64,000 nucleotides of DNA from Flavobacterium cupriresistens (GTDB lineage: Bacteria > Bacteroidota > Bacteroidia > Flavobacteriales > Flavobacteriaceae), in the NCBI RefSeq assembly GCF_020911925.1, contig NZ_CP087134.1:992001-1056000 (forward strand), in the 5' to 3' direction. The notes under the pieces were generated by a model. It saw nothing but the letters and a program-made list of their open reading frames with translations. It was not told where the DNA came from and did no database searches. Of the stretch, positions 1-64,000 are shown one piece after another (within the stretch, counting starts at the first letter, position 1; each line of letters opens with the position of its first letter). Both the position numbers and the translations under genes were made by a program.

Positions 1-3000
1 TCGTAGAATCCTGGTTTCAAGTTTACAAATTTATTATCATCAAAGAACTGTTTGAACTCAGGCTCTATAGCATATTTATAAACTCCTGTTCCTCCTTGTG
101 CATTTACTGTTATTATACCGTTATTGTAACCGTTACAGCTTATATCTGTAGCAATTGCTACTGCCGTTAAAGGTGCTTTTGGTTCTGTAATATCGATTAC
201 AGCCGAAGGTTGCTCACAATCTACACTGCTTACCTTCACGATATATCTTCCAACTTTTAAATCGGTAAAGACACCTGGTGTAAGCTGAATCGGAGCCGGA
301 GTAATATCTTTTCCTGCAGCATCTTGTAAAGTATAGATATAGTTTCCTAAACCTCCTTTAGCAATCGCGGTAATAGCACCCGTAGCACTTCCACTACACA
401 TGATATCGATATCAACTAACTTGTCAAATGTTAACGCTGGAATTACAGGCATTTCTACATAATTAGACTCCGAACTTGTACATCCGTTTGCATCTTTTAC
501 AAAATACTTGTAAGTCGTTTTAGTAGTTATAAATGGTAACGTTATATCAATTGACGAACCTGTCATTGAAATATAGTTGGTACCATCTTCACTATAGAAA
601 TAAGGTGCAGTACCTCCTGTAGCACTAAGTGTAAGAACTGGGAAAACTTTACAAGTTTCGTTCGTTTTCGTATCTAGTGAAGCCTTAACTTTTGTAGGCT
701 CAGCAATAGTCACTGTATTAGAAACTCCTTTACAAGTCCAGCTATCATTAACCGTTACAGAATACGTTCCGGCTTTAAGTCCTGTAAATTGCAGAGCTCC
801 TTGTGATTGTTGACTGATTACTGTTCCGTCTACTAAAGTTCCGTTCAAAGTATACGTATAGTTACCTGAACCACCTGTTACTGTATTAATCGTAACCACT
901 CCATTTTCGTCATCATAACAAGCAAGTAATGGTGTAGCGCTGATCACAACATCAATTGGTTTTGGAATCTCTAACACCACTGGTGTAGAAACTTCACATC
1001 CTTTACTGTCTCTCACAAATACCGTATAAGATCCCGGAATTAATCCTGGGAAAATTCTATCTGAAGAGTAAGCCACATTTACAGGTCCTACCAATTTAAA
1101 CTCATAACCACCTGGCCATCCACCTTCAGCAGAAGCTGAAATTCTACCGTCTTTATTCCCTACAGCACAAGTAATATCATCTTTAGATGCTAAAATTGTT
1201 AATTCAGCTGTTGGTCCTTCAATACTAAATTCAGTTTGAACTGGACAGAACGGAGTGCTGTTTAATGTAGCCTCTACTGTATAAGTACCACTTACCAAAT
1301 TAGTAAGATCTAATTTAGCCGAAGTAGTAACTCCATTACGAGTTGCACCTGATTCTTTATGTGTAATCACGTAAGTAAAGATACCTGCTTCATCTGTTGG
1401 AACAATGTTGTCAACCAATGTTAAAGTAGCGCTACCGTTAGCCTCACCAAAACAAATAACATTTTTCACATTTGAAGCTACGATTTTGAATGTATTTGGC
1501 TCATTCACTTTATGGAATTTTTCGATGCTACATCCCGTTACCGTGTTAGTCACGATAATTTTATATAGACCAACTTTTAATCCTGTAAACAATCCTGTAG
1601 GACTAGATGTAATAGGGTAAACCGTACCGTCAACACCTTCTAGGGTATACGTTAACGTTGGTAATGTTCCTATTGTCGAGATTGCCGAAACACGAATCGA
1701 CTCATCGTCTTTACAAGTAATTGTAGTAACATCAATTTTTAAATCACTGATGTTAGCATATGGAGCAATAACAACACTGTTAGACTGACCTTGACAATTG
1801 TTAGAATCAAAAACAGTTACGGTGTATGTACCACCTAAATAATCAAATTCTGTAAAGGTATTTCTGCCGTCTTTTTGAACAGAAACTCCATTTCTAAAGA
1901 ATTCGTAAATCACATATTTACCTGAACCTCCTGCAACAGAACCCGGGGTTACCGTGATTGTAGCATTGTTTGCGTCATTAGTACCCGCAGTACAAAGGTA
2001 TTGCGTAACTGTTGGCAACAATACTGTAATAGGTTGCGGTTGAGGCACTGTAACAGTTGCTGTACCAGGACATCCTCTTCCTGACAATACACTTACGGTA
2101 TATAATCCGAATGGTAAGTCATTGAAAATTGGTGAATCCTGAGCTGGTCTTGGAGTAAATCCGGCTGGACCAGTTAAACTGTACGTATATTTAGGATTAT
2201 TATTTGATGCAGCTAACGTTACTGTAATAGTTCCGTCTGAACCACCATTACAAGAAACAGCTGTTGGAGCCAACTTAATTCCGGTTACCAATGTAGGAAC
2301 CTCAATTTCTTTTACTACTTCTTTTTCACATAATGTAACAATATCTCTTACTTTAAAAGTATAAACTCCCGGAGCAAGATTTGTAAAGTTAGGTTGAACC
2401 TGACTTGTAGCCCAATTGTCTTTCGTGTATACATAGCTGTTTGGAGGTGTAACTGTACCACCCAAAGCTTCTAATGTAATCTCACCATTTGTAGCATTAC
2501 AAACCGGCATGATACTAACTCTTGCACGTAACTCAAGCGGATTTAAAATCGTAACCGGAGCAGCTGCTGTTGTTTTACATTGGTTTACATCCATTACCGT
2601 TACGGTGTAGTTTCCTGCTGCAAAAACAGTAAAGAAACTATCGTCCTGGAATTGTTTTCCGTCTAAACTGTATTTTAAAGGACCAACTCCATTTGCAGTA
2701 ACATCAATTCTATACCCTGCAGCGCTCGCACATTGGCTGGCCACTTTTACATCGGTAATTACCGGTAGAGGGTCAACAGAAATCTGTACGGTTTGGAAAG
2801 CAAAACAACCGTTAAGGTCTTTCACATAAACATCCCATGCATCAAACAATGGAGCGATCTTAGTCGTTGCAATTGTTTTAGTTCCTGATGCATCGTAGTC
2901 TGTAGCAACCGGTAAAGTTCCTGCAGGTACAAAAGCAAATATATAATCCGGTGTACCACCTACAATAGTTGTTTTATCTACCGTAAGCACTGCTCCTTTT

Positions 3001-6000
3001 GTATTACAATTCTGATTAGCAACATTTACTTTCAATCCACTAATATTTAATACCGGTGGTTGTGTAAGAGTTACTTTATTTGAAAGTACGATACAAGAAG
3101 GGTACGCTGTTTGTGTAACCTCAACTACATAATCTACTCCTGCTGCTAATCCTGTAATGATATACGGATTGTTAGTACCTGCATTTATAGCTGTTCCTGA
3201 AGCTACAGGCGCTCCTGCAAGAAGTACTCTGTAGTTGTAAGTTCCTGTATAATTTTCAATAGTAATAGTAATTTTTCCATCACTAAACCCGTCACAGGTT
3301 ACCATTGAAGAAGCATTTGCAATTACTTTCATAATATTAAATAACGGAACGTTATAAACATCAGAAAGAACAGTACATAAAGTCGTTTTATCTTTGATTA
3401 AGAACTGGTATGAATGACCGGCATCTGCGGCTATGTATTTGAACGTACTTGTTCCAACCGGAACCTGAACTACGCCACCAAACAATACACCATCTTTATA
3501 TACCTGGTATTCAAAATTAGCAGTACCACCAGCAATAACTACGTTTATAATTTCACCTGCATTGGTACAATCTGCTTTAGTATCTAAACTAGTTGTAGCA
3601 GAAATCAATGTAGGGAATGCATTTATTGAAATTTGAACATCATCAACACATCCGTTTGCATCTTTCACATAGAATGTAAGAGTTTGAGCAGATTTGTTGT
3701 CTACGTTGAATACATTCGTAGTCTTCCAATTACCAGTTGCGATATCGCTATACGTATAATCTGAAACTAAACCTGCTCCTACACCACCTGCACCTGTAAC
3801 GGTAACAATTGTTGTGTTAACAGTATTTGTAGCAGAACATGTAAATGGCGAAGCAACAGCAGAAGCAACAACCGGATTTGGTTCATTAATTACCACGTTA
3901 TCAGAATCTGAACAACCTCTGGCAGAAGTCACCGTAATTGAATACGTACCTGCAATTAAATCTGTAAATAATGGATTATTCACCTGAGTAACAACAGTAC
4001 CAACCGTTGGCGCTGTACGCTGAATGCTGTAGGTATAATCCGGATTATTATTAGAAGCATCCAAATTAATTAAAATTGAACCGTCTCCTGTAGTACCCTG
4101 AGTACCTGAACAACTTGGCGAAGTTGGCGTAGCAGTAAACACAACCGGAGTTGGAGCTGCCATAACGATCACCGGAATTGGGTAAGAACATCCTTTAGTA
4201 TCGTATACTGTAAATATATAACTACCTGCAGCAGTTACCGTATAGTCAGCAAAAGTAGCAGCGGCATTAGCAAATGCTACCGGTGCAGAAGGAAGTCCTC
4301 CGTTTATTGCTACTGTGTAGCTGTAAGCAGGATAACCTCCAACAGCTTTTACTCTGATTGTTCCGTCAAGAACACCTGTACAATAAAGGTCTTTTAAGTT
4401 TTCTACCGAAGCAAAAAGCTGACCATTGATCTTAGTTGTTGCAGTAGCTGTACAACCAAATATATCTCTAACTGTAATGGTGTAATCACCCGGTTTTAAA
4501 CCTGGGAATGAACCACTAGTTTGCCAGTTTGTACCATCGATACTAAACTCGTATGGTGTTACTGCATGTGGCGCACCTACAGAAGTAGCACTAACATTTA
4601 TAGTTGTTGAATTATCACTTACATAACAGTAATTTGAAGCATCAATTGTAATAGTTGGCTTAACCGGTGCTGTTAACGTAAATGAATCTGTTAGTACGCA
4701 ACCGTTAGCATCTTTTACAGCAATAGCATACGTTCCTGTTTGTGTAAGACCACTAAAAGTTCCGTTGGTATTTGTCAAAACAACTGTATCAGGTTGCGTC
4801 ACACTAAAAGTGTAATTACCCCAACCATTCAGAGCTGTTATAACAACCCCACCAAAAGTAGTACAACCTAATGGCGTAACCACTTTACTCATCGTAAGTG
4901 CAGCAGGCGGAGCAGTAATTGTAAATGGCTTAGTCATTTCACAATTTGTTACATCGTCATACACTTTGATTGAATGTGGACCAGCAGCTAATCCTGTCAG
5001 ATCAATTGTTGCTGCAGTTAAACCTGTTACGGCAGCTAAACCATCTAATTCATAACGATAAGTTCCTCCTACCACTGAACCAAAACCTGATACGAAGAAA
5101 GAAGCTTTCCCGTCTATGGCTGTAGAACAAGTGATACCTGTTGTAGATTGTACAACAATATTAATTTTTGTAACGTCATTGATACGCAATGGTCTTTGGA
5201 AAATACAACCATTTGCATCTTTAACCTGGAATACGTAATCTATATTCGGTTTAATATTTCCGAAAGTAGCAACTGGACCATTATCAATCATTTCACTAAC
5301 AGGTGAAACAATTTGATACGTAAGGGCACCAACACCATTATCAACTCCTGAAACAACAACAGTTGTTGTCAATTGTGTACACGTAATGGCTACTCCTTGT
5401 GTCAAATCAAAATCCGATGGAGGGTTTAATTTAAGGATATCAACAGTACCTGACTTAGCACAACCATTTGTATCTCTTACACTAAATGGAATATTTAATT
5501 GATCCGCTTTAGTATCAATAACGTAATAGGTGTTTTGAGTAGTGAACGCACTATTGTTAAAACTATATTCATAACTACCGCTACCTCCTGTTGCAGACAA
5601 AACAACTTTAGCGTCTTGTCCAACATTTGCAGGGCCGCAAGTTAATGGGTCAATAACCGGAGCAGAAATAAATACTTCTGTTGGCTGACCTAAAATTACA
5701 GAACCTGGAGCTTCACAACCTAAATTATCTTTTACAATGTAATTATAAGTTCCGGCCGCAACGTCATAAATAGTTTTTGTTGTGAATAATGATCCATCAA
5801 AACTATATGTATAAGGTCCTTTCCCACCTTTAGCCGATAACTTAACACTTCCTGTACCTCCAAAACATAAAGGTTGAATAGGATTTGCAGCCGGTACAAT
5901 TGGTACAATGGCGTCAATAGTTATAGGATTTGTGTCAATAGGACAACCATTTAAATCTGTAATTCTGAATACATACGTATCTGCAGCAGCTGCAGGAACC

Positions 6001-7235
6001 GTATAATCAAATGAGGTTACACCGGCAACAACAGTTGTTACAGGAGTAAATGCTGTAAAACCACCAAGGCCTTTCTTAAACTGGTACGTATATGGAGTTG
6101 TTCCATTTTTAACTTCAACATGAATAACAGCATCTTCAACAACAGCTCCTGTCACAGAACAAGCCAACACTTTGTCGATAGTAGCCACCGCAATTGGCGT
6201 TGCATTTATGTTTATAGTATCTGTAATTAGACAACCATTTTTGTCCGTAATAATAATAGTTTGCATTCCGGAATTAAGACCGGAAGCTGTATAAATTAAT
6301 GTGGTAAGTGGAACTGGATTTCCACCATTAACACTTACTTTATATGGCGCCATTGAAGGTGTTGGGTCTGTTACTGTAACCGTAACAGCAAATGCTCCTT
6401 CTACAGCACAATGATTCACTACACTTAAAGCAAATACCGGATTTGGATCCAAAAGAACTTTAACTGTTTTTTCTGTAATACAGTTATTGGCGTCTTTAAC
6501 CCAAACCAAATAATCTCCTGATTCCACATAGAATGTACCTGTGCTATGAGTAGGTAAAAATGAAGCTACCGTTGGCTTAGTATCATCAGCAGCATTAAAA
6601 CCAATTGATCCGTTATCCGTAACAATTTGGTATAAATAAGAACCCGCTCCACCAGAAGCCTGAGCACTAACAATACCAGCCTTTGGATTACAGTTATCAT
6701 TTTTAAGAGAAGACGCCAGTAATGTTAAAGGTGTTGTTGCTTCTTTTATTTCAAACATATTTGAAGCAGCTTTACATCCAATAACAGCACCGTTCTTTTC
6801 TGTGAATACGATATAATATCTTCCCGGAATTAATGTTCCAGGCCCTGTTGCAGGATATGTTTTAGTAAATGATGTACCTGTAATAGTCTCCGTTAATACC
6901 GGACTCATCACCTTATTATCCTGATCTCTGAAAATTTGGTAATCAACAGTCGTTGTCGATCCAGCATATCCTGTAACCGTAAATGTTACCTTACCATCAC
7001 CAGCTCCGTTACAAGTAACGTTCTGAGCAGTTGGTGTTCCAACTAAACTAGAAGATGGTGCTATAGGACCACTTGCCGATTTTAAGAAATAACATTTTGT
7101 TGTTACATCATGCACCACAAATGTATAAGTTACACCCGGTATAAGAGAATTAAATGTTTTTGTACTACCATTAGGAACATCTGGTGGATAATAGGTAGTC
7201 GTATAAGGAGCTACATTAGATTCTAATATTCCAAA
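1..7235 (-). pseudogene. sprB: C-terminal continuation of SprB-like giant adhesin, cut off by an in-frame TAG; runs off the window
   Basis: Directly after the TAG at 7236-7238 the same minus-strand frame continues (FGILESNVAPYTTTYYPP...). I translated several stretches (about 7235-6420, near 4650 and at the window edge) and all are good protein in that frame. No stop-bounded ORF is seen in it, so at least 2,411 further codons are open. The content is more SprB-type repeats of about 80-90 residues, each with a Cys-rich opening (VTCNGAGDGKVTFTV), a Y-x-Y core and a closing DxxGC motif. No plausible restart (promoter, Met, signal peptide) follows the stop, so this part would not be made or exported alone. 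The C-terminal T9SS sorting domain expected for SprB must lie beyond position 1. It is either a true nonsense mutation, a read-through site or a base-call error. Identity as SprB is inferred from repeats, size and gene order. Confidence 0.85.
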
Positions 7236-10200
7236 CTAATAATTTCCACTACCAACCGAAGCAACAACCTGAACGATTGCAGTACCTCCTGATGCACAAG
7301 TCGATGTAGTTGACGTAATATTTATATCCAAATCACTTGGAGGTGAAGCCATCACTACTACTTTTCGTTGTGGGCAACCGTTTGCATCTTGCACTTCAAC
7401 AGTATAAATACCAAAATTAATGATATCAAACTTGTGATCTTCTCTGGCCGTAGTTGTATAAGAATCTTGATAACCAAAATTATTTCTAATGAAATAAGTA
7501 TATTGCCCTGTTCCACCAGTAACATTTTTCACTTCAATTGAGCCTAAGCTTGAACCTCCACCTGATGGATTACATTTTATTGGTTGGTCATCTGCAATAA
7601 AATCAATAGGATCCGGTGCCACAACAAATACTTGCGCCGCTCCTGACACCACACAACCTTTAGCATCACGAACCTGATAGGTGTATCCTAAACCAGTTCC
7701 TACTGCTCCCGCTAAATCTGTAAAATACCCCGTCGTATTACTTGTAACCCAATTATCGATTGTATAAGTAAACGGAAGAACTCCACCGGAAGTAACCGAA
7801 ATTTGAATGGTTCCTTCTTTAGAAGAAGTACATTTTGTTCCTGTCGCTACGGCAGTAATAACCGGAGGTACTGGCGTTGTAACGGTTACCGCAACTGGGC
7901 TCACTGCATCACATCCACCAGAAATAACTCTAAAATAATAATCACCAGGTGATGACGTCTCAAAAACGGTACCAACTACTGGCGAATAGGTCATAGAAGG
8001 TGCTTTTCTAACCTCATATGCATAAGTAGCCCCACCACCAACAGCAGACAATGTAACCTGTGCATCTGTAGTAGTAAAAGGTGGAACTGCGCTACACGTA
8101 ACATCTTTAATTGGTGTTACGGTAAGTTTTAATTGGTTGCTGATATTTAAAACAAAAACCGACGATATACAGCCGTTATCATCTTTAATAGTCAAATTAT
8201 AAGAACCCGGTCCCGGAATATTTTTAATTGGATTTGAAGAATAGTTTCCGTCAACACCATATAAAATACCTGAACCTGTAAAAACAGTTCCTGACATTGT
8301 TATATTTAAGGTACCACCTTCATAACAAGTTGTTCCTATTGGATCTACTGTTGGTGCTGCATCTCGTACTACATTTACCGGAATATTCTGAGAACAATTT
8401 CCGTTTTTATCTTTTACATAAGCAACATAGGCTAAACCATCAACAGTCGTGTTTTTAGTAAAAATACCTGAAGTATTGTAATCTGCAGCCACAGGAGTTA
8501 CGCCCAATTTTACAACGGCAAATTGCAATGGTGCTACCCCACCCGAAGCGGTAACTTCGATTCTGGATTCTACTGTCGGTGAACAGAAAACCTTTGAAGC
8601 GGTAGCTTTCAAATTAATAATTGCAGCAGGTTGTGATAATACAACACTATCGGAATCTCTACATGTAGTCGCACTATTGATTACTGAAAAAGTATAGGTT
8701 TCATTCCCTTTTAATCCGGAATAAAGAACAGTATCTCCTGTTTTCACACCTCCGGTAATTGGACCTGATACGCTTCCTGTTAAAGTATAGGTATAGCCAC
8801 CTGCAATGTTTCCTCCAACAGTAAATTTAATTTTACCATCGGCAGCGCCATTACATGTTACATTTGTATCTACTCCTCCGTTAACACTAATTAGTGCTAC
8901 ATTGCTAATTTCGTAATTATCACTTACTGTACAACCGTTAGCATCTGTAATAGTAAAATAATATTTACCCGGGGCTAAGTCTGTAAAAGTATGCGACTGC
9001 GCTACAATTCCTGTTTCAACAGGTCTTGCCGGTGCAATTGCTGCTGTTGTACTCGTAATTTCGTATTTAAATGGTGATATACCATTCGTAATTGTAACTT
9101 TTAAATCTGTATTTAATTTTGCAGGATCACAAGTGATAACCAGTTCCTGATCAAAAGCTAAACCTGTCGGTGGTTTTAATGCAAGTATAGTCGCTGAAGT
9201 AGGAAATGTACAACCATTGGCATCTTTGACCATAATATTAACTACACCTGGCGTATTGGTTGTAAATTCATTTGAATCTACATATCCAGCACCAAAATCG
9301 TATTTGTATGTTCCTCCTGCAAATGGAGTACCATTACTGGCTGTTACTGTAATCTTAGCAGCTTGTGGTGCATTTGCAGGGCCACATTTTAATTTTGTTG
9401 CAGAAGCAGTAGCGCTCAAAGCAATCGCAGGTTCTGTAACTGTAACGGATACAGGTAGAGAAGGACAGCTTTTCGCATCTATCACAGTAACACTATACGT
9501 TCCTGCTTTTACATTTGTAAATACATTACTTGTCGTTTGTGAAACTACTGAACCTGTAGTTGGAGCAACTGGCGTTAAAACATAGGTATAACTTCCAGCA
9601 ACAGGATTTGTTGATACCGTAATGGTTCCTGTAGCGCCTCCTTTACATTTAATAGCAGTAGGAGTTGCAGCAGTAACAACCGATTTTACTAATGTGTTTA
9701 TCTTTTGATCTACAGTTGTTGAACAAGTTTTAGTGTCTGAAATCTCAAAATAATAAGTAGCAGCACTACTAACCGGATGCGTAAACGATGTTTGTCCCGT
9801 CGAAAGTGTTGTAAAAGGTTCCGAAGTAAATTTACCTGTTGTATTTACTCTGTATTTATAATTTGGATAACCGCCCGCAATATTATATACGCTAATTACT
9901 GCATCCGGTGAACCAAGAGAACAATCCAGGTCTTTATCTATCTTGATACTTGCTGTTATTGGTAAAGCAATAGTTGGCACTGTTAACGTTTTATCACATC
10001 CTGTAGCAATATCTGTTACAGTTATTTTATGATCACCCGGAGTTACATTTGTAAACGTTCCATGATTCTGAGTGGTTCCGTTGTCTAACTTATAAACATA
10101 ATTTGGTGCTGTATTAGGAGATACTTTTATCGTAGCTCCGGCTCCTTTAGCACAAAAATCTGAGGTTACATCTATTTTTACGTCTATAGCTACTTTATCA

Positions 10201-13200
10201 TTGATCGTGAAATCTTGAGTTTTTGAACAGCCATTTAAATCGGTTACGACAACAGAATACGTTCCTGCTGTTAAATTACTAAACGTTTTAACCGTTTGCG
10301 TAATAGCAGTACCTGCGGGAGCAGTTGGTGTAACTACATAAGTGTATGGCAACCAACCTCCAACTGTGTTTATAATAGCGGTTCCTTTTTCCTTACAAGT
10401 AACATGCGTTAATGTTGGTAAATTTAAAGCTAAAGCTGCTGTCGGTGCTAAAATATTTACCGTTTGCGTAGCAAAACAAGTAGTTGCTGTATTAGTAACA
10501 GTAATTGAATGTGTACCTGCATTTAAATTTGGTACAGAGATCTCAAATGAAGTTCCTGCTGCCGGAGATGTTCCGGTTTGAACTGCCCCAGAATCTACTG
10601 TATAACTATAAGCTACACTATTCCCCATTCCTGAAACAGTAAATATGGCTGATCCTTTAGAATCTCCCAAACACATCACATTGATTTGTGATTTAACTGT
10701 TACCGAAATAGTTGGCAATGAGGCAATAGAAATTTCTTTCTCGAATTTACAATTATTGGCATCTGCTACTTCAAACTTATAAGTAATACCGGCATCTAAA
10801 CCAGCGAATACGTTACTTGGCTGATAAGCACCAACTGTAGGTAAAAGCATTCTATATTTTAACCCTGTAGTTGGCACAGCAATTCCTGCTGCATTGACAA
10901 CATTTGAAATGGTTACATTCGCTTTATTAGTTGGACAAGTTATTGCTGTAGGAGTAAGTGTCATTCCCTTAGGCGGGTTTAACGCTACTATAGTTCCCGC
11001 AGGAATTGTTTTAGGACATGATTTGGCATCTGTAATAGTTACGGTATAAACACCCGCTGCTGTTAAACCACTAAATACATAAGTTGATTGTGGACCGGCT
11101 ACCGCTACTCCATCCTTATACAATGTAAACTTATAAGAACCATTTCCACCAAAAAGACTTGCACTTGCAACTGTAATAGTAGCAGGATTATCGCAGGTAT
11201 ATGGGGTCGTTATTGAGGCTGTACCTGTTAAATCTTCAGGTTGGAAAACCTTAAATTTATTTTGTATCTGACAACCTTTAGCATCTTTAACAATATAAGT
11301 ATATTCAGTACCGGCAACTGAACCTACTAAAGGACCATAAGTATCTTTACTAATAAAAAGTCCCTTACCATCAAATTGAAAAGTAAACGGAGCTACTCCT
11401 GTTAAACCTATAAGTTTAACTTTACCATCGTTAGCTCCAAAACAAGTTACATTTTCTACTTCTTCTTTTCCTGTTACAGCTACTTTACCGTCAACTTTTC
11501 TGTCAATACTAAAAGTACATTTGTTAGCATCTTCTATATCAAAAGTATATGTTCCGGCTGTATCTGCAGAATAGGTAAAGGTTGGTCCTGTAATAGCACT
11601 ACTTGTAAATAAGGTAGTAGCACCTCTTTTAACCACATATTTATATGGTGCAGTACCACCTTCTATAGTAACTTCTATAGTAGCATTTGGCGCAACCGGG
11701 TCACAGCTTAGTGTATTTTTAATTTCTGTTTTAGCCGTAATTTTGGCGTCAATTTTTTGGCTTACTGCAAGAGCTTCACAATTATTATCATCTGTAATTA
11801 AGAAGTCGTACGTTCCTGTAGCAGTTGCTGTGTACTTAAAACTTGGCCCTGCAAAACTAGGACTAGGATCGCTGTAGGTTCCGCCGTTAACTTTTACCTG
11901 GTAGGTATATGGTCCTATACCGCCCTTAATAGTAACCGTAATTTCCGCTTTATTATTATCAAAACACAAACCTGTATTGGCTACTACTTCTGCTGTAGGT
12001 TTTACCGGTTTATCAATAATTAAATCTGAACCTGTGGTACCCGGACATAAATTTCCGTCTGTTCCGGTTACCGTATAAGTTCCTGGTGGGATATTCGTTA
12101 GTATTCCATCCGCCGGGAAAGTTTTAGTAAACGGTGAATTTTTATCTTTTAGTGTTAAAACATAAGGTTCAACACCTCCGGCCGCCGTTACAGTAACGGT
12201 TGCATTGGTTTTACAATTTGCAATACTTGCTTTAGCAGTTAAAACAAATGAAGTAGGTGTCGTAATTTTTGTAAGTATCGTAACACTACAAAGTATTCCA
12301 GATGGTGCTGCAGGATTGTCGTATCTCACACGAACATCATAGTCACCAGCTGCTTTACCTGAAATATCAACTTGAGCAGTTGTTGATTTAGCCCATGTCG
12401 CTCCTCCATCTATGGAATAAAAGTAACCTTTCGCCGTATCGAAATTTTCAGCAACAATACTGAAACCACCATCTTTGTCTCCGTTACATTTTATATTTTT
12501 AATTCCTTTTACAGTAGCTGTAAATGCTTTTTTATCTTGAATAATAAGTTTAAGATTCTGCTCAGACAAACATGATTTTGGTAATTGACGGACCCAAATA
12601 TCATCAATAACTAAGTCATTACCATCATAAACTTCACTTCCTGAACGTACGACAAAAGTTAAGTTTGTATTATTACCTGGGTTCATTTTTATACTAATTG
12701 GAACCCATTTTCTCCTGTTTACATCATAAGCACCAGGTGCAATTGCCCCAGTATTATCTGTTGCAACAACTTGTCCTGAAGAATTAACTAATTCAACTTT
12801 AATATATGGAGCTTTAGATGCATCGCCAACACCTGGATTTAATAAGTTTCCGACGTAAAAATCTACGATTATATCCTGATTAGGAATAACGTCTACAATT
12901 GGTTTACTATAAAGAACACCATATTTTCCAGCTGCAGATCCAATATTTACCAATAAAAATCGTCCATTAGGATCTCCAGTATTGTTTAAATTATTTGGAT
13001 TTGTGGTATGATCTTTAAAGTGAAACCATGCTCCTGTATTATTGCTTAACAAATCGTCATTTCTCCAAAAGAAACTTGCAACAGAATATTGATTATCTTC
13101 AACCGACCTTGTTGGGTTAGGACATTGATAAGGCTTTAAAACTCTTTGATCATTAAAACAATATGCAGAAGCAATACCTGGCGAAGTTGTTGGGGCTCCG

Positions 13201-16200
13201 CTACCAAAATCTTCTTTCAATAAATTACTGAAAGTTGGAGCAGATACCAATTTATATTTTACAATAATATCGTAAGTACCAGCCGGAACATCTTTAAAGA
13301 CATTTGGTGGCACATTAGTATTTAAGGTTTTTCCTAAATAATACTCATAGGTATAAGTTGTACTTGGATCGGTTGTTACGGTAACCGTAGTGGTTCCTTT
13401 TCCGTCACAAGTATAGGCTGTTGGTTGTACAGTGAAAACCGGATCAGACGGTTTCGGGTCTAAAACAATACCCGACATTTCATAAATACAATCTGCAGCA
13501 TCCTTAATCAATAAAACATAAGGTGTGGCTCTTGGCTCTACATAAGCCTGATTTGAAGTAATCCATGTACCTCCACCATCAAAACTATAACGGTATAAAT
13601 TTGGCGCAGCGAAAGGAATACCTCCCTGAGCATTTGTAATTCTTACCAATCCTTGGTTTTCATGACCAGTTGGTCCGCAACCTGATAATTCGGCAACTCC
13701 CGCTGATGCAGTCAATTTTGATGCTGGTCCTCCAACGATTACTTCTCTGGCTGGATCAAAACATTCATCTGTACCATAAGTATATTTAACGATTACACTG
13801 TATTTACCCGGATTAAGGTTAGTAGTAGGCGATGTAGTATAAGCACCACCATCTACATTATAAGAAACTGTATAACCAGAATTTGATGGCGTAACCACCA
13901 TTGAAATTTCTCCTCCGTTATCATTATAACATTTACCATTTTTGGTATTGAATGTTACAGTAGGTTTAAGAATATCCGTAACTTTTATTGGTGGTATTGT
14001 AACGCGACATCCCTTATCATCTACTACTACAATATTGTATTCTCCACTAGCTGGTAAAGGTCTTGTTACCGGAATTTTTGGATCTGTAACATAATCTGTA
14101 CTGCCATTTACATAGTATAAATAATAAGGTGGTGGTCCTGGTCTTGGAGTTCCACCGCTTACTGATACTAAAATTTCACCATCAGCACAAGCTGTGAGCG
14201 GTTTGGTAAGATTAGCCGAAGCAGTTAAACGATAATCGAAAACTTCTATTTCGTCGATTTTGTTACAACCATTATGATTTGTTGCGCTTAAAACCTCATA
14301 CTTACCTGGTGCAACACCTGTAAATGTGACATAATTATTATCAATAAGTCCTGAATTCTGAATCTCAACCGCACTTCCCACTGCTCTTAGGATGAATCTA
14401 AATTGACCCGGTACATTGTTAATAACCGCTTTTACTGTCCCTAATTCACCATTACAACGTGGATGTGTTGCTGTAATTTCTGTGCTAAAAATAAGTTCTT
14501 CGACATTCACTTGAACATGAAACGGACAAGATGAAATTTCTCCATTTACAAATACAGTCTGTCTGATCTGAACATCATAAGACCCTTTCGGTACATTATT
14601 AAATACATTCGAAGCTTGGTAGTTTACACCGTCAAGACTATAAGAATATCCGGTATTTGGAAGCGGGTTTGTAACCGTGATCGATCCCTTAGTATCACAA
14701 ATTATATCTTGTTTATCTGCTTTTGGATCAAGTAAATTTTGATACACATTAAAGTAATAAGTAGCGACACAAGTATTACCGTAATTCACTACAAGTCTAA
14801 AGACACCAGGTCTGTCGGCAATATAGTCAGGTCCGGTTTGAACCGTTGTCCAGTTTGTTGCTCCTTCATAAGGACAGGTATCCGGACCCGGAGTTGCCGG
14901 AAGATCTTTAGTTTCTTGCCAAACAATACTTTCTGCTCCAATAATTCCGGTCATTAATGGTCTTTTATCGTTTAAACCACATAAAAAGATCTTAGGAAAA
15001 GGTTTACCGTCTCGCACACAAGTAATCACCTCACCTGTTAGAGGATCTATATTGTCTCCTTTTATTGGATTTTTCTTTGCTCCGGTAAGATAATCAATGA
15101 CGTTAAAAGTTTGTTCTATGTCTTTACAATTTACCGCGCCACTATTTTTTACCTTATAAATTCCGGCTTTGGTTACTGTTACTTGTTGATTGTTACCTCC
15201 AAAAACAACATCGTTTTGATCCCTCCATTCATAAGTGGCATAACCATTAGCCGCTTTTAAAATGGCAGTATCACATATCGATACATCTCTCTTAAATAGA
15301 CAATCATCTATTCCAACTAAGAAATTGGTAGATGTTGGTGATCCTACATTACAGGATGAAATATTAGAAAAACTTCCTTCACCAAATCCTCCTTCCGTAG
15401 TGTTTTTATCACCATAATATTTGGAATTAGCTATATTTTTTATTTCATTAGAACAAGCGTCGATTAATTCATTACAATCTTTTACAACTCTAACTCTAAA
15501 TTTAATTGGATATTCTGCTCCCTTTGCAATAACAAAACTATCCGGTACTGTAAATACAAGAGTTCTTGTAGCTGCTGTATAAGTTGCCTTAATAGCAGAG
15601 TCCATAATTAAGATGTCAGTTGATTCATCAAAAATTATATTATTCGGAAGAACATCGGTAATCGTGAAATTTTTAGCATTGTCATTCCCTTCATTTCTAA
15701 ACTTAATTTCATATCTAAGTTCTTGTCCCAGTTTTACCGGTTGTAATCCAATATTTTTGTCATCCTTATCTAATACATTTTTTTTAAGAACTATTTTAGG
15801 AGCAATAATTTCTACCGCTAACGCGTTAAAAAACATATAATAAGAATCTGATGAAGTACTTATCCTTAACTCAGCTTTCGTTTCCTTATTCTGTATTACA
15901 GTATTACCAGGGTTATCAACTTTTATCACACCCGCATCATAACCCAACGTATTGATACTCGCAGGAATACGACCTGCTAAAATAACATCTCCATCAGTAA
16001 TCGTGCTATTAAAAAAGTTCGGCACCTTTCCAATTATTTTTCTTACTAATGATTTAACAGGTCCGTAAACAGACTTAATTGCTGGTGGTGGGTCTATAGC
16101 ATCTAAACCTTTAATTTCTAAACCATCCCCATCCAACTTTGCATCACCTTCTAGTGCACTAAAAGCCAACTTTACATTTACATCACCGAATGGATTAGTC

Positions 16201-16934
16201 TGAAACCCCGAAATTGGAACAATTAAAGGTGGATCGTTTTTTCTAATAATACTAAAACCATCAAAGCTTGTAACAAATTTACTAGGTAATAAAGGATCTT
16301 CGTAAACCACAAAAATAGACCATCCTGCAGCATTACCTCCAGGAGAAAATTTCCCCTCAGAACAAACCAAATCTGCGACTGTATAAACCCCTTCCTTTGA
16401 TGCCTTTACAAAATCGGTAATATCCTTAAAACAAGCATAAGGCAATGATGCAAAAGGCGAAACTACACCTTCTTTTCCCTCATCATGAAGTACAATTCCT
16501 TCAATATTTTCAAAAACTTTACTGTTTGGTGTTTTTAGTTTTATCTTAGAAATTGTAGTTCTATCAGCATCCTTACTATTGTAGGTTCCCGACCAATATA
16601 AAGCCGCATAAACAATATTATAACAATTTTTGCTCCCTTTAGGAATCACTAATTCAGAGGAACTTGAATTTTTAATAGCGTCTTTATCAACCTTAATATA
16701 CTTCATAGTGAAATTATCATTCACCTCATTTGTTAAATCATAAGCATCGTTAGCACTTTCTCCCTTCTTATCGGTTTCTCTATTTAAGATATTGTTTCCA
16801 ATAACTAAAATATCTCCATTCAAGTTGTTTTTATAACGTGTCGCAAACTCTTTTCTTAACTGAGAATAAGAAGAAAAACTGAGCAATAAGAACACAACTG
16901 CAATTAATGTTTTAAAAATAGTAGGTTTTTTCAT
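7236..16934 (-). CDS. sprB: SprB-like giant gliding adhesin, N-terminal 3,232 residues ending at an in-frame amber codon
   Basis: SprB is the mobile cell-surface adhesin of flavobacterial gliding, exported by T9SS and moved along the cell by the Gld motor. Here a signal peptide (residues about 1-24, ending SSYSQ) is followed by a unique N-terminal region and a DUF11-like domain (about 385-500, KNVLDKDDKNIG...ITDVLPNN). The rest is a long tandem series of SprB repeats with motifs such as VTCNGAADGKIKFTV and IKCKGGATGTITVS. A non-repeat segment at about 1235-1455 (EDFGSG...DLVIDDIWVRQLP) resembles a carbohydrate-binding jelly-roll module. The start is the first Met before the signal peptide, 126 bp after the SprD-like gene. 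The frame ends at TAG immediately after GSGNY, in the middle of a repeat, where a CAG (Gln) codon would restore the reading. F. johnsoniae SprB is about 6,500 residues. The family call is strong; orthology is inferred from context. Confidence 0.85.
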   Translation of the reverse strand: MKKPTIFKTLIAVVFLLLSFSSYSQLRKEFATRYKNNLNGDILVIGNNILNRETDKKGESANDAYDLTNEVNDNFTMKYIKVDKDAIKNSSSSELVIPKGSKNCYNIVYAALYWSGTYNSKDADRTTISKIKLKTPNSKVFENIEGIVLHDEGKEGVVSPFASLPYACFKDITDFVKASKEGVYTVADLVCSEGKFSPGGNAAGWSIFVVYEDPLLPSKFVTSFDGFSIIRKNDPPLIVPISGFQTNPFGDVNVKLAFSALEGDAKLDGDGLEIKGLDAIDPPPAIKSVYGPVKSLVRKIIGKVPNFFNSTITDGDVILAGRIPASINTLGYDAGVIKVDNPGNTVIQNKETKAELRISTSSDSYYMFFNALAVEIIAPKIVLKKNVLDKDDKNIGLQPVKLGQELRYEIKFRNEGNDNAKNFTITDVLPNNIIFDESTDILIMDSAIKATYTAATRTLVFTVPDSFVIAKGAEYPIKFRVRVVKDCNELIDACSNEIKNIANSKYYGDKNTTEGGFGEGSFSNISSCNVGSPTSTNFLVGIDDCLFKRDVSICDTAILKAANGYATYEWRDQNDVVFGGNNQQVTVTKAGIYKVKNSGAVNCKDIEQTFNVIDYLTGAKKNPIKGDNIDPLTGEVITCVRDGKPFPKIFLCGLNDKRPLMTGIIGAESIVWQETKDLPATPGPDTCPYEGATNWTTVQTGPDYIADRPGVFRLVVNYGNTCVATYYFNVYQNLLDPKADKQDIICDTKGSITVTNPLPNTGYSYSLDGVNYQASNVFNNVPKGSYDVQIRQTVFVNGEISSCPFHVQVNVEELIFSTEITATHPRCNGELGTVKAVINNVPGQFRFILRAVGSAVEIQNSGLIDNNYVTFTGVAPGKYEVLSATNHNGCNKIDEIEVFDYRLTASANLTKPLTACADGEILVSVSGGTPRPGPPPYYLYYVNGSTDYVTDPKIPVTRPLPASGEYNIVVVDDKGCRVTIPPIKVTDILKPTVTFNTKNGKCYNDNGGEISMVVTPSNSGYTVSYNVDGGAYTTSPTTNLNPGKYSVIVKYTYGTDECFDPAREVIVGGPASKLTASAGVAELSGCGPTGHENQGLVRITNAQGGIPFAAPNLYRYSFDGGGTWITSNQAYVEPRATPYVLLIKDAADCIYEMSGIVLDPKPSDPVFTVQPTAYTCDGKGTTTVTVTTDPSTTYTYEYYLGKTLNTNVPPNVFKDVPAGTYDIIVKYKLVSAPTFSNLLKEDFGSGAPTTSPGIASAYCFNDQRVLKPYQCPNPTRSVEDNQYSVASFFWRNDDLLSNNTGAWFHFKDHTTNPNNLNNTGDPNGRFLLVNIGSAAGKYGVLYSKPIVDVIPNQDIIVDFYVGNLLNPGVGDASKAPYIKVELVNSSGQVVATDNTGAIAPGAYDVNRRKWVPISIKMNPGNNTNLTFVVRSGSEVYDGNDLVIDDIWVRQLPKSCLSEQNLKLIIQDKKAFTATVKGIKNIKCNGDKDGGFSIVAENFDTAKGYFYSIDGGATWAKSTTAQVDISGKAAGDYDVRVRYDNPAAPSGILCSVTILTKITTPTSFVLTAKASIANCKTNATVTVTAAGGVEPYVLTLKDKNSPFTKTFPADGILTNIPPGTYTVTGTDGNLCPGTTGSDLIIDKPVKPTAEVVANTGLCFDNNKAEITVTIKGGIGPYTYQVKVNGGTYSDPSPSFAGPSFKYTATATGTYDFLITDDNNCEALAVSQKIDAKITAKTEIKNTLSCDPVAPNATIEVTIEGGTAPYKYVVKRGATTLFTSSAITGPTFTYSADTAGTYTFDIEDANKCTFSIDRKVDGKVAVTGKEEVENVTCFGANDGKVKLIGLTGVAPFTFQFDGKGLFISKDTYGPLVGSVAGTEYTYIVKDAKGCQIQNKFKVFQPEDLTGTASITTPYTCDNPATITVASASLFGGNGSYKFTLYKDGVAVAGPQSTYVFSGLTAAGVYTVTITDAKSCPKTIPAGTIVALNPPKGMTLTPTAITCPTNKANVTISNVVNAAGIAVPTTGLKYRMLLPTVGAYQPSNVFAGLDAGITYKFEVADANNCKFEKEISIASLPTISVTVKSQINVMCLGDSKGSAIFTVSGMGNSVAYSYTVDSGAVQTGTSPAAGTSFEISVPNLNAGTHSITVTNTATTCFATQTVNILAPTAALALNLPTLTHVTCKEKGTAIINTVGGWLPYTYVVTPTAPAGTAITQTVKTFSNLTAGTYSVVVTDLNGCSKTQDFTINDKVAIDVKIDVTSDFCAKGAGATIKVSPNTAPNYVYKLDNGTTQNHGTFTNVTPGDHKITVTDIATGCDKTLTVPTIALPITASIKIDKDLDCSLGSPDAVISVYNIAGGYPNYKYRVNTTGKFTSEPFTTLSTGQTSFTHPVSSAATYYFEISDTKTCSTTVDQKINTLVKSVVTAATPTAIKCKGGATGTITVSTNPVAGSYTYVLTPVAPTTGSVVSQTTSNVFTNVKAGTYSVTVIDAKSCPSLPVSVTVTEPAIALSATASATKLKCGPANAPQAAKITVTASNGTPFAGGTYKYDFGAGYVDSNEFTTNTPGVVNIMVKDANGCTFPTSATILALKPPTGLAFDQELVITCDPAKLNTDLKVTITNGISPFKYEITSTTAAIAPARPVETGIVAQSHTFTDLAPGKYYFTITDANGCTVSDNYEISNVALISVNGGVDTNVTCNGAADGKIKFTVGGNIAGGYTYTLTGSVSGPITGGVKTGDTVLYSGLKGNETYTFSVINSATTCRDSDSVVLSQPAAIINLKATASKVFCSPTVESRIEVTASGGVAPLQFAVVKLGVTPVAADYNTSGIFTKNTTVDGLAYVAYVKDKNGNCSQNIPVNVVRDAAPTVDPIGTTCYEGGTLNITMSGTVFTGSGILYGVDGNYSSNPIKNIPGPGSYNLTIKDDNGCISSVFVLNISNQLKLTVTPIKDVTCSAVPPFTTTDAQVTLSAVGGGATYAYEVRKAPSMTYSPVVGTVFETSSPGDYYFRVISGGCDAVSPVAVTVTTPVPPVITAVATGTKCTSSKEGTIQISVTSGGVLPFTYTIDNWVTSNTTGYFTDLAGAVGTGLGYTYQVRDAKGCVVSGAAQVFVVAPDPIDFIADDQPIKCNPSGGGSSLGSIEVKNVTGGTGQYTYFIRNNFGYQDSYTTTAREDHKFDIINFGIYTVEVQDANGCPQRKVVVMASPPSDLDINITSTTSTCASGGTAIVQVVASVGSGNY

Positions 16935-17060
16935 AGTCCTTTTTATTTACTTAAACTTTATTCTCTAAGGGGCATTAGTGAATAAAAACAATTAGTATTT
17001 TAAATTTTTATTATTTAGACTCTTCCCAAAAATTAAGAAGGGCACAACTTTTTATTGATA

Positions 17061-20000
17061 TTAATTTTCCACTTTAGCGATAACCATTTTCCCATTGTAT
17101 GGTTTGCTGCCTTTAGCTTCCAGTGCTTTTTGAGCATCTGATAATCCTTCGAATTTATCGTAATAAATGTAATATTTACTTGTTGTCACATTATAAAAGA
17201 AATTCACATTTGAAACTCCTGAAGCTACTGCTTTGGCAAGGAATTCATCTCTCTTCTCCACACTGCTGTGTACAGCAACAATTAAATAATACCCATTGTC
17301 AGAATTTTTAATATTCTTAATAATCTGCATGTTTGACTGATCTTCTCCAAAATCAAAATCACTTGCTGTTAGTGGTGTATTACTTAGTTTTGTTGTTTCT
17401 TTTATACGTTTAAGAGCAGCCAAATCCTGTTCATATCTTCCTTGATCATTTTCGTATGCAGCTCGTTTAATTCTACGTTTTTTCTCAATTTCAGTTTCTG
17501 CCTTAATACGTTCTAAATTGGCAAGTAAAGCTGCACTGTCTTGTTCCATTTTAAGCTGTGCGGCTTTCAACTGATTTATTTTCTCCAAATAAGCTTTGTT
17601 CAAAGCATCATTTTTATTTGGTACTTTTTTAAGTCTTTCGTTGTATAAATTCGTCAGTTTAGCAATCTCATCTTTTTGTATTCTGTTGGCATCTGCCAAT
17701 TGTGATTTTAAAGCTTCTAACTGACTGTTTTCAGCAGCAACACTTTTGAACGGTTTAGGCTCTTTGTAGATCCCTTTATCGCTTAAGTCATTCTCTTCTC
17801 TTAAGTCGTCCAAATCTTTTTGTTTGTTGGCTACCGTTGCATTAAACTGTTCCAATAAATCACTTTGTGTTTTTCCTGAAGCATCTAAAGACTGCGTTAA
17901 ATTGTCAATCGCTCTTGCTGTATCATCTTTCGGTGCTGAAGCCGCTTTTGCTGCTGCTACTGCTGCTGCATCTGCCGCTAGTTTTGCTTGTAGCGCTACC
18001 GCATCAGCTTTGGCTTTTGCATCTGCTAATAATTTTGCTTCACGTGCTTCTTCAGCCAGTTTTAATTGTCTTGTTTCTTCTTCAGCTTGTAATTTTTCAT
18101 TTGCTTCTGCATCCGCTTTAGCTCTGGCATCTGCTAATAACTTAGCTTGCGCTGCTTCCATATCTGCTTTAGCTTTAGCATCTGCTGCTAGTTTTGCCTG
18201 AAGTGCTTCTGCATCGGCTTTAGATTTGGCATCAGCTTCTAATTTCGCTTGTAATGCTTCTGCATCCGCTTTCGCTTTTGCGTCGGCTGCTAATTTCGCC
18301 TGAAGTGCTTCTGCATCAGCTTTCGCTTTAACATCGGCTGCTAATTTTGCTTGTAATGCTTCTGCATCGGCTTTCGCTTTGGCGTCGGCTGCTAATTTCG
18401 CTTGTAATGCTTCCGCATCGGCTTTCGCTTTAACATCGGCTGCTAATTTAGCCTGAAGTGCTTCTGCATCGGCTTTCGCTTTGGCGTCGGCTGCTAATTT
18501 CGCTTGTAATGCTTCCGCATCAGCTTTCGCTTTTGCGTCTGCTGCTAATTTCGCCTGAAGTGCTTCTGCATCGGCTTTCGCTTTTGCGTCTGCTGCTAAC
18601 TTAGCTTGTAATGCTTCTGCATCGGCTTTCGCTTTGGCGTCTGCAGCTAATTTCGCTTGTAACGCTTCTGCATCGGCTTTCGCTTTGGCGTCTGCTGCTA
18701 ACTTAGCTTGTAATGCTTCTGCATCCGCTTTGGCTTTGGCATCTGCTGCTAATTTTGCCTGGCGCTCTTCTTCTTCTAATTGTAATTTTTTAGCTTCTGC
18801 ATCAGCTTGTGCTTTGGCAGTAGCTTCTGCATCCGCCTTAACTTTAGCATCTGCCAATAACTTAGCTTGTAATGCTTCCATATCCGCTTTCGCTTTGGCG
18901 TCAGCTGCTAGTTTTGCTTGTAGTGCTTCTGCATCGGCTTTCGCTTTGGCATCAGCTGCTAATTTCTCTTGCAATGCTTCTGCGTCGGCTTTCGCTTTTG
19001 CATCGGCTGCTAGTTTTGCTTGTAATGCTTCTGCATCGGCTTTTGCTTTTGCGTCTGCTGCTAACTTTGCTTGTAACGCTTCTACATCGGCTTTTGCTTT
19101 TGCGTCTGCTGCTAACTTAGCTTGTAATGCTTCTGCATCGGCTTTTGCTTTAGCATCGGCTGCTAGTTTTGCTTGTAACGCTTCTGCATCCGCTTTGGCT
19201 TTTGCGTCAGCTGCTAATTTTGCTTGTAATGCTTCTGCGTCGGCTTTCGCTTTAACATCGGCTGCTAGTTTAGCTTGTAACGCTTCTGCATCCGCTTTGG
19301 CTTTTGCATCGGCTGCTAGTTTAGCTTGTAATGCTTCTGCATCAGCTTTTGCTTTTGCATCGGCTGCTAGTTTAGCTTGTAATGCCTCTGCATCCGCTTT
19401 AACTTTTGCGTCAGCTGCTAATTTTGCTTGTAATGCTTCTGCGTCGGCTTTCGCTTTTGCATCAGCTGCTAATTTTATTTTCAATGCCTCTGCATCGGCT
19501 TTCGCTTTGGCGTCGGCTTCTAACTTAGCTTGTAATGCTTCTGCATCCGCTTTCACTTTAGCGTCTGCCGCTAATTTTGCTTGTAACGCTTCTGCGTCGG
19601 CTTTGGCCTTAGCATCTGCTGCTAATTTTATTTTCAATGCTTCAGCATCGGCTTTGGCTTTGGCGTCGGCTGCAAGTCTTGCTTGTAGTGCTTCTGCATC
19701 GGCTTTAACTTTTGCGTCAGCCGCTAATTTTTCTTTTAAGGCCGCTTCTTCGGCTGCTTTAGCTTTGGCATCAGCTGCCAATTTTGCTTTGTTTGCAGCA
19801 TCAATGCTAGCCTTTGTTTTTGCAGCTGCTGCAGCTTTTGCTTTTGCATCTGCAGCAATTCTTGCCTGAAGTGCATCAGAATCAGCTTTGGCCTTAGCAT
19901 CGGCAGCTAAGATGGACTGTAAATCCGCTTCTTCCGCTTTTGCTTTTGCATCAGTTTTACGTTTCGCTTCAGCTGCGTCAGCTTTGGCTTTAGTATCTGC

Positions 20001-21563
20001 TGCTAATTTTATTCTTAAAGCTTCAGCATCTGCTTTCGCTTTAGTATCTGCTGCTAATCTTGCTTTTGCAGCGGCTTCCGCGTCTGCTTTAGATTTATCA
20101 GCCGCTAATTGTGCTTGTGTTTTTTGAGGTGTTACCGGTGTTGCTGTTTTAGCTTTAGCCGCTCCTTCTGCGTCAGCTTTTGCTTTTGCAGCTGCTAATC
20201 TTGCTTTCGCAACAGCCTCAGCATCTGCTCTCGATTTATCAGCCGCTAATTGTGCTGCTGTTCTTTGAGGTGCTGCTGGTTTAGCTACAGTTCTGGTTCC
20301 GGCAGTTTTTGCTCTTGCTTCAGCTACAGCATCGGCTTTGGCTTTTGCATCGGCTGCTAATCTTATTCTTAAAGCTTCAGCATCGGCTTTCGCTTTAGTA
20401 TCTGCTGCTAGTCTTATTTTTGCAGCAGCTTCTGCATCTGCACGAACTTTTTCGGCTGCCGCAAGTCTTGCTTGCTGCGCTTCTGCATCTGTTTTAGCCT
20501 TCGTATCTGCTGCTAACTTCGCTTTTTCTGCACCACTCACTCTTGTTACCGGAGTTGTAGAAGCAGTAGTCTTTTTAGACGGTACCGGCTTTGATTGTGC
20601 AGGATCTATAAGAGAACCTTCTTCATCATCACCATAATAATAATTTCTGTTTTTAAATTTATAAGCAATAGCAAATTCATGAGAACCTCCTAAATTAGAC
20701 AGATTACCCAATCCTCTTTCATAGTTATATTCAATAGCAATGCTTGGTGAAATATTAACACCAAGACCCGCTGAAACGCCGTATAATGAATTATATCCTG
20801 CTTGTGCCCAAACTCCTTTTGGAATCGCCACCATAGCAAGTCCAGAAATGATAGTTTTATCTTGCTTGATTTCTGTTTTTAAGATTCCCGAAAATTTACT
20901 TCTGTCAAAAAAACCATAAGCATCAATATAACCGGTATACATAGCATGTAACTGAATGGCTCTTTCCGGATCTTCTTTAACTACTCCTGAACCAAAATTG
21001 TACAGCACTAAATTATTCACAGACAATCCAAAATCAAGGAATGCAGTACCATAATTAATCCCGGGATTGATCGTTAACATCGTATTTGAAGGATAATCTG
21101 CGTTTAAAACGTCCTGATCATCAGATACAATCTTTCCTTTATTCAAACTGCTTTGATAAATGCCCGCGTTTAAACCAAAAGTTAAATTGCTGTCTTCCTC
21201 CAAAACGATATTGTGAGCAAAGTTTCCAACTCCGCCAAACACTGTCATTAGACCATAGTTTTGTTGAAAAAGACTAAAAGCAAAAGCTTCATTTTCTCTA
21301 AAACGTCCCGAATAACCGAAAACATAGGTATTTGGGGCGTTCTCAAACTGAGTCCATTGTCTTTTGTTGTAAAAACTTATATAGGCATTTTGCTCTCTAA
21401 CAAAGCTAAATGCAGGGTTGATTAGGTATCTATTAAACTTTAAAGAATTTCTGATAGGTAACGAAAACGAAACAACTCCATTCTCAGGGACAGCTGTGTC
21501 CTGCGAATAGAGTACATTTGAAAAACCGTAAAATAAAGTTATGAATAGGTAAATTTTCTTCAT
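17061..21563 (-). CDS. sprD: SprD-like protein: PorP/SprF outer-membrane domain, long Ala-rich coiled-coil repeat, SPOR-like C-terminus
   Basis: The 1,500-residue product begins with a signal peptide (cleavage near LYSQ) and a PorP/SprF-type domain (about 20-310: NPAFSFVREQNAYISFYNKRQW, then beta strands up to EFAIAYKFKNRNYYYGD). PorP/SprF proteins are outer-membrane beta-barrels that help T9SS substrates reach and stay on the surface. Residues about 345-1210 are an almost unbroken helix of a 17-residue repeat (consensus ADAEALQAKLAADAKAK, 51 bp in DNA, more than 30 regular copies). A charged coiled coil follows (about 1250-1390), and the last 75 residues resemble a SPOR fold (YYLIVAVHSSVEKRDEF...). 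The start is 1 bp after the stop of the SprC-like gene, which implies translational coupling. The sprD symbol rests on position between sprC-like and sprB-like genes and on architecture. The exact repeat number may be unreliable in an assembly. Confidence 0.75.
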   Translation of the reverse strand: MKKIYLFITLFYGFSNVLYSQDTAVPENGVVSFSLPIRNSLKFNRYLINPAFSFVREQNAYISFYNKRQWTQFENAPNTYVFGYSGRFRENEAFAFSLFQQNYGLMTVFGGVGNFAHNIVLEEDSNLTFGLNAGIYQSSLNKGKIVSDDQDVLNADYPSNTMLTINPGINYGTAFLDFGLSVNNLVLYNFGSGVVKEDPERAIQLHAMYTGYIDAYGFFDRSKFSGILKTEIKQDKTIISGLAMVAIPKGVWAQAGYNSLYGVSAGLGVNISPSIAIEYNYERGLGNLSNLGGSHEFAIAYKFKNRNYYYGDDEEGSLIDPAQSKPVPSKKTTASTTPVTRVSGAEKAKLAADTKAKTDAEAQQARLAAAEKVRADAEAAAKIRLAADTKAKADAEALRIRLAADAKAKADAVAEARAKTAGTRTVAKPAAPQRTAAQLAADKSRADAEAVAKARLAAAKAKADAEGAAKAKTATPVTPQKTQAQLAADKSKADAEAAAKARLAADTKAKADAEALRIKLAADTKAKADAAEAKRKTDAKAKAEEADLQSILAADAKAKADSDALQARIAADAKAKAAAAAKTKASIDAANKAKLAADAKAKAAEEAALKEKLAADAKVKADAEALQARLAADAKAKADAEALKIKLAADAKAKADAEALQAKLAADAKVKADAEALQAKLEADAKAKADAEALKIKLAADAKAKADAEALQAKLAADAKVKADAEALQAKLAADAKAKADAEALQAKLAADAKAKADAEALQAKLAADVKAKADAEALQAKLAADAKAKADAEALQAKLAADAKAKADAEALQAKLAADAKAKADVEALQAKLAADAKAKADAEALQAKLAADAKAKADAEALQEKLAADAKAKADAEALQAKLAADAKAKADMEALQAKLLADAKVKADAEATAKAQADAEAKKLQLEEEERQAKLAADAKAKADAEALQAKLAADAKAKADAEALQAKLAADAKAKADAEALQAKLAADAKAKADAEALQAKLAADAKAKADAEALQAKLAADAKAKADAEALQAKLAADVKAKADAEALQAKLAADAKAKADAEALQAKLAADVKAKADAEALQAKLAADAKAKADAEALQAKLEADAKSKADAEALQAKLAADAKAKADMEAAQAKLLADARAKADAEANEKLQAEEETRQLKLAEEAREAKLLADAKAKADAVALQAKLAADAAAVAAAKAASAPKDDTARAIDNLTQSLDASGKTQSDLLEQFNATVANKQKDLDDLREENDLSDKGIYKEPKPFKSVAAENSQLEALKSQLADANRIQKDEIAKLTNLYNERLKKVPNKNDALNKAYLEKINQLKAAQLKMEQDSAALLANLERIKAETEIEKKRRIKRAAYENDQGRYEQDLAALKRIKETTKLSNTPLTASDFDFGEDQSNMQIIKNIKNSDNGYYLIVAVHSSVEKRDEFLAKAVASGVSNVNFFYNVTTSKYYIYYDKFEGLSDAQKALEAKGSKPYNGKMVIAKVEN

Positions 21564-21564
21564 A

Positions 21565-23034
21565 TTATTTTATCACAGTTATTGATCCTTTTTTATCACC
21601 CGAGCTGGATTTAATGACGTAGTAATAAACAGGATTAACATTTTTAAAATCTTTTATAAACGAATTGAATTCGGGATCGTAATTACTTCCAACATCATCA
21701 TACATTACTTCTCCGTTTGAACTCAAAATTGTAATTTTTGTATCAGGCGTTTTGTATACTTCCGGTACATTCCAATAAGGAGAACTACTACTTAGTTTCA
21801 CAATATTTGGAACAACATTCGTTTTTGCATCTTCCTCAGAAGTAACTCTGAATGCAAATTCTTTAGAAGAAATACAGCCTGAAGACTGTGAAATTTTTGC
21901 TCTGTAGCTACCTCTTACCGCTATCTGATAGGTATCTGTGTTAGCACCATCAATAAGATTGTTATTTAGATACCACTCGTAAGTTGGATTGGTCGCATCA
22001 GAAGTTATGGACACTTTTAAAGTTTCGCCAGCTTTAAGTTTATAGGTATCTGCCACATCAATACTGGCAGAAAAACTATTGCTTTTTAAGTCGATAGTTC
22101 CATTAGCCACACATCCTCCAAAATCTACTGCAACCGAATATAATCCGCTTTCATTTGCATTGATAGAACGTGTTGTTTGTCCTGCTAATACTTTACCATC
22201 TTTACTCCAAACATAACTGTTTCCTGAAGTAGCAGTCAAAACTGTACCCGCTCCGCTGGAACAAAAAGGATTCCCTAAACTTGAGGTTACTGAAACCGCT
22301 GAACCGGAACCTGATGACGAAACTGTCACACGGTTTGAATATGATTCAGAACTACAAGTTCCATAATTTGTTTCTACATAATAAACTCCCTCGGCAGTTA
22401 CGCTGTAACTAGGACCGGTCGCAGCAGCGACTAAGGTTGGAGGCACAGAAACGCCATTATCTTTGTACCAGTTATAGGTTAAAAAATCATACTTTAAAGG
22501 AGATTCATTTAAAGGATCTGCTCGATCAGGATCAATCGTTAACAAATAACTTCCTCCCGCACAAAATGTAGCGGTTCCTTTAAAGTTATTTATAGTATAC
22601 TGATTGTCATGTGCTTTAAAATAAATTGGGAACGCCGTTTTATGAGCAAATGAAGTGAATTTAGGACTTGCATAACCGGCAGTTGAAACTCTAAGACTAT
22701 AAGTATCCGATCCCTTAAGGGTTGAAGGAACCGCAAATTTTATTGTTTTCTGAGTAGGAGTATCGTTTATAACAGGCAGAATTGTAGCAGCAGGAATTAC
22801 CGTTACAAAATTATCGGTAGATAACTCAACTGTAAACTCTGTTCCTGCCGGAAACCCACTATAGGTAAAAGTGGCATTATATTCATTGTGCACCGTACCC
22901 GCACAAATCCTATCAAAAGATAGTATTTCCGGGTTTACAACTTTCGTTTGAGCAAACAAACTCGAGTTGGCACAGAATAACATGCCAAATAAAAGAAAAA
23001 ATTTGGTAAAAATTAGAGTAGTTTTTTGAATCAT
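21565..23034 (-). CDS. sprC: SprC-like secreted protein with Ig-like domains and T9SS type B C-terminal domain
   Basis: The 489-residue protein has a signal peptide (about 1-29, ending SLFAQ) and several Ig/PKD-like beta domains with paired Cys (FCAGGSYLLTI, FCSSGAGTVLTATSGNSYVWSKDG, YEWYLNNNLIDGANTDTYQI). It ends in a domain typical of T9SS type B (gliding-associated) sorting sequences (YWNVPEVYKTPDTKITILSS ... KGSITVIK). It is therefore expected to be exported by T9SS and to act with SprB/SprD at the surface. The ATG overlaps the stop of the upstream 138-residue gene (ATGA), and the SprD-like gene starts 1 bp downstream, so these genes are one coupled transcript. Gene order small gene - this - PorP/SprF - giant adhesin matches the F. 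johnsoniae sprC-sprD-sprB arrangement; that comparison is from memory. Confidence 0.65.
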   Translation of the reverse strand: MIQKTTLIFTKFFLLFGMLFCANSSLFAQTKVVNPEILSFDRICAGTVHNEYNATFTYSGFPAGTEFTVELSTDNFVTVIPAATILPVINDTPTQKTIKFAVPSTLKGSDTYSLRVSTAGYASPKFTSFAHKTAFPIYFKAHDNQYTINNFKGTATFCAGGSYLLTIDPDRADPLNESPLKYDFLTYNWYKDNGVSVPPTLVAAATGPSYSVTAEGVYYVETNYGTCSSESYSNRVTVSSSGSGSAVSVTSSLGNPFCSSGAGTVLTATSGNSYVWSKDGKVLAGQTTRSINANESGLYSVAVDFGGCVANGTIDLKSNSFSASIDVADTYKLKAGETLKVSITSDATNPTYEWYLNNNLIDGANTDTYQIAVRGSYRAKISQSSGCISSKEFAFRVTSEEDAKTNVVPNIVKLSSSSPYWNVPEVYKTPDTKITILSSNGEVMYDDVGSNYDPEFNSFIKDFKNVNPVYYYVIKSSSGDKKGSITVIK

Positions 23035-23447
23035 ATAGTGCGTGTTCTGGCTAAATCTATATCTTCAAAAAACAAAATGTTTATAAATGATTCTGAAAAA
23101 TCATATCTGTAATTCTCAATAATATCTTTTGCAAGTACTGAATAAGTAGCAGCTATTGATGAATTCTCTTCACATTTAAAAGTAATTAGATTACACTCAC
23201 CAGTTGTAGCAAGGCTATCCTTGGGGATGGATAGCCCTTCTATAAACTGATTAGAATCAGTATCTAATTGGCTGATACGTTGCTCAGCTATATCTTTGTT
23301 TTGGTCAAGCGTTGACGCTGTCTTTTTACATTTATTAAGTACAGAAAAAGTAGGTTCTTCTATTGTACTTTGTGCATATAGACTTAATGTCATAGGCAAA
23401 GCCAAAAATATAATACAAGTAAAATATTTTTTTATTGTTGGGGCCAT
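23031..23447 (-). CDS. Small secreted protein of the spr locus, function unknown
   Basis: The 138-residue protein has a basic N-terminus and hydrophobic stretch (KKYFTCIIFLALPMTLSLYAQ) that looks like a signal peptide cleaved near residue 26. The mature part is acidic and contains four Cys (NKCKK, GECNLITFKCEE), which could form disulfides outside the cytoplasm. I recognise no domain. Its stop codon overlaps the start of the SprC-like gene by 4 bp (ATGA), so the two are translationally coupled. Gene order suggests a role in the gliding/adhesin system. In F. johnsoniae two rem genes precede sprC in the same operon, and this may be a counterpart of one of them, but I cannot confirm that from sequence alone. 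Confidence 0.7.
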   Translation of the reverse strand: MAPTIKKYFTCIIFLALPMTLSLYAQSTIEEPTFSVLNKCKKTASTLDQNKDIAEQRISQLDTDSNQFIEGLSIPKDSLATTGECNLITFKCEENSSIAATYSVLAKDIIENYRYDFSESFINILFFEDIDLARTRTI

Positions 23448-23552
23448 TATATTATGATCTTTATTTGAGTCCGATTTAAGACGAATACATAAATTGTGTC
23501 TGGGGACTTAATTAATAAAATTTACGCTCTAAAATAAAAATCTATGTCTTAT

Positions 23553-24845
23553 CTATCTGTTTCCGCTAGAAGCCGTAATCTTTCCTAATTGTAGTCTGAA
23601 ATCAGGTTTCTTTGGGTTAAAGATGTCAATAAATGTCTCTTTGTTATCACTTTGTGAATACACGTTAAAGAATACGCTATTACCATACCAGCTCTCTAAA
23701 TCTTCATTGTTAGAATTGTATTCTGTAAAGATATTTCCGTTACATAGGTTGAAATACATTTCTTCAAATCTGATTTTTTTAAGATTGGCATCATTAATCT
23801 CTGTTTTACTGTCTAATAATACAGCTGGATTAAATCCGGAGATCACGCTACGTTTCATTTCAAGTGATGCAGTTTCTGCAACATAAATAGCTTCTTTTAC
23901 TAAACCAGACTGAATGTCAGCTTTAATATTTTCACTATCGTTAAGCATTGTAATATTCGAAGCAACTACTAAAGTAGGTTTTTTAGTAAAATCTGTTTCG
24001 CTTTTCTTATCGTATGTTCTAACCTCCATACAACGAGATCCGTCTTTTGTACTAGACAAATAAGAAGATCTGATTGCTAATGAGTTGTATAAACGACATT
24101 GAACTCCTTGTGTGAATTTAAAATCATCATTGATTGATTTATAAGAAACCAATTTAGTTGCATTTAAGTCTCCACCATAGAAAGCAAATGAATTACCACC
24201 TGAGTAGCTAACCATTACGTTTTCAATTATTGTTTTGTTTCCAACACCTGCAACAGTTAATCCGTTGAAAGAATCTAAACCTTTTACTTTTTTCCCTGCG
24301 AATTCGATTCTAACGAATCTTAAAATTCCTGAGTTACCGGCAACATTATCACCACCATAAGTAGTAAGAGTAGGATCAAGATCAAGGTTGTAAGAACCGG
24401 CGTTTCCGAATTTATTAATTGGAGAATCACCAAGAATTACAAGTCCTCCCCAATCACCAGCTTTTTTCTGGCTACGGTTTGAAGTAAATACAATAGGATC
24501 AGTTTCTAATCCGTCTGCAATAATTGATGCACCTTTTGTAACTACCAATGTTCCTTTAGTTTCGAAATCACCAATGATTAACGTACCAGGTTCAATAGTT
24601 AAAACAGCATTATTAGTAACATAAACGTTTCCTTGTAAAACATAAACATTCCTTTTCATCAATTTTGTATTAACAGAAATGTTTCCTGCTAAAATTTGAT
24701 TTGCTTCTCCATAGTCTACTTTGTTAGGCTTAAATTCGGTCCAGTTATTCAACCAATTGTTGTAGCCCATAATTCCTTTCTCTTGCTGAGCACTCATACT
24801 GGTTACTGTCAAAAGGATGCAGATGATTTGAGTAATTTTTTTCAT
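23553..24845 (-). CDS. Secreted beta-helix-like protein upstream of the spr genes
   Basis: The 430-residue product has a signal peptide (about 1-19, MKKITQIICILLTVTSMSAQ). It then shows short alternating hydrophobic strands with Asn/Gly turns (VYVLQGNVYVTNNAVLTIEP, GTLIIGDFETKGTLVVTKGA), the look of a right-handed parallel beta-helix like those of surface adhesins and pectate-lyase-fold proteins. The motif PIVFTSNRSQKKAGDWGGLV is shared by a family of Bacteroidota surface proteins annotated only as hypothetical. No T9SS C-terminal domain is evident. It lies 105 bp upstream of the 138-residue gene on the same strand with no clear terminator between, so it probably belongs to the spr transcript. 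Enzymatic function is not supported by any visible catalytic motif. Confidence 0.75.
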   Translation of the reverse strand: MKKITQIICILLTVTSMSAQQEKGIMGYNNWLNNWTEFKPNKVDYGEANQILAGNISVNTKLMKRNVYVLQGNVYVTNNAVLTIEPGTLIIGDFETKGTLVVTKGASIIADGLETDPIVFTSNRSQKKAGDWGGLVILGDSPINKFGNAGSYNLDLDPTLTTYGGDNVAGNSGILRFVRIEFAGKKVKGLDSFNGLTVAGVGNKTIIENVMVSYSGGNSFAFYGGDLNATKLVSYKSINDDFKFTQGVQCRLYNSLAIRSSYLSSTKDGSRCMEVRTYDKKSETDFTKKPTLVVASNITMLNDSENIKADIQSGLVKEAIYVAETASLEMKRSVISGFNPAVLLDSKTEINDANLKKIRFEEMYFNLCNGNIFTEYNSNNEDLESWYGNSVFFNVYSQSDNKETFIDIFNPKKPDFRLQLGKITASSGNR

Positions 24846-25221
24846 GATAAGGGGGTATTACGGTTAATAATAAATTTGGGTATGCGTATGCGTAATATGA
24901 TAAAAACTCATCTCGAATTATCTGATCGTAATCAGGATGCTTCGAGAACGAGTTGTTATTTGTACTTCTACTTTTAAAATTTTATGAAACTCTAACAGAT
25001 CAAAGATTTACATTGTTTTATGGCTCGCTTAGAGTAAGAGCTTCAAGCACAATGTTTTACAGTACTTTAACACTTCTTTTTCTCTTTACAAATGAACTTA
25101 AAAAATCAATACTAAGTTTATACAAACAAACAACTGAGTTGTTATAGTTTATACTCGTCACCATATTAATCATTTAACAAGTAAAATACTTTGACAAAAA
25201 GGTTTCAGAAATTTTAAAATA
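24846..25221 (-). other. 376-bp non-coding gap between two minus-strand genes
   Basis: No credible gene on either strand; the plus-strand ORFs here have no family signature. A near-consensus minus-strand -7 element (AATCTTTG) lies around 25000 without a convincing -33 partner. It may be a long leader of the 430-residue gene. Confidence 0.4.
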
Positions 25222-25674
25222 TTACATTTCGTTCAATTCGTTGAACTCATGTAAAGACTTTAATGTGCTTTCGTAAAATAAAATGGCTGCGATTAGATTT
25301 CCTTTATCAGAATATGGCATCATTTTTCTTTGGAATTCAACTGTAGTGTCCAAAAACGTAGCAGTTCCAGTTGCCTGAGAATCCAATACTTTTTTGTGCT
25401 CACTGTCGTCCGGAATACCTAAGTCTGCCATCGTAACACCTGGTTTAGTCACCAATGCAATGTAAGGGAGAGTTTTAACTAGTACTTTAATACGCTCGAT
25501 ATACAGTTCCAAAAGTTCACCTTTTTGCATACCACTCAATTCTTTTTGATCGTGATACTTGCGAATAAGCGCTGTTGTACTGATTATACTTCTAGGAGCA
25601 TTCTTAGCCTGGGCAGAAATTGCTCCAGTTGTCATTAAACAAAATAAACTTAAAAAAATAATTTTCCCTTTCAT
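25222..25674 (-). CDS. Small secreted protein, function unknown
   Basis: The 150-residue protein has a signal peptide (MKGKIIFLSLFCLMTTGAIS, cleaved near SAQA). A mostly alpha-helical mature part follows (LIRKYHDQKELSGMQKGELL, LYIERIKVLVKTLPYIALV). There are no Cys and no catalytic motif. It resembles small periplasmic helical proteins that are annotated hypothetical in Flavobacterium. It precedes the spr locus on the same strand but is separated by 376 bp, so it may be a separate unit. A strong promoter of the Bacteroidota type lies 33-62 bp upstream of its ATG. Whether it works with the gliding proteins is unknown; position is the only hint. Confidence 0.7.
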   Translation of the reverse strand: MKGKIIFLSLFCLMTTGAISAQAKNAPRSIISTTALIRKYHDQKELSGMQKGELLELYIERIKVLVKTLPYIALVTKPGVTMADLGIPDDSEHKKVLDSQATGTATFLDTTVEFQRKMMPYSDKGNLIAAILFYESTLKSLHEFNELNEM

Positions 25675-25706
25675 AGATTCTTATTAAAATTGGTTGTTGA
25701 TGAAAA

Positions 25707-25736
25707 CAAAAATATGTAAATTATGTTAAAACGCAA
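25707..25736 (-). promoter_or_regulatory. Bacteroidota-type promoter for the 150-residue secreted protein gene
   Basis: Minus strand reads TTG (25736-25734), 19 bases, then TATTTTTG (25714-25707), matching the TTG / TAnnTTTG consensus. The start codon is at 25674, giving a leader of roughly 25-30 nt. Confidence 0.65.
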
Positions 25737-26079
25737 CTTTAATATTTTCTTTTTTGAAAAATTAAGCTTTTACATCGTCCGAAAAACTGCCGTATGTCGA
25801 GAAAATATGCGTTTTAGCGAGTTTTTTGTTAATTTTGTTAAAATATATATTTGTAGGAATTGACTTTATATATGGTCTTCTTTACGCATTATTGTAGGTA
25901 AAAAAAAGATATGTTTTAAATATTTTTATAAAAACTATTAACAAAAAACCATTAATATCTCACCAAATCCCACCCAGTACTTACCCAAGACGAGCCAAAA
26001 AAAATAAACAATTTAACAAAACGCTGTCTGTTAAAAATAAAAAAACAGAAACATAATTAATCTTTAATTCCGAAAATTT

Positions 26080-26107
26080 TTGACTACATCATTTTCTTCT
26101 ATCTTTG
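26080..26107 (+). promoter_or_regulatory. Promoter of holB; predicted leaderless transcript
   Basis: TTG at 26080-26082, 17 bases, TATCTTTG at 26100-26107. The ATG of holB begins at 26112, only four bases after the -7 element, where transcription would normally start. The mRNA is therefore expected to have no or almost no leader. Confidence 0.65.
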
Positions 26108-26111
26108 CTAC

Positions 26112-27260
26112 ATGCAATTTTCTCAAATTTTAGGTCAAGATTACATCAAAAGTCACTTGATACAAAGTGCATCTTCCGGAAGAATTCCGCACGCACAATT
26201 ATTTGTCGGGCCGGAAGGAAGTGGTACGCTATCAACTGCTATTGCTTACGCGCAATATATTTTATGTAACAATACGGGCACTGAAAACTCAAACGGAAAT
26301 GATTCCTGTAATCTCAAATTCCAAAACCTTTCACATCCCGATCTCCATTTTATTTATCCAACCGTCACCACCGAAGATGTAAAAACGAAACCCAAAAGTT
26401 TAGATTTTATTCAGGACTGGCGCTCCTTTATACAAGAAATGCCTTACGGAGGCTTATTCGATTGGTATAAAATTTTGGGTGTTCAAAACAAACAAGGAGA
26501 AATCAGAGTCGAAGACGCACAGGAAGTTTTGAAATCACTTGCCTTAAAATCGTACGAAGGCGGTTATAAAATTATGATTATCTGGATGGCCGATAAAATG
26601 AATATCGCTGCTTCAAATAAATTATTAAAACTTCTCGAAGAGCCTTCAGATAAAACTATTTTTATACTGATCTCTGAAAATGAAGAAGATATCATTCAAA
26701 CAATCCGTTCTCGTTGTCAGGTGATTCATTTTAACGGATTACCCGAAAAGGTGATCGCTGAAGCCTTGGTTGCTAAAGAAAATATCGATTCTAATTTAGC
26801 TTTAAAAATCGCACATCAGGCGCAGGGAAATTTTAGTAAAGCACTTTCTATACTCAAAGAAGATGACTCGGAATATCCTTTTGAACAATGGTTTGTCAAT
26901 TGGGTTCGTGCTGCTTTCAGAGCCAAAGGTAATGCCGCTGCCATTCAGGATTTAATTTCCTGGAGCGAAGAAATAGCCGCTCTTGGACGTGAAAGTCAGA
27001 AGAAATTTATCCAGTACTGTATCGAAATGTTCCGACAGGCGCTTTTACTTAATTATCAGGCACCAAGCCTCGTTTACATTGAGCCGAAAGTAGATAAATT
27101 CAAACTCGAAAATTTTGCTCCATTTGTTAACGGAAACAATATTCATGACATTTTTAAAGAACTTTCGGAGGCGATGTATCACATTGAACGGAATGGAAAT
27201 GCAAAAATAATTTTAACAGATCTATCTATAAAACTCACACGTTTAATTCACAAAAAATAA
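26112..27260 (+). CDS. holB: DNA polymerase III subunit delta prime
   Basis: A clamp-loader subunit of the replicative polymerase that helps load the beta sliding clamp. The 382-residue protein starts MQFSQILGQDYIKSHLIQSA, the usual beginning of bacterial delta prime. It has a degenerate P-loop (GPEGSGTLSTA, residues about 34-44, lacking the Lys), as is normal for a non-ATPase subunit. It also has LLKLLEEPSDKTIFILIS followed by the arginine-finger SRC motif (TIRSRCQVIHF). The Cys cluster of the zinc module is reduced to two visible Cys. The start is supported by homologous N-termini and by the promoter immediately upstream. A DoxX-like gene follows within a few bases and is probably co-transcribed. 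High certainty. Confidence 0.93.
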   Translation: MQFSQILGQDYIKSHLIQSASSGRIPHAQLFVGPEGSGTLSTAIAYAQYILCNNTGTENSNGNDSCNLKFQNLSHPDLHFIYPTVTTEDVKTKPKSLDFIQDWRSFIQEMPYGGLFDWYKILGVQNKQGEIRVEDAQEVLKSLALKSYEGGYKIMIIWMADKMNIAASNKLLKLLEEPSDKTIFILISENEEDIIQTIRSRCQVIHFNGLPEKVIAEALVAKENIDSNLALKIAHQAQGNFSKALSILKEDDSEYPFEQWFVNWVRAAFRAKGNAAAIQDLISWSEEIAALGRESQKKFIQYCIEMFRQALLLNYQAPSLVYIEPKVDKFKLENFAPFVNGNNIHDIFKELSEAMYHIERNGNAKIILTDLSIKLTRLIHKK

Positions 27261-27267
27261 TTTGCTA

Positions 27268-27651
27268 ATGAACAATACTGCCACAATTTTACTGTTGGTT
27301 TTTCTGGCCTTAACTTTTTTGCAATCCGGTTATGAAAAAGTTTTCTACTGGAAGGATAATGTTTCCTGGTTGAAGGAGCATTTTTCCAAAACAATCTTAA
27401 AAAATCAAGTACCACTAGCCCTCTTTCACCTTTTAATTTTAGAATTAATTTCGGGAATTTTATGCGTGGTTGGTGTCATACAATTGCTTACAGACAGCGG
27501 TCGTGAATTTGGCTTCTACGGCGCTATTTTCTCTTGTATTTGTTTGCTAATGATGCTCTTCGGTCAACGATTAGCCAAGGATTATGATGGTGCAAGAACC
27601 ATTGTTATCTATTTTATTCCGGCAGTTATGGCGGTATATTGGCTGAATTAA
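27268..27651 (+). CDS. DoxX-like integral membrane protein
   Basis: A 127-residue protein with four predicted membrane helices: TATILLLVFLALTFLQSGYE, LALFHLLILELISGILCVVG, GAIFSCICLLMMLFG and IVIYFIPAVMAVYWL. The pattern F-LQSGYEK-F after helix 1 is typical of DoxX/DoxD-type quinol- or redox-associated membrane proteins, whose exact function is usually unknown. The reading frame can be extended upstream to a TTG at 27262, but the ATG at 27268 is preferred; it lies 7 bp after the holB stop. It is probably expressed by read-through from holB. The family call is moderate and no specific function is claimed. Confidence 0.75.
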   Translation: MNNTATILLLVFLALTFLQSGYEKVFYWKDNVSWLKEHFSKTILKNQVPLALFHLLILELISGILCVVGVIQLLTDSGREFGFYGAIFSCICLLMMLFGQRLAKDYDGARTIVIYFIPAVMAVYWLN

Positions 27652-27659
27652 ATCTGCCA

Positions 27660-27897
27660 AGTCCTATTTTACATAATGTTTGAATAGGTAAGATAAAACA
27701 TCAAATCCAAAAAAGTCTATTTATGCACTTTGATAAAGATTTGCTAACCTAACTCAATTATGAGGAAAAAAAGCCACAGAATAAAGGATTAAAATGATTA
27801 AATAATCTGTGCAAATCCTTTTAATCAGTGGCAAAAAAAACAATTAGTGCCAATTCGTGAAATTCGTGGCAAAAAAATAAATTTTTACATTAAAAAA
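27660..27897 (+). repeat. Gene-free region with the 'AATTCGTGGC' intergenic repeat phrase
   Basis: Contains an imperfect hairpin (GGATTAAAATGATT ... AATCCTTTTAATC, about 27786-27825) and the phrase TTAGTGCCAATTCGTGAAAT continuing to TTCGTGGC (27844-27870). The same wording (TTAGTG, AATTCGTGGC) recurs in the array at 62.1-64.0 kb. Confidence 0.6.
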
Positions 27898-28407
27898 ATG
27901 AAATCAAAACATCCTGCAGAATCTCTAACTATTTTAACCGATTTAGTTTTACCAAGTGAAACAAATCCTTTGAATAACCTTTTTGGTGGTGAACTTTTGG
28001 CCCGAATGGACCGTGCGGCAAGTATCGCAGCCCGAAGACATTCGCGTCGAATTGTAGTAACAGCTTCTGTAAATCACGTTGCTTTTAACAGAGCTATTTC
28101 TTTAGGCAGCGTTGTTACCGTTGAAGCAAAAGTATCCCGTTCTTTCAAGAGTTCTATGGAAGTTTTTATAGACGTTTGGGTAGAAGACCGCGAATCTGGA
28201 AACAGAACAAAAGCCAACGAAGCCATTTACACCTTTGTTGCGGTTGACGATACCGGCAGACCGGTTGAAGTTCCGGCGATCGAACCTGAAACGGAACTTG
28301 AAAAACAGCGTTATGATGCTGCTTTACGTCGTAAACAACTGAGTTTGTTGCTTGCCGGTAAAATAAAAGCTGAGGAAGCTACAGAACTAAAAGCATTGTT
28401 TTTATAG
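27898..28407 (+). CDS. Acyl-CoA thioesterase, hotdog fold
   Basis: Hydrolyses acyl-CoA to free fatty acid and CoA in the cytoplasm. The 169-residue protein has the typical hotdog signature NPLNNLFGGELLARMDRAAS (Asn and Asp of the active site, central helix). SVNHVAFNRAISLGSVVTVE and a conserved C-terminal EANEAIYTFVAVD-like segment follow (residues about 95-125), as in the YciA/BFIT-type thioesterases of Bacteroidota. The frame is open to a GTG at 27847, but that codon lies in an intergenic repeat. MKSKHPAESLTILTDLVLPS at 27898 is the natural beginning. It stands alone on the plus strand between holB-doxX and recA. The substrate chain length cannot be told from sequence. Confidence 0.85.
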   Translation: MKSKHPAESLTILTDLVLPSETNPLNNLFGGELLARMDRAASIAARRHSRRIVVTASVNHVAFNRAISLGSVVTVEAKVSRSFKSSMEVFIDVWVEDRESGNRTKANEAIYTFVAVDDTGRPVEVPAIEPETELEKQRYDAALRRKQLSLLLAGKIKAEEATELKALFL

Positions 28408-28538
28408 CAATAAAACAACGTTGTAACTTCAAAAAAAAGAAGTATTTTTACAAAATTACAAGCCCTTTCAAATCTAAATCAAGACGTAATTTGCGATTTT
28501 GATTGGCTTTGAAAAAGAAAAAAATTATAACAATTTAG

Positions 28539-29558
28539 ATGAAAGAAAAGATGAGTTCAGACAAAGAGGCCAAATTAAAAGCGCTACAACTTACGCTTGA
28601 CAAACTTGATAAAACTTACGGAAAAGGAACCGTAATGAAAATGGGCGACAAAGCCATTGTAGAGGTAGAAACCATTTCTTCTGGCTCTCTTGGTGTTGAT
28701 TTAGCTCTTGGGGTAAATGGTTACCCAAGAGGAAGGATCATTGAAATTTACGGGCCAGAATCGTCCGGTAAAACCACACTTACCTTACACGCGATTGCCG
28801 AAGCTCAAAAAGCGGGCGGAATTGCTGCTTTTATAGATGCTGAGCATGCTTTTGACAGAAATTATGCTGAAAAATTAGGCGTTGACATTGAAAACTTAAT
28901 TATTTCTCAACCGGATAATGGAGAGCAAGCTTTAGAAATTGCAGAAAACCTGATTCGTTCAGGAGCAATTGATATTGTGGTAATTGACTCGGTTGCAGCC
29001 TTGACCCCAAAAAGTGAAATTGAAGGAGAAATGGGAGATTCAAAAATGGGTCTTCACGCTCGTTTAATGTCTCAGGCCTTAAGAAAATTAACCGGAACGA
29101 TCAGCAAAACAAACTGTACGGTTTTCTTCATCAACCAGTTGAGAGAGAAAATTGGTGTAATGTTCGGAAATCCGGAAACTACAACAGGTGGTAACGCCCT
29201 AAAATTCTACGCTTCGGTACGTATTGATATTCGTCGTTCTTCACAAATTAAAGACGGAGAAAATGTAATCGGAAACAGAACCAAAGTAAAAATCGTTAAA
29301 AACAAAGTAGCTCCACCTTTCAAAACTGCCGAATTTGACATCATGTATGGCGAAGGAGTTTCAAAAACAGGAGAAATTTTAGATTTAGCTGTTGAATTTG
29401 AGATCGTTAAAAAAGCAGGATCATGGTTCAGCTATGGCGATACTAAATTAGGTCAGGGACGTGATGCCGTTAAGTCTTTAATTAAAGATAATCCGGAATT
29501 AGCTGACGAATTAGAAGCAAAAATTAAAGCGCACATTAAAGAATTAGCTAACGCATAA
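28539..29558 (+). CDS. recA: Recombinase RecA
   Basis: RecA forms the ATP-dependent filament on single-stranded DNA for homologous recombination and SOS induction. The 339-residue protein shows Walker A GPESSGKT at residues 72-79 and Walker B ([14 protein letters not shown]). It also has the L1/L2 regions with [17 protein letters not shown] and [20 protein letters not shown], and a short acidic C-terminal domain. The second Met (28551, [10 protein letters not shown]) may be the real start, since many Flavobacterium RecA begin there. A strong rho-independent terminator follows at 29597-29632. No LexA box could be recognised upstream. Certain identification. Confidence 0.98.
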
Positions 29559-29596
29559 AACGTTACAAATCTGATTGTTGCAGATTCTTATACTAT

Positions 29597-29632
29597 AAAC
29601 CCGACCGTTCTAAAAGCGGTCGGGTTTTTTAT
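29597..29632 (+). terminator. Rho-independent terminator of recA
   Basis: Stem AAACCCGACCG / CGGTCGGGTTT (29597-29607 with 29617-29627), 9-base loop, followed by TTTTTT. It lies 39 bp after the recA stop. Confidence 0.9.
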
Positions 29633-29856
29633 TTTGAAAAAAAACGGAAAAAAATCTACTTCTTGACGCAACCATTTTCCTTTTTGTTCATCTAATCATT
29701 ATCATGTGACTTTTATTACAAGTTAAAAATCTAATTACCAAGGCTATTTCCTTTAAAACAATTAAGGAAAAAACTAAAAAGCAATTGATTTTGATTTCGA
29801 TAAAAGTATTGATAAAATAAGATTTTGAATATAAAAGGGGTTTTAAATTCAAAAGA

Positions 29857-29890
29857 AAACCCGGCATGATTCATACTCAATGCCGGGTTT
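29857..29890 (-). terminator. Rho-independent terminator of plsC
   Basis: Inverted repeat AAACCCGGCA (29857-29866) / TGCCGGGTTT (29881-29890), loop of 14. Read on the minus strand it ends GGGTTTTCTTTT. It lies 21 bp beyond the plsC stop. Confidence 0.8.
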
Positions 29891-29911
29891 AATATTTAAT
29901 TCTTTTTACTT

Positions 29912-30658
29912 TTACTTTACGCTCTTAAATTCCAGTAATTTATTGTAAATCACCTGTCTTACCTGATCTCTCAGCTCTTTTCTGTTCTCGCCCGTAAGTC
30001 CTTTAGTTTCAATAAACGATAATATCTTACCTCTCATTTTACCGGGACTTCCGCTTAAAAAAGTATACGAAAATCGTTCTTTATTATCCGCAAAAACAAT
30101 CGGAACAATTGGAATTTGATGCTCTATGGCCAATCTAAAAGCCCCATCCTTAAACTCGTCTAGTAAAATTGATTCATCATCAGGAACTCCGCCTTCCGGA
30201 AAAATACAGATGCTTAATCCTTGATTTAGACGATCCTGAGCTCGTTTGAAAACATCATTTTTACTCTTCGACGAATTTCTGTCTACCAAAATACAAGTTC
30301 TTTTATAGAAAAATCCGAACAACGGAATCTTTACAAGCTCCTTTTTTCCAACAAAAACAAATGGATTTTTTATAATGGCCAGCATTAACATAATGTCTGT
30401 CATTGAAGTGTGATTAGCCACAATCATATAACTTTTGCCTCTTTCAAGCTTTTGTTCCCGTTTGATTTTGTAATAGAATCCCATTCCGTAGAGGATGAAT
30501 TTCGCCCAAATTCGCGCCATTCTGAAAAAATACGGATAACCACTTTCGGTTATAATCGAAGCCAGTAAAAACGGCAACATAATCAATATCGGGATGGCCA
30601 TTAAAATATAAAACCAAATGCGCCAAATGACCCAAAAAACAATTTTTATTCCTTTCAT
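29912..30658 (-). CDS. plsC: 1-acyl-sn-glycerol-3-phosphate acyltransferase
   Basis: Transfers an acyl chain to lysophosphatidic acid, giving phosphatidic acid for phospholipid synthesis at the inner membrane. The 248-residue protein has an N-terminal membrane helix pair (IVFWVIWRIWFYILMAIPIL, IMLPFLLASIITE). It also has the catalytic HX4D motif in NHTSMTD (about residues 82-88) and the glycerol-phosphate binding block FPEGGVPDD (about 153), plus PIVPIVFADN. EGG replaces the more common EGT, which occurs in this family. It is monocistronic between two terminators. A -7 promoter element sits immediately before the ATG. The gene symbol is used in the broad sense of the PlsC/AGPAT family. Confidence 0.88.
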   Translation of the reverse strand: MKGIKIVFWVIWRIWFYILMAIPILIMLPFLLASIITESGYPYFFRMARIWAKFILYGMGFYYKIKREQKLERGKSYMIVANHTSMTDIMLMLAIIKNPFVFVGKKELVKIPLFGFFYKRTCILVDRNSSKSKNDVFKRAQDRLNQGLSICIFPEGGVPDDESILLDEFKDGAFRLAIEHQIPIVPIVFADNKERFSYTFLSGSPGKMRGKILSFIETKGLTGENRKELRDQVRQVIYNKLLEFKSVK

Positions 30659-30663
30659 GGTTT

Positions 30664-30671
30664 CAAAAGTA
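30664..30671 (-). promoter_or_regulatory. Possible -7 element of the plsC promoter
   Basis: Minus strand TACTTTTG only 5 bp before the ATG of plsC (30658). No clear TTG is found 17-20 bp upstream. If used, the transcript would be leaderless. Confidence 0.35.
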
Positions 30672-30717
30672 ATAAATCGAAGGTGATTTATTATAAAAGA
30701 ATTTATTTTCGTAAAAA

Positions 30718-30900
30718 CTTTGCCAACTTTACGCCAAAGAACAAATAAACTTTGTGTACTTTACAAAAAACTTTGCGAACTTTGCGACCAGGAAAATAAA
30801 CCTGGCAAACTTTCCAATTAAAAAATACGAAATTTAGGGTTAAAATCAACAATAAACCATGCGAACTTTGCGGTTAAAACCTTGCATCTTTGCGGTTAAG
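30718..30900 (+). repeat. Degenerate 'AACTTTGCG' word repeat upstream of trpS
   Basis: The words CAACTTTACG, AAACTTTGTG, AAACTTTGCG, GAACTTTGCG (twice), AACTTTCC and CATCTTTGCGG occur repeatedly across about 180 bp before trpS. Several contain TTTG and mimic -7 elements. One GGTTTATTTTCC/GGAAAATAAACC-type inverted pair surrounds 30790. Confidence 0.5.
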
Positions 30901-30911
30901 AGAAAACTAGA

Positions 30912-31889
30912 ATGGCAAAAATACTTACCGGTGTTCAAAGTACAGGAACACCACATTTAGGCAACTTATTGGGAGCAATTATTCCCGCAATTGAATTATC
31001 TAACAATCCGGCAAACGAATCTTTTTTGTTTATCGCTGATTTACATTCGATTACACAAATCAAAGATGGTAAAACATTAAGAGAAAACACCTACAGTACA
31101 GCAGCAGCTTGGTTGGCCTGTGGTTTAAATCCCGATAAAGTTACTTTTTACAGACAGTCTGATGTCGCTCAAACAGCAGAACTAACCTGGTATTTAAGCT
31201 GTTTTTTTCCATTTCAACGTCTGACATTGGCCCATTCTTTCAAAGATAAAGCAGATCGTTTAGACGATGTAAACGCCGGACTTTTTACTTATCCGATGTT
31301 AATGGCTGCTGATATTTTATTGTATGACGCTCAATTTGTTCCCGTTGGAAAAGACCAATTACAGCACTTGGAAATTACTCGTGATGTAGCCTCTCGTTTC
31401 AATCACCAAATGGGTGAAACTTTTGTAATTCCTGAGGCTATAATTCAGGAAGACGGCATGTTGATCCCCGGAACTAATGGCGGAAAAATGAGTAAATCTG
31501 CTAATAATATTATCAATATTTTCCTTGACGATAAAACCTTACGCAAGCAGATAATGAGCATCGAGACAGACAGTACGCCACTTGAAGATCCAAAAAATCC
31601 GGACACTTGTAATGCCTTTGCTATCTATTCATTACTGGGCACCGAAGCACAAATTGCCGAAATGAGAGCCAATTATTTGGGCGGAAACTATGGTTATGGA
31701 CATGCCAAACAAGCCTTGTTTGAATTGATCACAGAAAAATTCAAAACCGAAAGAGAAAAATACAATTACTATATCACTAACCTTACTGAAGTAGAATTAC
31801 TTTTGAAAAAAGGAGCTGATAAAGCAGCACTCATCGCGAACGGTGTTTTACAACGTGCCCGCATTAAACTAGGCTTTGAACCATCATAA
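30912..31889 (+). CDS. trpS: Tryptophan-tRNA ligase
   Basis: Charges tRNA-Trp with tryptophan in the cytoplasm. The 325-residue class I synthetase begins MAKILTGVQSTGTPHLGNLL, containing the HIGH-type motif PHLGN (about 14-18), and carries the KMSKS loop GGKMSKS (about 193-199). Other family blocks are FIADLHSIT, the tryptophan-binding region MLMAADILLYDAQFVPVGKD and QHLEITRDVA. Length is normal. The start is the first ATG after a repeat-rich leader. A terminator follows 24 bp downstream. Certain identification. Confidence 0.97.
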   Translation: MAKILTGVQSTGTPHLGNLLGAIIPAIELSNNPANESFLFIADLHSITQIKDGKTLRENTYSTAAAWLACGLNPDKVTFYRQSDVAQTAELTWYLSCFFPFQRLTLAHSFKDKADRLDDVNAGLFTYPMLMAADILLYDAQFVPVGKDQLQHLEITRDVASRFNHQMGETFVIPEAIIQEDGMLIPGTNGGKMSKSANNIINIFLDDKTLRKQIMSIETDSTPLEDPKNPDTCNAFAIYSLLGTEAQIAEMRANYLGGNYGYGHAKQALFELITEKFKTEREKYNYYITNLTEVELLLKKGADKAALIANGVLQRARIKLGFEPS

Positions 31890-31912
31890 TTAGTCGTTTT
31901 AAGATATTATTT

Positions 31913-31949
31913 ATCCCTTTTCGAGCACAAAGCTTGGAAAGGGATTTTT
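31913..31949 (+). terminator. Rho-independent terminator of trpS
   Basis: Stem ATCCCTTTTC (31913-31922) / GGAAAGGGAT (31936-31945) with TTTTT following. Confidence 0.75.
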
Positions 31950-32065
31950 GTTTGAAAAAATCACCGAAATCCAGCATTTTATATATGTCCTTTCTAACTT
32001 ATATTTACGAGAAACAGAAAAGACGTTATTCTTAATAAAACATTAAAATTTACTCAAAAAAATAA

Positions 32066-32920
32066 CTACTTAGCTAATCTTGCCATAAAGAAAATCACTC
32101 TTAAAACAAGAACAATTATTCCTACTATTGCCCATGGCGACATACCTGAATCACTTGACGATGATGTTGTTTCATATGATTCCGTAAGTTTTTCTCTGTT
32201 TGCTTTTAAAAAACTATCCAATTCCGGATTAAGGGCATTATAATTACTCATCGCAATTATTGTAGCTTCCGTAAAAATCGATTTTATTTCTTGATTTAAA
32301 ATGGGGCTGGTTATTTTATTTTGCAGCAATCTAATTTTCATATCTGTATCAACTGATTTAAAATTTGCAAGCAAAGCATAAAAAGGTCTGAATTTTATAA
32401 AATAAATAGACTTAATATTGTGATCCCCCATCGAAAAATTTTGATCTAACTTGTCTAAAACAAAATCTAATTTACCTGTAACTCTCTCACGCAAAAAGTC
32501 TAATGATTCTTCCGGCAAATATTCTTTGACCATTAAAATGTCTTCAATAGCTTCAAAATCGTTCTGAGCCATTCTTTCCTCAATAAACAACGTCAATGCT
32601 TCTGATAAAAATCTAATAATGAATACTTTTACGGCCTCTAAACTAACTGAGACAGCATTATCAGAACTAAATCTATTACGTGAATAATTTTTCTTAGAAA
32701 ATAAATTATAAAGTATTCGATTATTTGAAATAGACAAAAGCTCATTTGGAAATTCATTCATTGCTAAAATCAAATTTGAAGCTACACTTGAATCTAAATT
32801 GGAATGCTGTGCACGTTCAATTTCAAATTGTTTCTGAATTTTTGCAATATCCTCAGGGTTAAATTCTCTTAAATTTGTTCTATAAATTCCGGCATTTTCG
32901 AATAATTCAATAATATTCAT
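32066..32920 (-). CDS. Uncharacterised tail-anchored protein
   Basis: The 284-residue protein has no recognised domain. It is rich in alpha helix (FNPEDIAKIQKQFEIERAQH, AVKVFIIRFLSEALTLFIEE, LDFLRERVTGKLDFVLDKLD). A Ser/Thr-rich linker (TTSSSSDSG) and one C-terminal membrane helix (WAIVGIIVLVLRVIFFMARL) follow, so the helical body probably sits in the cytoplasm anchored by its tail. There is no signal peptide. The frame extends to a Met at 32947, but MNIIELFENAGIYRTNLREF at 32920 looks more natural. It lies 73 bp after dprA on the same strand and may be co-transcribed with it. Function is unknown. Confidence 0.65.
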   Translation of the reverse strand: MNIIELFENAGIYRTNLREFNPEDIAKIQKQFEIERAQHSNLDSSVASNLILAMNEFPNELLSISNNRILYNLFSKKNYSRNRFSSDNAVSVSLEAVKVFIIRFLSEALTLFIEERMAQNDFEAIEDILMVKEYLPEESLDFLRERVTGKLDFVLDKLDQNFSMGDHNIKSIYFIKFRPFYALLANFKSVDTDMKIRLLQNKITSPILNQEIKSIFTEATIIAMSNYNALNPELDSFLKANREKLTESYETTSSSSDSGMSPWAIVGIIVLVLRVIFFMARLAK

Positions 32921-32993
32921 TAAAAAAGGGTTAAAAGTGAGGGGCAAAAATAAAATTTTAATATTTCAAACCTAATCTAATTAAAAATAAAGA

Positions 32994-34094
32994 TCAAATA
33001 GCCTCAAACAATTTACCCGGTAAAGGTCTTATTACTCCCTTAAGCTCCATTTTTAAAAGGATTCCGGAAATTTTATAAACAGGAAAATCACAACGAAGCG
33101 CAATGATATCCAGTACTTCTTTTCCGTTTTTTATTAGAAAATCGTAAATGTTTTGTTCCTCTGTATCTAAAGCTACAAACAGCTGTTTCTGAACTGGTTT
33201 TGCTTTATTTTCAATATCCCAGTTCAGCATGTAGATCAAATCGGCCGCACTGGTAAGCACGTTGGCCTTCTGGGTTTTAATCAGATCATTGCAACCCTTA
33301 CTGTACACATCTGTAACGCGGCCCGGAACAGCAAAAACATCACGGTTGTACTCATTTGCAAAATGGGCTGTAATGAGCGACCCTCCCCGATCTGCAGATT
33401 CAATTACAATTGTGGCCTCCGAGATTCCGGCAACAATGCGATTTCGACGAACAAAATTTTCCCTGTCCGGATTAGACGAACTCCAAAACTCGGTAATAAA
33501 ACCCCCTTTTTCTTCCATTCGGCCGATATACTTTTTGTGCGCTTTAGGGTAAACCTGATTTAATCCGTGGGCTAAAACACCAATGGTCTGTAAGTTGTTG
33601 TCCATTGCAAACTGATGCGCCACAATATCAACTCCATAGGCAAAACCACTAACAATTACGGGATCCAATGGTGCTAAATCTTCCAGTAGTGTCCTACAAA
33701 ATTCCAAACCATAGGAGGTAATCTGACGCGTTCCGACTATACTAATTATCTTTCTCTTTTTTAAATCAATATTTCCTGCAGAAAAAATCAAAACCGGCGC
33801 ATCAAAACAATGTTTCAGACGCTCCGGATACTGTTCTTCCTGAAAAAAAGAAACCTTTACCGTATTTGCTTTTATAAATTCTAATTCGACATTTGCCTTT
33901 TCAAAAACGGTTTTGTCTTTTATATTTTTCAATAAAACAGAGCCGATTCCGTCAATAGCAGCTAGCTGATTGGTTTTCGTTTTAAAAAAAGCCTCCGCAC
34001 TACCACAATGCAGCAACAATCTTTTAGCCAAAATATCTCCAACTCCATCCACTTTAAGTAGGGCTAATAAATAAAATAATTCCTGATCTGACAT
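32994..34094 (-). CDS. dprA: DNA-processing protein DprA
   Basis: DprA/Smf binds incoming single-stranded DNA during natural transformation and loads RecA. The 366-residue protein has an N-terminal helix-hairpin-helix/SAM-like part (VDGVGDILAKRLLLHCGSAE). The Rossmann-like DprA core (about 110-310) contains IVGTRQITSYG, VSGFAYGVDIVAHQFA, NFVRRNRIVAGISEATIVIE and GGSLITAHFANEYNRDVFAVPG. The C-terminal winged helix (about 300-366) fits the DprA WH domain. The start is the first ATG; the divergent neighbour begins 238 bp away. High certainty. Confidence 0.95.
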   Translation of the reverse strand: MSDQELFYLLALLKVDGVGDILAKRLLLHCGSAEAFFKTKTNQLAAIDGIGSVLLKNIKDKTVFEKANVELEFIKANTVKVSFFQEEQYPERLKHCFDAPVLIFSAGNIDLKKRKIISIVGTRQITSYGLEFCRTLLEDLAPLDPVIVSGFAYGVDIVAHQFAMDNNLQTIGVLAHGLNQVYPKAHKKYIGRMEEKGGFITEFWSSSNPDRENFVRRNRIVAGISEATIVIESADRGGSLITAHFANEYNRDVFAVPGRVTDVYSKGCNDLIKTQKANVLTSAADLIYMLNWDIENKAKPVQKQLFVALDTEEQNIYDFLIKNGKEVLDIIALRCDFPVYKISGILLKMELKGVIRPLPGKLFEAI

Positions 34095-34298
34095 CTTGCT
34101 AAAATATTATGTAAAATAGAGTCTATTAAAAACTCGATTTGAGGCAGCAAATATCTATAAATTAAAGTAATTTCTTAATAAAAAATAAGATAAATCGTTT
34201 TCGCACCCTATTCAACATGAAGCAAAAACACTTAACCATTTGAAAGTTAATTGTATATAAAATAAAGCGAATTGTTAATAACAATTGTGAATAAAATT

Positions 34299-34327
34299 TT
34301 GATAACTATATTCATTACCTAACTTTG
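34299..34327 (+). promoter_or_regulatory. Promoter of the HU/SPOR protein; predicted leaderless
   Basis: TTG at 34299-34301, 18 bases, TAACTTTG at 34320-34327. The ATG is at 34333, five bases after the -7 element. Confidence 0.65.
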
Positions 34328-34332
34328 TTACT

Positions 34333-35307
34333 ATGAAAATCGAAACTTACATATCGCAGTTATTGTATCGTTATCAGTGTGTAACGGTTCCAGGGTTTGG
34401 AGCATTTCTAACCGAAAATCACCCGGCAAGACTTAATGAAAGCACCAATTCGTTTTCTCCACCTAAGAAAACGATCGCATTCAATAGTCTTTTAAAAAAC
34501 AATGACGGATTATTAGCCAATCATATCGCTCAGACTGAAAATACTTCTTATGGTTTTGCCGTAAGTGCTATTACACATGAAGTTCTAAATTGGAAAAAAA
34601 TATTAGACGAACATGGTGTTCTGAATTTTAAAAACATTGGTGATATTCGTCTAAACGCTGATCAAAACATGGTTTTTACACCTAATGATCAGACCAACTT
34701 CTTATCTACTTCTTTTGGGTTAAGTCCGTTTGTTTCTCCTGTAGTAAAAAGAGAACTGTTCGAGAAAAAACTGGAAAAAATGGAAGAAAGAGAAACGGTT
34801 GCTTTATACGAAAATGAAGAGCACGTTAGAACTTCAAAACCATACTTGAGATATGCTGCTATTTTTGTTCTAGGTTTAGGAATTACCGGAAGTATCGGAT
34901 ATCCTTTGTACCAGAATCAAATTGCAAGTCAGACTCTTATTGTAGAAAGTGCTGTACAGAAAAAAGTACAAAACAAAATCCAGGAAGCGACCTTTTTTAT
35001 ACAAAGTCCATTACCGGCTGTAACACTTTCAGTAGATTCTGCTAAAACTGCAACTGAAGAAGTAGAAATAAAAACAATGCCTTACCACATTATGGCAGGT
35101 GCTTTCAGAAGCGAACAAAATGCCAGAAAAGCCTATAATCAATTGGTAAAAGACGGCTACAAAGCCAGAATGCTTGGCGAAAACAAACATGGTCTGTTTC
35201 CTGTTTTATACGGAAGTTATGCCACTATGAATGAAGCACAAAAAGCACAGAAAGAAATTCAAAAAGGAGAAAATCCGGATGCCTGGATTTTAGTCGAAAC
35301 GTTATAA
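34333..35307 (+). CDS. Membrane-anchored protein with CCDC81-like HU domains and a SPOR domain
   Basis: The 324-residue protein starts MKIETYISQLLYRYQCVTVP and continues GFGAFLTENHPARL. This is the pattern of the prokaryotic CCDC81-type HU domains (two, about 1-60 and 65-125). One membrane helix follows (about 175-195, YAAIFVLGLGITGSIGYPLY). A C-terminal SPOR domain (about 252-324, PYHIMAGAFRSEQNARKAYN ... FPVLYGSYATMNEAQKA) would lie in the periplasm, where SPOR domains bind denuded peptidoglycan at division sites. The HU domains face the cytoplasm; HU folds elsewhere bind DNA, but for the CCDC81 type this is not established. It stands alone, divergent from dprA, with its own promoter and terminator, just upstream of the parS-bearing repeat block. 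Architecture is clear; function is inferred. Confidence 0.85.
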   Translation: MKIETYISQLLYRYQCVTVPGFGAFLTENHPARLNESTNSFSPPKKTIAFNSLLKNNDGLLANHIAQTENTSYGFAVSAITHEVLNWKKILDEHGVLNFKNIGDIRLNADQNMVFTPNDQTNFLSTSFGLSPFVSPVVKRELFEKKLEKMEERETVALYENEEHVRTSKPYLRYAAIFVLGLGITGSIGYPLYQNQIASQTLIVESAVQKKVQNKIQEATFFIQSPLPAVTLSVDSAKTATEEVEIKTMPYHIMAGAFRSEQNARKAYNQLVKDGYKARMLGENKHGLFPVLYGSYATMNEAQKAQKEIQKGENPDAWILVETL

Positions 35308-35332
35308 ATTTTCAATTGCCACTTACTTAACT

Positions 35333-35368
35333 AAATCCTTTTTTCTTAAACCGAAAAAAGGATTTTTT
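35333..35368 (+). terminator. Rho-independent terminator of the HU/SPOR gene
   Basis: AAATCCTTTTTTC / GAAAAAAGGATTT (35333-35345 with 35353-35365) followed by TTT, 26 bp after the stop. Confidence 0.8.
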
Positions 35369-35929
35369 ATTTATACTCGTGCCAGTTTTACAAAATCTAC
35401 TTCTCGTATATCTGTTCCAGGTGAAAATAACTTTTGCCTTCAAAAGTTTAATTATTTATGAAAGTTTGTTGAAATGAAAATGATATTTTTTATAATTACT
35501 GGCCAGACGCTGTTTTAAAAAAAACGAATTATCACAGCCAAAGACCTTTACTTCTAGTCTTTTTGTTCCACAACTCGTTTTAATTTCGACAAAAAGACTC
35601 CCCGATTTAATTCAAAAATAACGCCGAAGGCGCCGATTTTTTTTGAAAAAATTGACTTCTAAAAAAGTTACATCCCTAAAATAAGTTCCATAATTTTCTA
35701 TATTATTACTGCCTAAAATCTATGATTTAATCCAGCTGTCACCCTGAGCGAAGTCGAAGGTTACGTTAGAAAATTTACACCTTTTTCACTTTCTCTGCGC
35801 TTCCTAAAGTTCAGAATTTACTAGATACTTATCCCTAGGCCAGTCTTCGACTTCGCTCAGGGTGACATAACGTACATAAGTGAGATTTGGAGGTGTAAAA
35901 CTAACGTACATCATTCTGTAAAGCTTATC

Positions 35930-35945
35930 CCTTCCACGTGAAAAC
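35930..35945. other. parS-like site, copy in tandem unit 1
   Basis: CCTTCCACGTGAAAAC, 12 of 16 positions match the parS consensus TGTTCCACGTGAAACA. Core CACGTG at 35935-35940. Confidence 0.5.
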
Positions 35946-36274
35946 TACATTGCAAAAATGGCTTTTGATCCTGGAGCTACTTTTATCAAAAATGAAATAA
36001 AGAGATCAGAGGATTGTTTTCTTGTTTCACGCTAAATTTTTTGTTTTTCTACGGCCTAAATCTACTAATTTAATCCAACTGTCACCCTGAGCGAAGTCGA
36101 AGGCTACGTTAGAAAATTTTCGCCTTTTTTCAGTTTTTCTGTGCTTCCTAAAGTTCGGAATTTGATAGATACATATCCTCCAGACCAGCCTTCGACTTCG
36201 CTCAGGGTGACATAACGTATATCAGTGAGATTTGAAGGTTTAAAACTAACGCACGTTATTTTGTAAAGCTTAGC

Positions 36275-36290
36275 CGTTCCACGTGGAAAC
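36275..36290. other. parS-like site, copy in tandem unit 2
   Basis: CGTTCCACGTGGAAAC, with the perfect 12-bp palindrome TTCCACGTGGAA inside. It sits at the same place in the unit as the unit 1 site. Confidence 0.6.
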
Positions 36291-36618
36291 TACATTTCAA
36301 AAATGGATTTAGATCTTGGAGTTACTTTTATCAAAAACGAAATAAAGAGATCAAAGGATCGTTTTATTGTGTCAGGTGAAATTTTAGTTTTTCTACTTCC
36401 TAAAGTCTCTAATTTAACCCAACAGTCACCCTGAGCGAAGTCGAAGGCTACGTTAGAAAATTTTCACCTTTTTTAAGTTATACTGTGCTTCCTCAAGTTT
36501 AGAATTTGATAGATACTCATCCTCTAGACCAGCCTTCGACTTCGCTCAGGTTGACATAACGTATAGCAGTGAGATTTGAAGGTTTAAAACTAACGTACAT
36601 TATTTTGTAAAGCTTAAC

Positions 36619-36634
36619 CGTTCCACGTGAAAAC
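36619..36634. other. parS-like site, copy in tandem unit 3
   Basis: CGTTCCACGTGAAAAC, 13 of 16 positions of TGTTCCACGTGAAACA, at the same place in the unit. Confidence 0.6.
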
Positions 36635-37248
36635 TACATTACAAAAATGGCTTTTGATCTTAAAGTTACTTTTTCAAAGAACAAAATAAAGAGATTTAAA
36701 GACTTCTTTTTTGTTTCAGGCGGAAGAATAGCTTTTTATTGTAAAAACAAAAAATACGGCTTAAAAAGCATGGTTTTGCGACTGTTTTCAAACTAACCAG
36801 CCATTTTACTTTTATCCAATCACTATTTGTTGTTATTAATGCTAAAAAACGCCGAAGGCGCCGATTTTTTTTTTTTTCGAATTTAAGCAAAGTCTTGGTC
36901 TCTCTTCGAAGTGATGCAAAATTCAATAAGTTTCACAACAAACTCCCTGCCTCTACTCCACAACCAAATCGTTTTGAAAAAAATCTCAAGAGTTTTATCT
37001 AAACTGGTCACACAACTTCTACCCAAAATATTCCTGCACAGGGTTTGCGCGAGTGATTCACTTATCTTAAAAATTAAAAAATTATCGATTCAAGAATCGT
37101 GTTTTATCGCTGTTTTTTTGTCGTTTTGGCATTTAGAAACCAAACGAGTCTTCGTCAAAAAACCATAACTAAAAATTAACACATTGTTAATCAAGATATT
37201 AAAAACATAAAAACAGGTAATTAGTCTAATGTTTTAGTGAATCCAAAA

Positions 37249-37264
37249 TGTTCCACGTGAAACT
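37249..37264. other. parS site
   Basis: TGTTCCACGTGAAACT, 15 of 16 positions identical to the widely conserved ParB target TGTTCCACGTGAAACA. It lies outside the tandem units. Confidence 0.8.
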
Positions 37265-37485
37265 ATTTTCGAATCTAAGACGTTTTAATTTTTCAAAACG
37301 ATTCAAAAAAAAATAAAATGAAGTCAATACAAAACGTTCTTTTTAAGACAGCACAGCTTGTTTTCTTTTGCTATAAAATCGCGTTATCAAACCAAAAACA
37401 ATAACAATTTACCGTTATCAAATTACATTTTATCACACTTATTACTTTGATTTTCGAATATCTCAATAAAATATTTCTTTCCCAG

Positions 37486-37508
37486 CCTTCGACTTCGCTC
37501 AGGGTGAC
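37486..37508 (+). repeat. Solo arm of the 'CTTCGACTTCGCTCAGGGTG' repeat
   Basis: Identical to the right arm of the 343-bp units, with no partner nearby. It shows the arm also exists as a dispersed element. Confidence 0.75.
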
Positions 37509-37561
37509 ACCCGTCTAAAATTGACCATTAAATAACTAATAATACCCATTTATCCCAAGCT

Positions 37562-37690
37562 TGAAACCTGAAACCTGAAACCTGAAACCTGAAACCTGAA
37601 ACTTGAAACCTGAAACTTGAAACTTGAAACTTGAAACTTGAAACTTGAATTTGGAATTTGAATTTGAATTTAGAATTTAGAATTTAAAAA
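37562..37690 (+). repeat. Heptanucleotide array TGAAACC/TGAAACT drifting into GAATTTG/GAATTTA
   Basis: About thirteen 7-bp units of TGAAACY in a row from 37562, then units of related sequence (TGAATTT, GGAATTT, AGAATTT) to about 37690. The array ends 15 bp from the stop of the helicase gene. Confidence 0.9.
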
Positions 37691-37704
37691 AATTGGAATT
37701 TTCC

Positions 37705-39984
37705 CTAATTTATACTCGCCTTAAACATTTTAAGTTCATCCCAGGTAAATTCGTCACCATATTTTTCCTTCAATGGGTTAAGCGATTCTTCTTGATAAAA
37801 TTGAAAAGCCTCTCGTAAAGCCAGTATTTTATCGTACGGCAATACGTCTGAAATATCCACTTTTTTAGTCTGAATTAGTTTGACTAAATGCATCTCAATT
37901 GTCTGCACCGTCAGCTTTCGAATTCGGGCAATATCCTGAATCGAATTCTTTTCTATCCATAGGTCGTAGGTTTCTTCTACCGTGGTTTTTTTGATCGTTT
38001 TTGGCTCATTATTATCGCGCTTTTTTGAAGTGTAACGTACAACCGGTTCTTCCACATTGAAGATATCCGTGTTGCTCATTTTAAACTCTTCACGAATCTT
38101 TTCCAGCTTATTTATTTTGAAGTTTTTAATAGCCGATGAAGTCAATTTTTCTTTGCAAATCGTTTCTCCTGCAACCACAATTTCAATCAATAATTTAGCT
38201 TTCATCAAGCGTAAAACCGCTTTTGTTTGCAAATCATCCAGCAAAGTCAGCTCTTCATAAAATTCTTTCACTTTTTTAAACTTCTGAATTTCAGCCATTT
38301 TTTGTAAAAGATCTGTCACCAATTTGTCCATTGGACCGAAAAAGTAATCATATGCTGCCACCATTCTTTCTTCAACAAAATACAAATCGACTGTTTCTTT
38401 ATTGAAAATTTTGTTCAGTTGTTGGATAAACTTTTGAGAAGGATCTACCAGCTGCTCTATGGTTTCTAAGCGCTTTTGTGCCCAAATAGCATGTTTGGCT
38501 TTTTCTGACGCAGCAGCATTTTCGTTGTAACTAAAACGGTGATTGCGCCATTCTTGTGCCAAATCTGACCAATTAAAACTGTTAATCAAATAGTTATGAA
38601 TAAAGTTTTTCGTTTCAAAATGCAACGATTTCTCTAAAACGTCCTCGGTAGCTTTATTCAAAGCATAATCCATCACATCCTGATCGTTAGAAATCCCATT
38701 CATACGCATCGGAGAAAGCAAAATAAGCCCATTTAAGGACCTTAAACGCGATAATGCTACATAGGCCTGTCCGGGAAGGAAAACTTGCGATACATCAAGC
38801 GCAGCTTTGTCAAAAGTTAATCCTTGGCTCTTATGTACCGTAATAGCCCAAGCCAATTTGATCGGATAATGCGCAAATGTGCCCAAAACTTCCTCTTCAA
38901 TCTCCTTGGTGAGCTCATTTACTTTGTAACGGATGTTTTTCCATTCGTACTTTTCTACTTCAATTGTTTTATTCTCTTCGGGGAAATGCACAAAAATTTC
39001 TTCCGGTGAAAGCGACTTGATAATCCCCATTTTTCCATTAAAATAGCGTTTTTCAAAGCTCAAATCGTTTTTTACAAACATGACCTGTGCTCCCACTTTC
39101 AACTTTAGATTTTCTTCTACCGGAAAAATTTTCTCCGGAAAATCACTTACGATAAAGGGTTGAAAAGAATACTCTTTTCCTGCTAAATCGTTTATCGCCT
39201 GCTCGTTAATAGAATCTGCTTTGGCATTATGAGTTGTTAAAGTAATATAACCCGGGTTACTCTTTAAATCAAAGTCAGGCAGTACATATTGGTTCAAAAA
39301 CTGCACATCATCAGCTGAAATCTGATTGTTACGCAGATTGTTCAAAACCGAGATAAAGGCATCATCTGTTTGACGGTAAATTTTAGATAACTCAATGTAC
39401 AAAGGCGGATTTTGCTGCATTACGTGAGAATGAAAAAAGAATTTTCCTTTGTAATAATTACGTAACGTTCGCCACTCTTCATCCCTAATTACGGGTGGCA
39501 ACTGCAATAAATCGCCTATAAAAAGCACCTGAACGCCACCAAAAGCATACGAATTTCTGCGAACAGTCTGCATCATAAAATCAATAGCATCAAGCAAATC
39601 GGCCCGCAACATACTTACTTCATCAATAATCAGTAACTCCATATTCCGGATTACATTACGCTTCAGACTGTTCATTTTAAAGTGCCTGCGCAACGTATCT
39701 TTATTCTCAAATTTCACCGTTTCGGTAAACTGCGAATTCGCCTCAAAAGAGGGTATAAAAGCGGAAAATGGCAGCTGAAACATCGAATGAATCGTCACGC
39801 CACCCGCATTTAAAGCCGCAATTCCGGTTGGGGCAACCACCACAGTATTCTTGTGCGTTGTGGCTATAATTTCCCTCAAAAGTGTCGTTTTTCCTGTCCC
39901 GGCTTTACCCGTCAGAAAGATCGACTTTTGCGTTTGATTGATAAATTGTAAGGTGTAAGCTGCTGCTTCTGAAACGTTTTGCAT
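37705..39984 (-). CDS. Pif1-like superfamily 1 helicase with C-terminal RQC-type helix-turn-helix
   Basis: An ATP-dependent DNA helicase. The 759-residue protein has Walker A GKAGTGKT at 26-33, VVVAPTGIAALNAGGVTIHS, Walker B LLIIDEVSMLRADLLD and FIGDLLQLPPV. Further SF1 motifs follow at about 370-420 (WAITVHKSQGLTFDKAALDV, VALSRLRSLNGLILL). This is the layout of Pif1/RecD2-like enzymes. The last part (about 660-745, TYDLWIEKNSIQDIARIRKL) fits the HTH_40 domain found at the end of RecQ-like and Pif1-like helicases. Pif1 enzymes resolve G-quadruplexes and help replication forks past barriers; the exact role here is not known. It stands alone on the minus strand. Its start, MQNVSEAAAYTLQFINQTQK, is the first in-frame Met. 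Confidence 0.9.
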   Translation of the reverse strand: MQNVSEAAAYTLQFINQTQKSIFLTGKAGTGKTTLLREIIATTHKNTVVVAPTGIAALNAGGVTIHSMFQLPFSAFIPSFEANSQFTETVKFENKDTLRRHFKMNSLKRNVIRNMELLIIDEVSMLRADLLDAIDFMMQTVRRNSYAFGGVQVLFIGDLLQLPPVIRDEEWRTLRNYYKGKFFFHSHVMQQNPPLYIELSKIYRQTDDAFISVLNNLRNNQISADDVQFLNQYVLPDFDLKSNPGYITLTTHNAKADSINEQAINDLAGKEYSFQPFIVSDFPEKIFPVEENLKLKVGAQVMFVKNDLSFEKRYFNGKMGIIKSLSPEEIFVHFPEENKTIEVEKYEWKNIRYKVNELTKEIEEEVLGTFAHYPIKLAWAITVHKSQGLTFDKAALDVSQVFLPGQAYVALSRLRSLNGLILLSPMRMNGISNDQDVMDYALNKATEDVLEKSLHFETKNFIHNYLINSFNWSDLAQEWRNHRFSYNENAAASEKAKHAIWAQKRLETIEQLVDPSQKFIQQLNKIFNKETVDLYFVEERMVAAYDYFFGPMDKLVTDLLQKMAEIQKFKKVKEFYEELTLLDDLQTKAVLRLMKAKLLIEIVVAGETICKEKLTSSAIKNFKINKLEKIREEFKMSNTDIFNVEEPVVRYTSKKRDNNEPKTIKKTTVEETYDLWIEKNSIQDIARIRKLTVQTIEMHLVKLIQTKKVDISDVLPYDKILALREAFQFYQEESLNPLKEKYGDEFTWDELKMFKASIN

Positions 39985-40031
39985 TATGGCTTGTATTGAA
40001 AAACTAAAAGTATCGTATTTTTTATAAAAGA

Positions 40032-40063
40032 AAAAACCTAAATCCGTGTAGATTTAGGTTTTT
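40032..40063 (-). terminator. Rho-independent terminator of the OmpH-like gene
   Basis: Stem AAAAACCTAAATC / GATTTAGGTTTTT with loop CGTGTA, 23 bp beyond the stop of the minus-strand gene. The minus-strand side ends in a T-run. Confidence 0.8.
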
Positions 40064-40085
40064 AGAAATTAGTTTGTTTTGTGTT

Positions 40086-40667
40086 TTATTTTTTAGCTTC
40101 CACACCCTCTTTTGCAGGAGCTTTTTCTTCTGTTTTCGGCGCAGATTTGTACTTATCGTTCAATTCTTTAACGATAACTTTTGTAATATCGTATTTATCT
40201 TCAGCATATAATACTGTTGCAGCATCACCTGTTCCGTAGATATAAGAATAACCGTTTTTCTTACCGTATTCTTTGATGTATTTTTTCACTCCGCTTACAA
40301 GAGAATCCATTTCAACTCCACTTTCTTGTTGCAATTGTTGCGACAAAGCTTGTTGAGCGTAACCCAATTGTTGCTCTCTTTTTTGCAATTCAGCACCTCT
40401 TTGTTGTGCCCATGCCTGACCGTTTGCTTGCGCTTGACTTTGAAAATTAGCAGCGTCTTGTTTAAAACGAGTAATTTCAGCTTGCAGTTGTCTTCCTTTT
40501 TCTTCTGCTTGAGATTTGTATTTTGCTTCAAGATCTTTTGCTTCAGTGTACTCTTTCATTAAAACCGAAGTATCAACGTAAGCTGTTTTTACTTCTTTAA
40601 CTTCTGCTGTTTTACCACATGAAACAACTAAAATTGAAACCGCGATAATTACTAATGCTTTTTTCAT
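40086..40667 (-). CDS. OmpH/Skp-family periplasmic lipoprotein
   Basis: Skp/OmpH proteins are trimeric periplasmic chaperones that hold unfolded outer-membrane proteins. The 193-residue protein has a lipoprotein signal with lipobox VVSCGK (Cys17). The OmpH opening TAYVDTSVLMKEYTEAKDLE follows, then a long Gln/Glu-rich coiled coil (about 45-125) and a C-terminal part with NGYSYIYGTGDAATVLYAED, which is typical of the family's closing beta sheet. A charged Lys/Glu tail ends the protein. The lipid anchor is common in Bacteroidota members. It is monocistronic with its own promoter and terminator. Client specificity is unknown. Confidence 0.88.
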   Translation of the reverse strand: MKKALVIIAVSILVVSCGKTAEVKEVKTAYVDTSVLMKEYTEAKDLEAKYKSQAEEKGRQLQAEITRFKQDAANFQSQAQANGQAWAQQRGAELQKREQQLGYAQQALSQQLQQESGVEMDSLVSGVKKYIKEYGKKNGYSYIYGTGDAATVLYAEDKYDITKVIVKELNDKYKSAPKTEEKAPAKEGVEAKK

Positions 40668-40699
40668 TTCTTTAATTTCTATTTTTTTAATGTTGAAGA

Positions 40700-40728
40700 C
40701 AAAAATATAAAAAAATAAATAGCATCAA
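40700..40728 (-). promoter_or_regulatory. Promoter of the OmpH-like gene
   Basis: Minus strand TTG (40728-40726), 18 bases, TATTTTTG (40707-40700). The start codon is at 40667. Confidence 0.6.
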
Positions 40729-40911
40729 CATAAAGTTTAAAAAATGCTCTTTTTTTCTTGTATCAATTTTTGTTATCGGACTTAAGTTATGTATAATTTA
40801 CTGTTATTAATAATGGATTTCATAGCTCGTTTTTAAGCGAATTTCTAAAAAAAGACATATTCAGAGCCCTTCTTACCTAAAAACGTCGCTAAAACGCGCT
40901 AAAAATAAGTT

Positions 40912-41760
40912 TTAGCTGTTTTTTAGCACGTAAATGTGCGAAGAATATTCCATCGTACGTCTGGCTTTTAGATTTGACTTCAAACCGATCAAAAAAGCAC
41001 TGATGTAGTTCATTTTTCCTGTTTTGTATTTTTCGGATAATAAACTCACATAAAAAGAATCAAATTTCATCGGAAGTACTTTTTCTAATTTCATATCCAC
41101 TTTTTCAAAAAGCGATTGAATGGCTTTTTTAGAGAAATGCCAAAAATGAATCGGCACATCATAAGCTGCCCAAAATGTATCGTAATGTTTTGCGTCGTAT
41201 GATTTAAAATTTGGAACCGCAACAATTAATGTTCCAGTTGGTTTTAATAAACGTTTCAATTCCGAAATTTGAAATTCCAAATTTGGAACATGTTCTAAAA
41301 CGTGCCACATTGTAATTACATCAAACGAATTATTCTCCAGAGCACTGATTTCGTCCACAAATGAAATTCCTTTTTTAACTGCAATTTCTTTTGCTCTTGC
41401 GCTTGGTTCTACTCCAATCGTTTCCCAACCATCATTTTTTGCTGTTAATAAAAAATCGCCAGTTCCGGCACCAATGTCCAAAATTCTGCCTTTCTGAGCT
41501 TGCTCTGCATTAATCAAATTCAGCTTATTTTTTAAGGCTATATTTTTTACAAAGTGATAGGCTTTTTCAAATAATGAACGTTTGTTGTCTGTGTGCGAAA
41601 TATAATCTTCACTTTCGTAATACCTTCCTAAATTTTCTAAATCCGGTTGTGGAGACGTAATTAACATGTCCAGGTTTTCATCATAATACAATTCGAAAAT
41701 TTCTTTAGAAACGGAATGATCTTTTACCGTAAGAAAGTGTTTTTTATTTAAAACGTTCAT
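40912..41760 (-). CDS. Class I SAM-dependent methyltransferase
   Basis: Transfers a methyl group from S-adenosylmethionine to an unknown substrate. The roughly 282-residue protein has motif I RILDIGAGTGDFLLTAKNDG, the acidic residue after strand 2 (TIGVEPSARA) and DVITMWHVLEHVPNLEFQIS (motif post-I/II). LLKPTGTLIVAVPNFKSYDA, the methyltransferase type 11/23 layout, follows. The N-terminal SVSKEIFELYYDENLDMLIT segment is typical of Bacteroidota members. The frame extends to a GTG at 41820 and a Met at 41793, but those lie in or just after a hairpin that probably ends the acetyltransferase transcript, so MNVLNKKHFLTVKDHSVSKE at 41760 is chosen. The stop codon lies within a weak hairpin (40898-40916). 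Confidence 0.8.
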   Translation of the reverse strand: MNVLNKKHFLTVKDHSVSKEIFELYYDENLDMLITSPQPDLENLGRYYESEDYISHTDNKRSLFEKAYHFVKNIALKNKLNLINAEQAQKGRILDIGAGTGDFLLTAKNDGWETIGVEPSARAKEIAVKKGISFVDEISALENNSFDVITMWHVLEHVPNLEFQISELKRLLKPTGTLIVAVPNFKSYDAKHYDTFWAAYDVPIHFWHFSKKAIQSLFEKVDMKLEKVLPMKFDSFYVSLLSEKYKTGKMNYISAFLIGLKSNLKARRTMEYSSHIYVLKNS

Positions 41761-41799
41761 TTTATAAATATTGGGGTTTTGATTTAACTTCATAGCAAA

Positions 41800-41828
41800 C
41801 CCTAAAAATGAAAAATTCACTTTTAGGG
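41800..41828 (-). terminator. Hairpin after the acetyltransferase gene, possible terminator
   Basis: CCCTAAAAATGAA / TTCACTTTTAGGG, arms of 13 with one mismatch and a 3-base loop. No strong T-run follows on the minus strand. Confidence 0.4.
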
Positions 41829-41851
41829 CTTATTCTATTTTATATACTTTT

Positions 41852-42316
41852 TTAATACTTCCAATTTATTTTGACGGCAGACATTTTCTCGCCTTCATAT
41901 CTCTTGTCTTCAAGCACTACAAATCCATTTTTAATATAAAACGGCAATGGAGATTTGTATGCCTCTTTATTTTGTTTCACGTCATTCTCATGATCGATCA
42001 CCCAACCATTCAAACTTCTTTTATTCTTTTTTAATTCGTTTATCAAAAGCCTACCGTTACCACTCCCTTGAATATCGCTATCCAAAATTATAGCAAACCA
42101 ATCTTCTCCCTCTCGTAAAAAAGTAAAAGCCCAGCCTTTGATCCTGCTATTCTCATCAAGCAACAAATAATGCTTCTTTTCCACCAAAGCATCCAGATAC
42201 AAATCAAAATCATGCATAGCCTGATAATTTAATTTCACCGGATATTCGTTATTCCAAAGTTGCAACAACGTTTCTTTATCTTGCAATGATAAAACTTCTT
42301 TCTCAATTATTTTCAT
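41852..42316 (-). CDS. GNAT-family acetyltransferase
   Basis: A roughly 154-residue protein with the acetyl-CoA binding pattern of GNAT enzymes: IILDSDIQGSGNGRLLINEL (motif A, Q/GxGxG type). A late strand-helix PLPFYIKNGFVVLEDKRYEG follows, with the family's YxxxGF core. The acceptor is unknown. The frame can be read from an ATG at 42370 (MFHVKLFRDRF), but that segment is a parS site. MKIIEKEVLSLQDKETLLQL at 42316 is the likely start. It is downstream of mnmG on the same strand, separated by a long inverted repeat, and followed by a hairpin. Confidence 0.78.
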   Translation of the reverse strand: MKIIEKEVLSLQDKETLLQLWNNEYPVKLNYQAMHDFDLYLDALVEKKHYLLLDENSRIKGWAFTFLREGEDWFAIILDSDIQGSGNGRLLINELKKNKRSLNGWVIDHENDVKQNKEAYKSPLPFYIKNGFVVLEDKRYEGEKMSAVKINWKY

Positions 42317-42353
42317 GACTAAACAATAACTTAAATAAAATCTATCACGAAAT

Positions 42354-42369
42354 AGTTTCACGTGGAACA
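42354..42369. other. parS site between mnmG and the acetyltransferase gene
   Basis: AGTTTCACGTGGAACA, 15 of 16 positions of TGTTTCACGTGGAACA (the reverse complement of the classical parS). Confidence 0.8.
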
Positions 42370-42374
42370 ATTGT

Positions 42375-42472
42375 AATTTTAGATTGTGGATTTTAGATTT
42401 TAGATTGCGTGAAATCTAAAATCTAAAAATTACTCCTTACGCTCAACAATCTAAAATCAACAATCTAAAATT
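42375..42472. repeat. Long inverted repeat built from the heptamer TTTTAGA/ATCTAAA
   Basis: Inner stem TTTTAGATTTTAGATT (42391-42406) pairs perfectly with AATCTAAAATCTAAAA (42413-42428) around GCGTGA. Outer copies AATTTTAGATTGT and ACAATCTAAAATT extend the symmetry. It begins right after the mnmG stop codon on the minus strand and may also act as its terminator. Confidence 0.75.
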
Positions 42473-42478
42473 CTCTCT

Positions 42479-44350
42479 CTACCTTCCCATATAAATCAAT
42501 AACACCGAAATATCACTTGGTGATACTCCGCTGATTCTTGATGCTTGCGAAATGGTTACGGGACGAATTTTGCTTAATTTTTGTTTTGCTTCGATTGACA
42601 TTGATTTGATTTTGTTGTAGTCAAAATTCTCCGGAATTTTTACTTCTTCAAGTCTTGTCAATTTGTCTGCGTTATTTCTTTCCTTCTCGATGTATCCGGA
42701 ATACTTCACTTGAATTTCGGCTTGCTCTAAGATTTCCTGATCAAGATCGTTTGCTGCGATGTATTCTTTCACTTTCTCAAATTTCATGATATCCTCCAAA
42801 TCAATTTGTGGACGAGAGAACACTTTAAACATTTTATCACCTTGTGTAATCAATGCGGTATCCTTCGCTTCTAAAATAGGATTTGCCTCTCCAACCGAAA
42901 CACTTGTTTCTTTGAAAAAGGCAACCATCTTTTCAGACTCATTTAATTTGTGTTCCATTCTACGCAAACGCTTTTCAGAAGCCAAACCAATTTCATGTGA
43001 CATTGGTGTCAATCTGAAATCGGCATTATCCTGACGCAACAAAGTTCTATACTCTGCTCTTGAGGTAAACATACGATATGGTTCTTCTGTACCTTTCGTA
43101 ATCAAGTCGTCGATCAGTACTCCGATATACGCTTCATCACGTTTCAAAATCAATGGCGCTTTTTCGTGTACTTTTAAATGCGCATTTATACCGGCCATCA
43201 AACCTTGCGATGCAGCTTCTTCATATCCGGTTGTTCCGTTTATTTGTCCTGCGAAATACAATCCTTCCACCAGCTTTGTTTCCAAAGTATGTTTCAATTG
43301 TGTTGGCGGGAAATAATCATATTCGATCGCGTAACCGGGACGGAAGAACTTCACGTTCTCAAAACCGGCAACAGAACGCAATGCTTTAAATTGAATATCC
43401 TCAGGAAGCGAAGTCGAAAATCCATTCACATAAACCTCACAAGTATTCCAACCTTCCGGTTCAACAAATAACTGATGACGTTCTTTATCAGCAAAACGAT
43501 TAATCTTATCTTCTATCGACGGACAGTATCTTGGGCCGATACTTTTTATACGACCGTTGAACATTGGTGAACGATCAAAACCAGATCTCAAAATATCATG
43601 CACGTCCAAGGACGTGTACGTCATATGACATGATCTCTGATGAATCAAAGGTGACGTCACATCGGAGTACGAAAACTTATCCGGCTTTGCATCTCCCTTT
43701 TCTTCGTTCATTTTAGAATAGTCCAAAGAACGTCCATCGACTCTCGGTGGCGTTCCTGTTTTCATTCTTCCAGATTCAAATCCTGCCTGAACTAAATCTT
43801 CGGTGATTCCGTACGCAGCACTTTCGCCTGCTCTACCCCCACCAAACTGTTTGTCTCCAATATGAATCAGACCATTCAAAAAAGTACCATTTGTCAAAAC
43901 CACCGATTTCGAACGAATCTCAATTCCAAGCGAAGTTTTCACACCTTTGATTTTGCCATTCTCAATAATCAAACCTTTGACCATCTCCTGGTAGAAATCC
44001 AAATTTGGAGTTCCCTCCAACATCATTCTCCATTCTTCGGCGAAACGCATTCGATCACTTTGAACTCTTGGCGACCACATTGCAGGACCTTTTGATTTGT
44101 TCAACATCTTAAATTGAATTGCCGTCCGATCTGAAATAATTCCGGAATATCCTCCGAGCGCGTCAATCTCACGAACGATCTGTCCTTTTGCAATTCCACC
44201 CATTGCAGGGTTGCAAGACATCTGTGCAATGTTCTGCAAACTCATTGTAACCAGCAGCGTTTTGGATCCCAAATTTGCTGCCGCTCCCGCGGCCTCGGAA
44301 CCGGCATGGCCAGCACCCACCACAATAACATCGTATTCTTCTAAAAACAT
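42479..44350 (-). CDS. mnmG: tRNA uridine-5-carboxymethylaminomethyl modification enzyme MnmG (GidA)
   Basis: With MnmE, MnmG forms the cmnm5 modification on the wobble uridine of several tRNAs, using FAD and NADH. The 623-residue protein has the dinucleotide-binding motif DVIVVGAGHAGSEAAGAAAN at the N-terminus and the family signatures MSCNPAMGGIAKGQIVREID and KTGTPPRVDGRSLDY. EGLYFAGQINGTTGYEEAAS also matches, as does the C-terminal domain ending ISGVSPSDISVLLIYMGR. Length is normal. The region upstream of the gene (44351-44687) holds six parS sites. gidA is near the replication origin in many bacteria. Certain identification. Confidence 0.97.
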   Translation of the reverse strand: MFLEEYDVIVVGAGHAGSEAAGAAANLGSKTLLVTMSLQNIAQMSCNPAMGGIAKGQIVREIDALGGYSGIISDRTAIQFKMLNKSKGPAMWSPRVQSDRMRFAEEWRMMLEGTPNLDFYQEMVKGLIIENGKIKGVKTSLGIEIRSKSVVLTNGTFLNGLIHIGDKQFGGGRAGESAAYGITEDLVQAGFESGRMKTGTPPRVDGRSLDYSKMNEEKGDAKPDKFSYSDVTSPLIHQRSCHMTYTSLDVHDILRSGFDRSPMFNGRIKSIGPRYCPSIEDKINRFADKERHQLFVEPEGWNTCEVYVNGFSTSLPEDIQFKALRSVAGFENVKFFRPGYAIEYDYFPPTQLKHTLETKLVEGLYFAGQINGTTGYEEAASQGLMAGINAHLKVHEKAPLILKRDEAYIGVLIDDLITKGTEEPYRMFTSRAEYRTLLRQDNADFRLTPMSHEIGLASEKRLRRMEHKLNESEKMVAFFKETSVSVGEANPILEAKDTALITQGDKMFKVFSRPQIDLEDIMKFEKVKEYIAANDLDQEILEQAEIQVKYSGYIEKERNNADKLTRLEEVKIPENFDYNKIKSMSIEAKQKLSKIRPVTISQASRISGVSPSDISVLLIYMGR

Positions 44351-44412
44351 TTTGTTTTATTATTCTCCGGAAACCCTTTAAGGTGGCTCTCAGAATTAAC
44401 TTTATACTCTTT

Positions 44413-44428
44413 TGTTCCACGTGGAACT
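44413..44428. other. parS site 1 of the mnmG-ybeY cluster
   Basis: TGTTCCACGTGGAACT; 14-bp perfect palindrome GTTCCACGTGGAAC at 44414-44427. Confidence 0.85.
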
Positions 44429-44505
44429 TTTCTTAAATTCCAAAAAAATGAAATACCAAATTCCAAAACTTGGGGGTTTTAGCTGCGCTAAAACGGGGTT
44501 CAAAC

Positions 44506-44521
44506 TGTTCCACGTGGAACG
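44506..44521. other. parS site 2 of the cluster
   Basis: TGTTCCACGTGGAACG; perfect palindrome core, 93 bp from site 1. A small hairpin GTTTTAGC-TGC-GCTAAAAC (44476-44494) lies between sites 1 and 2. Confidence 0.85.
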
Positions 44522-44549
44522 GATTTGATTTCAAAATTTCAAAACTGAG

Positions 44550-44565
44550 CGTTCCACGTGGAACG
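44550..44565. other. parS site 3 of the cluster
   Basis: CGTTCCACGTGGAACG, a perfect 16-bp palindrome, 44 bp from site 2. Confidence 0.85.
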
Positions 44566-44595
44566 TTTCACAAACTCAATCTCAATATTTCACTT

Positions 44596-44611
44596 TGTTT
44601 CACGTGGAACG
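44596..44611. other. parS site 4 of the cluster
   Basis: TGTTTCACGTGGAACG, 46 bp from site 3. Confidence 0.85.
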
Positions 44612-44641
44612 TTTTCTGGATATCTCTACAAAAACAGAATA

Positions 44642-44657
44642 TGTTTCACGTGGAACA
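44642..44657. other. parS site 5 of the cluster, exact consensus
   Basis: TGTTTCACGTGGAACA, the exact reverse complement of TGTTCCACGTGAAACA, 46 bp from site 4. Confidence 0.92.
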
Positions 44658-44687
44658 CCTTTTCAAACTTTTAAAAAGATGTTTAAG

Positions 44688-45107
44688 CTATAGTTCCACG
44701 TGGAACATGGCGATTTTTTCATCTTCTTTTGAGCGCATTAACGCTGCATCAGCATCACTTTTATCTTTGTATCCACAGTAATGCAAAATACCGTGGGCTA
44801 AAACACGCTTCAATTCTTCATCAAAAGGAACATTAAAATCCTTAGCGTTGTCTTCTACTCTTTCAACAGAAACAAAAATATCTCCGTTTAATTCGTTACC
44901 AACTGTATAGTCAAAACTGATAATATCGGTTAGTGTGTCGTGATCCAGATACTCTACATTTATTTTATGAAGATATTCATCGTCACAAAAAATGTAATTT
45001 ATCTCTCCCTCGTTTTTGTTTTCAGAAACAATTACAGCACTCAACCAATCAGTAAAGGCTTCTTCGTTCTCTAAATTAAATTCTGTTTCGTAATTAAAAT
45101 TGATCAT
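44688..45107 (-). CDS. ybeY: Endoribonuclease YbeY, rRNA maturation factor
   Basis: YbeY is a metal-dependent endoribonuclease involved in 16S rRNA 3' end maturation and ribosome quality control. The 139-residue protein carries the family blocks FCDDEYLHKINVEYLDHDTL and TDIISFDY, plus the active-site motif LAHGILHYCGYKDKS. The usual HGxLHxxGxxH has Asp/Lys where the third His ligand normally stands, a variation I recall as usual in Bacteroidota. Its ATG overlaps the stop of the DUF4175 gene (ATGA), indicating translational coupling. The last codons are a parS site (see the site 6 entry), so protein and centromere share sequence. Confidence 0.92.
   Translation of the reverse strand: MINFNYETEFNLENEEAFTDWLSAVIVSENKNEGEINYIFCDDEYLHKINVEYLDHDTLTDIISFDYTVGNELNGDIFVSVERVEDNAKDFNVPFDEELKRVLAHGILHYCGYKDKSDADAALMRSKEDEKIAMFHVEL
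44692..44707. other. parS site 6 of the cluster, inside the end of ybeY
   Basis: AGTTCCACGTGGAACA, 50 bp from site 5. It encodes the last residues FHVEL of YbeY on the minus strand. Confidence 0.85.
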
Positions 45108-48100
45108 TTTGTATTAAAATATTCTTGAACTTTTTGATTAAAATTCGAGCGCAAAGGTAGTGATTGTCTATTTAAAATCTCCACGCTGTTTAAATAATCC
45201 AATAACGAGCTTGGCAACGCATTAGTTCTATTTGTAAATTCAGCTTTATTTGTTTCAGATTGGCGCTTGGTATCTTGACCTTGTTGCTGCACTGCATTGT
45301 TTAATTTCAATAATTCTTGTTGGATATTTAATATTCTTTGCAAATTTTCATTCTTAAAACCTTTATTCAAAAGTTGCTTTTCGGATTGTTTCATTTGCTC
45401 AATAACAGATCTTCCTTGAGAATCTAATCCTTGTTTGGCTAATTCCTTTTGTAATGCTTCACGAAGTTTAACTTGTTCTTTATAAATTTCCATTATTGCT
45501 TCAGCATCTCCTTCTCCATCCTCACCTTCTTTTCCGTCCTTTTCTCCTTTGCCATTTTGGTTTCCTTTGCTTCCTCCATTCCCGCTTTTACCATCTTTAC
45601 CTTGTCCATCTTTACCCTGACCGCTTTGTCCCTGACCTGATTTTCCGTCTTTACCTTCTCCCGGTTTTTGTCCCGGTTGACTACCCGGCTTCATTCCTTC
45701 TTTCATTTTATCACCTAATCCTTTTTGTTTTTGAATGATATCCGGCAATTGCATTCCTTGTCCGTCACCAGGTTTTGGTTTTCCGCTTCCGGGTTTAGAC
45801 ATTGACATCTGCATGTTGTTTAATAAATCACTTAAAAAATCAGCTAATTTATTGGCAGATGAAACAGCATATTGTTGGTGCGAAACTCCTTTTGGAACCT
45901 GAACATCGGTTAACGACTCTATAGCTTTATCAATATTATATTGTACATTTCCTATTTCCTTCGTTACATCTTCGGCTACTTTAGGGTTTCTTAAAGACAA
46001 AGCAAACAGACTATCGTCAACGTGTTTGAACTGTTGCTTTAAATTTTGCTGCACTTTTATATTCTTCGTATATATAGATGATCCCAATTTCATCGACCTA
46101 AATTGTTTCATCACATCTTCCTGAGATAAAGAATAGGCTAAAAGATTATCCAAGATCTGACGCAACATAGCCACATCTTCTTCCATTTGTTCTTTCTCCT
46201 CACCTTCCATACCGGACTTCATGTCTTGTGCCAAGCTTTTCATTTTCTTAGCAGCACTCTTTTGTTTTGGTTTGGCCGAAGAAGTATTCTTTTTATTCAA
46301 TTCTTCAGAAGCTTTATTCAAATCTTCTTTTACGTCTTTTTCTTTTGAAGCATCTGAAGGAATTTCTAAAGGAGATTTTAATGATTTATTTTCTTCTTTT
46401 AAGTCCTTTAAATCTTCCTGGATTTTCTCGAATGCTTTATTAATTTCTTCTTGTTTATCGGAAGTGTTTTCTTTTTCTTTATTAGAAAGCTGTTCTTCTT
46501 TCTCAGCAAGCTTGTCTAATTTATCTGCCACTTGTTCGGCTTTCTTTGAAACATAAAAACGCTTTGTAAGTTCTACCAATTGCTCTAAGTTTCTCGATTG
46601 GTTTTTACTGATTTGTTTGAACTTTTCCATCTTATCAAACAACTCTTCGTTATTTAATTTGTCGTTTAAGTTCTTCAATTCGTCCAATAACTTTTGATTT
46701 TTTTCTAAATCTTTATCTGCATTCTCTAAACGCTTTTGTAAATCTTCTGCAGTTTTATCCTTTTTATCTTCTTTGAATTTATCCAGATTCTTGTTCATCT
46801 TCTCTGTAAACTGCTTCATCAATTCATCTTGTTGCTTCTGACGTTTCAGAAACTCATTTATCTTTTGCTGATCTTTGAACTCTAAATTATCTTTCTCTTT
46901 TCCGGTATTCTGAATCTTATCCATTTCAGAAAACTGTTTGGTTTGATTCTTTAAAGATTTCTCTAAACTATTAATGTTTTGATTTTGCTGTTGTAATTCT
47001 AAGTCTTGCACTTCATCAGTAGTAGCCACTCGATCTGAAAACACAGAAGACTTTGTACTCTTAAAATTATGAGGCGCATCATTGTCAAAAATTTCAAAAT
47101 AGTATTCATACGATACACCTTCTTCAACTGCTAAATTACTTGGAAACGAAAAAACGAATTGATCAAAAACAGCTTGCTTTACCGGAATAGTTCCACGTTT
47201 GGCAGTCTGGGGTTTGTTGCGTTCGTAGTAAACAATCTGTAATTTAGATAAACCATAGTCGTCACCCAATCTTCCTAAAACATAATTTTTGTCTAACTTC
47301 AAACTGTCCGGTGCCGGTGCAACAGTGATCGTTGGATGCTGATCTTTGATAACAGAAAGCTGATAATCGAGTTTTTCGTAGTTTTTTACCTTATTATTGG
47401 AGGTAAGAATTTGATATTCTGTATTTTGACCTATGTTTTTGCTCAATTTAAACTCATTTTCGGCTTTATTGAACTTAAAAACTGATTTTTCATCCTTCCA
47501 AACGATCTCTTCCGTAGCCTGAGTTTTCATTTTCCAAGTCACCAAAGTTCCTTCCGGTACAATAGCATTTCCTGTTCCCTGAATGGTTTCTGACTTTTTC
47601 TTTAAATAAGATGGGAAGTTTAAAACCATTTCGAAATTGGCAATCGATGGAACGGTGATTACTTTCAATTCATATTCATTAGATGAAACTGAATTCCCTT
47701 CAAATGAAAAAGCAACATTCTCTATCGGTTTCTCGATTTTAAATTCAAACTTTCCTGGTTCTGAAGATTCCATAAAATAACTTTCATCACCAATATGAAT
47801 CATCACATTCTCCGGAACGATCTTTCCAACAGATTCCATTTTCACAACAAAATCTTTGTTTTGTTCTGTTTGCAAATTCTGATTTAACACCACAAATTTG
47901 AAAGGTGCAGGAGGTAAAAAAGTAGCATTAAAATGGACTACCCTATTTAAGCTTTGAGAAATAATCGTGCTGTTCCCTGAAATATAAAACACTGCAAAAA
48001 GCAAAATTGGAATCAAAGCCAATGGCAAATACTTTCTATTCGAATTAAAATTGATTGCATTTCCAAATGGAATTGGTTGCAATGAATTTGCTTTTTGCTC

Positions 48101-48493
48101 TATTGAAGCCAGCATTAATTCTGAACTTTCTGCTGAATTCTCAGAGGCTGACAATTGTAAAAAGTTCGTCAGTTTATCACTTACTTCTGTAAAATGATTT
48201 CCAATAATAGCAGAAGCCTGATTGTAATCTATTCCTTTTTGAAGTTTGAATAACTTAAAAATTGGAAACAAAATAAAACGAAACAAAAGGAACACTTCCA
48301 CTCCTATAAAAAGCCAAAACAAAAGAGTTCTTCCCAATGGTTTTAACCAAAGGAAATACTCAATAAAAAGGGTAATCAAAAAATACAAAAGTCCAAAACC
48401 GGTAAAAAGAAGCATTCCTTTTATGAGTTCATTGGTATAATATTTTTTAATAAAGGCTTCTAGCTTTAGATATATGGCAGACGTTGTTTTCAA
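45104..48493 (-). CDS. DUF4175-family membrane protein with long coiled coil
   Basis: The 1,129-residue protein is typical of the Bacteroidota DUF4175 family, whose function is not known. Two membrane helices near the N-terminus (GMLLFTGFGLLYFLITLFIE about 25-45; LLFWLFIGVEVFLLFRFILF about 57-77) and a third at about 153-172 are followed by beta-rich periplasm-like domains up to about 490. A Glu/Lys/Gln coiled coil spans about 495-800. A low-complexity Gly/Lys/Gln segment (about 940-1000, GQGQSGQGKDGQGKDGKSGN) and a final helical part close the protein. It overlaps ybeY by 4 bp, so both are made from one transcript. Length and order are conserved in flavobacteria as far as I recall. Confidence 0.82.
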   Translation of the reverse strand: MKTTSAIYLKLEAFIKKYYTNELIKGMLLFTGFGLLYFLITLFIEYFLWLKPLGRTLLFWLFIGVEVFLLFRFILFPIFKLFKLQKGIDYNQASAIIGNHFTEVSDKLTNFLQLSASENSAESSELMLASIEQKANSLQPIPFGNAINFNSNRKYLPLALIPILLFAVFYISGNSTIISQSLNRVVHFNATFLPPAPFKFVVLNQNLQTEQNKDFVVKMESVGKIVPENVMIHIGDESYFMESSEPGKFEFKIEKPIENVAFSFEGNSVSSNEYELKVITVPSIANFEMVLNFPSYLKKKSETIQGTGNAIVPEGTLVTWKMKTQATEEIVWKDEKSVFKFNKAENEFKLSKNIGQNTEYQILTSNNKVKNYEKLDYQLSVIKDQHPTITVAPAPDSLKLDKNYVLGRLGDDYGLSKLQIVYYERNKPQTAKRGTIPVKQAVFDQFVFSFPSNLAVEEGVSYEYYFEIFDNDAPHNFKSTKSSVFSDRVATTDEVQDLELQQQNQNINSLEKSLKNQTKQFSEMDKIQNTGKEKDNLEFKDQQKINEFLKRQKQQDELMKQFTEKMNKNLDKFKEDKKDKTAEDLQKRLENADKDLEKNQKLLDELKNLNDKLNNEELFDKMEKFKQISKNQSRNLEQLVELTKRFYVSKKAEQVADKLDKLAEKEEQLSNKEKENTSDKQEEINKAFEKIQEDLKDLKEENKSLKSPLEIPSDASKEKDVKEDLNKASEELNKKNTSSAKPKQKSAAKKMKSLAQDMKSGMEGEEKEQMEEDVAMLRQILDNLLAYSLSQEDVMKQFRSMKLGSSIYTKNIKVQQNLKQQFKHVDDSLFALSLRNPKVAEDVTKEIGNVQYNIDKAIESLTDVQVPKGVSHQQYAVSSANKLADFLSDLLNNMQMSMSKPGSGKPKPGDGQGMQLPDIIQKQKGLGDKMKEGMKPGSQPGQKPGEGKDGKSGQGQSGQGKDGQGKDGKSGNGGSKGNQNGKGEKDGKEGEDGEGDAEAIMEIYKEQVKLREALQKELAKQGLDSQGRSVIEQMKQSEKQLLNKGFKNENLQRILNIQQELLKLNNAVQQQGQDTKRQSETNKAEFTNRTNALPSSLLDYLNSVEILNRQSLPLRSNFNQKVQEYFNTK

Positions 48494-48610
48494 AATGAAT
48501 CTGTTTTACTTATAACCTATAAAAGTACTAATTATAGCAATTCAATTTCCAAAAAATAAATTCCAAATTCCAACTGCTGTAGTCTTTTAGAATTTGGGAT
48601 TTTTAAAAAT

Positions 48611-48638
48611 TTGGATTTTAACTAATATCGTATCTTTG
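48611..48638 (+). promoter_or_regulatory. Promoter of gltX, decides the start codon
   Basis: TTG at 48611-48613, 17 bases, TATCTTTG at 48631-48638. The upstream Met at 48594 lies before this promoter and cannot be used on its transcript. The ATG at 48657 follows 18 bp after the -7 element. Confidence 0.7.
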
Positions 48639-48656
48639 CATCAAAATTTCAAACAA

Positions 48657-50162
48657 ATGTCAAAGCAAGTTCGGGTGCGTTTTGCACCAAGTCCAACAGG
48701 GCCATTACATATTGGTGGTGTTCGTACTGCCCTATTTAATTATTTATTTGCCAAAAAAAACAATGGTGTTTTTTACCTGAGAATTGAAGATACTGATCAA
48801 ACTCGTTTTGTTCCCGGTGCTGAAGCTTACATAATGGAAGCATTAGAATGGTTGGGAATTGCTCCTGAAGAAACCGTTGGAAAAAACGAAAAATTTGGTC
48901 CGTACAGACAAAGTGATCGTAAAGCAATCTATCAAGAATATGCCGATCAACTGATCCATTCGGGTTGGGCGTATTATGCTTTTGATACTCCGGAAGCACT
49001 TGATGCCTTAAGAAAAGAACATGAAGCAGATGGAAAAACATTTATTTACAACCATCATAATCGTGAAAAGTTAGATACATCTCTTGTAATTTCTGCCGAT
49101 GAAGTTGCTAAAAGAATCGCAAATGGAGAACATTATGTGATCCGTTTTAAAACTCCGGTTGATGAAACTTTACATTTGAAAGACATCATTCGCGGAGATG
49201 TAAAGTTTGAAACGAATCTTCTTGACGATAAAGTTTTGTTTAAAAGTGACGGAATGCCAACCTACCACTTAGCTAATATTGTGGATGATCATTTGATGGA
49301 AACTTCACATGTAATTCGTGGTGAAGAATGGTTGCCGTCTATGCCTCTTCACGTTTTATTATACAGAGCTTTTGGATGGGATGCTCCGGAATTTGCTCAT
49401 TTACCTTTGATATTAAAACCAGTTGGTAATGGAAAATTATCTAAAAGAGATGGTGATAAATTAGGATTTCCTGTGTTTCCGTTAGAATGGAAAACCGAAG
49501 AGGGTACCTCTTCCGGATACAGAGAGAAAGGTTTTTTCCCGGAAGCTGTTATAAATTTCCTTGCTTTATTAGGTTGGAATGACGGAACGGATAAAGAATT
49601 ATTTTCATTGGAGGAACTAGTAGATGCTTTTGACTTAAACAGAGTGCACAAATCAGGAGCAAAATTTGATCCTGAGAAAAACAAATGGTTCAATCACCAG
49701 CATTTAATCAAACAAAATGATGCAGATTTAGCCAAAGACTTTACTCCTATTTTGGAAGAAAAAGGGTTCTCGACTTCGCTCGAACTGACAACACGTATTG
49801 TGTCTCTTATTAAAGAACGCGCTCATTTTGTTTCTGAATTTTGGGATCTTACTGATTTCTTTTTCCAGGCACCAACTTCTTATGATGAGAAAGCAAGCAA
49901 AAACTGGAAGGAAGAAACACCGGCTTTGATGCAGGAACTGATCTCCGTTTTAGAAAATATTGCTGATTTTACTTCTGCGAATATCGAAACAATTGTAAAA
50001 GATTGGTTGACGAAAAACGAAATTGGAATGGGTAAAGTAATGCAACCTTTCCGACTGAGTTTGGTTGGAGCGCTTAAAGGTCCTCACCTATTTGACATTG
50101 TAGAAATCATCGGAAAAGAAGAAACTATTTCGAGAATTCAGAAAGCAATAAGTTCGATATAA
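48657..50162 (+). CDS. gltX: Glutamate-tRNA ligase
   Basis: Charges tRNA-Glu. The 501-residue class I synthetase begins MSKQVRVRFAPSPTGPLHIG with the HIGH motif at 18-21 and carries the KMSKS-equivalent KLSKRDG at about 260. Other blocks include YLRIEDTDQTRFVPGA, TYHLANIVDDHLMETSHVIR and FQAPTSYDEKASKNWKEETP. The frame extends upstream to 48594, but those 21 residues are rejected because the promoter lies inside them. At 49767-49790 the coding DNA reads TTCTCGACTTCGCTCGAACT, a variant of the intergenic repeat arm seen at 35.7-37.5 kb, here giving the residues FSTSLEL. Terminator at 50186-50225. Certain identification. Confidence 0.97.
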   Translation: MSKQVRVRFAPSPTGPLHIGGVRTALFNYLFAKKNNGVFYLRIEDTDQTRFVPGAEAYIMEALEWLGIAPEETVGKNEKFGPYRQSDRKAIYQEYADQLIHSGWAYYAFDTPEALDALRKEHEADGKTFIYNHHNREKLDTSLVISADEVAKRIANGEHYVIRFKTPVDETLHLKDIIRGDVKFETNLLDDKVLFKSDGMPTYHLANIVDDHLMETSHVIRGEEWLPSMPLHVLLYRAFGWDAPEFAHLPLILKPVGNGKLSKRDGDKLGFPVFPLEWKTEEGTSSGYREKGFFPEAVINFLALLGWNDGTDKELFSLEELVDAFDLNRVHKSGAKFDPEKNKWFNHQHLIKQNDADLAKDFTPILEEKGFSTSLELTTRIVSLIKERAHFVSEFWDLTDFFFQAPTSYDEKASKNWKEETPALMQELISVLENIADFTSANIETIVKDWLTKNEIGMGKVMQPFRLSLVGALKGPHLFDIVEIIGKEETISRIQKAISSI

Positions 50163-50185
50163 AACCAACTTTCAATAAAATTCAG

Positions 50186-50225
50186 ACGCTAAGAAACATC
50201 CTTTAAATGTTCTTAGCGTTTTTTT
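50186..50225 (+). terminator. Rho-independent terminator of gltX
   Basis: ACGCTAAGAAACAT / ATGTTCTTAGCGT (one bulged A) around CCTTTAA, followed by TTTTTTT. Confidence 0.88.
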
Positions 50226-50296
50226 ATAGTTGCAAAAAAAATAAATCCGAGGAATTTTCGTAATTTACCGGATCATAAAACTAAATCAAAATCATT

Positions 50297-51277
50297 ATGT
50301 TCACACCATTTATTATCATTTTAGTATTTGCGTTCTTTATTTTAATGTCTTCCTTTTTTACTGTGAAACAACAATCCTCAGTAGTTATAGAAAGATTTGG
50401 AAAATTCTTGAGCGTTAGAAATTCAGGATTGCAATTGAAAATCCCGATAGTTGACCGATTAGCAGGACGTGTTAATTTGAAAATTCAACAGTTAGATGTT
50501 ATCATTGAAACCAAAACTAAAGACAACGTTTTTATCAAAATGAAAGTTTCGGTTCAGTTTAAAGTGATCCAGGAAAAAGTATATGATGCTTTTTATAAAC
50601 TGGAATATCCACACGATCAGATTACTGCTTATGTATTTGATGTGGTTCGTGCTGAAGTTCCTAAACTAAAACTGGATGATGTTTTTGAAAGAAAAGATGA
50701 TATTGCGATTGCAGTAAAAAGAGAATTGAATGAAGCGATGACAACTTACGGGTACGATATTATCAATACTTTGGTGACTGATATTGATCCGGATATCCAG
50801 GTAAAAAATGCAATGAACAGAATTAATGCGGCCGATAGAGAAAAAACTGCTGCTGAGTTTGAGGCAGAAAGTTCAAGAATCAGAATTGTTGCCAAAGCAA
50901 AAGCCGAAGCTGAAAGTAAACGCTTGCAAGGTCAAGGTATTGCAGATCAACGTCGTGAAATTGCAAGAGGTTTAGTAGAAAGTGTTGAAGTTTTGAACAA
51001 TGTTGGTATTAATTCTCAAGAAGCTTCTGCCCTGATTGTAGTGACACAACATTATGATACGTTACAAGCCATTGGAGCTGACGCCAATTCTAATTTAATT
51101 CTTCTTCCAAACTCTCCGCAAGCCGGAAGTGATATGCTAAATAATATGGTTGCTTCGTTTACTGCTTCTAACCAAGTTGGTGAAATGATGAAGAAAAACA
51201 ATAAGAAAATTGAAAAACCGAAACCAATTCAGCCACAATCGGGTTATGAAGATGATATAATACCGGAAGAAAAATAA
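50297..51277 (+). CDS. SPFH-domain (stomatin/prohibitin-like) membrane protein
   Basis: The 326-residue protein has one N-terminal membrane helix (MFTPFIIILVFAFFILMSSF). The SPFH/band-7 domain follows (about 20-190: QQSSVVIERFGKFLSVRNSG, LKIPIVDRLAGRVNLKIQQL, YDAFYKLEYPHDQITAYVFD, LDDVFERKDDIAIAVKRELN). An Ala/Glu coiled coil at about 185-240 (AAEFEAESSRIRIVAKAKAE) is typical of stomatin-type oligomers. Family members form ring-like microdomains in the inner membrane and modulate proteases or membrane order; the partner here is unknown. The Lys/Pro-rich tail is variable. It is closed by a bidirectional terminator shared with the convergent DUF6327 gene. Confidence 0.9.
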   Translation: MFTPFIIILVFAFFILMSSFFTVKQQSSVVIERFGKFLSVRNSGLQLKIPIVDRLAGRVNLKIQQLDVIIETKTKDNVFIKMKVSVQFKVIQEKVYDAFYKLEYPHDQITAYVFDVVRAEVPKLKLDDVFERKDDIAIAVKRELNEAMTTYGYDIINTLVTDIDPDIQVKNAMNRINAADREKTAAEFEAESSRIRIVAKAKAEAESKRLQGQGIADQRREIARGLVESVEVLNNVGINSQEASALIVVTQHYDTLQAIGADANSNLILLPNSPQAGSDMLNNMVASFTASNQVGEMMKKNNKKIEKPKPIQPQSGYEDDIIPEEK

Positions 51278-51288
51278 TTCTAAAAACA

Positions 51289-51314
51289 AAAAAGAGGCTT
51301 AATTGCCTCTTTTT
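51289..51314. terminator. Bidirectional terminator shared by the SPFH and DUF6327 genes
   Basis: AAAAAGAGGC (51289-51298) / GCCTCTTTTT (51305-51314), loop TTAATT. The TAA stop of the minus-strand gene lies in the loop, and its last codons form one arm. Confidence 0.88.
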
Positions 51315-51553
51315 TTATTGATAAACCACCCAATAATATAGGGCAAAATAGACTGTAAAATACTCACATAAGAATTTGAAAAGTACTCTTTGTATGAGGA
51401 CAAAAAGCCATTGACAATATTCTGTGGTGTTATCGTTTCCTTAGTTTTCTGAAAACTTAAAACTAATTTCTGATAATTAATGTCTTTTTGAAGTTTCAGT
51501 ATTTCTAACTCTCTTTCAATTTCAGCGTATGAAGCGTATTTTTTTGTTTCCAT
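51299..51553 (-). CDS. Small DUF6327-like protein
   Basis: The 84-residue protein METKKYASYAEIERELEILK... has an N-terminal coiled-coil helix. A short hydrophobic C-terminal stretch (about 58-80, SNSYVSILQSILPYIIGWFI) follows and could insert in the membrane. It is the third gene of a YtxH - holin-like - DUF6327 cassette that recurs in Bacteroidota, with a 2-bp gap to the gene before it. Function is unknown; the cassette has been linked to envelope or osmotic stress only by analogy. The stop codon lies inside the bidirectional terminator. Confidence 0.75.
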   Translation of the reverse strand: METKKYASYAEIERELEILKLQKDINYQKLVLSFQKTKETITPQNIVNGFLSSYKEYFSNSYVSILQSILPYIIGWFINKKRGN

Positions 51554-51555
51554 AA

Positions 51556-51906
51556 TTAATCATTAAAAAAGATTTCTGAAAATTTCTCCAAAATTGGTCC
51601 TTCAACAAACTTATCTTTGATAAAGAAAAGTAAAATAGTTGCCACCAAATACATCCCTCCTACTGTTAAAAATCCTAAGGTATAACTCCCAAACATGTTG
51701 CTAAAAGCAAACGCTGCTGCAACAGAACCAAATAACAAAACCATAGCAAAACACAATAAAATTAAAGTAAACTTAAAAATTAGTGTGGTAGACTTCATGG
51801 CTACTTTAAAACCCCAAAGTTTGTAATATGCTAAGTGACTGTCTAAATACTCTTTAGCTTGATCTTGCATATTTTCGGTATGTTCTTTTAATTCTTCAAA
51901 AGCCAT
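51556..51906 (-). CDS. Phage-holin-superfamily (DUF1469-like) membrane protein
   Basis: The 116-residue protein has a helical N-terminus (MAFEELKEHTENMQDQAKEY) and two long membrane helices (about 45-75, TTLIFKFTLILLCFAMVLLF; about 80-105, LGFLTVGGMYLVATILLFFI). This layout is called holin superfamily 3/6 or DUF1469 in databases. Despite the name it is a chromosomal housekeeping protein here, not a phage gene. The frame extends to a Met at 51981, but MAFEELKEHTE at 51906 is the conserved start. It lies between the YtxH gene and the DUF6327 gene on the same strand. Confidence 0.78.
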   Translation of the reverse strand: MAFEELKEHTENMQDQAKEYLDSHLAYYKLWGFKVAMKSTTLIFKFTLILLCFAMVLLFGSVAAAFAFSNMFGSYTLGFLTVGGMYLVATILLFFIKDKFVEGPILEKFSEIFFND

Positions 51907-52035
51907 AATTTGATTTTTAGTTAAATAATAAAGCACAAAACGCACTTTAAAAATTGCCATTTCCTTATTAAAAGTAACCAAATAAACTGGAAATGTAATC
52001 TATTAAAAAATTCGTTTTGTGCCTGACTTAGAAAT

Positions 52036-52362
52036 TTACTTTTGAAGTTTGGCGTTTTGCGCTTTCAAATCCGCAAGCTTAGATTCTAAAAATGAAATTA
52101 CTTCTTCTGTTTTGTAACTCATATTCGAAAGTAAATCATCGTATGTTCCGTCAAGATTCTTTTTTGCATGTGCAAATTTTTCACGTAACACTTCAGAACT
52201 TGCTCCTATTGAATCCTTCAAATTATGTGTTGCATCATCTAAACCTTCTTTAAGTTTTGCACGTGTTTTAGATCCTTTATCCGGAGCAAATAAAATTCCT
52301 ACTGCGGCTCCTACTGCGGCACCGGCCAAAATTGCGGCGATTGTATTTGATTTATTAGACAT
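52036..52362 (-). CDS. YtxH-domain protein
   Basis: The 108-residue protein has a Gly/Ala-rich hydrophobic helix at about 8-27 (IAAILAGAAVGAAVGILFAP). The YtxH signature LFAPDKGSKTRAKLKEGLDD follows, then a long amphipathic helix (KDSIGASSEVLREKFAHAKK...). YtxH proteins are small stress-induced membrane-associated proteins of unknown biochemical role. It is the first gene of the cassette with the holin-like and DUF6327 genes (gaps 129 and 2 bp), which suggests the three act together at the inner membrane. A weak -7 element (TATCTTTA on the minus strand) lies near 52390. Confidence 0.82.
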   Translation of the reverse strand: MSNKSNTIAAILAGAAVGAAVGILFAPDKGSKTRAKLKEGLDDATHNLKDSIGASSEVLREKFAHAKKNLDGTYDDLLSNMSYKTEEVISFLESKLADLKAQNAKLQK

Positions 52363-52452
52363 ATTATTAGATTTAAGTGATTAATAAAGATACTCTTTTT
52401 TATAATTATAAAATATTGATTACAAGATGTTTACAAAAAATTAACAAACTAA

Positions 52453-52932
52453 TTAATACACATAAGCAACTGCTTCGTATTTCCCGTTATCTTTCTCGAC
52501 AATACTTACAAACGGATAACCCTTTAAAGCTGACTTTGTTTTAATCAACATCGCAGTTTGCTTTTGCTGTCCCAATGGTCCCTCTCCTTTTGTCTTAACA
52601 GAAACTCCTTCAAAGTTTGCCACTTTTTTTAAACCAACCGTTTTATCCTCAGACAAAACCTGAACCTTATTGTAATCTGATTTTGAAACTACTTCTACCC
52701 TATCTGAAACTTTTTGAGTTTGATTAGTCTGTTTGTTGGTAACTTGAGAAACTGCATATTTGCTAATTTTCATTTCTTCAGCACTTCCGTTTAAAGCATA
52801 ATAAATTAAATCATTTTCACTTTTAATGAAATTAACATCCAATTGCTCTCCATTGTGTTTTGTAATTTGATGTGTTTGAGAAATTGCCACATTGGCAAAT
52901 AATACGGCTAATGTAAAATATAGTGTTTTCAT
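52453..52932 (-). CDS. Secreted protein, function unknown
   Basis: The 159-residue protein has a signal peptide (MKTLYFTLAVLFANVAIS, cleaved after SQ). A compact beta-rich part follows (HQITKHNGEQLDVNFIKSEN, LIYYALNGSAEEMKISKYAV) that resembles the short 'sensitive to GTPase-like/DUF' domains found in exported Bacteroidota proteins dealing with a Lys/Asn-rich motif. I do not recognise the family with confidence. The C-terminal half (FEGVSVKTKGEGPLGQQKQT ... GKYEAVAYVY) could be a YbjQ/heavy-metal-binding-like fold, but this is weak. No Cys is visible. It lies upstream of the YtxH cassette on the same strand, 90 bp away. Confidence 0.6.
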   Translation of the reverse strand: MKTLYFTLAVLFANVAISQTHQITKHNGEQLDVNFIKSENDLIYYALNGSAEEMKISKYAVSQVTNKQTNQTQKVSDRVEVVSKSDYNKVQVLSEDKTVGLKKVANFEGVSVKTKGEGPLGQQKQTAMLIKTKSALKGYPFVSIVEKDNGKYEAVAYVY

Positions 52933-54450
52933 AAATTTAGATTTAAAATTAAAACTAAAAATCAGAACGAAATTTAAAATTCAAAACTATCGCATAATCA
53001 ATGTTATGAAATTTCGAAAATTATGAAACCAATTTGAAAAATGTTTTATAGGCAAAACAGCATCAAAATTGGCACACAATAAGAATTAGATCATAAAATT
53101 ATTATTTTAAGAAATCAATTTAGAGTACACACTAAAACAAAAATTGCTTTTTTGATTCCAGCGAAACTCTCTTTAACATCTTAATACGAAATCATGAATT
53201 TTTAAAAAATCACTACTGACTTCTGGTATGATCGTAAAAATACCAACTTTATAAACAATTCTATGTTAATAACCCGTTAAACTAAGAAAAACGAAGATAA
53301 AAACTTAAATAAAGCACCCAAATCAACAATAATTTAAAATACACCTATTGCTATAAAAGAAAATAAAAAACAGCTTACGATAGTTTTATGAAGGTCAATT
53401 TTAATTACAAACAGCTATAAAAAATTAAAAATTAATAGCTTTTATAAATGATTGTAAAATAATTACTCAATTGATTTCATCATAACTAAAATTGATTAAA
53501 ACTTAGCGTTTCTCTTTTTATAGAAATTCACGCACTTCAAAAATGACAAATCTCTCAAAAAATAGGAAACCAAATGTATTCTTAACTTTATAAACAATTT
53601 GGTGTTAATAAACCAAAAAAATGAGCAAAAAGAAGGCTAAAATTAAAATAAAGCTCTCTTTTTAATGATTTTAAAAAATAGGAATTAGGAGTCGGAAGAA
53701 ATAAAAAAACGTCTTAAAATACATTTATGAAAGCCGTTTTTAATTATAAATAACTATTAAAATTTAAATATTAATAATTAAAATCAATAATAAACAAATA
53801 AGAAAAATAATAAAATAACTATCAACATAATTGATGATTAGTCTAAAAACCCATTTAGTCCTCTTTTATTTTTTTTAGGGTCAAAATCTATAAAATAAAT
53901 TGCGTTCTAAATTTTATAGATGATTCAGTGCCTCACAACCCAAAAATGAAGGCAAAAAAAGGTAAATTTAAAATAAGGCTTCTATTTCAAAGATTTTTAG
54001 AAATACGATTTAGGAGTCGGAAGAAATAAAAAGATGCCTTAAAAAACATTTATGAAAGTCACTTTTAATATAAAATAATTATCAATATTAACTTTATAAT
54101 AGATAAAACAAATAATAATTAAAACATACCAATACAAAACAAATAATCAATAAAACTTATACTAAAGTATAAAAATCTCTTTTTAAAACTTAATCCATTC
54201 TTCGAGTGGCAAAAAACTACAAAAGGGCTATAATTCTCAACTTTATAAACAATCTAATGTTGATAACCCTAAAAGCAAGGTAAAACAGACGCTAAAATTA
54301 AAATAAAGCTCTTTATTTAATTATTTTTTAAAAGATAATTAATGAGTCGGCAGAAACTAAAAGACGTCTTAAAATCAATTTATGAAGGTTATTTTTAATC
54401 TATAAAAATTATTAAATTACAATTTTCAATAGAAAAACTATATAATAAAA
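52933..54450. repeat. 1.5-kb gene-free block made of about four diverged tandem units of about 330 bp
   Basis: Marker AACTTTATAAACAAT and its variants fall at about 53247, 53587, 53910 (degenerate) and 54240. Marker GAGTCGG followed by AGAAA falls at 53689, 54014 and 54344. Marker CATTTATGAA or a variant, followed by TTTTTAAT, falls once per unit. Spacing is 325-340 bp. AT-rich, no ORF of interest, no parS core. Confidence 0.8.
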
Positions 54451-54478
54451 AAAAGCGCTTATAAAAGCGCTTTTAATA
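54451..54478 (-). terminator. Rho-independent terminator of glnS
   Basis: AAAAGCGCTT / AAGCGCTTTT with loop ATAA. On the minus strand it is followed by TTTTTTT. It lies 13-40 bp beyond the glnS stop. Confidence 0.85.
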
Positions 54479-54491
54479 AATAATCTTGATA

Positions 54492-56609
54492 TTATTTCTT
54501 TACCATTTCTCCAAGAATTTCAATTTCTCTCTCAGAAGCATTTTTCGGCGGATTTGAATATAATTTCAAAATATCGTCTTCAAACTGATTTTTGAAAGCT
54601 TCATTTTCCAAATCTCTTAAATTCAAAAGTGCTTTTGATCTTACATAAGTCGATTCACTTCTTAAAGACATTGTATATAATTTTTTGATTTCTTCTTCTT
54701 CAAAATCAGAAGATTTCAAACTTGAATATTTCAAAATAAACTGAGCAAATAACAACGAACTCTTATTATTATTGCTATTTTTCTTTAAAGAATTTTGCAA
54801 TAAAGAGAAACTACTAACATTTTTTATGCTCTCCCCTATTGCACTTTCAATTGCAATACGTTCCGCTTTTGTTTCCACTTTGAAATATTTGTTGATATCT
54901 TTCAAAGAATTATTAATACTATTTTCTTCTTTTTTACCTTTTTCTTCCCAGGCATCTTTCAATCCAACCGTCTTGTTAAATACTAATTTTGAAGCAGTTG
55001 AGTCTTTATCAACCGTAAAATAACCTAAACGTTGAAACTGAAATTTGTCTTCATTTTGTGCTGAAGCCAAACTTGGTTCTACAAAACCTGTCACAATTTC
55101 TAATGAATTTGGGTTCACAAAATCCAAGAAATTCTTGTCTTTATAACCATCCGGAGCTTCATCTGTAAACAAACGATCGTACAAACGAACTTCTGCTTTA
55201 ACGGCATGAGCAATAGAAACCCAATGTAAGGTACCGGATACTTTTCTTTGGCTTGCTTCTGTCCCACTTCCACTTAAGGAATCCGTATCATAAGTTACAT
55301 GAATTTCGGTAATATTACCTTCAGTATCTTTTATAACACTCTCCCCTTTAATGATATACGCATTTTTAAGACGTACTTCTTTTCCTAAAGTCAAACGGAA
55401 ATATTTAGCCGGAGCTTCTTCTAAAAAGTCTTCTCTTTCTATAAACAATTCGCGTGAAAAAGGTACTTTTCTGAAACCAGCACTTTCATCTTCCTGATTG
55501 TTTTCGGCTTCTAACCACTCTTCTTTTCCTTCCGGATAATTTGTAATAACCAATTTTACAGGATCTAAAACAGCCATTACACGAGGTGCAATTTTGTTCA
55601 AATCTTCACGAATACAAAATTCTAAAACCGATACATTAATCAAATTATCTCGTTTTGCAATACCAATTGTATTAGCAAAATGACGTAAAGAAGCAGCAGT
55701 ATATCCTCTTCTTCTTAAGCCCGAAATAGTTGACATTCTAGGATCATCCCAACCATTAACATGTTGTTCTTTAACTAATTGCTGCAACTTTCTTTTACTT
55801 ACAACAGTATGTGAAAGATTACGTCTTGCAAATTCTCTTTGCTTTGGACGTAACTTATTTTCATCTAAAATCTGATCTAAAAACCAATCGTATAATTCAC
55901 GGTGAGGCAAGAATTCAAGCGTACAAAACGAGTGTGAAATTTGTTCTAAATAATCACTTTGTCCGTGTGCCCAATCGTACATTGGATAGATTTTCCAAGT
56001 ATCCCCTGTTCTATGGTGTTCTTTGTGCAAAATTCGGTACATAATAGGATCACGCATCAACATGTTTGTCGATTTCATGTCTATTTTTGCACGAAGAATA
56101 TGAGTTCCGGCTTCAAATTCACCGTTTTTCATTCTTTCGAATAAATCTAAATTTTCTTCAACAGAACGATTTCTATACGGACCGTCTACCCCTTCAGTTG
56201 AAGGTGTTCCTTTTTGAATGGCCATATCTTCAGAAGACTGACTGTCAACATAGGCTTTATTATTTTTAATTAATAAAACAGCCCAATCATACAATTGTTG
56301 AAAATAATCTGAAGCATAACGTTCTTCTGACCAGGTATACCCTAGCCATTCAACATCTTTTTTAATTGCATCAACAAATTCCTGCTCTTCTTTTTCCGGA
56401 TTAGTATCGTCAAAACGTAAGTTTACAGGCGACTGATAATCAAGTCCTAAACCAAAATTTAATGCAATAGAACTTGCATGTCCGATATGTAAATAACCGT
56501 TTGGTTCGGGTGGAAAACGAAAATGAAGTTTGTTATTTGACAGACCTGATTTCAGATCTTCTTCTATGATTTGTTCAATAAAATTAAGTGATTTCTCTTC
56601 TGATGCCAT
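54492..56609 (-). CDS. glnS: Glutamine-tRNA ligase with long C-terminal extension
   Basis: Charges tRNA-Gln directly, so this organism need not rely on the amidotransferase route for Gln-tRNA. The class I core has HIGH at 41-44 (PNGYLHIGHA), RFDDTNPEKEEQEFV and IYPMYDWAHGQSDYLEQIS. The KMSKS variant VVSKRKLQQLV is at about 267-277, and the beta-barrel anticodon domains run to about 565 (FQFQRLGYFTVDKDS). The 705-residue length exceeds the 554 of E. coli. Residues about 570-705 form an extra helical, Lys/Asn/Ser-rich domain (AIGESIKNVSSFSLLQNSLK, STYVRSKALLNLRDLENEAF) of unknown use. The start MASEEKSLNFIEQIIEEDL is standard, and a -7 element lies 20 bp before it. Confidence 0.96.
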   Translation of the reverse strand: MASEEKSLNFIEQIIEEDLKSGLSNNKLHFRFPPEPNGYLHIGHASSIALNFGLGLDYQSPVNLRFDDTNPEKEEQEFVDAIKKDVEWLGYTWSEERYASDYFQQLYDWAVLLIKNNKAYVDSQSSEDMAIQKGTPSTEGVDGPYRNRSVEENLDLFERMKNGEFEAGTHILRAKIDMKSTNMLMRDPIMYRILHKEHHRTGDTWKIYPMYDWAHGQSDYLEQISHSFCTLEFLPHRELYDWFLDQILDENKLRPKQREFARRNLSHTVVSKRKLQQLVKEQHVNGWDDPRMSTISGLRRRGYTAASLRHFANTIGIAKRDNLINVSVLEFCIREDLNKIAPRVMAVLDPVKLVITNYPEGKEEWLEAENNQEDESAGFRKVPFSRELFIEREDFLEEAPAKYFRLTLGKEVRLKNAYIIKGESVIKDTEGNITEIHVTYDTDSLSGSGTEASQRKVSGTLHWVSIAHAVKAEVRLYDRLFTDEAPDGYKDKNFLDFVNPNSLEIVTGFVEPSLASAQNEDKFQFQRLGYFTVDKDSTASKLVFNKTVGLKDAWEEKGKKEENSINNSLKDINKYFKVETKAERIAIESAIGESIKNVSSFSLLQNSLKKNSNNNKSSLLFAQFILKYSSLKSSDFEEEEIKKLYTMSLRSESTYVRSKALLNLRDLENEAFKNQFEDDILKLYSNPPKNASEREIEILGEMVKK

Positions 56610-56628
56610 TATTTTATAGTAATTTTAG

Positions 56629-56636
56629 CAAAGATA
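56629..56636 (-). promoter_or_regulatory. -7 element of the glnS promoter
   Basis: Minus strand TATCTTTG, 19 bp upstream of the glnS ATG. No clear TTG is found at the expected -33 position, which falls in a heptamer repeat. Confidence 0.5.
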
Positions 56637-56640
56637 AAAA

Positions 56641-56709
56641 AAAGGTTTCAGGTTTCAGGTTTAAAGTTATTTTAGTCACAGTAAACCTGAAACTTAAAAC
56701 TTGAAACAA
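56641..56709. repeat. Inverted repeat of the heptamer AGGTTTC / GAAACCT between glnS and folB
   Basis: Left arm AGGTTTCAGGTTTCAGGTTT (56643-56662), right arm AAACCTGAAACTTAAAACTT then GAAAC (56682-56706). Same heptamer as the direct array at 37.56 kb, here in inverted form. Confidence 0.75.
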
Positions 56710-56716
56710 AGACAAA

Positions 56717-57076
56717 ATGGGAGTTATAAAATTAAAAAACATCCGTACTTTTTCGTACCATGGGTGTTTAATTGAAGAAGGAAAAATTGGATCTGATTAC
56801 ACTGTCGATCTAAAAATTAAAGCTAATTTACAGCAATCAGCAGCTACAGATCACTTAGCTGACACGGTAGATTATGTCCATTTGAACAAAATTGTAACCG
56901 AAGAAATGGCTATTCGTTCGCATTTATTAGAGCATGTGGCTAAAAGAATCGTACTTCGTGTTCTGGAAGAGATAAAATCTATAGAAAAAACTACCGTTTG
57001 GGTATCTAAAATAAATCCTCCTATTGGTGGTGATGTTGAGACGGTTACCATAAAAATGACGGAAAAGAGAAAGTAA
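56717..57076 (+). CDS. folB: Dihydroneopterin aldolase
   Basis: Folate pathway enzyme that cleaves dihydroneopterin to 6-hydroxymethyl-dihydropterin and glycolaldehyde. The 119-residue protein has the FolB pattern GVIKLKNIRTFSYHGCLIEE (active-site region with Tyr-His-Gly). The conserved Glu and Lys regions (DYTVDLKIKANLQQSAATDH, LADTVDYVHLNKIV, HLLEHVAKRIVLRVLEEIKS) follow. VWVSKINPPIGGDVETVTIK closes the fold. Length is normal. It is divergent from glnS with 107 bp between the start codons, and tRNA-Cys lies 94 bp downstream on the same strand but has its own promoter. Confidence 0.93.
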   Translation: MGVIKLKNIRTFSYHGCLIEEGKIGSDYTVDLKIKANLQQSAATDHLADTVDYVHLNKIVTEEMAIRSHLLEHVAKRIVLRVLEEIKSIEKTTVWVSKINPPIGGDVETVTIKMTEKRK

Positions 57077-57124
57077 TCCTTTTTAAAAAAGGCGTATTTT
57101 TTTAAAATTCTTCTCTTTAAACTT

Positions 57125-57153
57125 TTGAAATTTAAAGATTTTAGTTACTTTTG
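57125..57153 (+). promoter_or_regulatory. Promoter of tRNA-Cys
   Basis: TTG at 57125-57127, 18 bases, TACTTTTG at 57146-57153. The tRNA begins at 57170. Confidence 0.7.
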
Positions 57154-57169
57154 CCATCCGTTCAAGTAC

Positions 57170-57240
57170 GGCGTCGTGGCCGAGCGGCTAGGCTGGGCTC
57201 TGCAAAAGCTCCTACTCCGGTTCGAATCCGGACGATGCCT
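57170..57240 (+). tRNA. tRNA-Cys (GCA)
   Basis: Acceptor stem GGCGTCG (57170-57176) pairs with CGATGCC (57233-57239), with discriminator T. Anticodon arm GGGCT-CTGCAAA-AGCTC gives anticodon GCA. T-arm TCCGG-TTCGAAT-CCGGA. The D-arm region is GCCGAGCGGCTAGGC. The CCA end is not encoded. The terminator follows immediately. Confidence 0.96.
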
Positions 57241-57244
57241 CAAA

Positions 57245-57274
57245 AACCTTCAAAGCAATTTGAAGGTTTTTTTT
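57245..57274 (+). terminator. Rho-independent terminator of tRNA-Cys
   Basis: AACCTTCAAA / TTTGAAGGTT around GCAA, then a T-run to 57274. Confidence 0.92.
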
Positions 57275-57410
57275 ATGCTAAAATTTTAAAAATTCCAAAT
57301 TTTCTTAAATTCCAAATTCCAATCTTCTAAAATACCGTAAAGGTTGTAAAGCTGCAAAGCTTAAACGTTGCGTTTTTTCTTTTGATGAAGGAGAAAAAAC
57401 AATCAATACG

Positions 57411-57455
57411 TTACACCTGAAAGGTTTTAAAAATCTGTTAGGTATAAAAATTATA
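57411..57455. repeat. Degraded copy of the ACACCT...AGGTGT inverted repeat, upstream side of the 178-residue gene
   Basis: TTACACCTGAAAGGTTTT then AAAAATCTGTTAGGTATAA. The layout matches the perfect copy at 58121-58155 with a few changes. Confidence 0.6.
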
Positions 57456-57540
57456 CTACCTTTTTGTATTTAATAAATTATGTTAAAGCAACTTACATTT
57501 AATAAGTATTATTCCCTATTTTTATTTAAAAAACATAAAT

Positions 57541-58077
57541 ATGAGAAAGCTACTGTTTATAATTCTATTTTCAAGTTTTGCATCTGCTCAAAACATAGCC
57601 CGAGACACTTTGTTAAGTAATAACCAACCTGCAACTATTCTAAAATTAGGAAAAACTAAAGTCTATATCCTTCAAAACAAAGATAAAATAACTCCATACG
57701 TGTTGCAAAAAGATGGTAGTTATATCTCTAAAGGTGTCCCCTTTGTTTCGATTTTAATTGATAAAAAGTATTCAGGAGATACTAATGAGCTTATTAAGGC
57801 ATTATTTGAAAATAAACAATCAGTACCGGGAGAAATTAATAAATCGATTGTTAAATCTGACGAAACAAACGTCTTTATCAGAACAATTAAACTTAAAAAA
57901 GAAAAAAAACTAAGCTTACATGTTACTTATCCTTTAAGTGATCGTTTTATAAATATGTCTTTTGCTGTTAATTATATCGATGATAAAGATGCTGAGGAAA
58001 AAGATAATGCAATGAGAGATATAATTCAAAATGGATTTATCGTTCTGGAAAATTATTACGAAACCAGGAAAATATAA
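57541..58077 (+). CDS. Secreted protein of unknown function
   Basis: The 178-residue protein has a clear signal peptide (MRKLLFIILFSSFASAQ). The mature part starts NIARDTLLSNNQPATILKLG, with beta strands (KVYILQNKDKITPYVLQKDG). A central IKSIVKSDETNVFIRTIKLK-like segment and a charged end (DKDAEEKDNAMRDIIQNG) complete it. No Cys, no catalytic motif, no T9SS tail. I do not recognise a family. It stands alone, flanked by two copies of an inverted repeat (57411-57455, 58121-58155), and its codon use looks ordinary. A weak promoter-like TATTTTTA lies just upstream. Confidence 0.6.
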   Translation: MRKLLFIILFSSFASAQNIARDTLLSNNQPATILKLGKTKVYILQNKDKITPYVLQKDGSYISKGVPFVSILIDKKYSGDTNELIKALFENKQSVPGEINKSIVKSDETNVFIRTIKLKKEKKLSLHVTYPLSDRFINMSFAVNYIDDKDAEEKDNAMRDIIQNGFIVLENYYETRKI

Positions 58078-58120
58078 ACTAACTACAAATTTAGATTAGA
58101 ATCTAAAAGATATTATTAAT

Positions 58121-58155
58121 TACACCTAACAGGTTTTAAAAACCTGTTAGGTGTA
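58121..58155. repeat. Perfect 17-bp inverted repeat
   Basis: TACACCTAACAGGTTTT (58121-58137), one central A, AAAACCTGTTAGGTGTA (58139-58155). It could serve as a terminator of the 178-residue gene, but a T-run is missing. Confidence 0.85.
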
Positions 58156-58173
58156 GTTCTTATAAAACATAAA

Positions 58174-58198
58174 AAAACCTCTCAAATTGAGAGGTTTT
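58174..58198. terminator. Bidirectional terminator after the LysE-family gene
   Basis: AAAACCTCTCAA / TTGAGAGGTTTT with a one-base centre. A-run on the left and T-rich on the right, 23 bp from the LysE-family stop. Confidence 0.8.
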
Positions 58199-58220
58199 CT
58201 ATTTTTATCTAAATGCTAAA

Positions 58221-58901
58221 CTACTTGTTTTCAATCTTTTCAAAGGCATTTTTTACCATTTCTTTTTCTTTAGGAAACCAGCCTTGCACGATTAAAACTA
58301 ATCCGAAAACCATTAAAACGATACTAATTACCTTTTTGATTTTTAAGATATTTGTCGGTGTCATTTTAGACTTTAATTGCTTAGCTAATAATATTTTAAT
58401 ACAATCAACTGCCAAATAAGTAATGATAACTGAGGTAAAGAAAGTCATCATCCTTGGGGTCTGCATTTGTAATTTTGGGCCGACAGAAATAATAACTGCC
58501 AACCAAAAACCAAGAACACCAATGTTGATAACGTTCAATAAAAAACCTTTTACAAACAAACTGGCATAATTTCTTTTTATAATATCGCGATCAATTTCTT
58601 CGTCATTAATTTTTTCTTCTTTTTTTAGTTTTACAAAGGAAATAATACCGTAAGCCAGCATTATAATTCCACCGAAAATAAAAAGAGCCGGTTTATCTTT
58701 TAAACTCTGAATGAGTCGATAACTCCCTAAATAAGCAATAGCTATAAAAAAAATATCACCTAATACTACTCCGAAATCAAAAACTATTGCAGCTCTAAAT
58801 CCCTTTGTAATACTGGTTTCCAGCAGTATAAAAAATACTGGACCTACCATAAAACTCAGAAAAAGTCCCCACGGCAGTCCAGCTAAAATATCATTTATCA
58901 T
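58221..58901 (-). CDS. LysE-family amino-acid exporter
   Basis: The 226-residue inner-membrane protein has the LysE/RhtB pattern. The N-terminal helix is LPWGLFLSFMVGPVFFILLE with the conserved GP, followed by ETSITKGFRAAIVFDFGVVL, GDIFFIAIAYLGSYRLIQSL and FGGIIMLAYGIISFVKLKKE. A basic cytoplasmic loop (about 95-125) then leads to three more helices ending VISIVLMVFGLVLIVQGWFP. The substrate is likely an amino acid or related compound; which one cannot be told. It is the last gene of the rnr-GIN-LysE minus-strand unit (15-bp gap) and ends at a bidirectional terminator. Confidence 0.85.
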   Translation of the reverse strand: MINDILAGLPWGLFLSFMVGPVFFILLETSITKGFRAAIVFDFGVVLGDIFFIAIAYLGSYRLIQSLKDKPALFIFGGIIMLAYGIISFVKLKKEEKINDEEIDRDIIKRNYASLFVKGFLLNVINIGVLGFWLAVIISVGPKLQMQTPRMMTFFTSVIITYLAVDCIKILLAKQLKSKMTPTNILKIKKVISIVLMVFGLVLIVQGWFPKEKEMVKNAFEKIENK

Positions 58902-58916
58902 TCAAATACAATTAAT

Positions 58917-59585
58917 TTACTTTACTTCTTCAATTTTTCCTCCGAAAACCGTTTTCTGATTGATTTGTTTTGGTTTTCCATAAATGTAAATAGAGCCTCC
59001 TGCGCTTACTTTTGCATCTACAAGGGTAGAAGCATTCACATCTGCTTTTCCTCCCGCAGAAACGCTTACTTTCGTTTGAGAGGTACTTAATTTACTTGCC
59101 AGAAGATATCCTCCTGCTCCCAAACTTGCATCCTGATTCGCTGCTTTACCTGATAAAGTGATTTCACCACCGGAAACAGAGCTAACATTTAGCTTATCTA
59201 CCTCTAATGCTACATTGATTTTTCCGCCTTCTTGTGCACTAACTTTAAAAACAGTAGCTTTTATAGCTTCTTTACTATCAACCGTTGCACCTTCATTAAC
59301 ATCTATTAGCTCAAGATGTTTGTAATATAGCGTAATATCCAAATCATTACCGGATAATAATTTAGGGAAAGGCATTCTTAATTTCAATAATCCCTTTTTA
59401 TTAACTACTTCAACTTCTGCTTCACGAGTCCCTTTTATAACAATTTTATTTTCTGAAGATGGTACTAGTTTTACACTTAGCTTATCAAAAACTTTTACAG
59501 AATCAAAATCTCCTAACTCTTTGGTTACTTGTCCAAAAGACAATTGTGCCACTAATATCGCGGCACCTATAATTAATTTTTTCAT
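58917..59585 (-). CDS. Secreted GIN-domain protein (DUF2807)
   Basis: The 222-residue protein has a signal peptide (MKKLIIGAAILVAQLSFGQ). It then shows repeated short strands with Gly/Asn turns (FDSVKVFDKLSVKLVPSSEN, GGKINVALEVDKLNVSSVSG, GGEITLSGKAANQDASLGAG), the right-handed beta-helix of the head-GIN / putative auto-transporter adhesin domain. The closing GGKADVNASTLVDAKVSAGG is characteristic. Members are common in Bacteroidota envelopes; the role is not established. It sits between rnr (27-bp gap) and the LysE-family gene. The start is preceded by AAAAGGAAC, one of the few purine-rich leaders here. Confidence 0.85.
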   Translation of the reverse strand: MKKLIIGAAILVAQLSFGQVTKELGDFDSVKVFDKLSVKLVPSSENKIVIKGTREAEVEVVNKKGLLKLRMPFPKLLSGNDLDITLYYKHLELIDVNEGATVDSKEAIKATVFKVSAQEGGKINVALEVDKLNVSSVSGGEITLSGKAANQDASLGAGGYLLASKLSTSQTKVSVSAGGKADVNASTLVDAKVSAGGSIYIYGKPKQINQKTVFGGKIEEVK

Positions 59586-59612
59586 GTTCCTTTTCTTTTA
59601 ATTTAACAATTA

Positions 59613-61790
59613 TTAAGCTCTTCTTAAAAAATGAAAATCCAATTGTTTCTTAACTAAATCTGCATTTTTTACTTTAACGTAAATTTCATCTCCTAATTGT
59701 AAAATACTGTTTGAAGTCGCACCAACTAAGGCATACTGCTTTTCATCAAAAGTATAATAATCGTCTTTTATTTCGCGAATTCTAACCATTCCTTCACATT
59801 TGTTCGAAACGATTTCAACATAAATTCCCCATTCTGTAACACCGGAAATAACACCCAAAAACTCTTCGTCCTGATGGTCCTGCATGTATTTCACCTGCAT
59901 GTATTTAATACTATCACGTTCCGCATTAGTAGCTAAACTTTCCATATTCGAGCAATGCAAACATTTTGTTTCATACACTTCTTCGTCCACAGAAGCTCCT
60001 TTGTCTAAATAATACTGCAGTAAACGATGCACCATAACGTCCGGATAACGACGAATTGGCGAAGTAAAGTGACTGTAATAATCAAAAGCCAGACCATAAT
60101 GTCCAATATTCTCTGTCGAATATTTGGCTTTACTCATACTTCTAATGGCAAGAGTATCAATTAAATTCTGCTCTTTTTTACCATTTACTTCTTCCATCAA
60201 AGCATTCAATGATTTCGAAATATCTCCTTTGTTTCTAAAATCAATCTTATAACCAAACTTTGCAATAACCGATTGCATGGCAATTAGTTTGTCTTCATTT
60301 GGCTCATCGTGAATTCTGTAAACAAATGTTTTCTTTTGTTTTCCAATGTATTCGGCCACTTTTCGGTTGGCTAAAAGCATGAATTCTTCAATCAGATGAT
60401 TGGCATCTTTTGAAACTTTGAAATAAACGCCTTCCGGTTCTCCTTGTTCGTCTAAATTGAATTTTACTTCTACTTTATCAAACGAAATCGCACCATTGGC
60501 CATTCTTTTTCTTCTCAGAATCTTAGCTAATTCATCTAACTTTAAAGTAGCCTGAACAATTTCATCTGAAACTAAATACGAACTTCCGGTAATTGAAATA
60601 TCAACCGGGATCGTATGATCTTTTGTTTCAATGATATACTGTGCTTCTTCGTAAGCAAAACGCTGATCAGAATAAATTACAGTTCTTCCAAACCATTGGT
60701 TGATAACTTGTGCATTTTCTGAAACTTCAAAAACAGCAGAGAATGTATATTTTTCTTCATTCGGACGTAGCGAACAGGCAAAATTAGATAAAACTTCCGG
60801 AAGCATTGGCACTACCCTGTCTACTAAATAAACCGAAGTAGCACGTTGATAGGCTTCATCATCTAAAATTGTTCCTTCTTCCAGATAATAGGAAACATCG
60901 GCAATATGGATTCCGATTTCATAATTTCCATTCTCTAACTTTTTGAAAGACAAGGCATCATCAAAATCTTTTGCATCTTTTGGATCTATCGTAAACGTAA
61001 GCGTATCACGCATATCACGACGTTTTGCAATTTCAGCTTCCTGAATGGTAGTGTCTATCTTTTGGGCATAAACCTCTACTTCTACCGGAAAATCTGCCGG
61101 CAAACCGTATTCTGCTAAAATAGCATGAATTTCTGTATTGTGTTCTCCGGGTTTTCCTAAAACACGAACCACAGATCCAAACGGACTATCGGCTCTTTTT
61201 GGCCAATCTTCAATGGTAACCAAAACAACGTCACCATTTTCTGCTTCGCCTATTTTATCTTTTGGAATAAAAATATCGGTATACATTTTAGGATTTGCTG
61301 TAGAAACAAAGGCAAAATTGGCCTGAATGTCAATAACTCCGACAAAATCAGTTTTATTTCTTTCTACCACTTCAATTACTTCACCTTCAGGTCTTTTCCC
61401 TTTTCTTCGGTTGTAAACGTATACTTTAACTTTGTCTTTATCCAGGGCACGATTCAAATTATTCGTTGGAATAAAAACATCTTCTGTAAAATCAGGGCAA
61501 ATGAAATAAGCTGTTTTACGGCTTGTCATATCAATTGTTCCTTCGTAGTAATCCTGACTTTCTGCTTTTACTAAATATTTACCGGGTTCAGATTCTATAA
61601 TTTTTTTTGAAGCAGCCAGAATCTTTAAATCTTTAATAATCTGGTTTCTGCTTTTGGTATCATCAAGTTCTAACTTTGCTCCTATCTGTTTGTAATTAAA
61701 TGCTTTATTCGGGCTTTGCGATAAAATCTTTACTATCTTACTGGAGAAATCTTTCTCATTTTTTATCGGCTTTCTAATTTTCTTACTCAT
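59613..61790 (-). CDS. rnr: Ribonuclease R
   Basis: A 3'-5' exoribonuclease that digests structured RNA. The 725-residue protein has an N-terminal helix-turn-helix-like part (about 1-70), cold-shock OB domains (about 75-240: DYYEGTIDMTSRKTAYFICP, GVIDIQANFAFVSTANPKMY) and the RNB catalytic domain. That domain holds the acidic cluster TIDPKDAKDFDDALSF (about 268-283), with IGIHIADVSYYLEEGTILDD, RRKRMANGAISFD and HYGLAFDYYSHFTSPIRRYP. A C-terminal S1 domain follows (GVISGVTEWGIYVEIVSNKC). Length and order are normal. The start MSKKIRKPIKNEKDF is the first Met. It is the first gene of the unit with the GIN-domain and LysE-family genes. Confidence 0.97.
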   Translation of the reverse strand: MSKKIRKPIKNEKDFSSKIVKILSQSPNKAFNYKQIGAKLELDDTKSRNQIIKDLKILAASKKIIESEPGKYLVKAESQDYYEGTIDMTSRKTAYFICPDFTEDVFIPTNNLNRALDKDKVKVYVYNRRKGKRPEGEVIEVVERNKTDFVGVIDIQANFAFVSTANPKMYTDIFIPKDKIGEAENGDVVLVTIEDWPKRADSPFGSVVRVLGKPGEHNTEIHAILAEYGLPADFPVEVEVYAQKIDTTIQEAEIAKRRDMRDTLTFTIDPKDAKDFDDALSFKKLENGNYEIGIHIADVSYYLEEGTILDDEAYQRATSVYLVDRVVPMLPEVLSNFACSLRPNEEKYTFSAVFEVSENAQVINQWFGRTVIYSDQRFAYEEAQYIIETKDHTIPVDISITGSSYLVSDEIVQATLKLDELAKILRRKRMANGAISFDKVEVKFNLDEQGEPEGVYFKVSKDANHLIEEFMLLANRKVAEYIGKQKKTFVYRIHDEPNEDKLIAMQSVIAKFGYKIDFRNKGDISKSLNALMEEVNGKKEQNLIDTLAIRSMSKAKYSTENIGHYGLAFDYYSHFTSPIRRYPDVMVHRLLQYYLDKGASVDEEVYETKCLHCSNMESLATNAERDSIKYMQVKYMQDHQDEEFLGVISGVTEWGIYVEIVSNKCEGMVRIREIKDDYYTFDEKQYALVGATSNSILQLGDEIYVKVKNADLVKKQLDFHFLRRA

Positions 61791-61899
61791 ATATCTTTTC
61801 TTATAAGGTTTAAAATTACAAATAAGATATCAGATAACAGATTTTAACAAATAGAATTATTAAAAATATAACTTTCGTATCTTTACAAAAAGACCTTTT

Positions 61900-62133
61900 A
61901 TGGAAACCTTTAAAACGATTGCCATATTCAATTTCGAGCACGAAACGGTAATTCTCAAACACTTACTGGAGCAAGAAGGAATTCCTTATTTTTTTGAAAA
62001 CGAAATCACTTTATCTGTGGTTCCTTTCTACTCTGCAGCGCTGGGTGGAATCAAACTCAAAGTACATCCCAACGATTTCGAACAAGTTCAGGAAATCCTA
62101 GACAATCTCAACAATCCTTTGAAAATCGTTTGA
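61900..62133 (+). CDS. DUF2007-domain protein
   Basis: The 77-residue cytoplasmic protein METFKTIAIFNFEHETVILK... matches the small DUF2007 family, a ferredoxin-like fold sometimes called a putative signal-transducing protein. The hallmarks are HLLEQEGIPYFFENEITLSV, GGIKLKVHPNDFEQVQEILD and a short C-terminal tail. No enzymatic motif. It is divergent from rnr (109 bp between starts). A weak -7 element TATCTTTA lies at 61879-61886, 13 bp before the ATG. Function is unknown. Confidence 0.8.
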   Translation: METFKTIAIFNFEHETVILKHLLEQEGIPYFFENEITLSVVPFYSAALGGIKLKVHPNDFEQVQEILDNLNNPLKIV

Positions 62134-64000
62134 AACAATTTACAATTTCAAAAATCAATTTCAATTACAAATCAATCTGAAAACTCAAATTCAGTTTTTT
62201 TCTTTTTAAACTTTCAAAGTTGTCAACATATATTAAATACAACAAAAAAGAAATTTTAAATTTAATTAAATTTTGGTTGTTATTATAGCGTGTTAATAGG
62301 TACAATAATTTTATTTTTAAAAGTATTGAAATGAAGTTTCTCTTAGTTATCTAGAGTTATCAACATACTTATATTTTGTTAAAGGATTAGTTTTTAAGAC
62401 TTTTTGAATTTTAATTAACAACGGTTGACAACCTAAAATGAATTGATTTTGTAGATAAGTTCATATGTCGATTTTTGTTGAAAATGGTATTTTTGATCTT
62501 GATAACTTTTCTAAAAATTCATGAAACTTTATTAGGTTATTTCATTCCGGTTTTGGATTAGGTTTTTTTTTGACACGACCAAAAAAAACTTCTAATTTTC
62601 TATCTTTAGTTATTAACAGATAATGTTAATTTAAGGTTAACTGAATATCAATGAATTAGGTTTCAGTATTAACATTCTAAAATTTTAACAAAAACATTGT
62701 TTATTCTTAATTGATAATCAGCTTCTTATGGAGATACTAAAATTGTTAATAACGTTAACATTTTGAAATTAAGGCAGTTGTATTAGATGTTTTTTCGCGA
62801 CGAATTGCAATAACTTCCACGAATTGAAAAAAGTGTTTATAAAGTGGCTATTTCGATAAATTTTAAAAGAAAAATTGGTAAAAATTGGTGTAATTCGAGG
62901 CAAACTTTTCTTTTAAAATTGGTTGAAAATAAAATGTACTACTGATATATTGATAATCAGTAATTTATACAGATGTTGATAATTGTTAATAACGTTAACG
63001 TATTTAATATTAGGTAGTTATTTAGCTTTTTTTTGCCACGAATTACATGAATTACCGCAAATTGAAAAAAAATGTTGATAACGTGTGTATTTCTGTAGTT
63101 TTAAAATAAATATTAGTGAATATTGGTATAATTCGTGGCTAACTTTATATTTTTAAGTTCTTTAATTTAGGGTTTGTTATGTTTAGTATCAATGAGTTAG
63201 ATATAGGTAATAATTAGGATATGATTTAGAATAAAATACACTAATTATGTATTGATTATCAGAGATTTATAGAGATGTTAGCAATTGTTAATAACGTTAA
63301 TTAACTTAAAATAAGATAGTTATATAGTACTTTTATGCCACTAATTGCACTAATTTTCACTAATTGGAAAAAAGTGTTTATCAAATACCTATTTATGTAA
63401 TTTTTAAAAAGAAAAATCAGTGAAAATCGGTGGAATTCGTGTTCAGCTTTACGTTTTAAGCTAGTTTATATTAAAAATGCACTATTTTTATCTTGATTAT
63501 CAGTGATTTATATGGATATTAATAATTGTTAATAACCTTAATGTATTGAAAATTAAATAGTTATTTCATTCCCGAATTTCGTAAAATGCCCATTCCTATA
63601 ATTTTAAAAAGAGGAATTAGTGTAATCCGTGTTGAGCTTTAGGTTTTAAGTTAGTTTATAATAAAAGTGCACTATTTGTATCTTGATTATCAGTGATTTA
63701 TATGGGTATTAATAATTGTTAATAACGTTAAGGTATTGAAAATTAAATAGTTATTTCATTCCCGAATTTCGTAAAATGCCCATTCCTGCAATTTTAAAAA
63801 GAGGAATTAGTGAAAATTAGTGTAATCCGTGTTGAACTTTACGTTTTAAGTTAGTTTATAATAAAACTGTACCGTTTGTATTTTGATTATCAGTGATTTA
63901 TATAGATATTAATAATTGTTAATAACGTTAATATATTGAAAATTAAATAGTTATTTCAGTCAGTAATCGCGCTAATTTTCCCAAATTTCATAAAATGTCT
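62134..64000. repeat. Gene-free region with at least six tandem, diverged intergenic repeat units
   Basis: GTTAATAACGTTAA or a close variant (one AACC change) at 62745, 62985, 63287, 63528, 63718 and 63918. Each is preceded by TTGATTATCAG-TGATTTATA (or a variant) and followed by a TAGTTATTT block and by an AATTCGTGGC / AATCCGTGTT phrase. Spacing is 190-302 bp. GTTAA-TAACG-TTAAC is itself an inverted repeat. No ORF of interest. The array continues past the window. Confidence 0.85.

Follow-up and report, generated by a model that had tools for sequence, protein, structure and literature searches.

The window, the whole stretch of 64,000 nucleotides of the Flavobacterium cupriresistens chromosome that was analysed, carries mnmG (gidA, 42479..44350, minus strand; TIGR00136, 842.9 bits against a cut-off of 524.85) and, immediately upstream of it, ybeY (44688..45107, minus strand; TIGR00043, 107.3 bits, cut-off 45). 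A group of six palindromic 14-mers of the parS type starts at 44414, 44507, 44551, 44597, 44643 and 44693, with spacings of 93, 44, 46, 46 and 50 bp. The first site (44414..44427, sequence GTTCCACGTGGAAC) lies 64 bp upstream of mnmG. The motif scan places the next three at 44507..44520, 44551..44564 and 44597..44610, and the fifth (44643..44656) is part of an exact 16-bp match at 44642-44657. The sixth (44693..44706) occupies the last codons of ybeY and encodes the YbeY C-terminus in frame, as FHVEL (44688-44710). Like all the non-coding features described below, the sites carry no strand assignment. An earlier reading of the sequence alone had reported six palindromes here, the last five 44-50 bp apart, as well as an exact 16-mer, and both the positions and the spacings were reproduced. 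It had also placed the cluster between mnmG and ybeY, which is correct for the first five sites; the sixth falls inside the end of the ybeY open reading frame (44688-45107).

Fifteen matches to TGTTYCACGTGRAACA at three or fewer mismatches are found in the window, while 100 dinucleotide shuffles gave a mean of 1.04 and a maximum of 4, none of the 100 reaching 15. Across the whole genome (5,740,613 bp, single contig), GTTYCACGTGRAAC occurs exactly at eight places, all of them at window 37250-44706 (within 7.5 kb), and six of the eight fit in 293 bp. The expectation from the base composition of the window is 0.05 exact sites per genome, and a reversed-pattern control gave no exact site in the F. 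cupriresistens genome. With one mismatch, GTTYCACGTGRAAC is found at window 36276, window 36620 and genome 2,055,841. At two or fewer mismatches there are 50 places genome-wide versus 28 for the reversed pattern, so the looser matches elsewhere in the genome are mostly background. The genome maximum anticipated at this locus is thus confirmed, as no exact parS lies outside it and no equal density exists elsewhere. Eight exact matches to the degenerate 14-mer and one to the degenerate 16-mer assign the sites to the 16-bp palindromes of TGTTTCACGTGAAACA type, the parS consensus used in the available passages of PMC10197239.

Two exact sites lie west of mnmG. One of them (42355..42368) is just downstream of the gene and matches a downstream site that is present in most of the best relatives' loci (see below). 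The other (37250..37263) is 5.2 kb downstream of mnmG and outside open reading frames of at least 100 amino acids. There are also four degenerate sites, two with one mismatch (36276..36289 and 36620..36633) and two with two mismatches (35931..35944 and 35414..35427). All except the one at 35414 are copies within a tandem repeat (period 344 bp, 2.9 copies, 35707..36695), and three of the four are therefore not independent. The sequence-only reading had counted eleven sites in 8.8 kb, three of them degenerate. Many sites are indeed close together, but the 14-mer at two or fewer mismatches gives 12 over 9.3 kb, with four degenerate.

Several other sequence features were recorded on this side of the window. 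The 344-bp repeat (35707-36695) also bears inverted CCTTCGACTTCGCTCAGGGTGACA-type elements, which recur at 37482, and a non-coding run of TGAAACC/TGAAACT heptamers (12.6 copies) occupies 37560-37649. Further west, a single 2-kb stretch (18001-20000) differs from its neighbours, with an AT skew of -0.497 and GC raised to 46%. The Rfam scan of the window detected a single tRNA and no other structured RNA.

Two arrangements of the cluster were considered and rejected. The last four spacings correspond to 4.2-4.8 helical turns and are inconstant, which does not fit helical phasing. Recent tandem duplication was discarded as the origin of the six sites because no tandem array was called in the cluster and its only reported direct-repeat family has a length of just 27 nt, of which parS makes up 14.

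Partition proteins and the presumed origin

The genome encodes one ParB_N protein at E <= 0.001, located at 202 kb (111.5 bits, cut-off 26.3). The protein reaches the cut-off of TIGR00180 (parB_part; 166.6 bits, cut-off 58.45). Its best match among solved structures is a ParB family protein (E 4.6e-52); the five best are ParB-family/Spo0J chains, followed by Noc chains. The residue pair R173 and G201 (Caulobacter numbering) is of the parS type (PMC7383237), and R167 and G195 of the protein described here are the corresponding DNA-reading residues, an equivalence that rests on how the listed contact positions are spaced and not on a structure. The protein agrees at five of the six listed conserved contact positions, the equivalent of S172 being K. 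The position equivalent to 184 is also a lysine, as in Noc, and K at both 172 and 184 is unlike Caulobacter. A Noc protein with an NBS nucleoid occlusion site was rejected, given R and G rather than Q173 and R201; the Noc model is the top-scoring NCBIfam model (238.4 bits), yet the protein remains under that model's own cut-off of 315.

An open reading frame with the motif KGGVGKTT lies directly upstream of parB (201-203 kb). This candidate ParA has ParA-superfamily matches and reaches none of the NCBIfam cut-offs among the models listed. The earlier reading, which a genome lacking parB would have refuted, is thus sustained by one parB gene with parA beside it. In contrast to the usual layout, the cluster is far from both parAB (0.83 Mb) and dnaA (1.04 Mb).

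GC skew was sampled at 100 points, comprising 98 stretches of 20 kb on a 57.4-kb grid (the stretch at 5.63 Mb is missing), one extra stretch, and the window, which replaced one grid stretch. Cumulative skew drops over the first 1.02 Mb of the genome and climbs, with small reversals, beyond 1.07 Mb until it peaks at 3.74 Mb. The coarse minimum between 1.024 and 1.070 Mb (100 points) was refined in contiguous sequence to genome position 1,054,243 (window 62243). A skew minimum near the locus had been predicted, and it lies 17.5 kb from the parS cluster, which is accordingly close to the origin as placed from skew. The minimum is located in an AT-rich spacer (24.7% GC, 2339 bp) between rnr (RNase R, 59613..61790, minus strand; TIGR02063, 736.9 bits, cut-off 597.85) and rpiB (plus strand). 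The spacer extends from 61791 to the end of the window at 64000 and on to genome 1,056,129. It contains no match to the consensus DnaA box TTWTNCACA, and four one-mismatch TTATCCACA-like boxes versus a mean of 0.78 per window stretch of the same length, where the maximum is also 4 and may be the spacer itself. A 190-bp tandem repeat (2.8 copies, 63402-63958) is found inside the spacer. The dnaA match begins at base 415, 1.05 Mb (18% of the chromosome) from the skew minimum, and parB is 0.85 Mb from the minimum. Numbering the chromosome from dnaA therefore misplaces the presumed origin.

A similar arrangement is seen in two other single-contig Flavobacterium genomes, G129 and G141, each profiled with 20 stretches, which makes the profiles noisy. 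The coarse skew minimum is at 0.87-1.04 Mb in G129, with mnmG at 1.02 Mb, and at 0.89-1.04 Mb in G141, with mnmG at 1.00 Mb and uneven arms (maximum at 2.80 Mb of 2.96). In both, dnaA is at the genome start, parB is 0.85-0.90 Mb from mnmG, and there is a second, weak Bac_DnaA match. The fine skew minimum of G129 is also between rnr and rpiB. The main dnaA match and parB are both at least 0.8 Mb from mnmG or the parS pair in all five relatives examined, the distance in G160 being taken from its mnmG contig range and that in G014 from its parS pair.

Seventeen loci, each only about 12-22 kb long, contain both rnr and rpiB. In 16 of these (the exception is L186), skew changes from negative on the left side to positive on the right. 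The cumulative minimum is in the spacer in five, about 0.6 kb or less before rpiB in six (where rpiB and rnr have the same direction) and elsewhere in six, two of which have it just upstream of mnmG. We infer that the rnr/rpiB spacer is oriC, its exact position being presumptive because the consensus DnaA box was not found and the minima vary in position among loci.

The exact sites are confined to one place in the genome, parB and parA are present, and the skew minimum is close by, all of which supports the earlier suggestion of a probable chromosomal centromere. Based on these sequence features, we put at about 95% the probability that this cluster serves a Flavobacterium-like chromosome as its parS centromere. 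By analogy with known ParABS systems, the six sites and the two exact western ones would be the loading points for ParB from the distant parAB pair. Loaded ParB would close as a CTP-bound clamp and slide across several kilobases of DNA, giving a single partition complex. Once replication has begun at the nearby origin, ParA would soon pull apart the complexes on the new copies.

Conservation of parS beside mnmG

The best 80 of at least 591 MnmG relatives were retained, and 79 of their loci hold an exact parS (one locus has none). Of these 80 loci, 76 have exact sites no more than 1300 bp upstream of mnmG, 70 have them no more than 500 bp downstream, and 67 have both; upstream sites are missing or inexact in four. 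These two places account for 186 of the 188 exact sites, and none is within mnmG. The reversed control gave no match in the 1,590,291 bases of the same loci. The commonest layout is one parS before and one after mnmG.

In most of the 80 best loci, a site precedes the mnmG start by about 20-150 bp, a position from which a bound protein could influence transcription. The palindromes could thus be operators of a CACGTG-binding regulator, or part of an autoregulatory ParB circuit on mnmG and ybeY, with no role as a centromere. We regard this as very improbable, since the second site, after the mnmG stop, is at a place where no operator is needed, the motif is nowhere else exact in the genome and corresponds to the target of the genome's own type of ParB, and the locus is near the skew minimum in three genomes.

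In 78 of 81 loci (the 80 best relatives and the window), the gene directly upstream of mnmG is ybeY. An exact parS overlaps the ybeY open reading frame in 40 of these 78, and the encoded tail is of the FHV type in 37 of the 40 and read in another frame in three (counted by hand). A one-mismatch site yields the YbeY tail FHMEQ in L142 and L160. The natural explanation is a fixed centromere site into which ybeY has drifted or through which it has been extended.

Exact sites are present in all 41 Flavobacterium genomes (reversed control: one match, in one of the 41) and in 57 of 60 genomes sampled across the phylum (reversed control: none of 60). From these 57 genomes, 29 short loci were cut out, and mnmG is beside the sites in 27 of the 29. 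In L241, at a contig end, ybeY is beside the sites, and L237 has parS with neither gene and no mnmG within 1.5 kb. One of the four parS sites of L235 is inside the mnmG match. As judged by comparing loci, the mnmG-side parS is an old predicted centromere of the Bacteroidota that multiplied in F. cupriresistens.

The unlinked parAB, the high copy number of the sites and the nearby tandem repeats could also suggest that the sites served the partition of another replicon, be it a plasmid or conjugative element that integrated or a secondary replicon that fused with the chromosome. Against this, the neighbours mnmG, ybeY, rnr, rpiB and gltX (48594-50162, identified by eye) are core genes, the order of ybeY and mnmG is conserved as described above, the linkage of parS to mnmG is phylum-wide, and the genome has a single ParB_N match. 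We consider such an origin of the sites extremely unlikely.

Known centromeres and the number of sites

The proposed centromere resembles the chromosomal ParABS centromeres of Bacillus subtilis, Caulobacter and Pseudomonas, as presented in the available passages of PMC7333895, in having the same palindrome, a parS-type ParB, ParA and a skew-predicted origin nearby. It differs from them in the distances to parAB (0.83 Mb) and dnaA (1.04 Mb), and because ScpA and ScpB were not found. Model searches of the genome for ScpA and ScpB (PF02616 and PF04079) gave no matches; in the controls these matched in 9 and 11 of 14 genomes, and a Bacteroides control genome was in neither group. The SMC-loading half of the textbook role may thus be absent. 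According to the parts of PMC10197239 available to us, two Bacteroidetes have no known condensin, and one of them still has a secondary diagonal in Hi-C. Since Flavobacterium apparently lacks ScpAB, it is a useful group for studying the role of ParB-parS without that condensin.

The same Hi-C study covers 12 gut bacteria, including the two Bacteroidetes, and reports that most detected parS were clustered and that the clusters, together with GC skew, placed the origin, which was not always at dnaA. Its origins were placed with parS and skew, whereas here the skew was computed without parS. The passages available make no mention of mnmG, of Flavobacterium or of which species' dnaA is off-origin. 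In the Flavobacteriaceae, Ori-Finder placed oriC at mnmG, in agreement with GC skew, in Mariniflexile litorale (PMC11278836) and Algorimicrobium (PMC12843772). In the former dnaA does not fit the skew, and a figure legend reads as if the origin and terminus labels were exchanged. A link to parS is absent from the available passages of these two papers, and the skew minimum found here is 16-18 kb from mnmG, at the rnr/rpiB spacer, in two genomes. Searching the openly readable literature by title and abstract start, we found, among the papers listed, no description of parS at mnmG in Bacteroidota; by title, none of those listed on parS number and genome size was relevant either. The cluster is very probably a genuine centromere, of a known kind; its dense packing and its fixed place at mnmG, at a great distance from parAB and dnaA, are worth recording. 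They provide a precise conserved centromere address, and a nearby replication-origin address, for a large bacterial group. The single-contig Flavobacterium genomes examined are numbered from dnaA, about 1 Mb from the apparent start of replication in the three that were sampled for skew.

Upstream sites have multiplied in some of the window's closest relatives among the best 80 listed, and in L124. Four to seven exact sites are found in the 600 bp before mnmG in L116, L117, L118 and L124; L115 has six such sites farther upstream, at about 1-1.2 kb. In a family sample of one genome per genus (n = 120, that of the window included), only six genomes have exact pairs 25-55 bp apart: four such pairs in the window's genome and one in each of the other five. 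The sequence-only reading described dense parS clusters as unusual, which holds for close pairs in the family (6 of 120), but not for bacteria overall (PMC7333895) or for large Flavobacterium genomes. Up to 20-23 parS are located near the origin in Streptomyces coelicolor and Listeria innocua, according to the available text of PMC7333895; multiple origin-near sites are common to these species and to F. cupriresistens, but theirs are more numerous, and here six of eight are packed in 293 bp.

The five Flavobacterium genomes larger than 5 Mb have 7-9 sites each, and the other 36 of the 41 have 1-5. The exact parS count correlates with genome size across the 41 genomes (Spearman 0.69), in the 30 that are at least 95% complete (0.72) and in the 25 of those below 5 Mb (0.50, p 0.011). 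In an identity-matched comparison, 14 genomes with MnmG identity of at least 93% give a correlation of 0.87; identity to the query itself is not predictive (0.21, p 0.48). None of these correlations is corrected for ancestry, genome sizes were rounded, and sites may be missing from draft assemblies. This series of site numbers within one genus is a direct way to study why the number varies, a question left open in the available passages of PMC7333895.

Repeat expansion around a single functional parS may have left the extra copies as neutral debris, with no more than one or two sites being important. One parS suffices in Pseudomonas, according to the title of PMC4368675, two exact sites are present in 52 of the 80 best loci and three in 20 of the 41 genus genomes, and the western near-sites are within a plain tandem repeat. 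L115 likewise has, upstream of mnmG (L115:9321-9941), a 117-bp tandem repeat, five units of which carry a decayed parS with CACATG instead of CACGTG. On the other hand, the six palindromes of the cluster are still exact with no surrounding repeat longer than 27 nt, which suggests selection on the sites, and site number climbs with genome size. We judge neutral expansion rather unlikely. More tentatively still, the mnmG-anchored centromere may be general to Bacteroidota whatever the position of parAB and dnaA, and operate without ScpAB, with parS number in Flavobacterium scaling with genome size to equip a longer chromosome with stronger arm organisation or a larger ParB complex. All four genomes sampled from one genus outside the window's class have 6-7 sites, and the expansion therefore seems to have arisen more than once.
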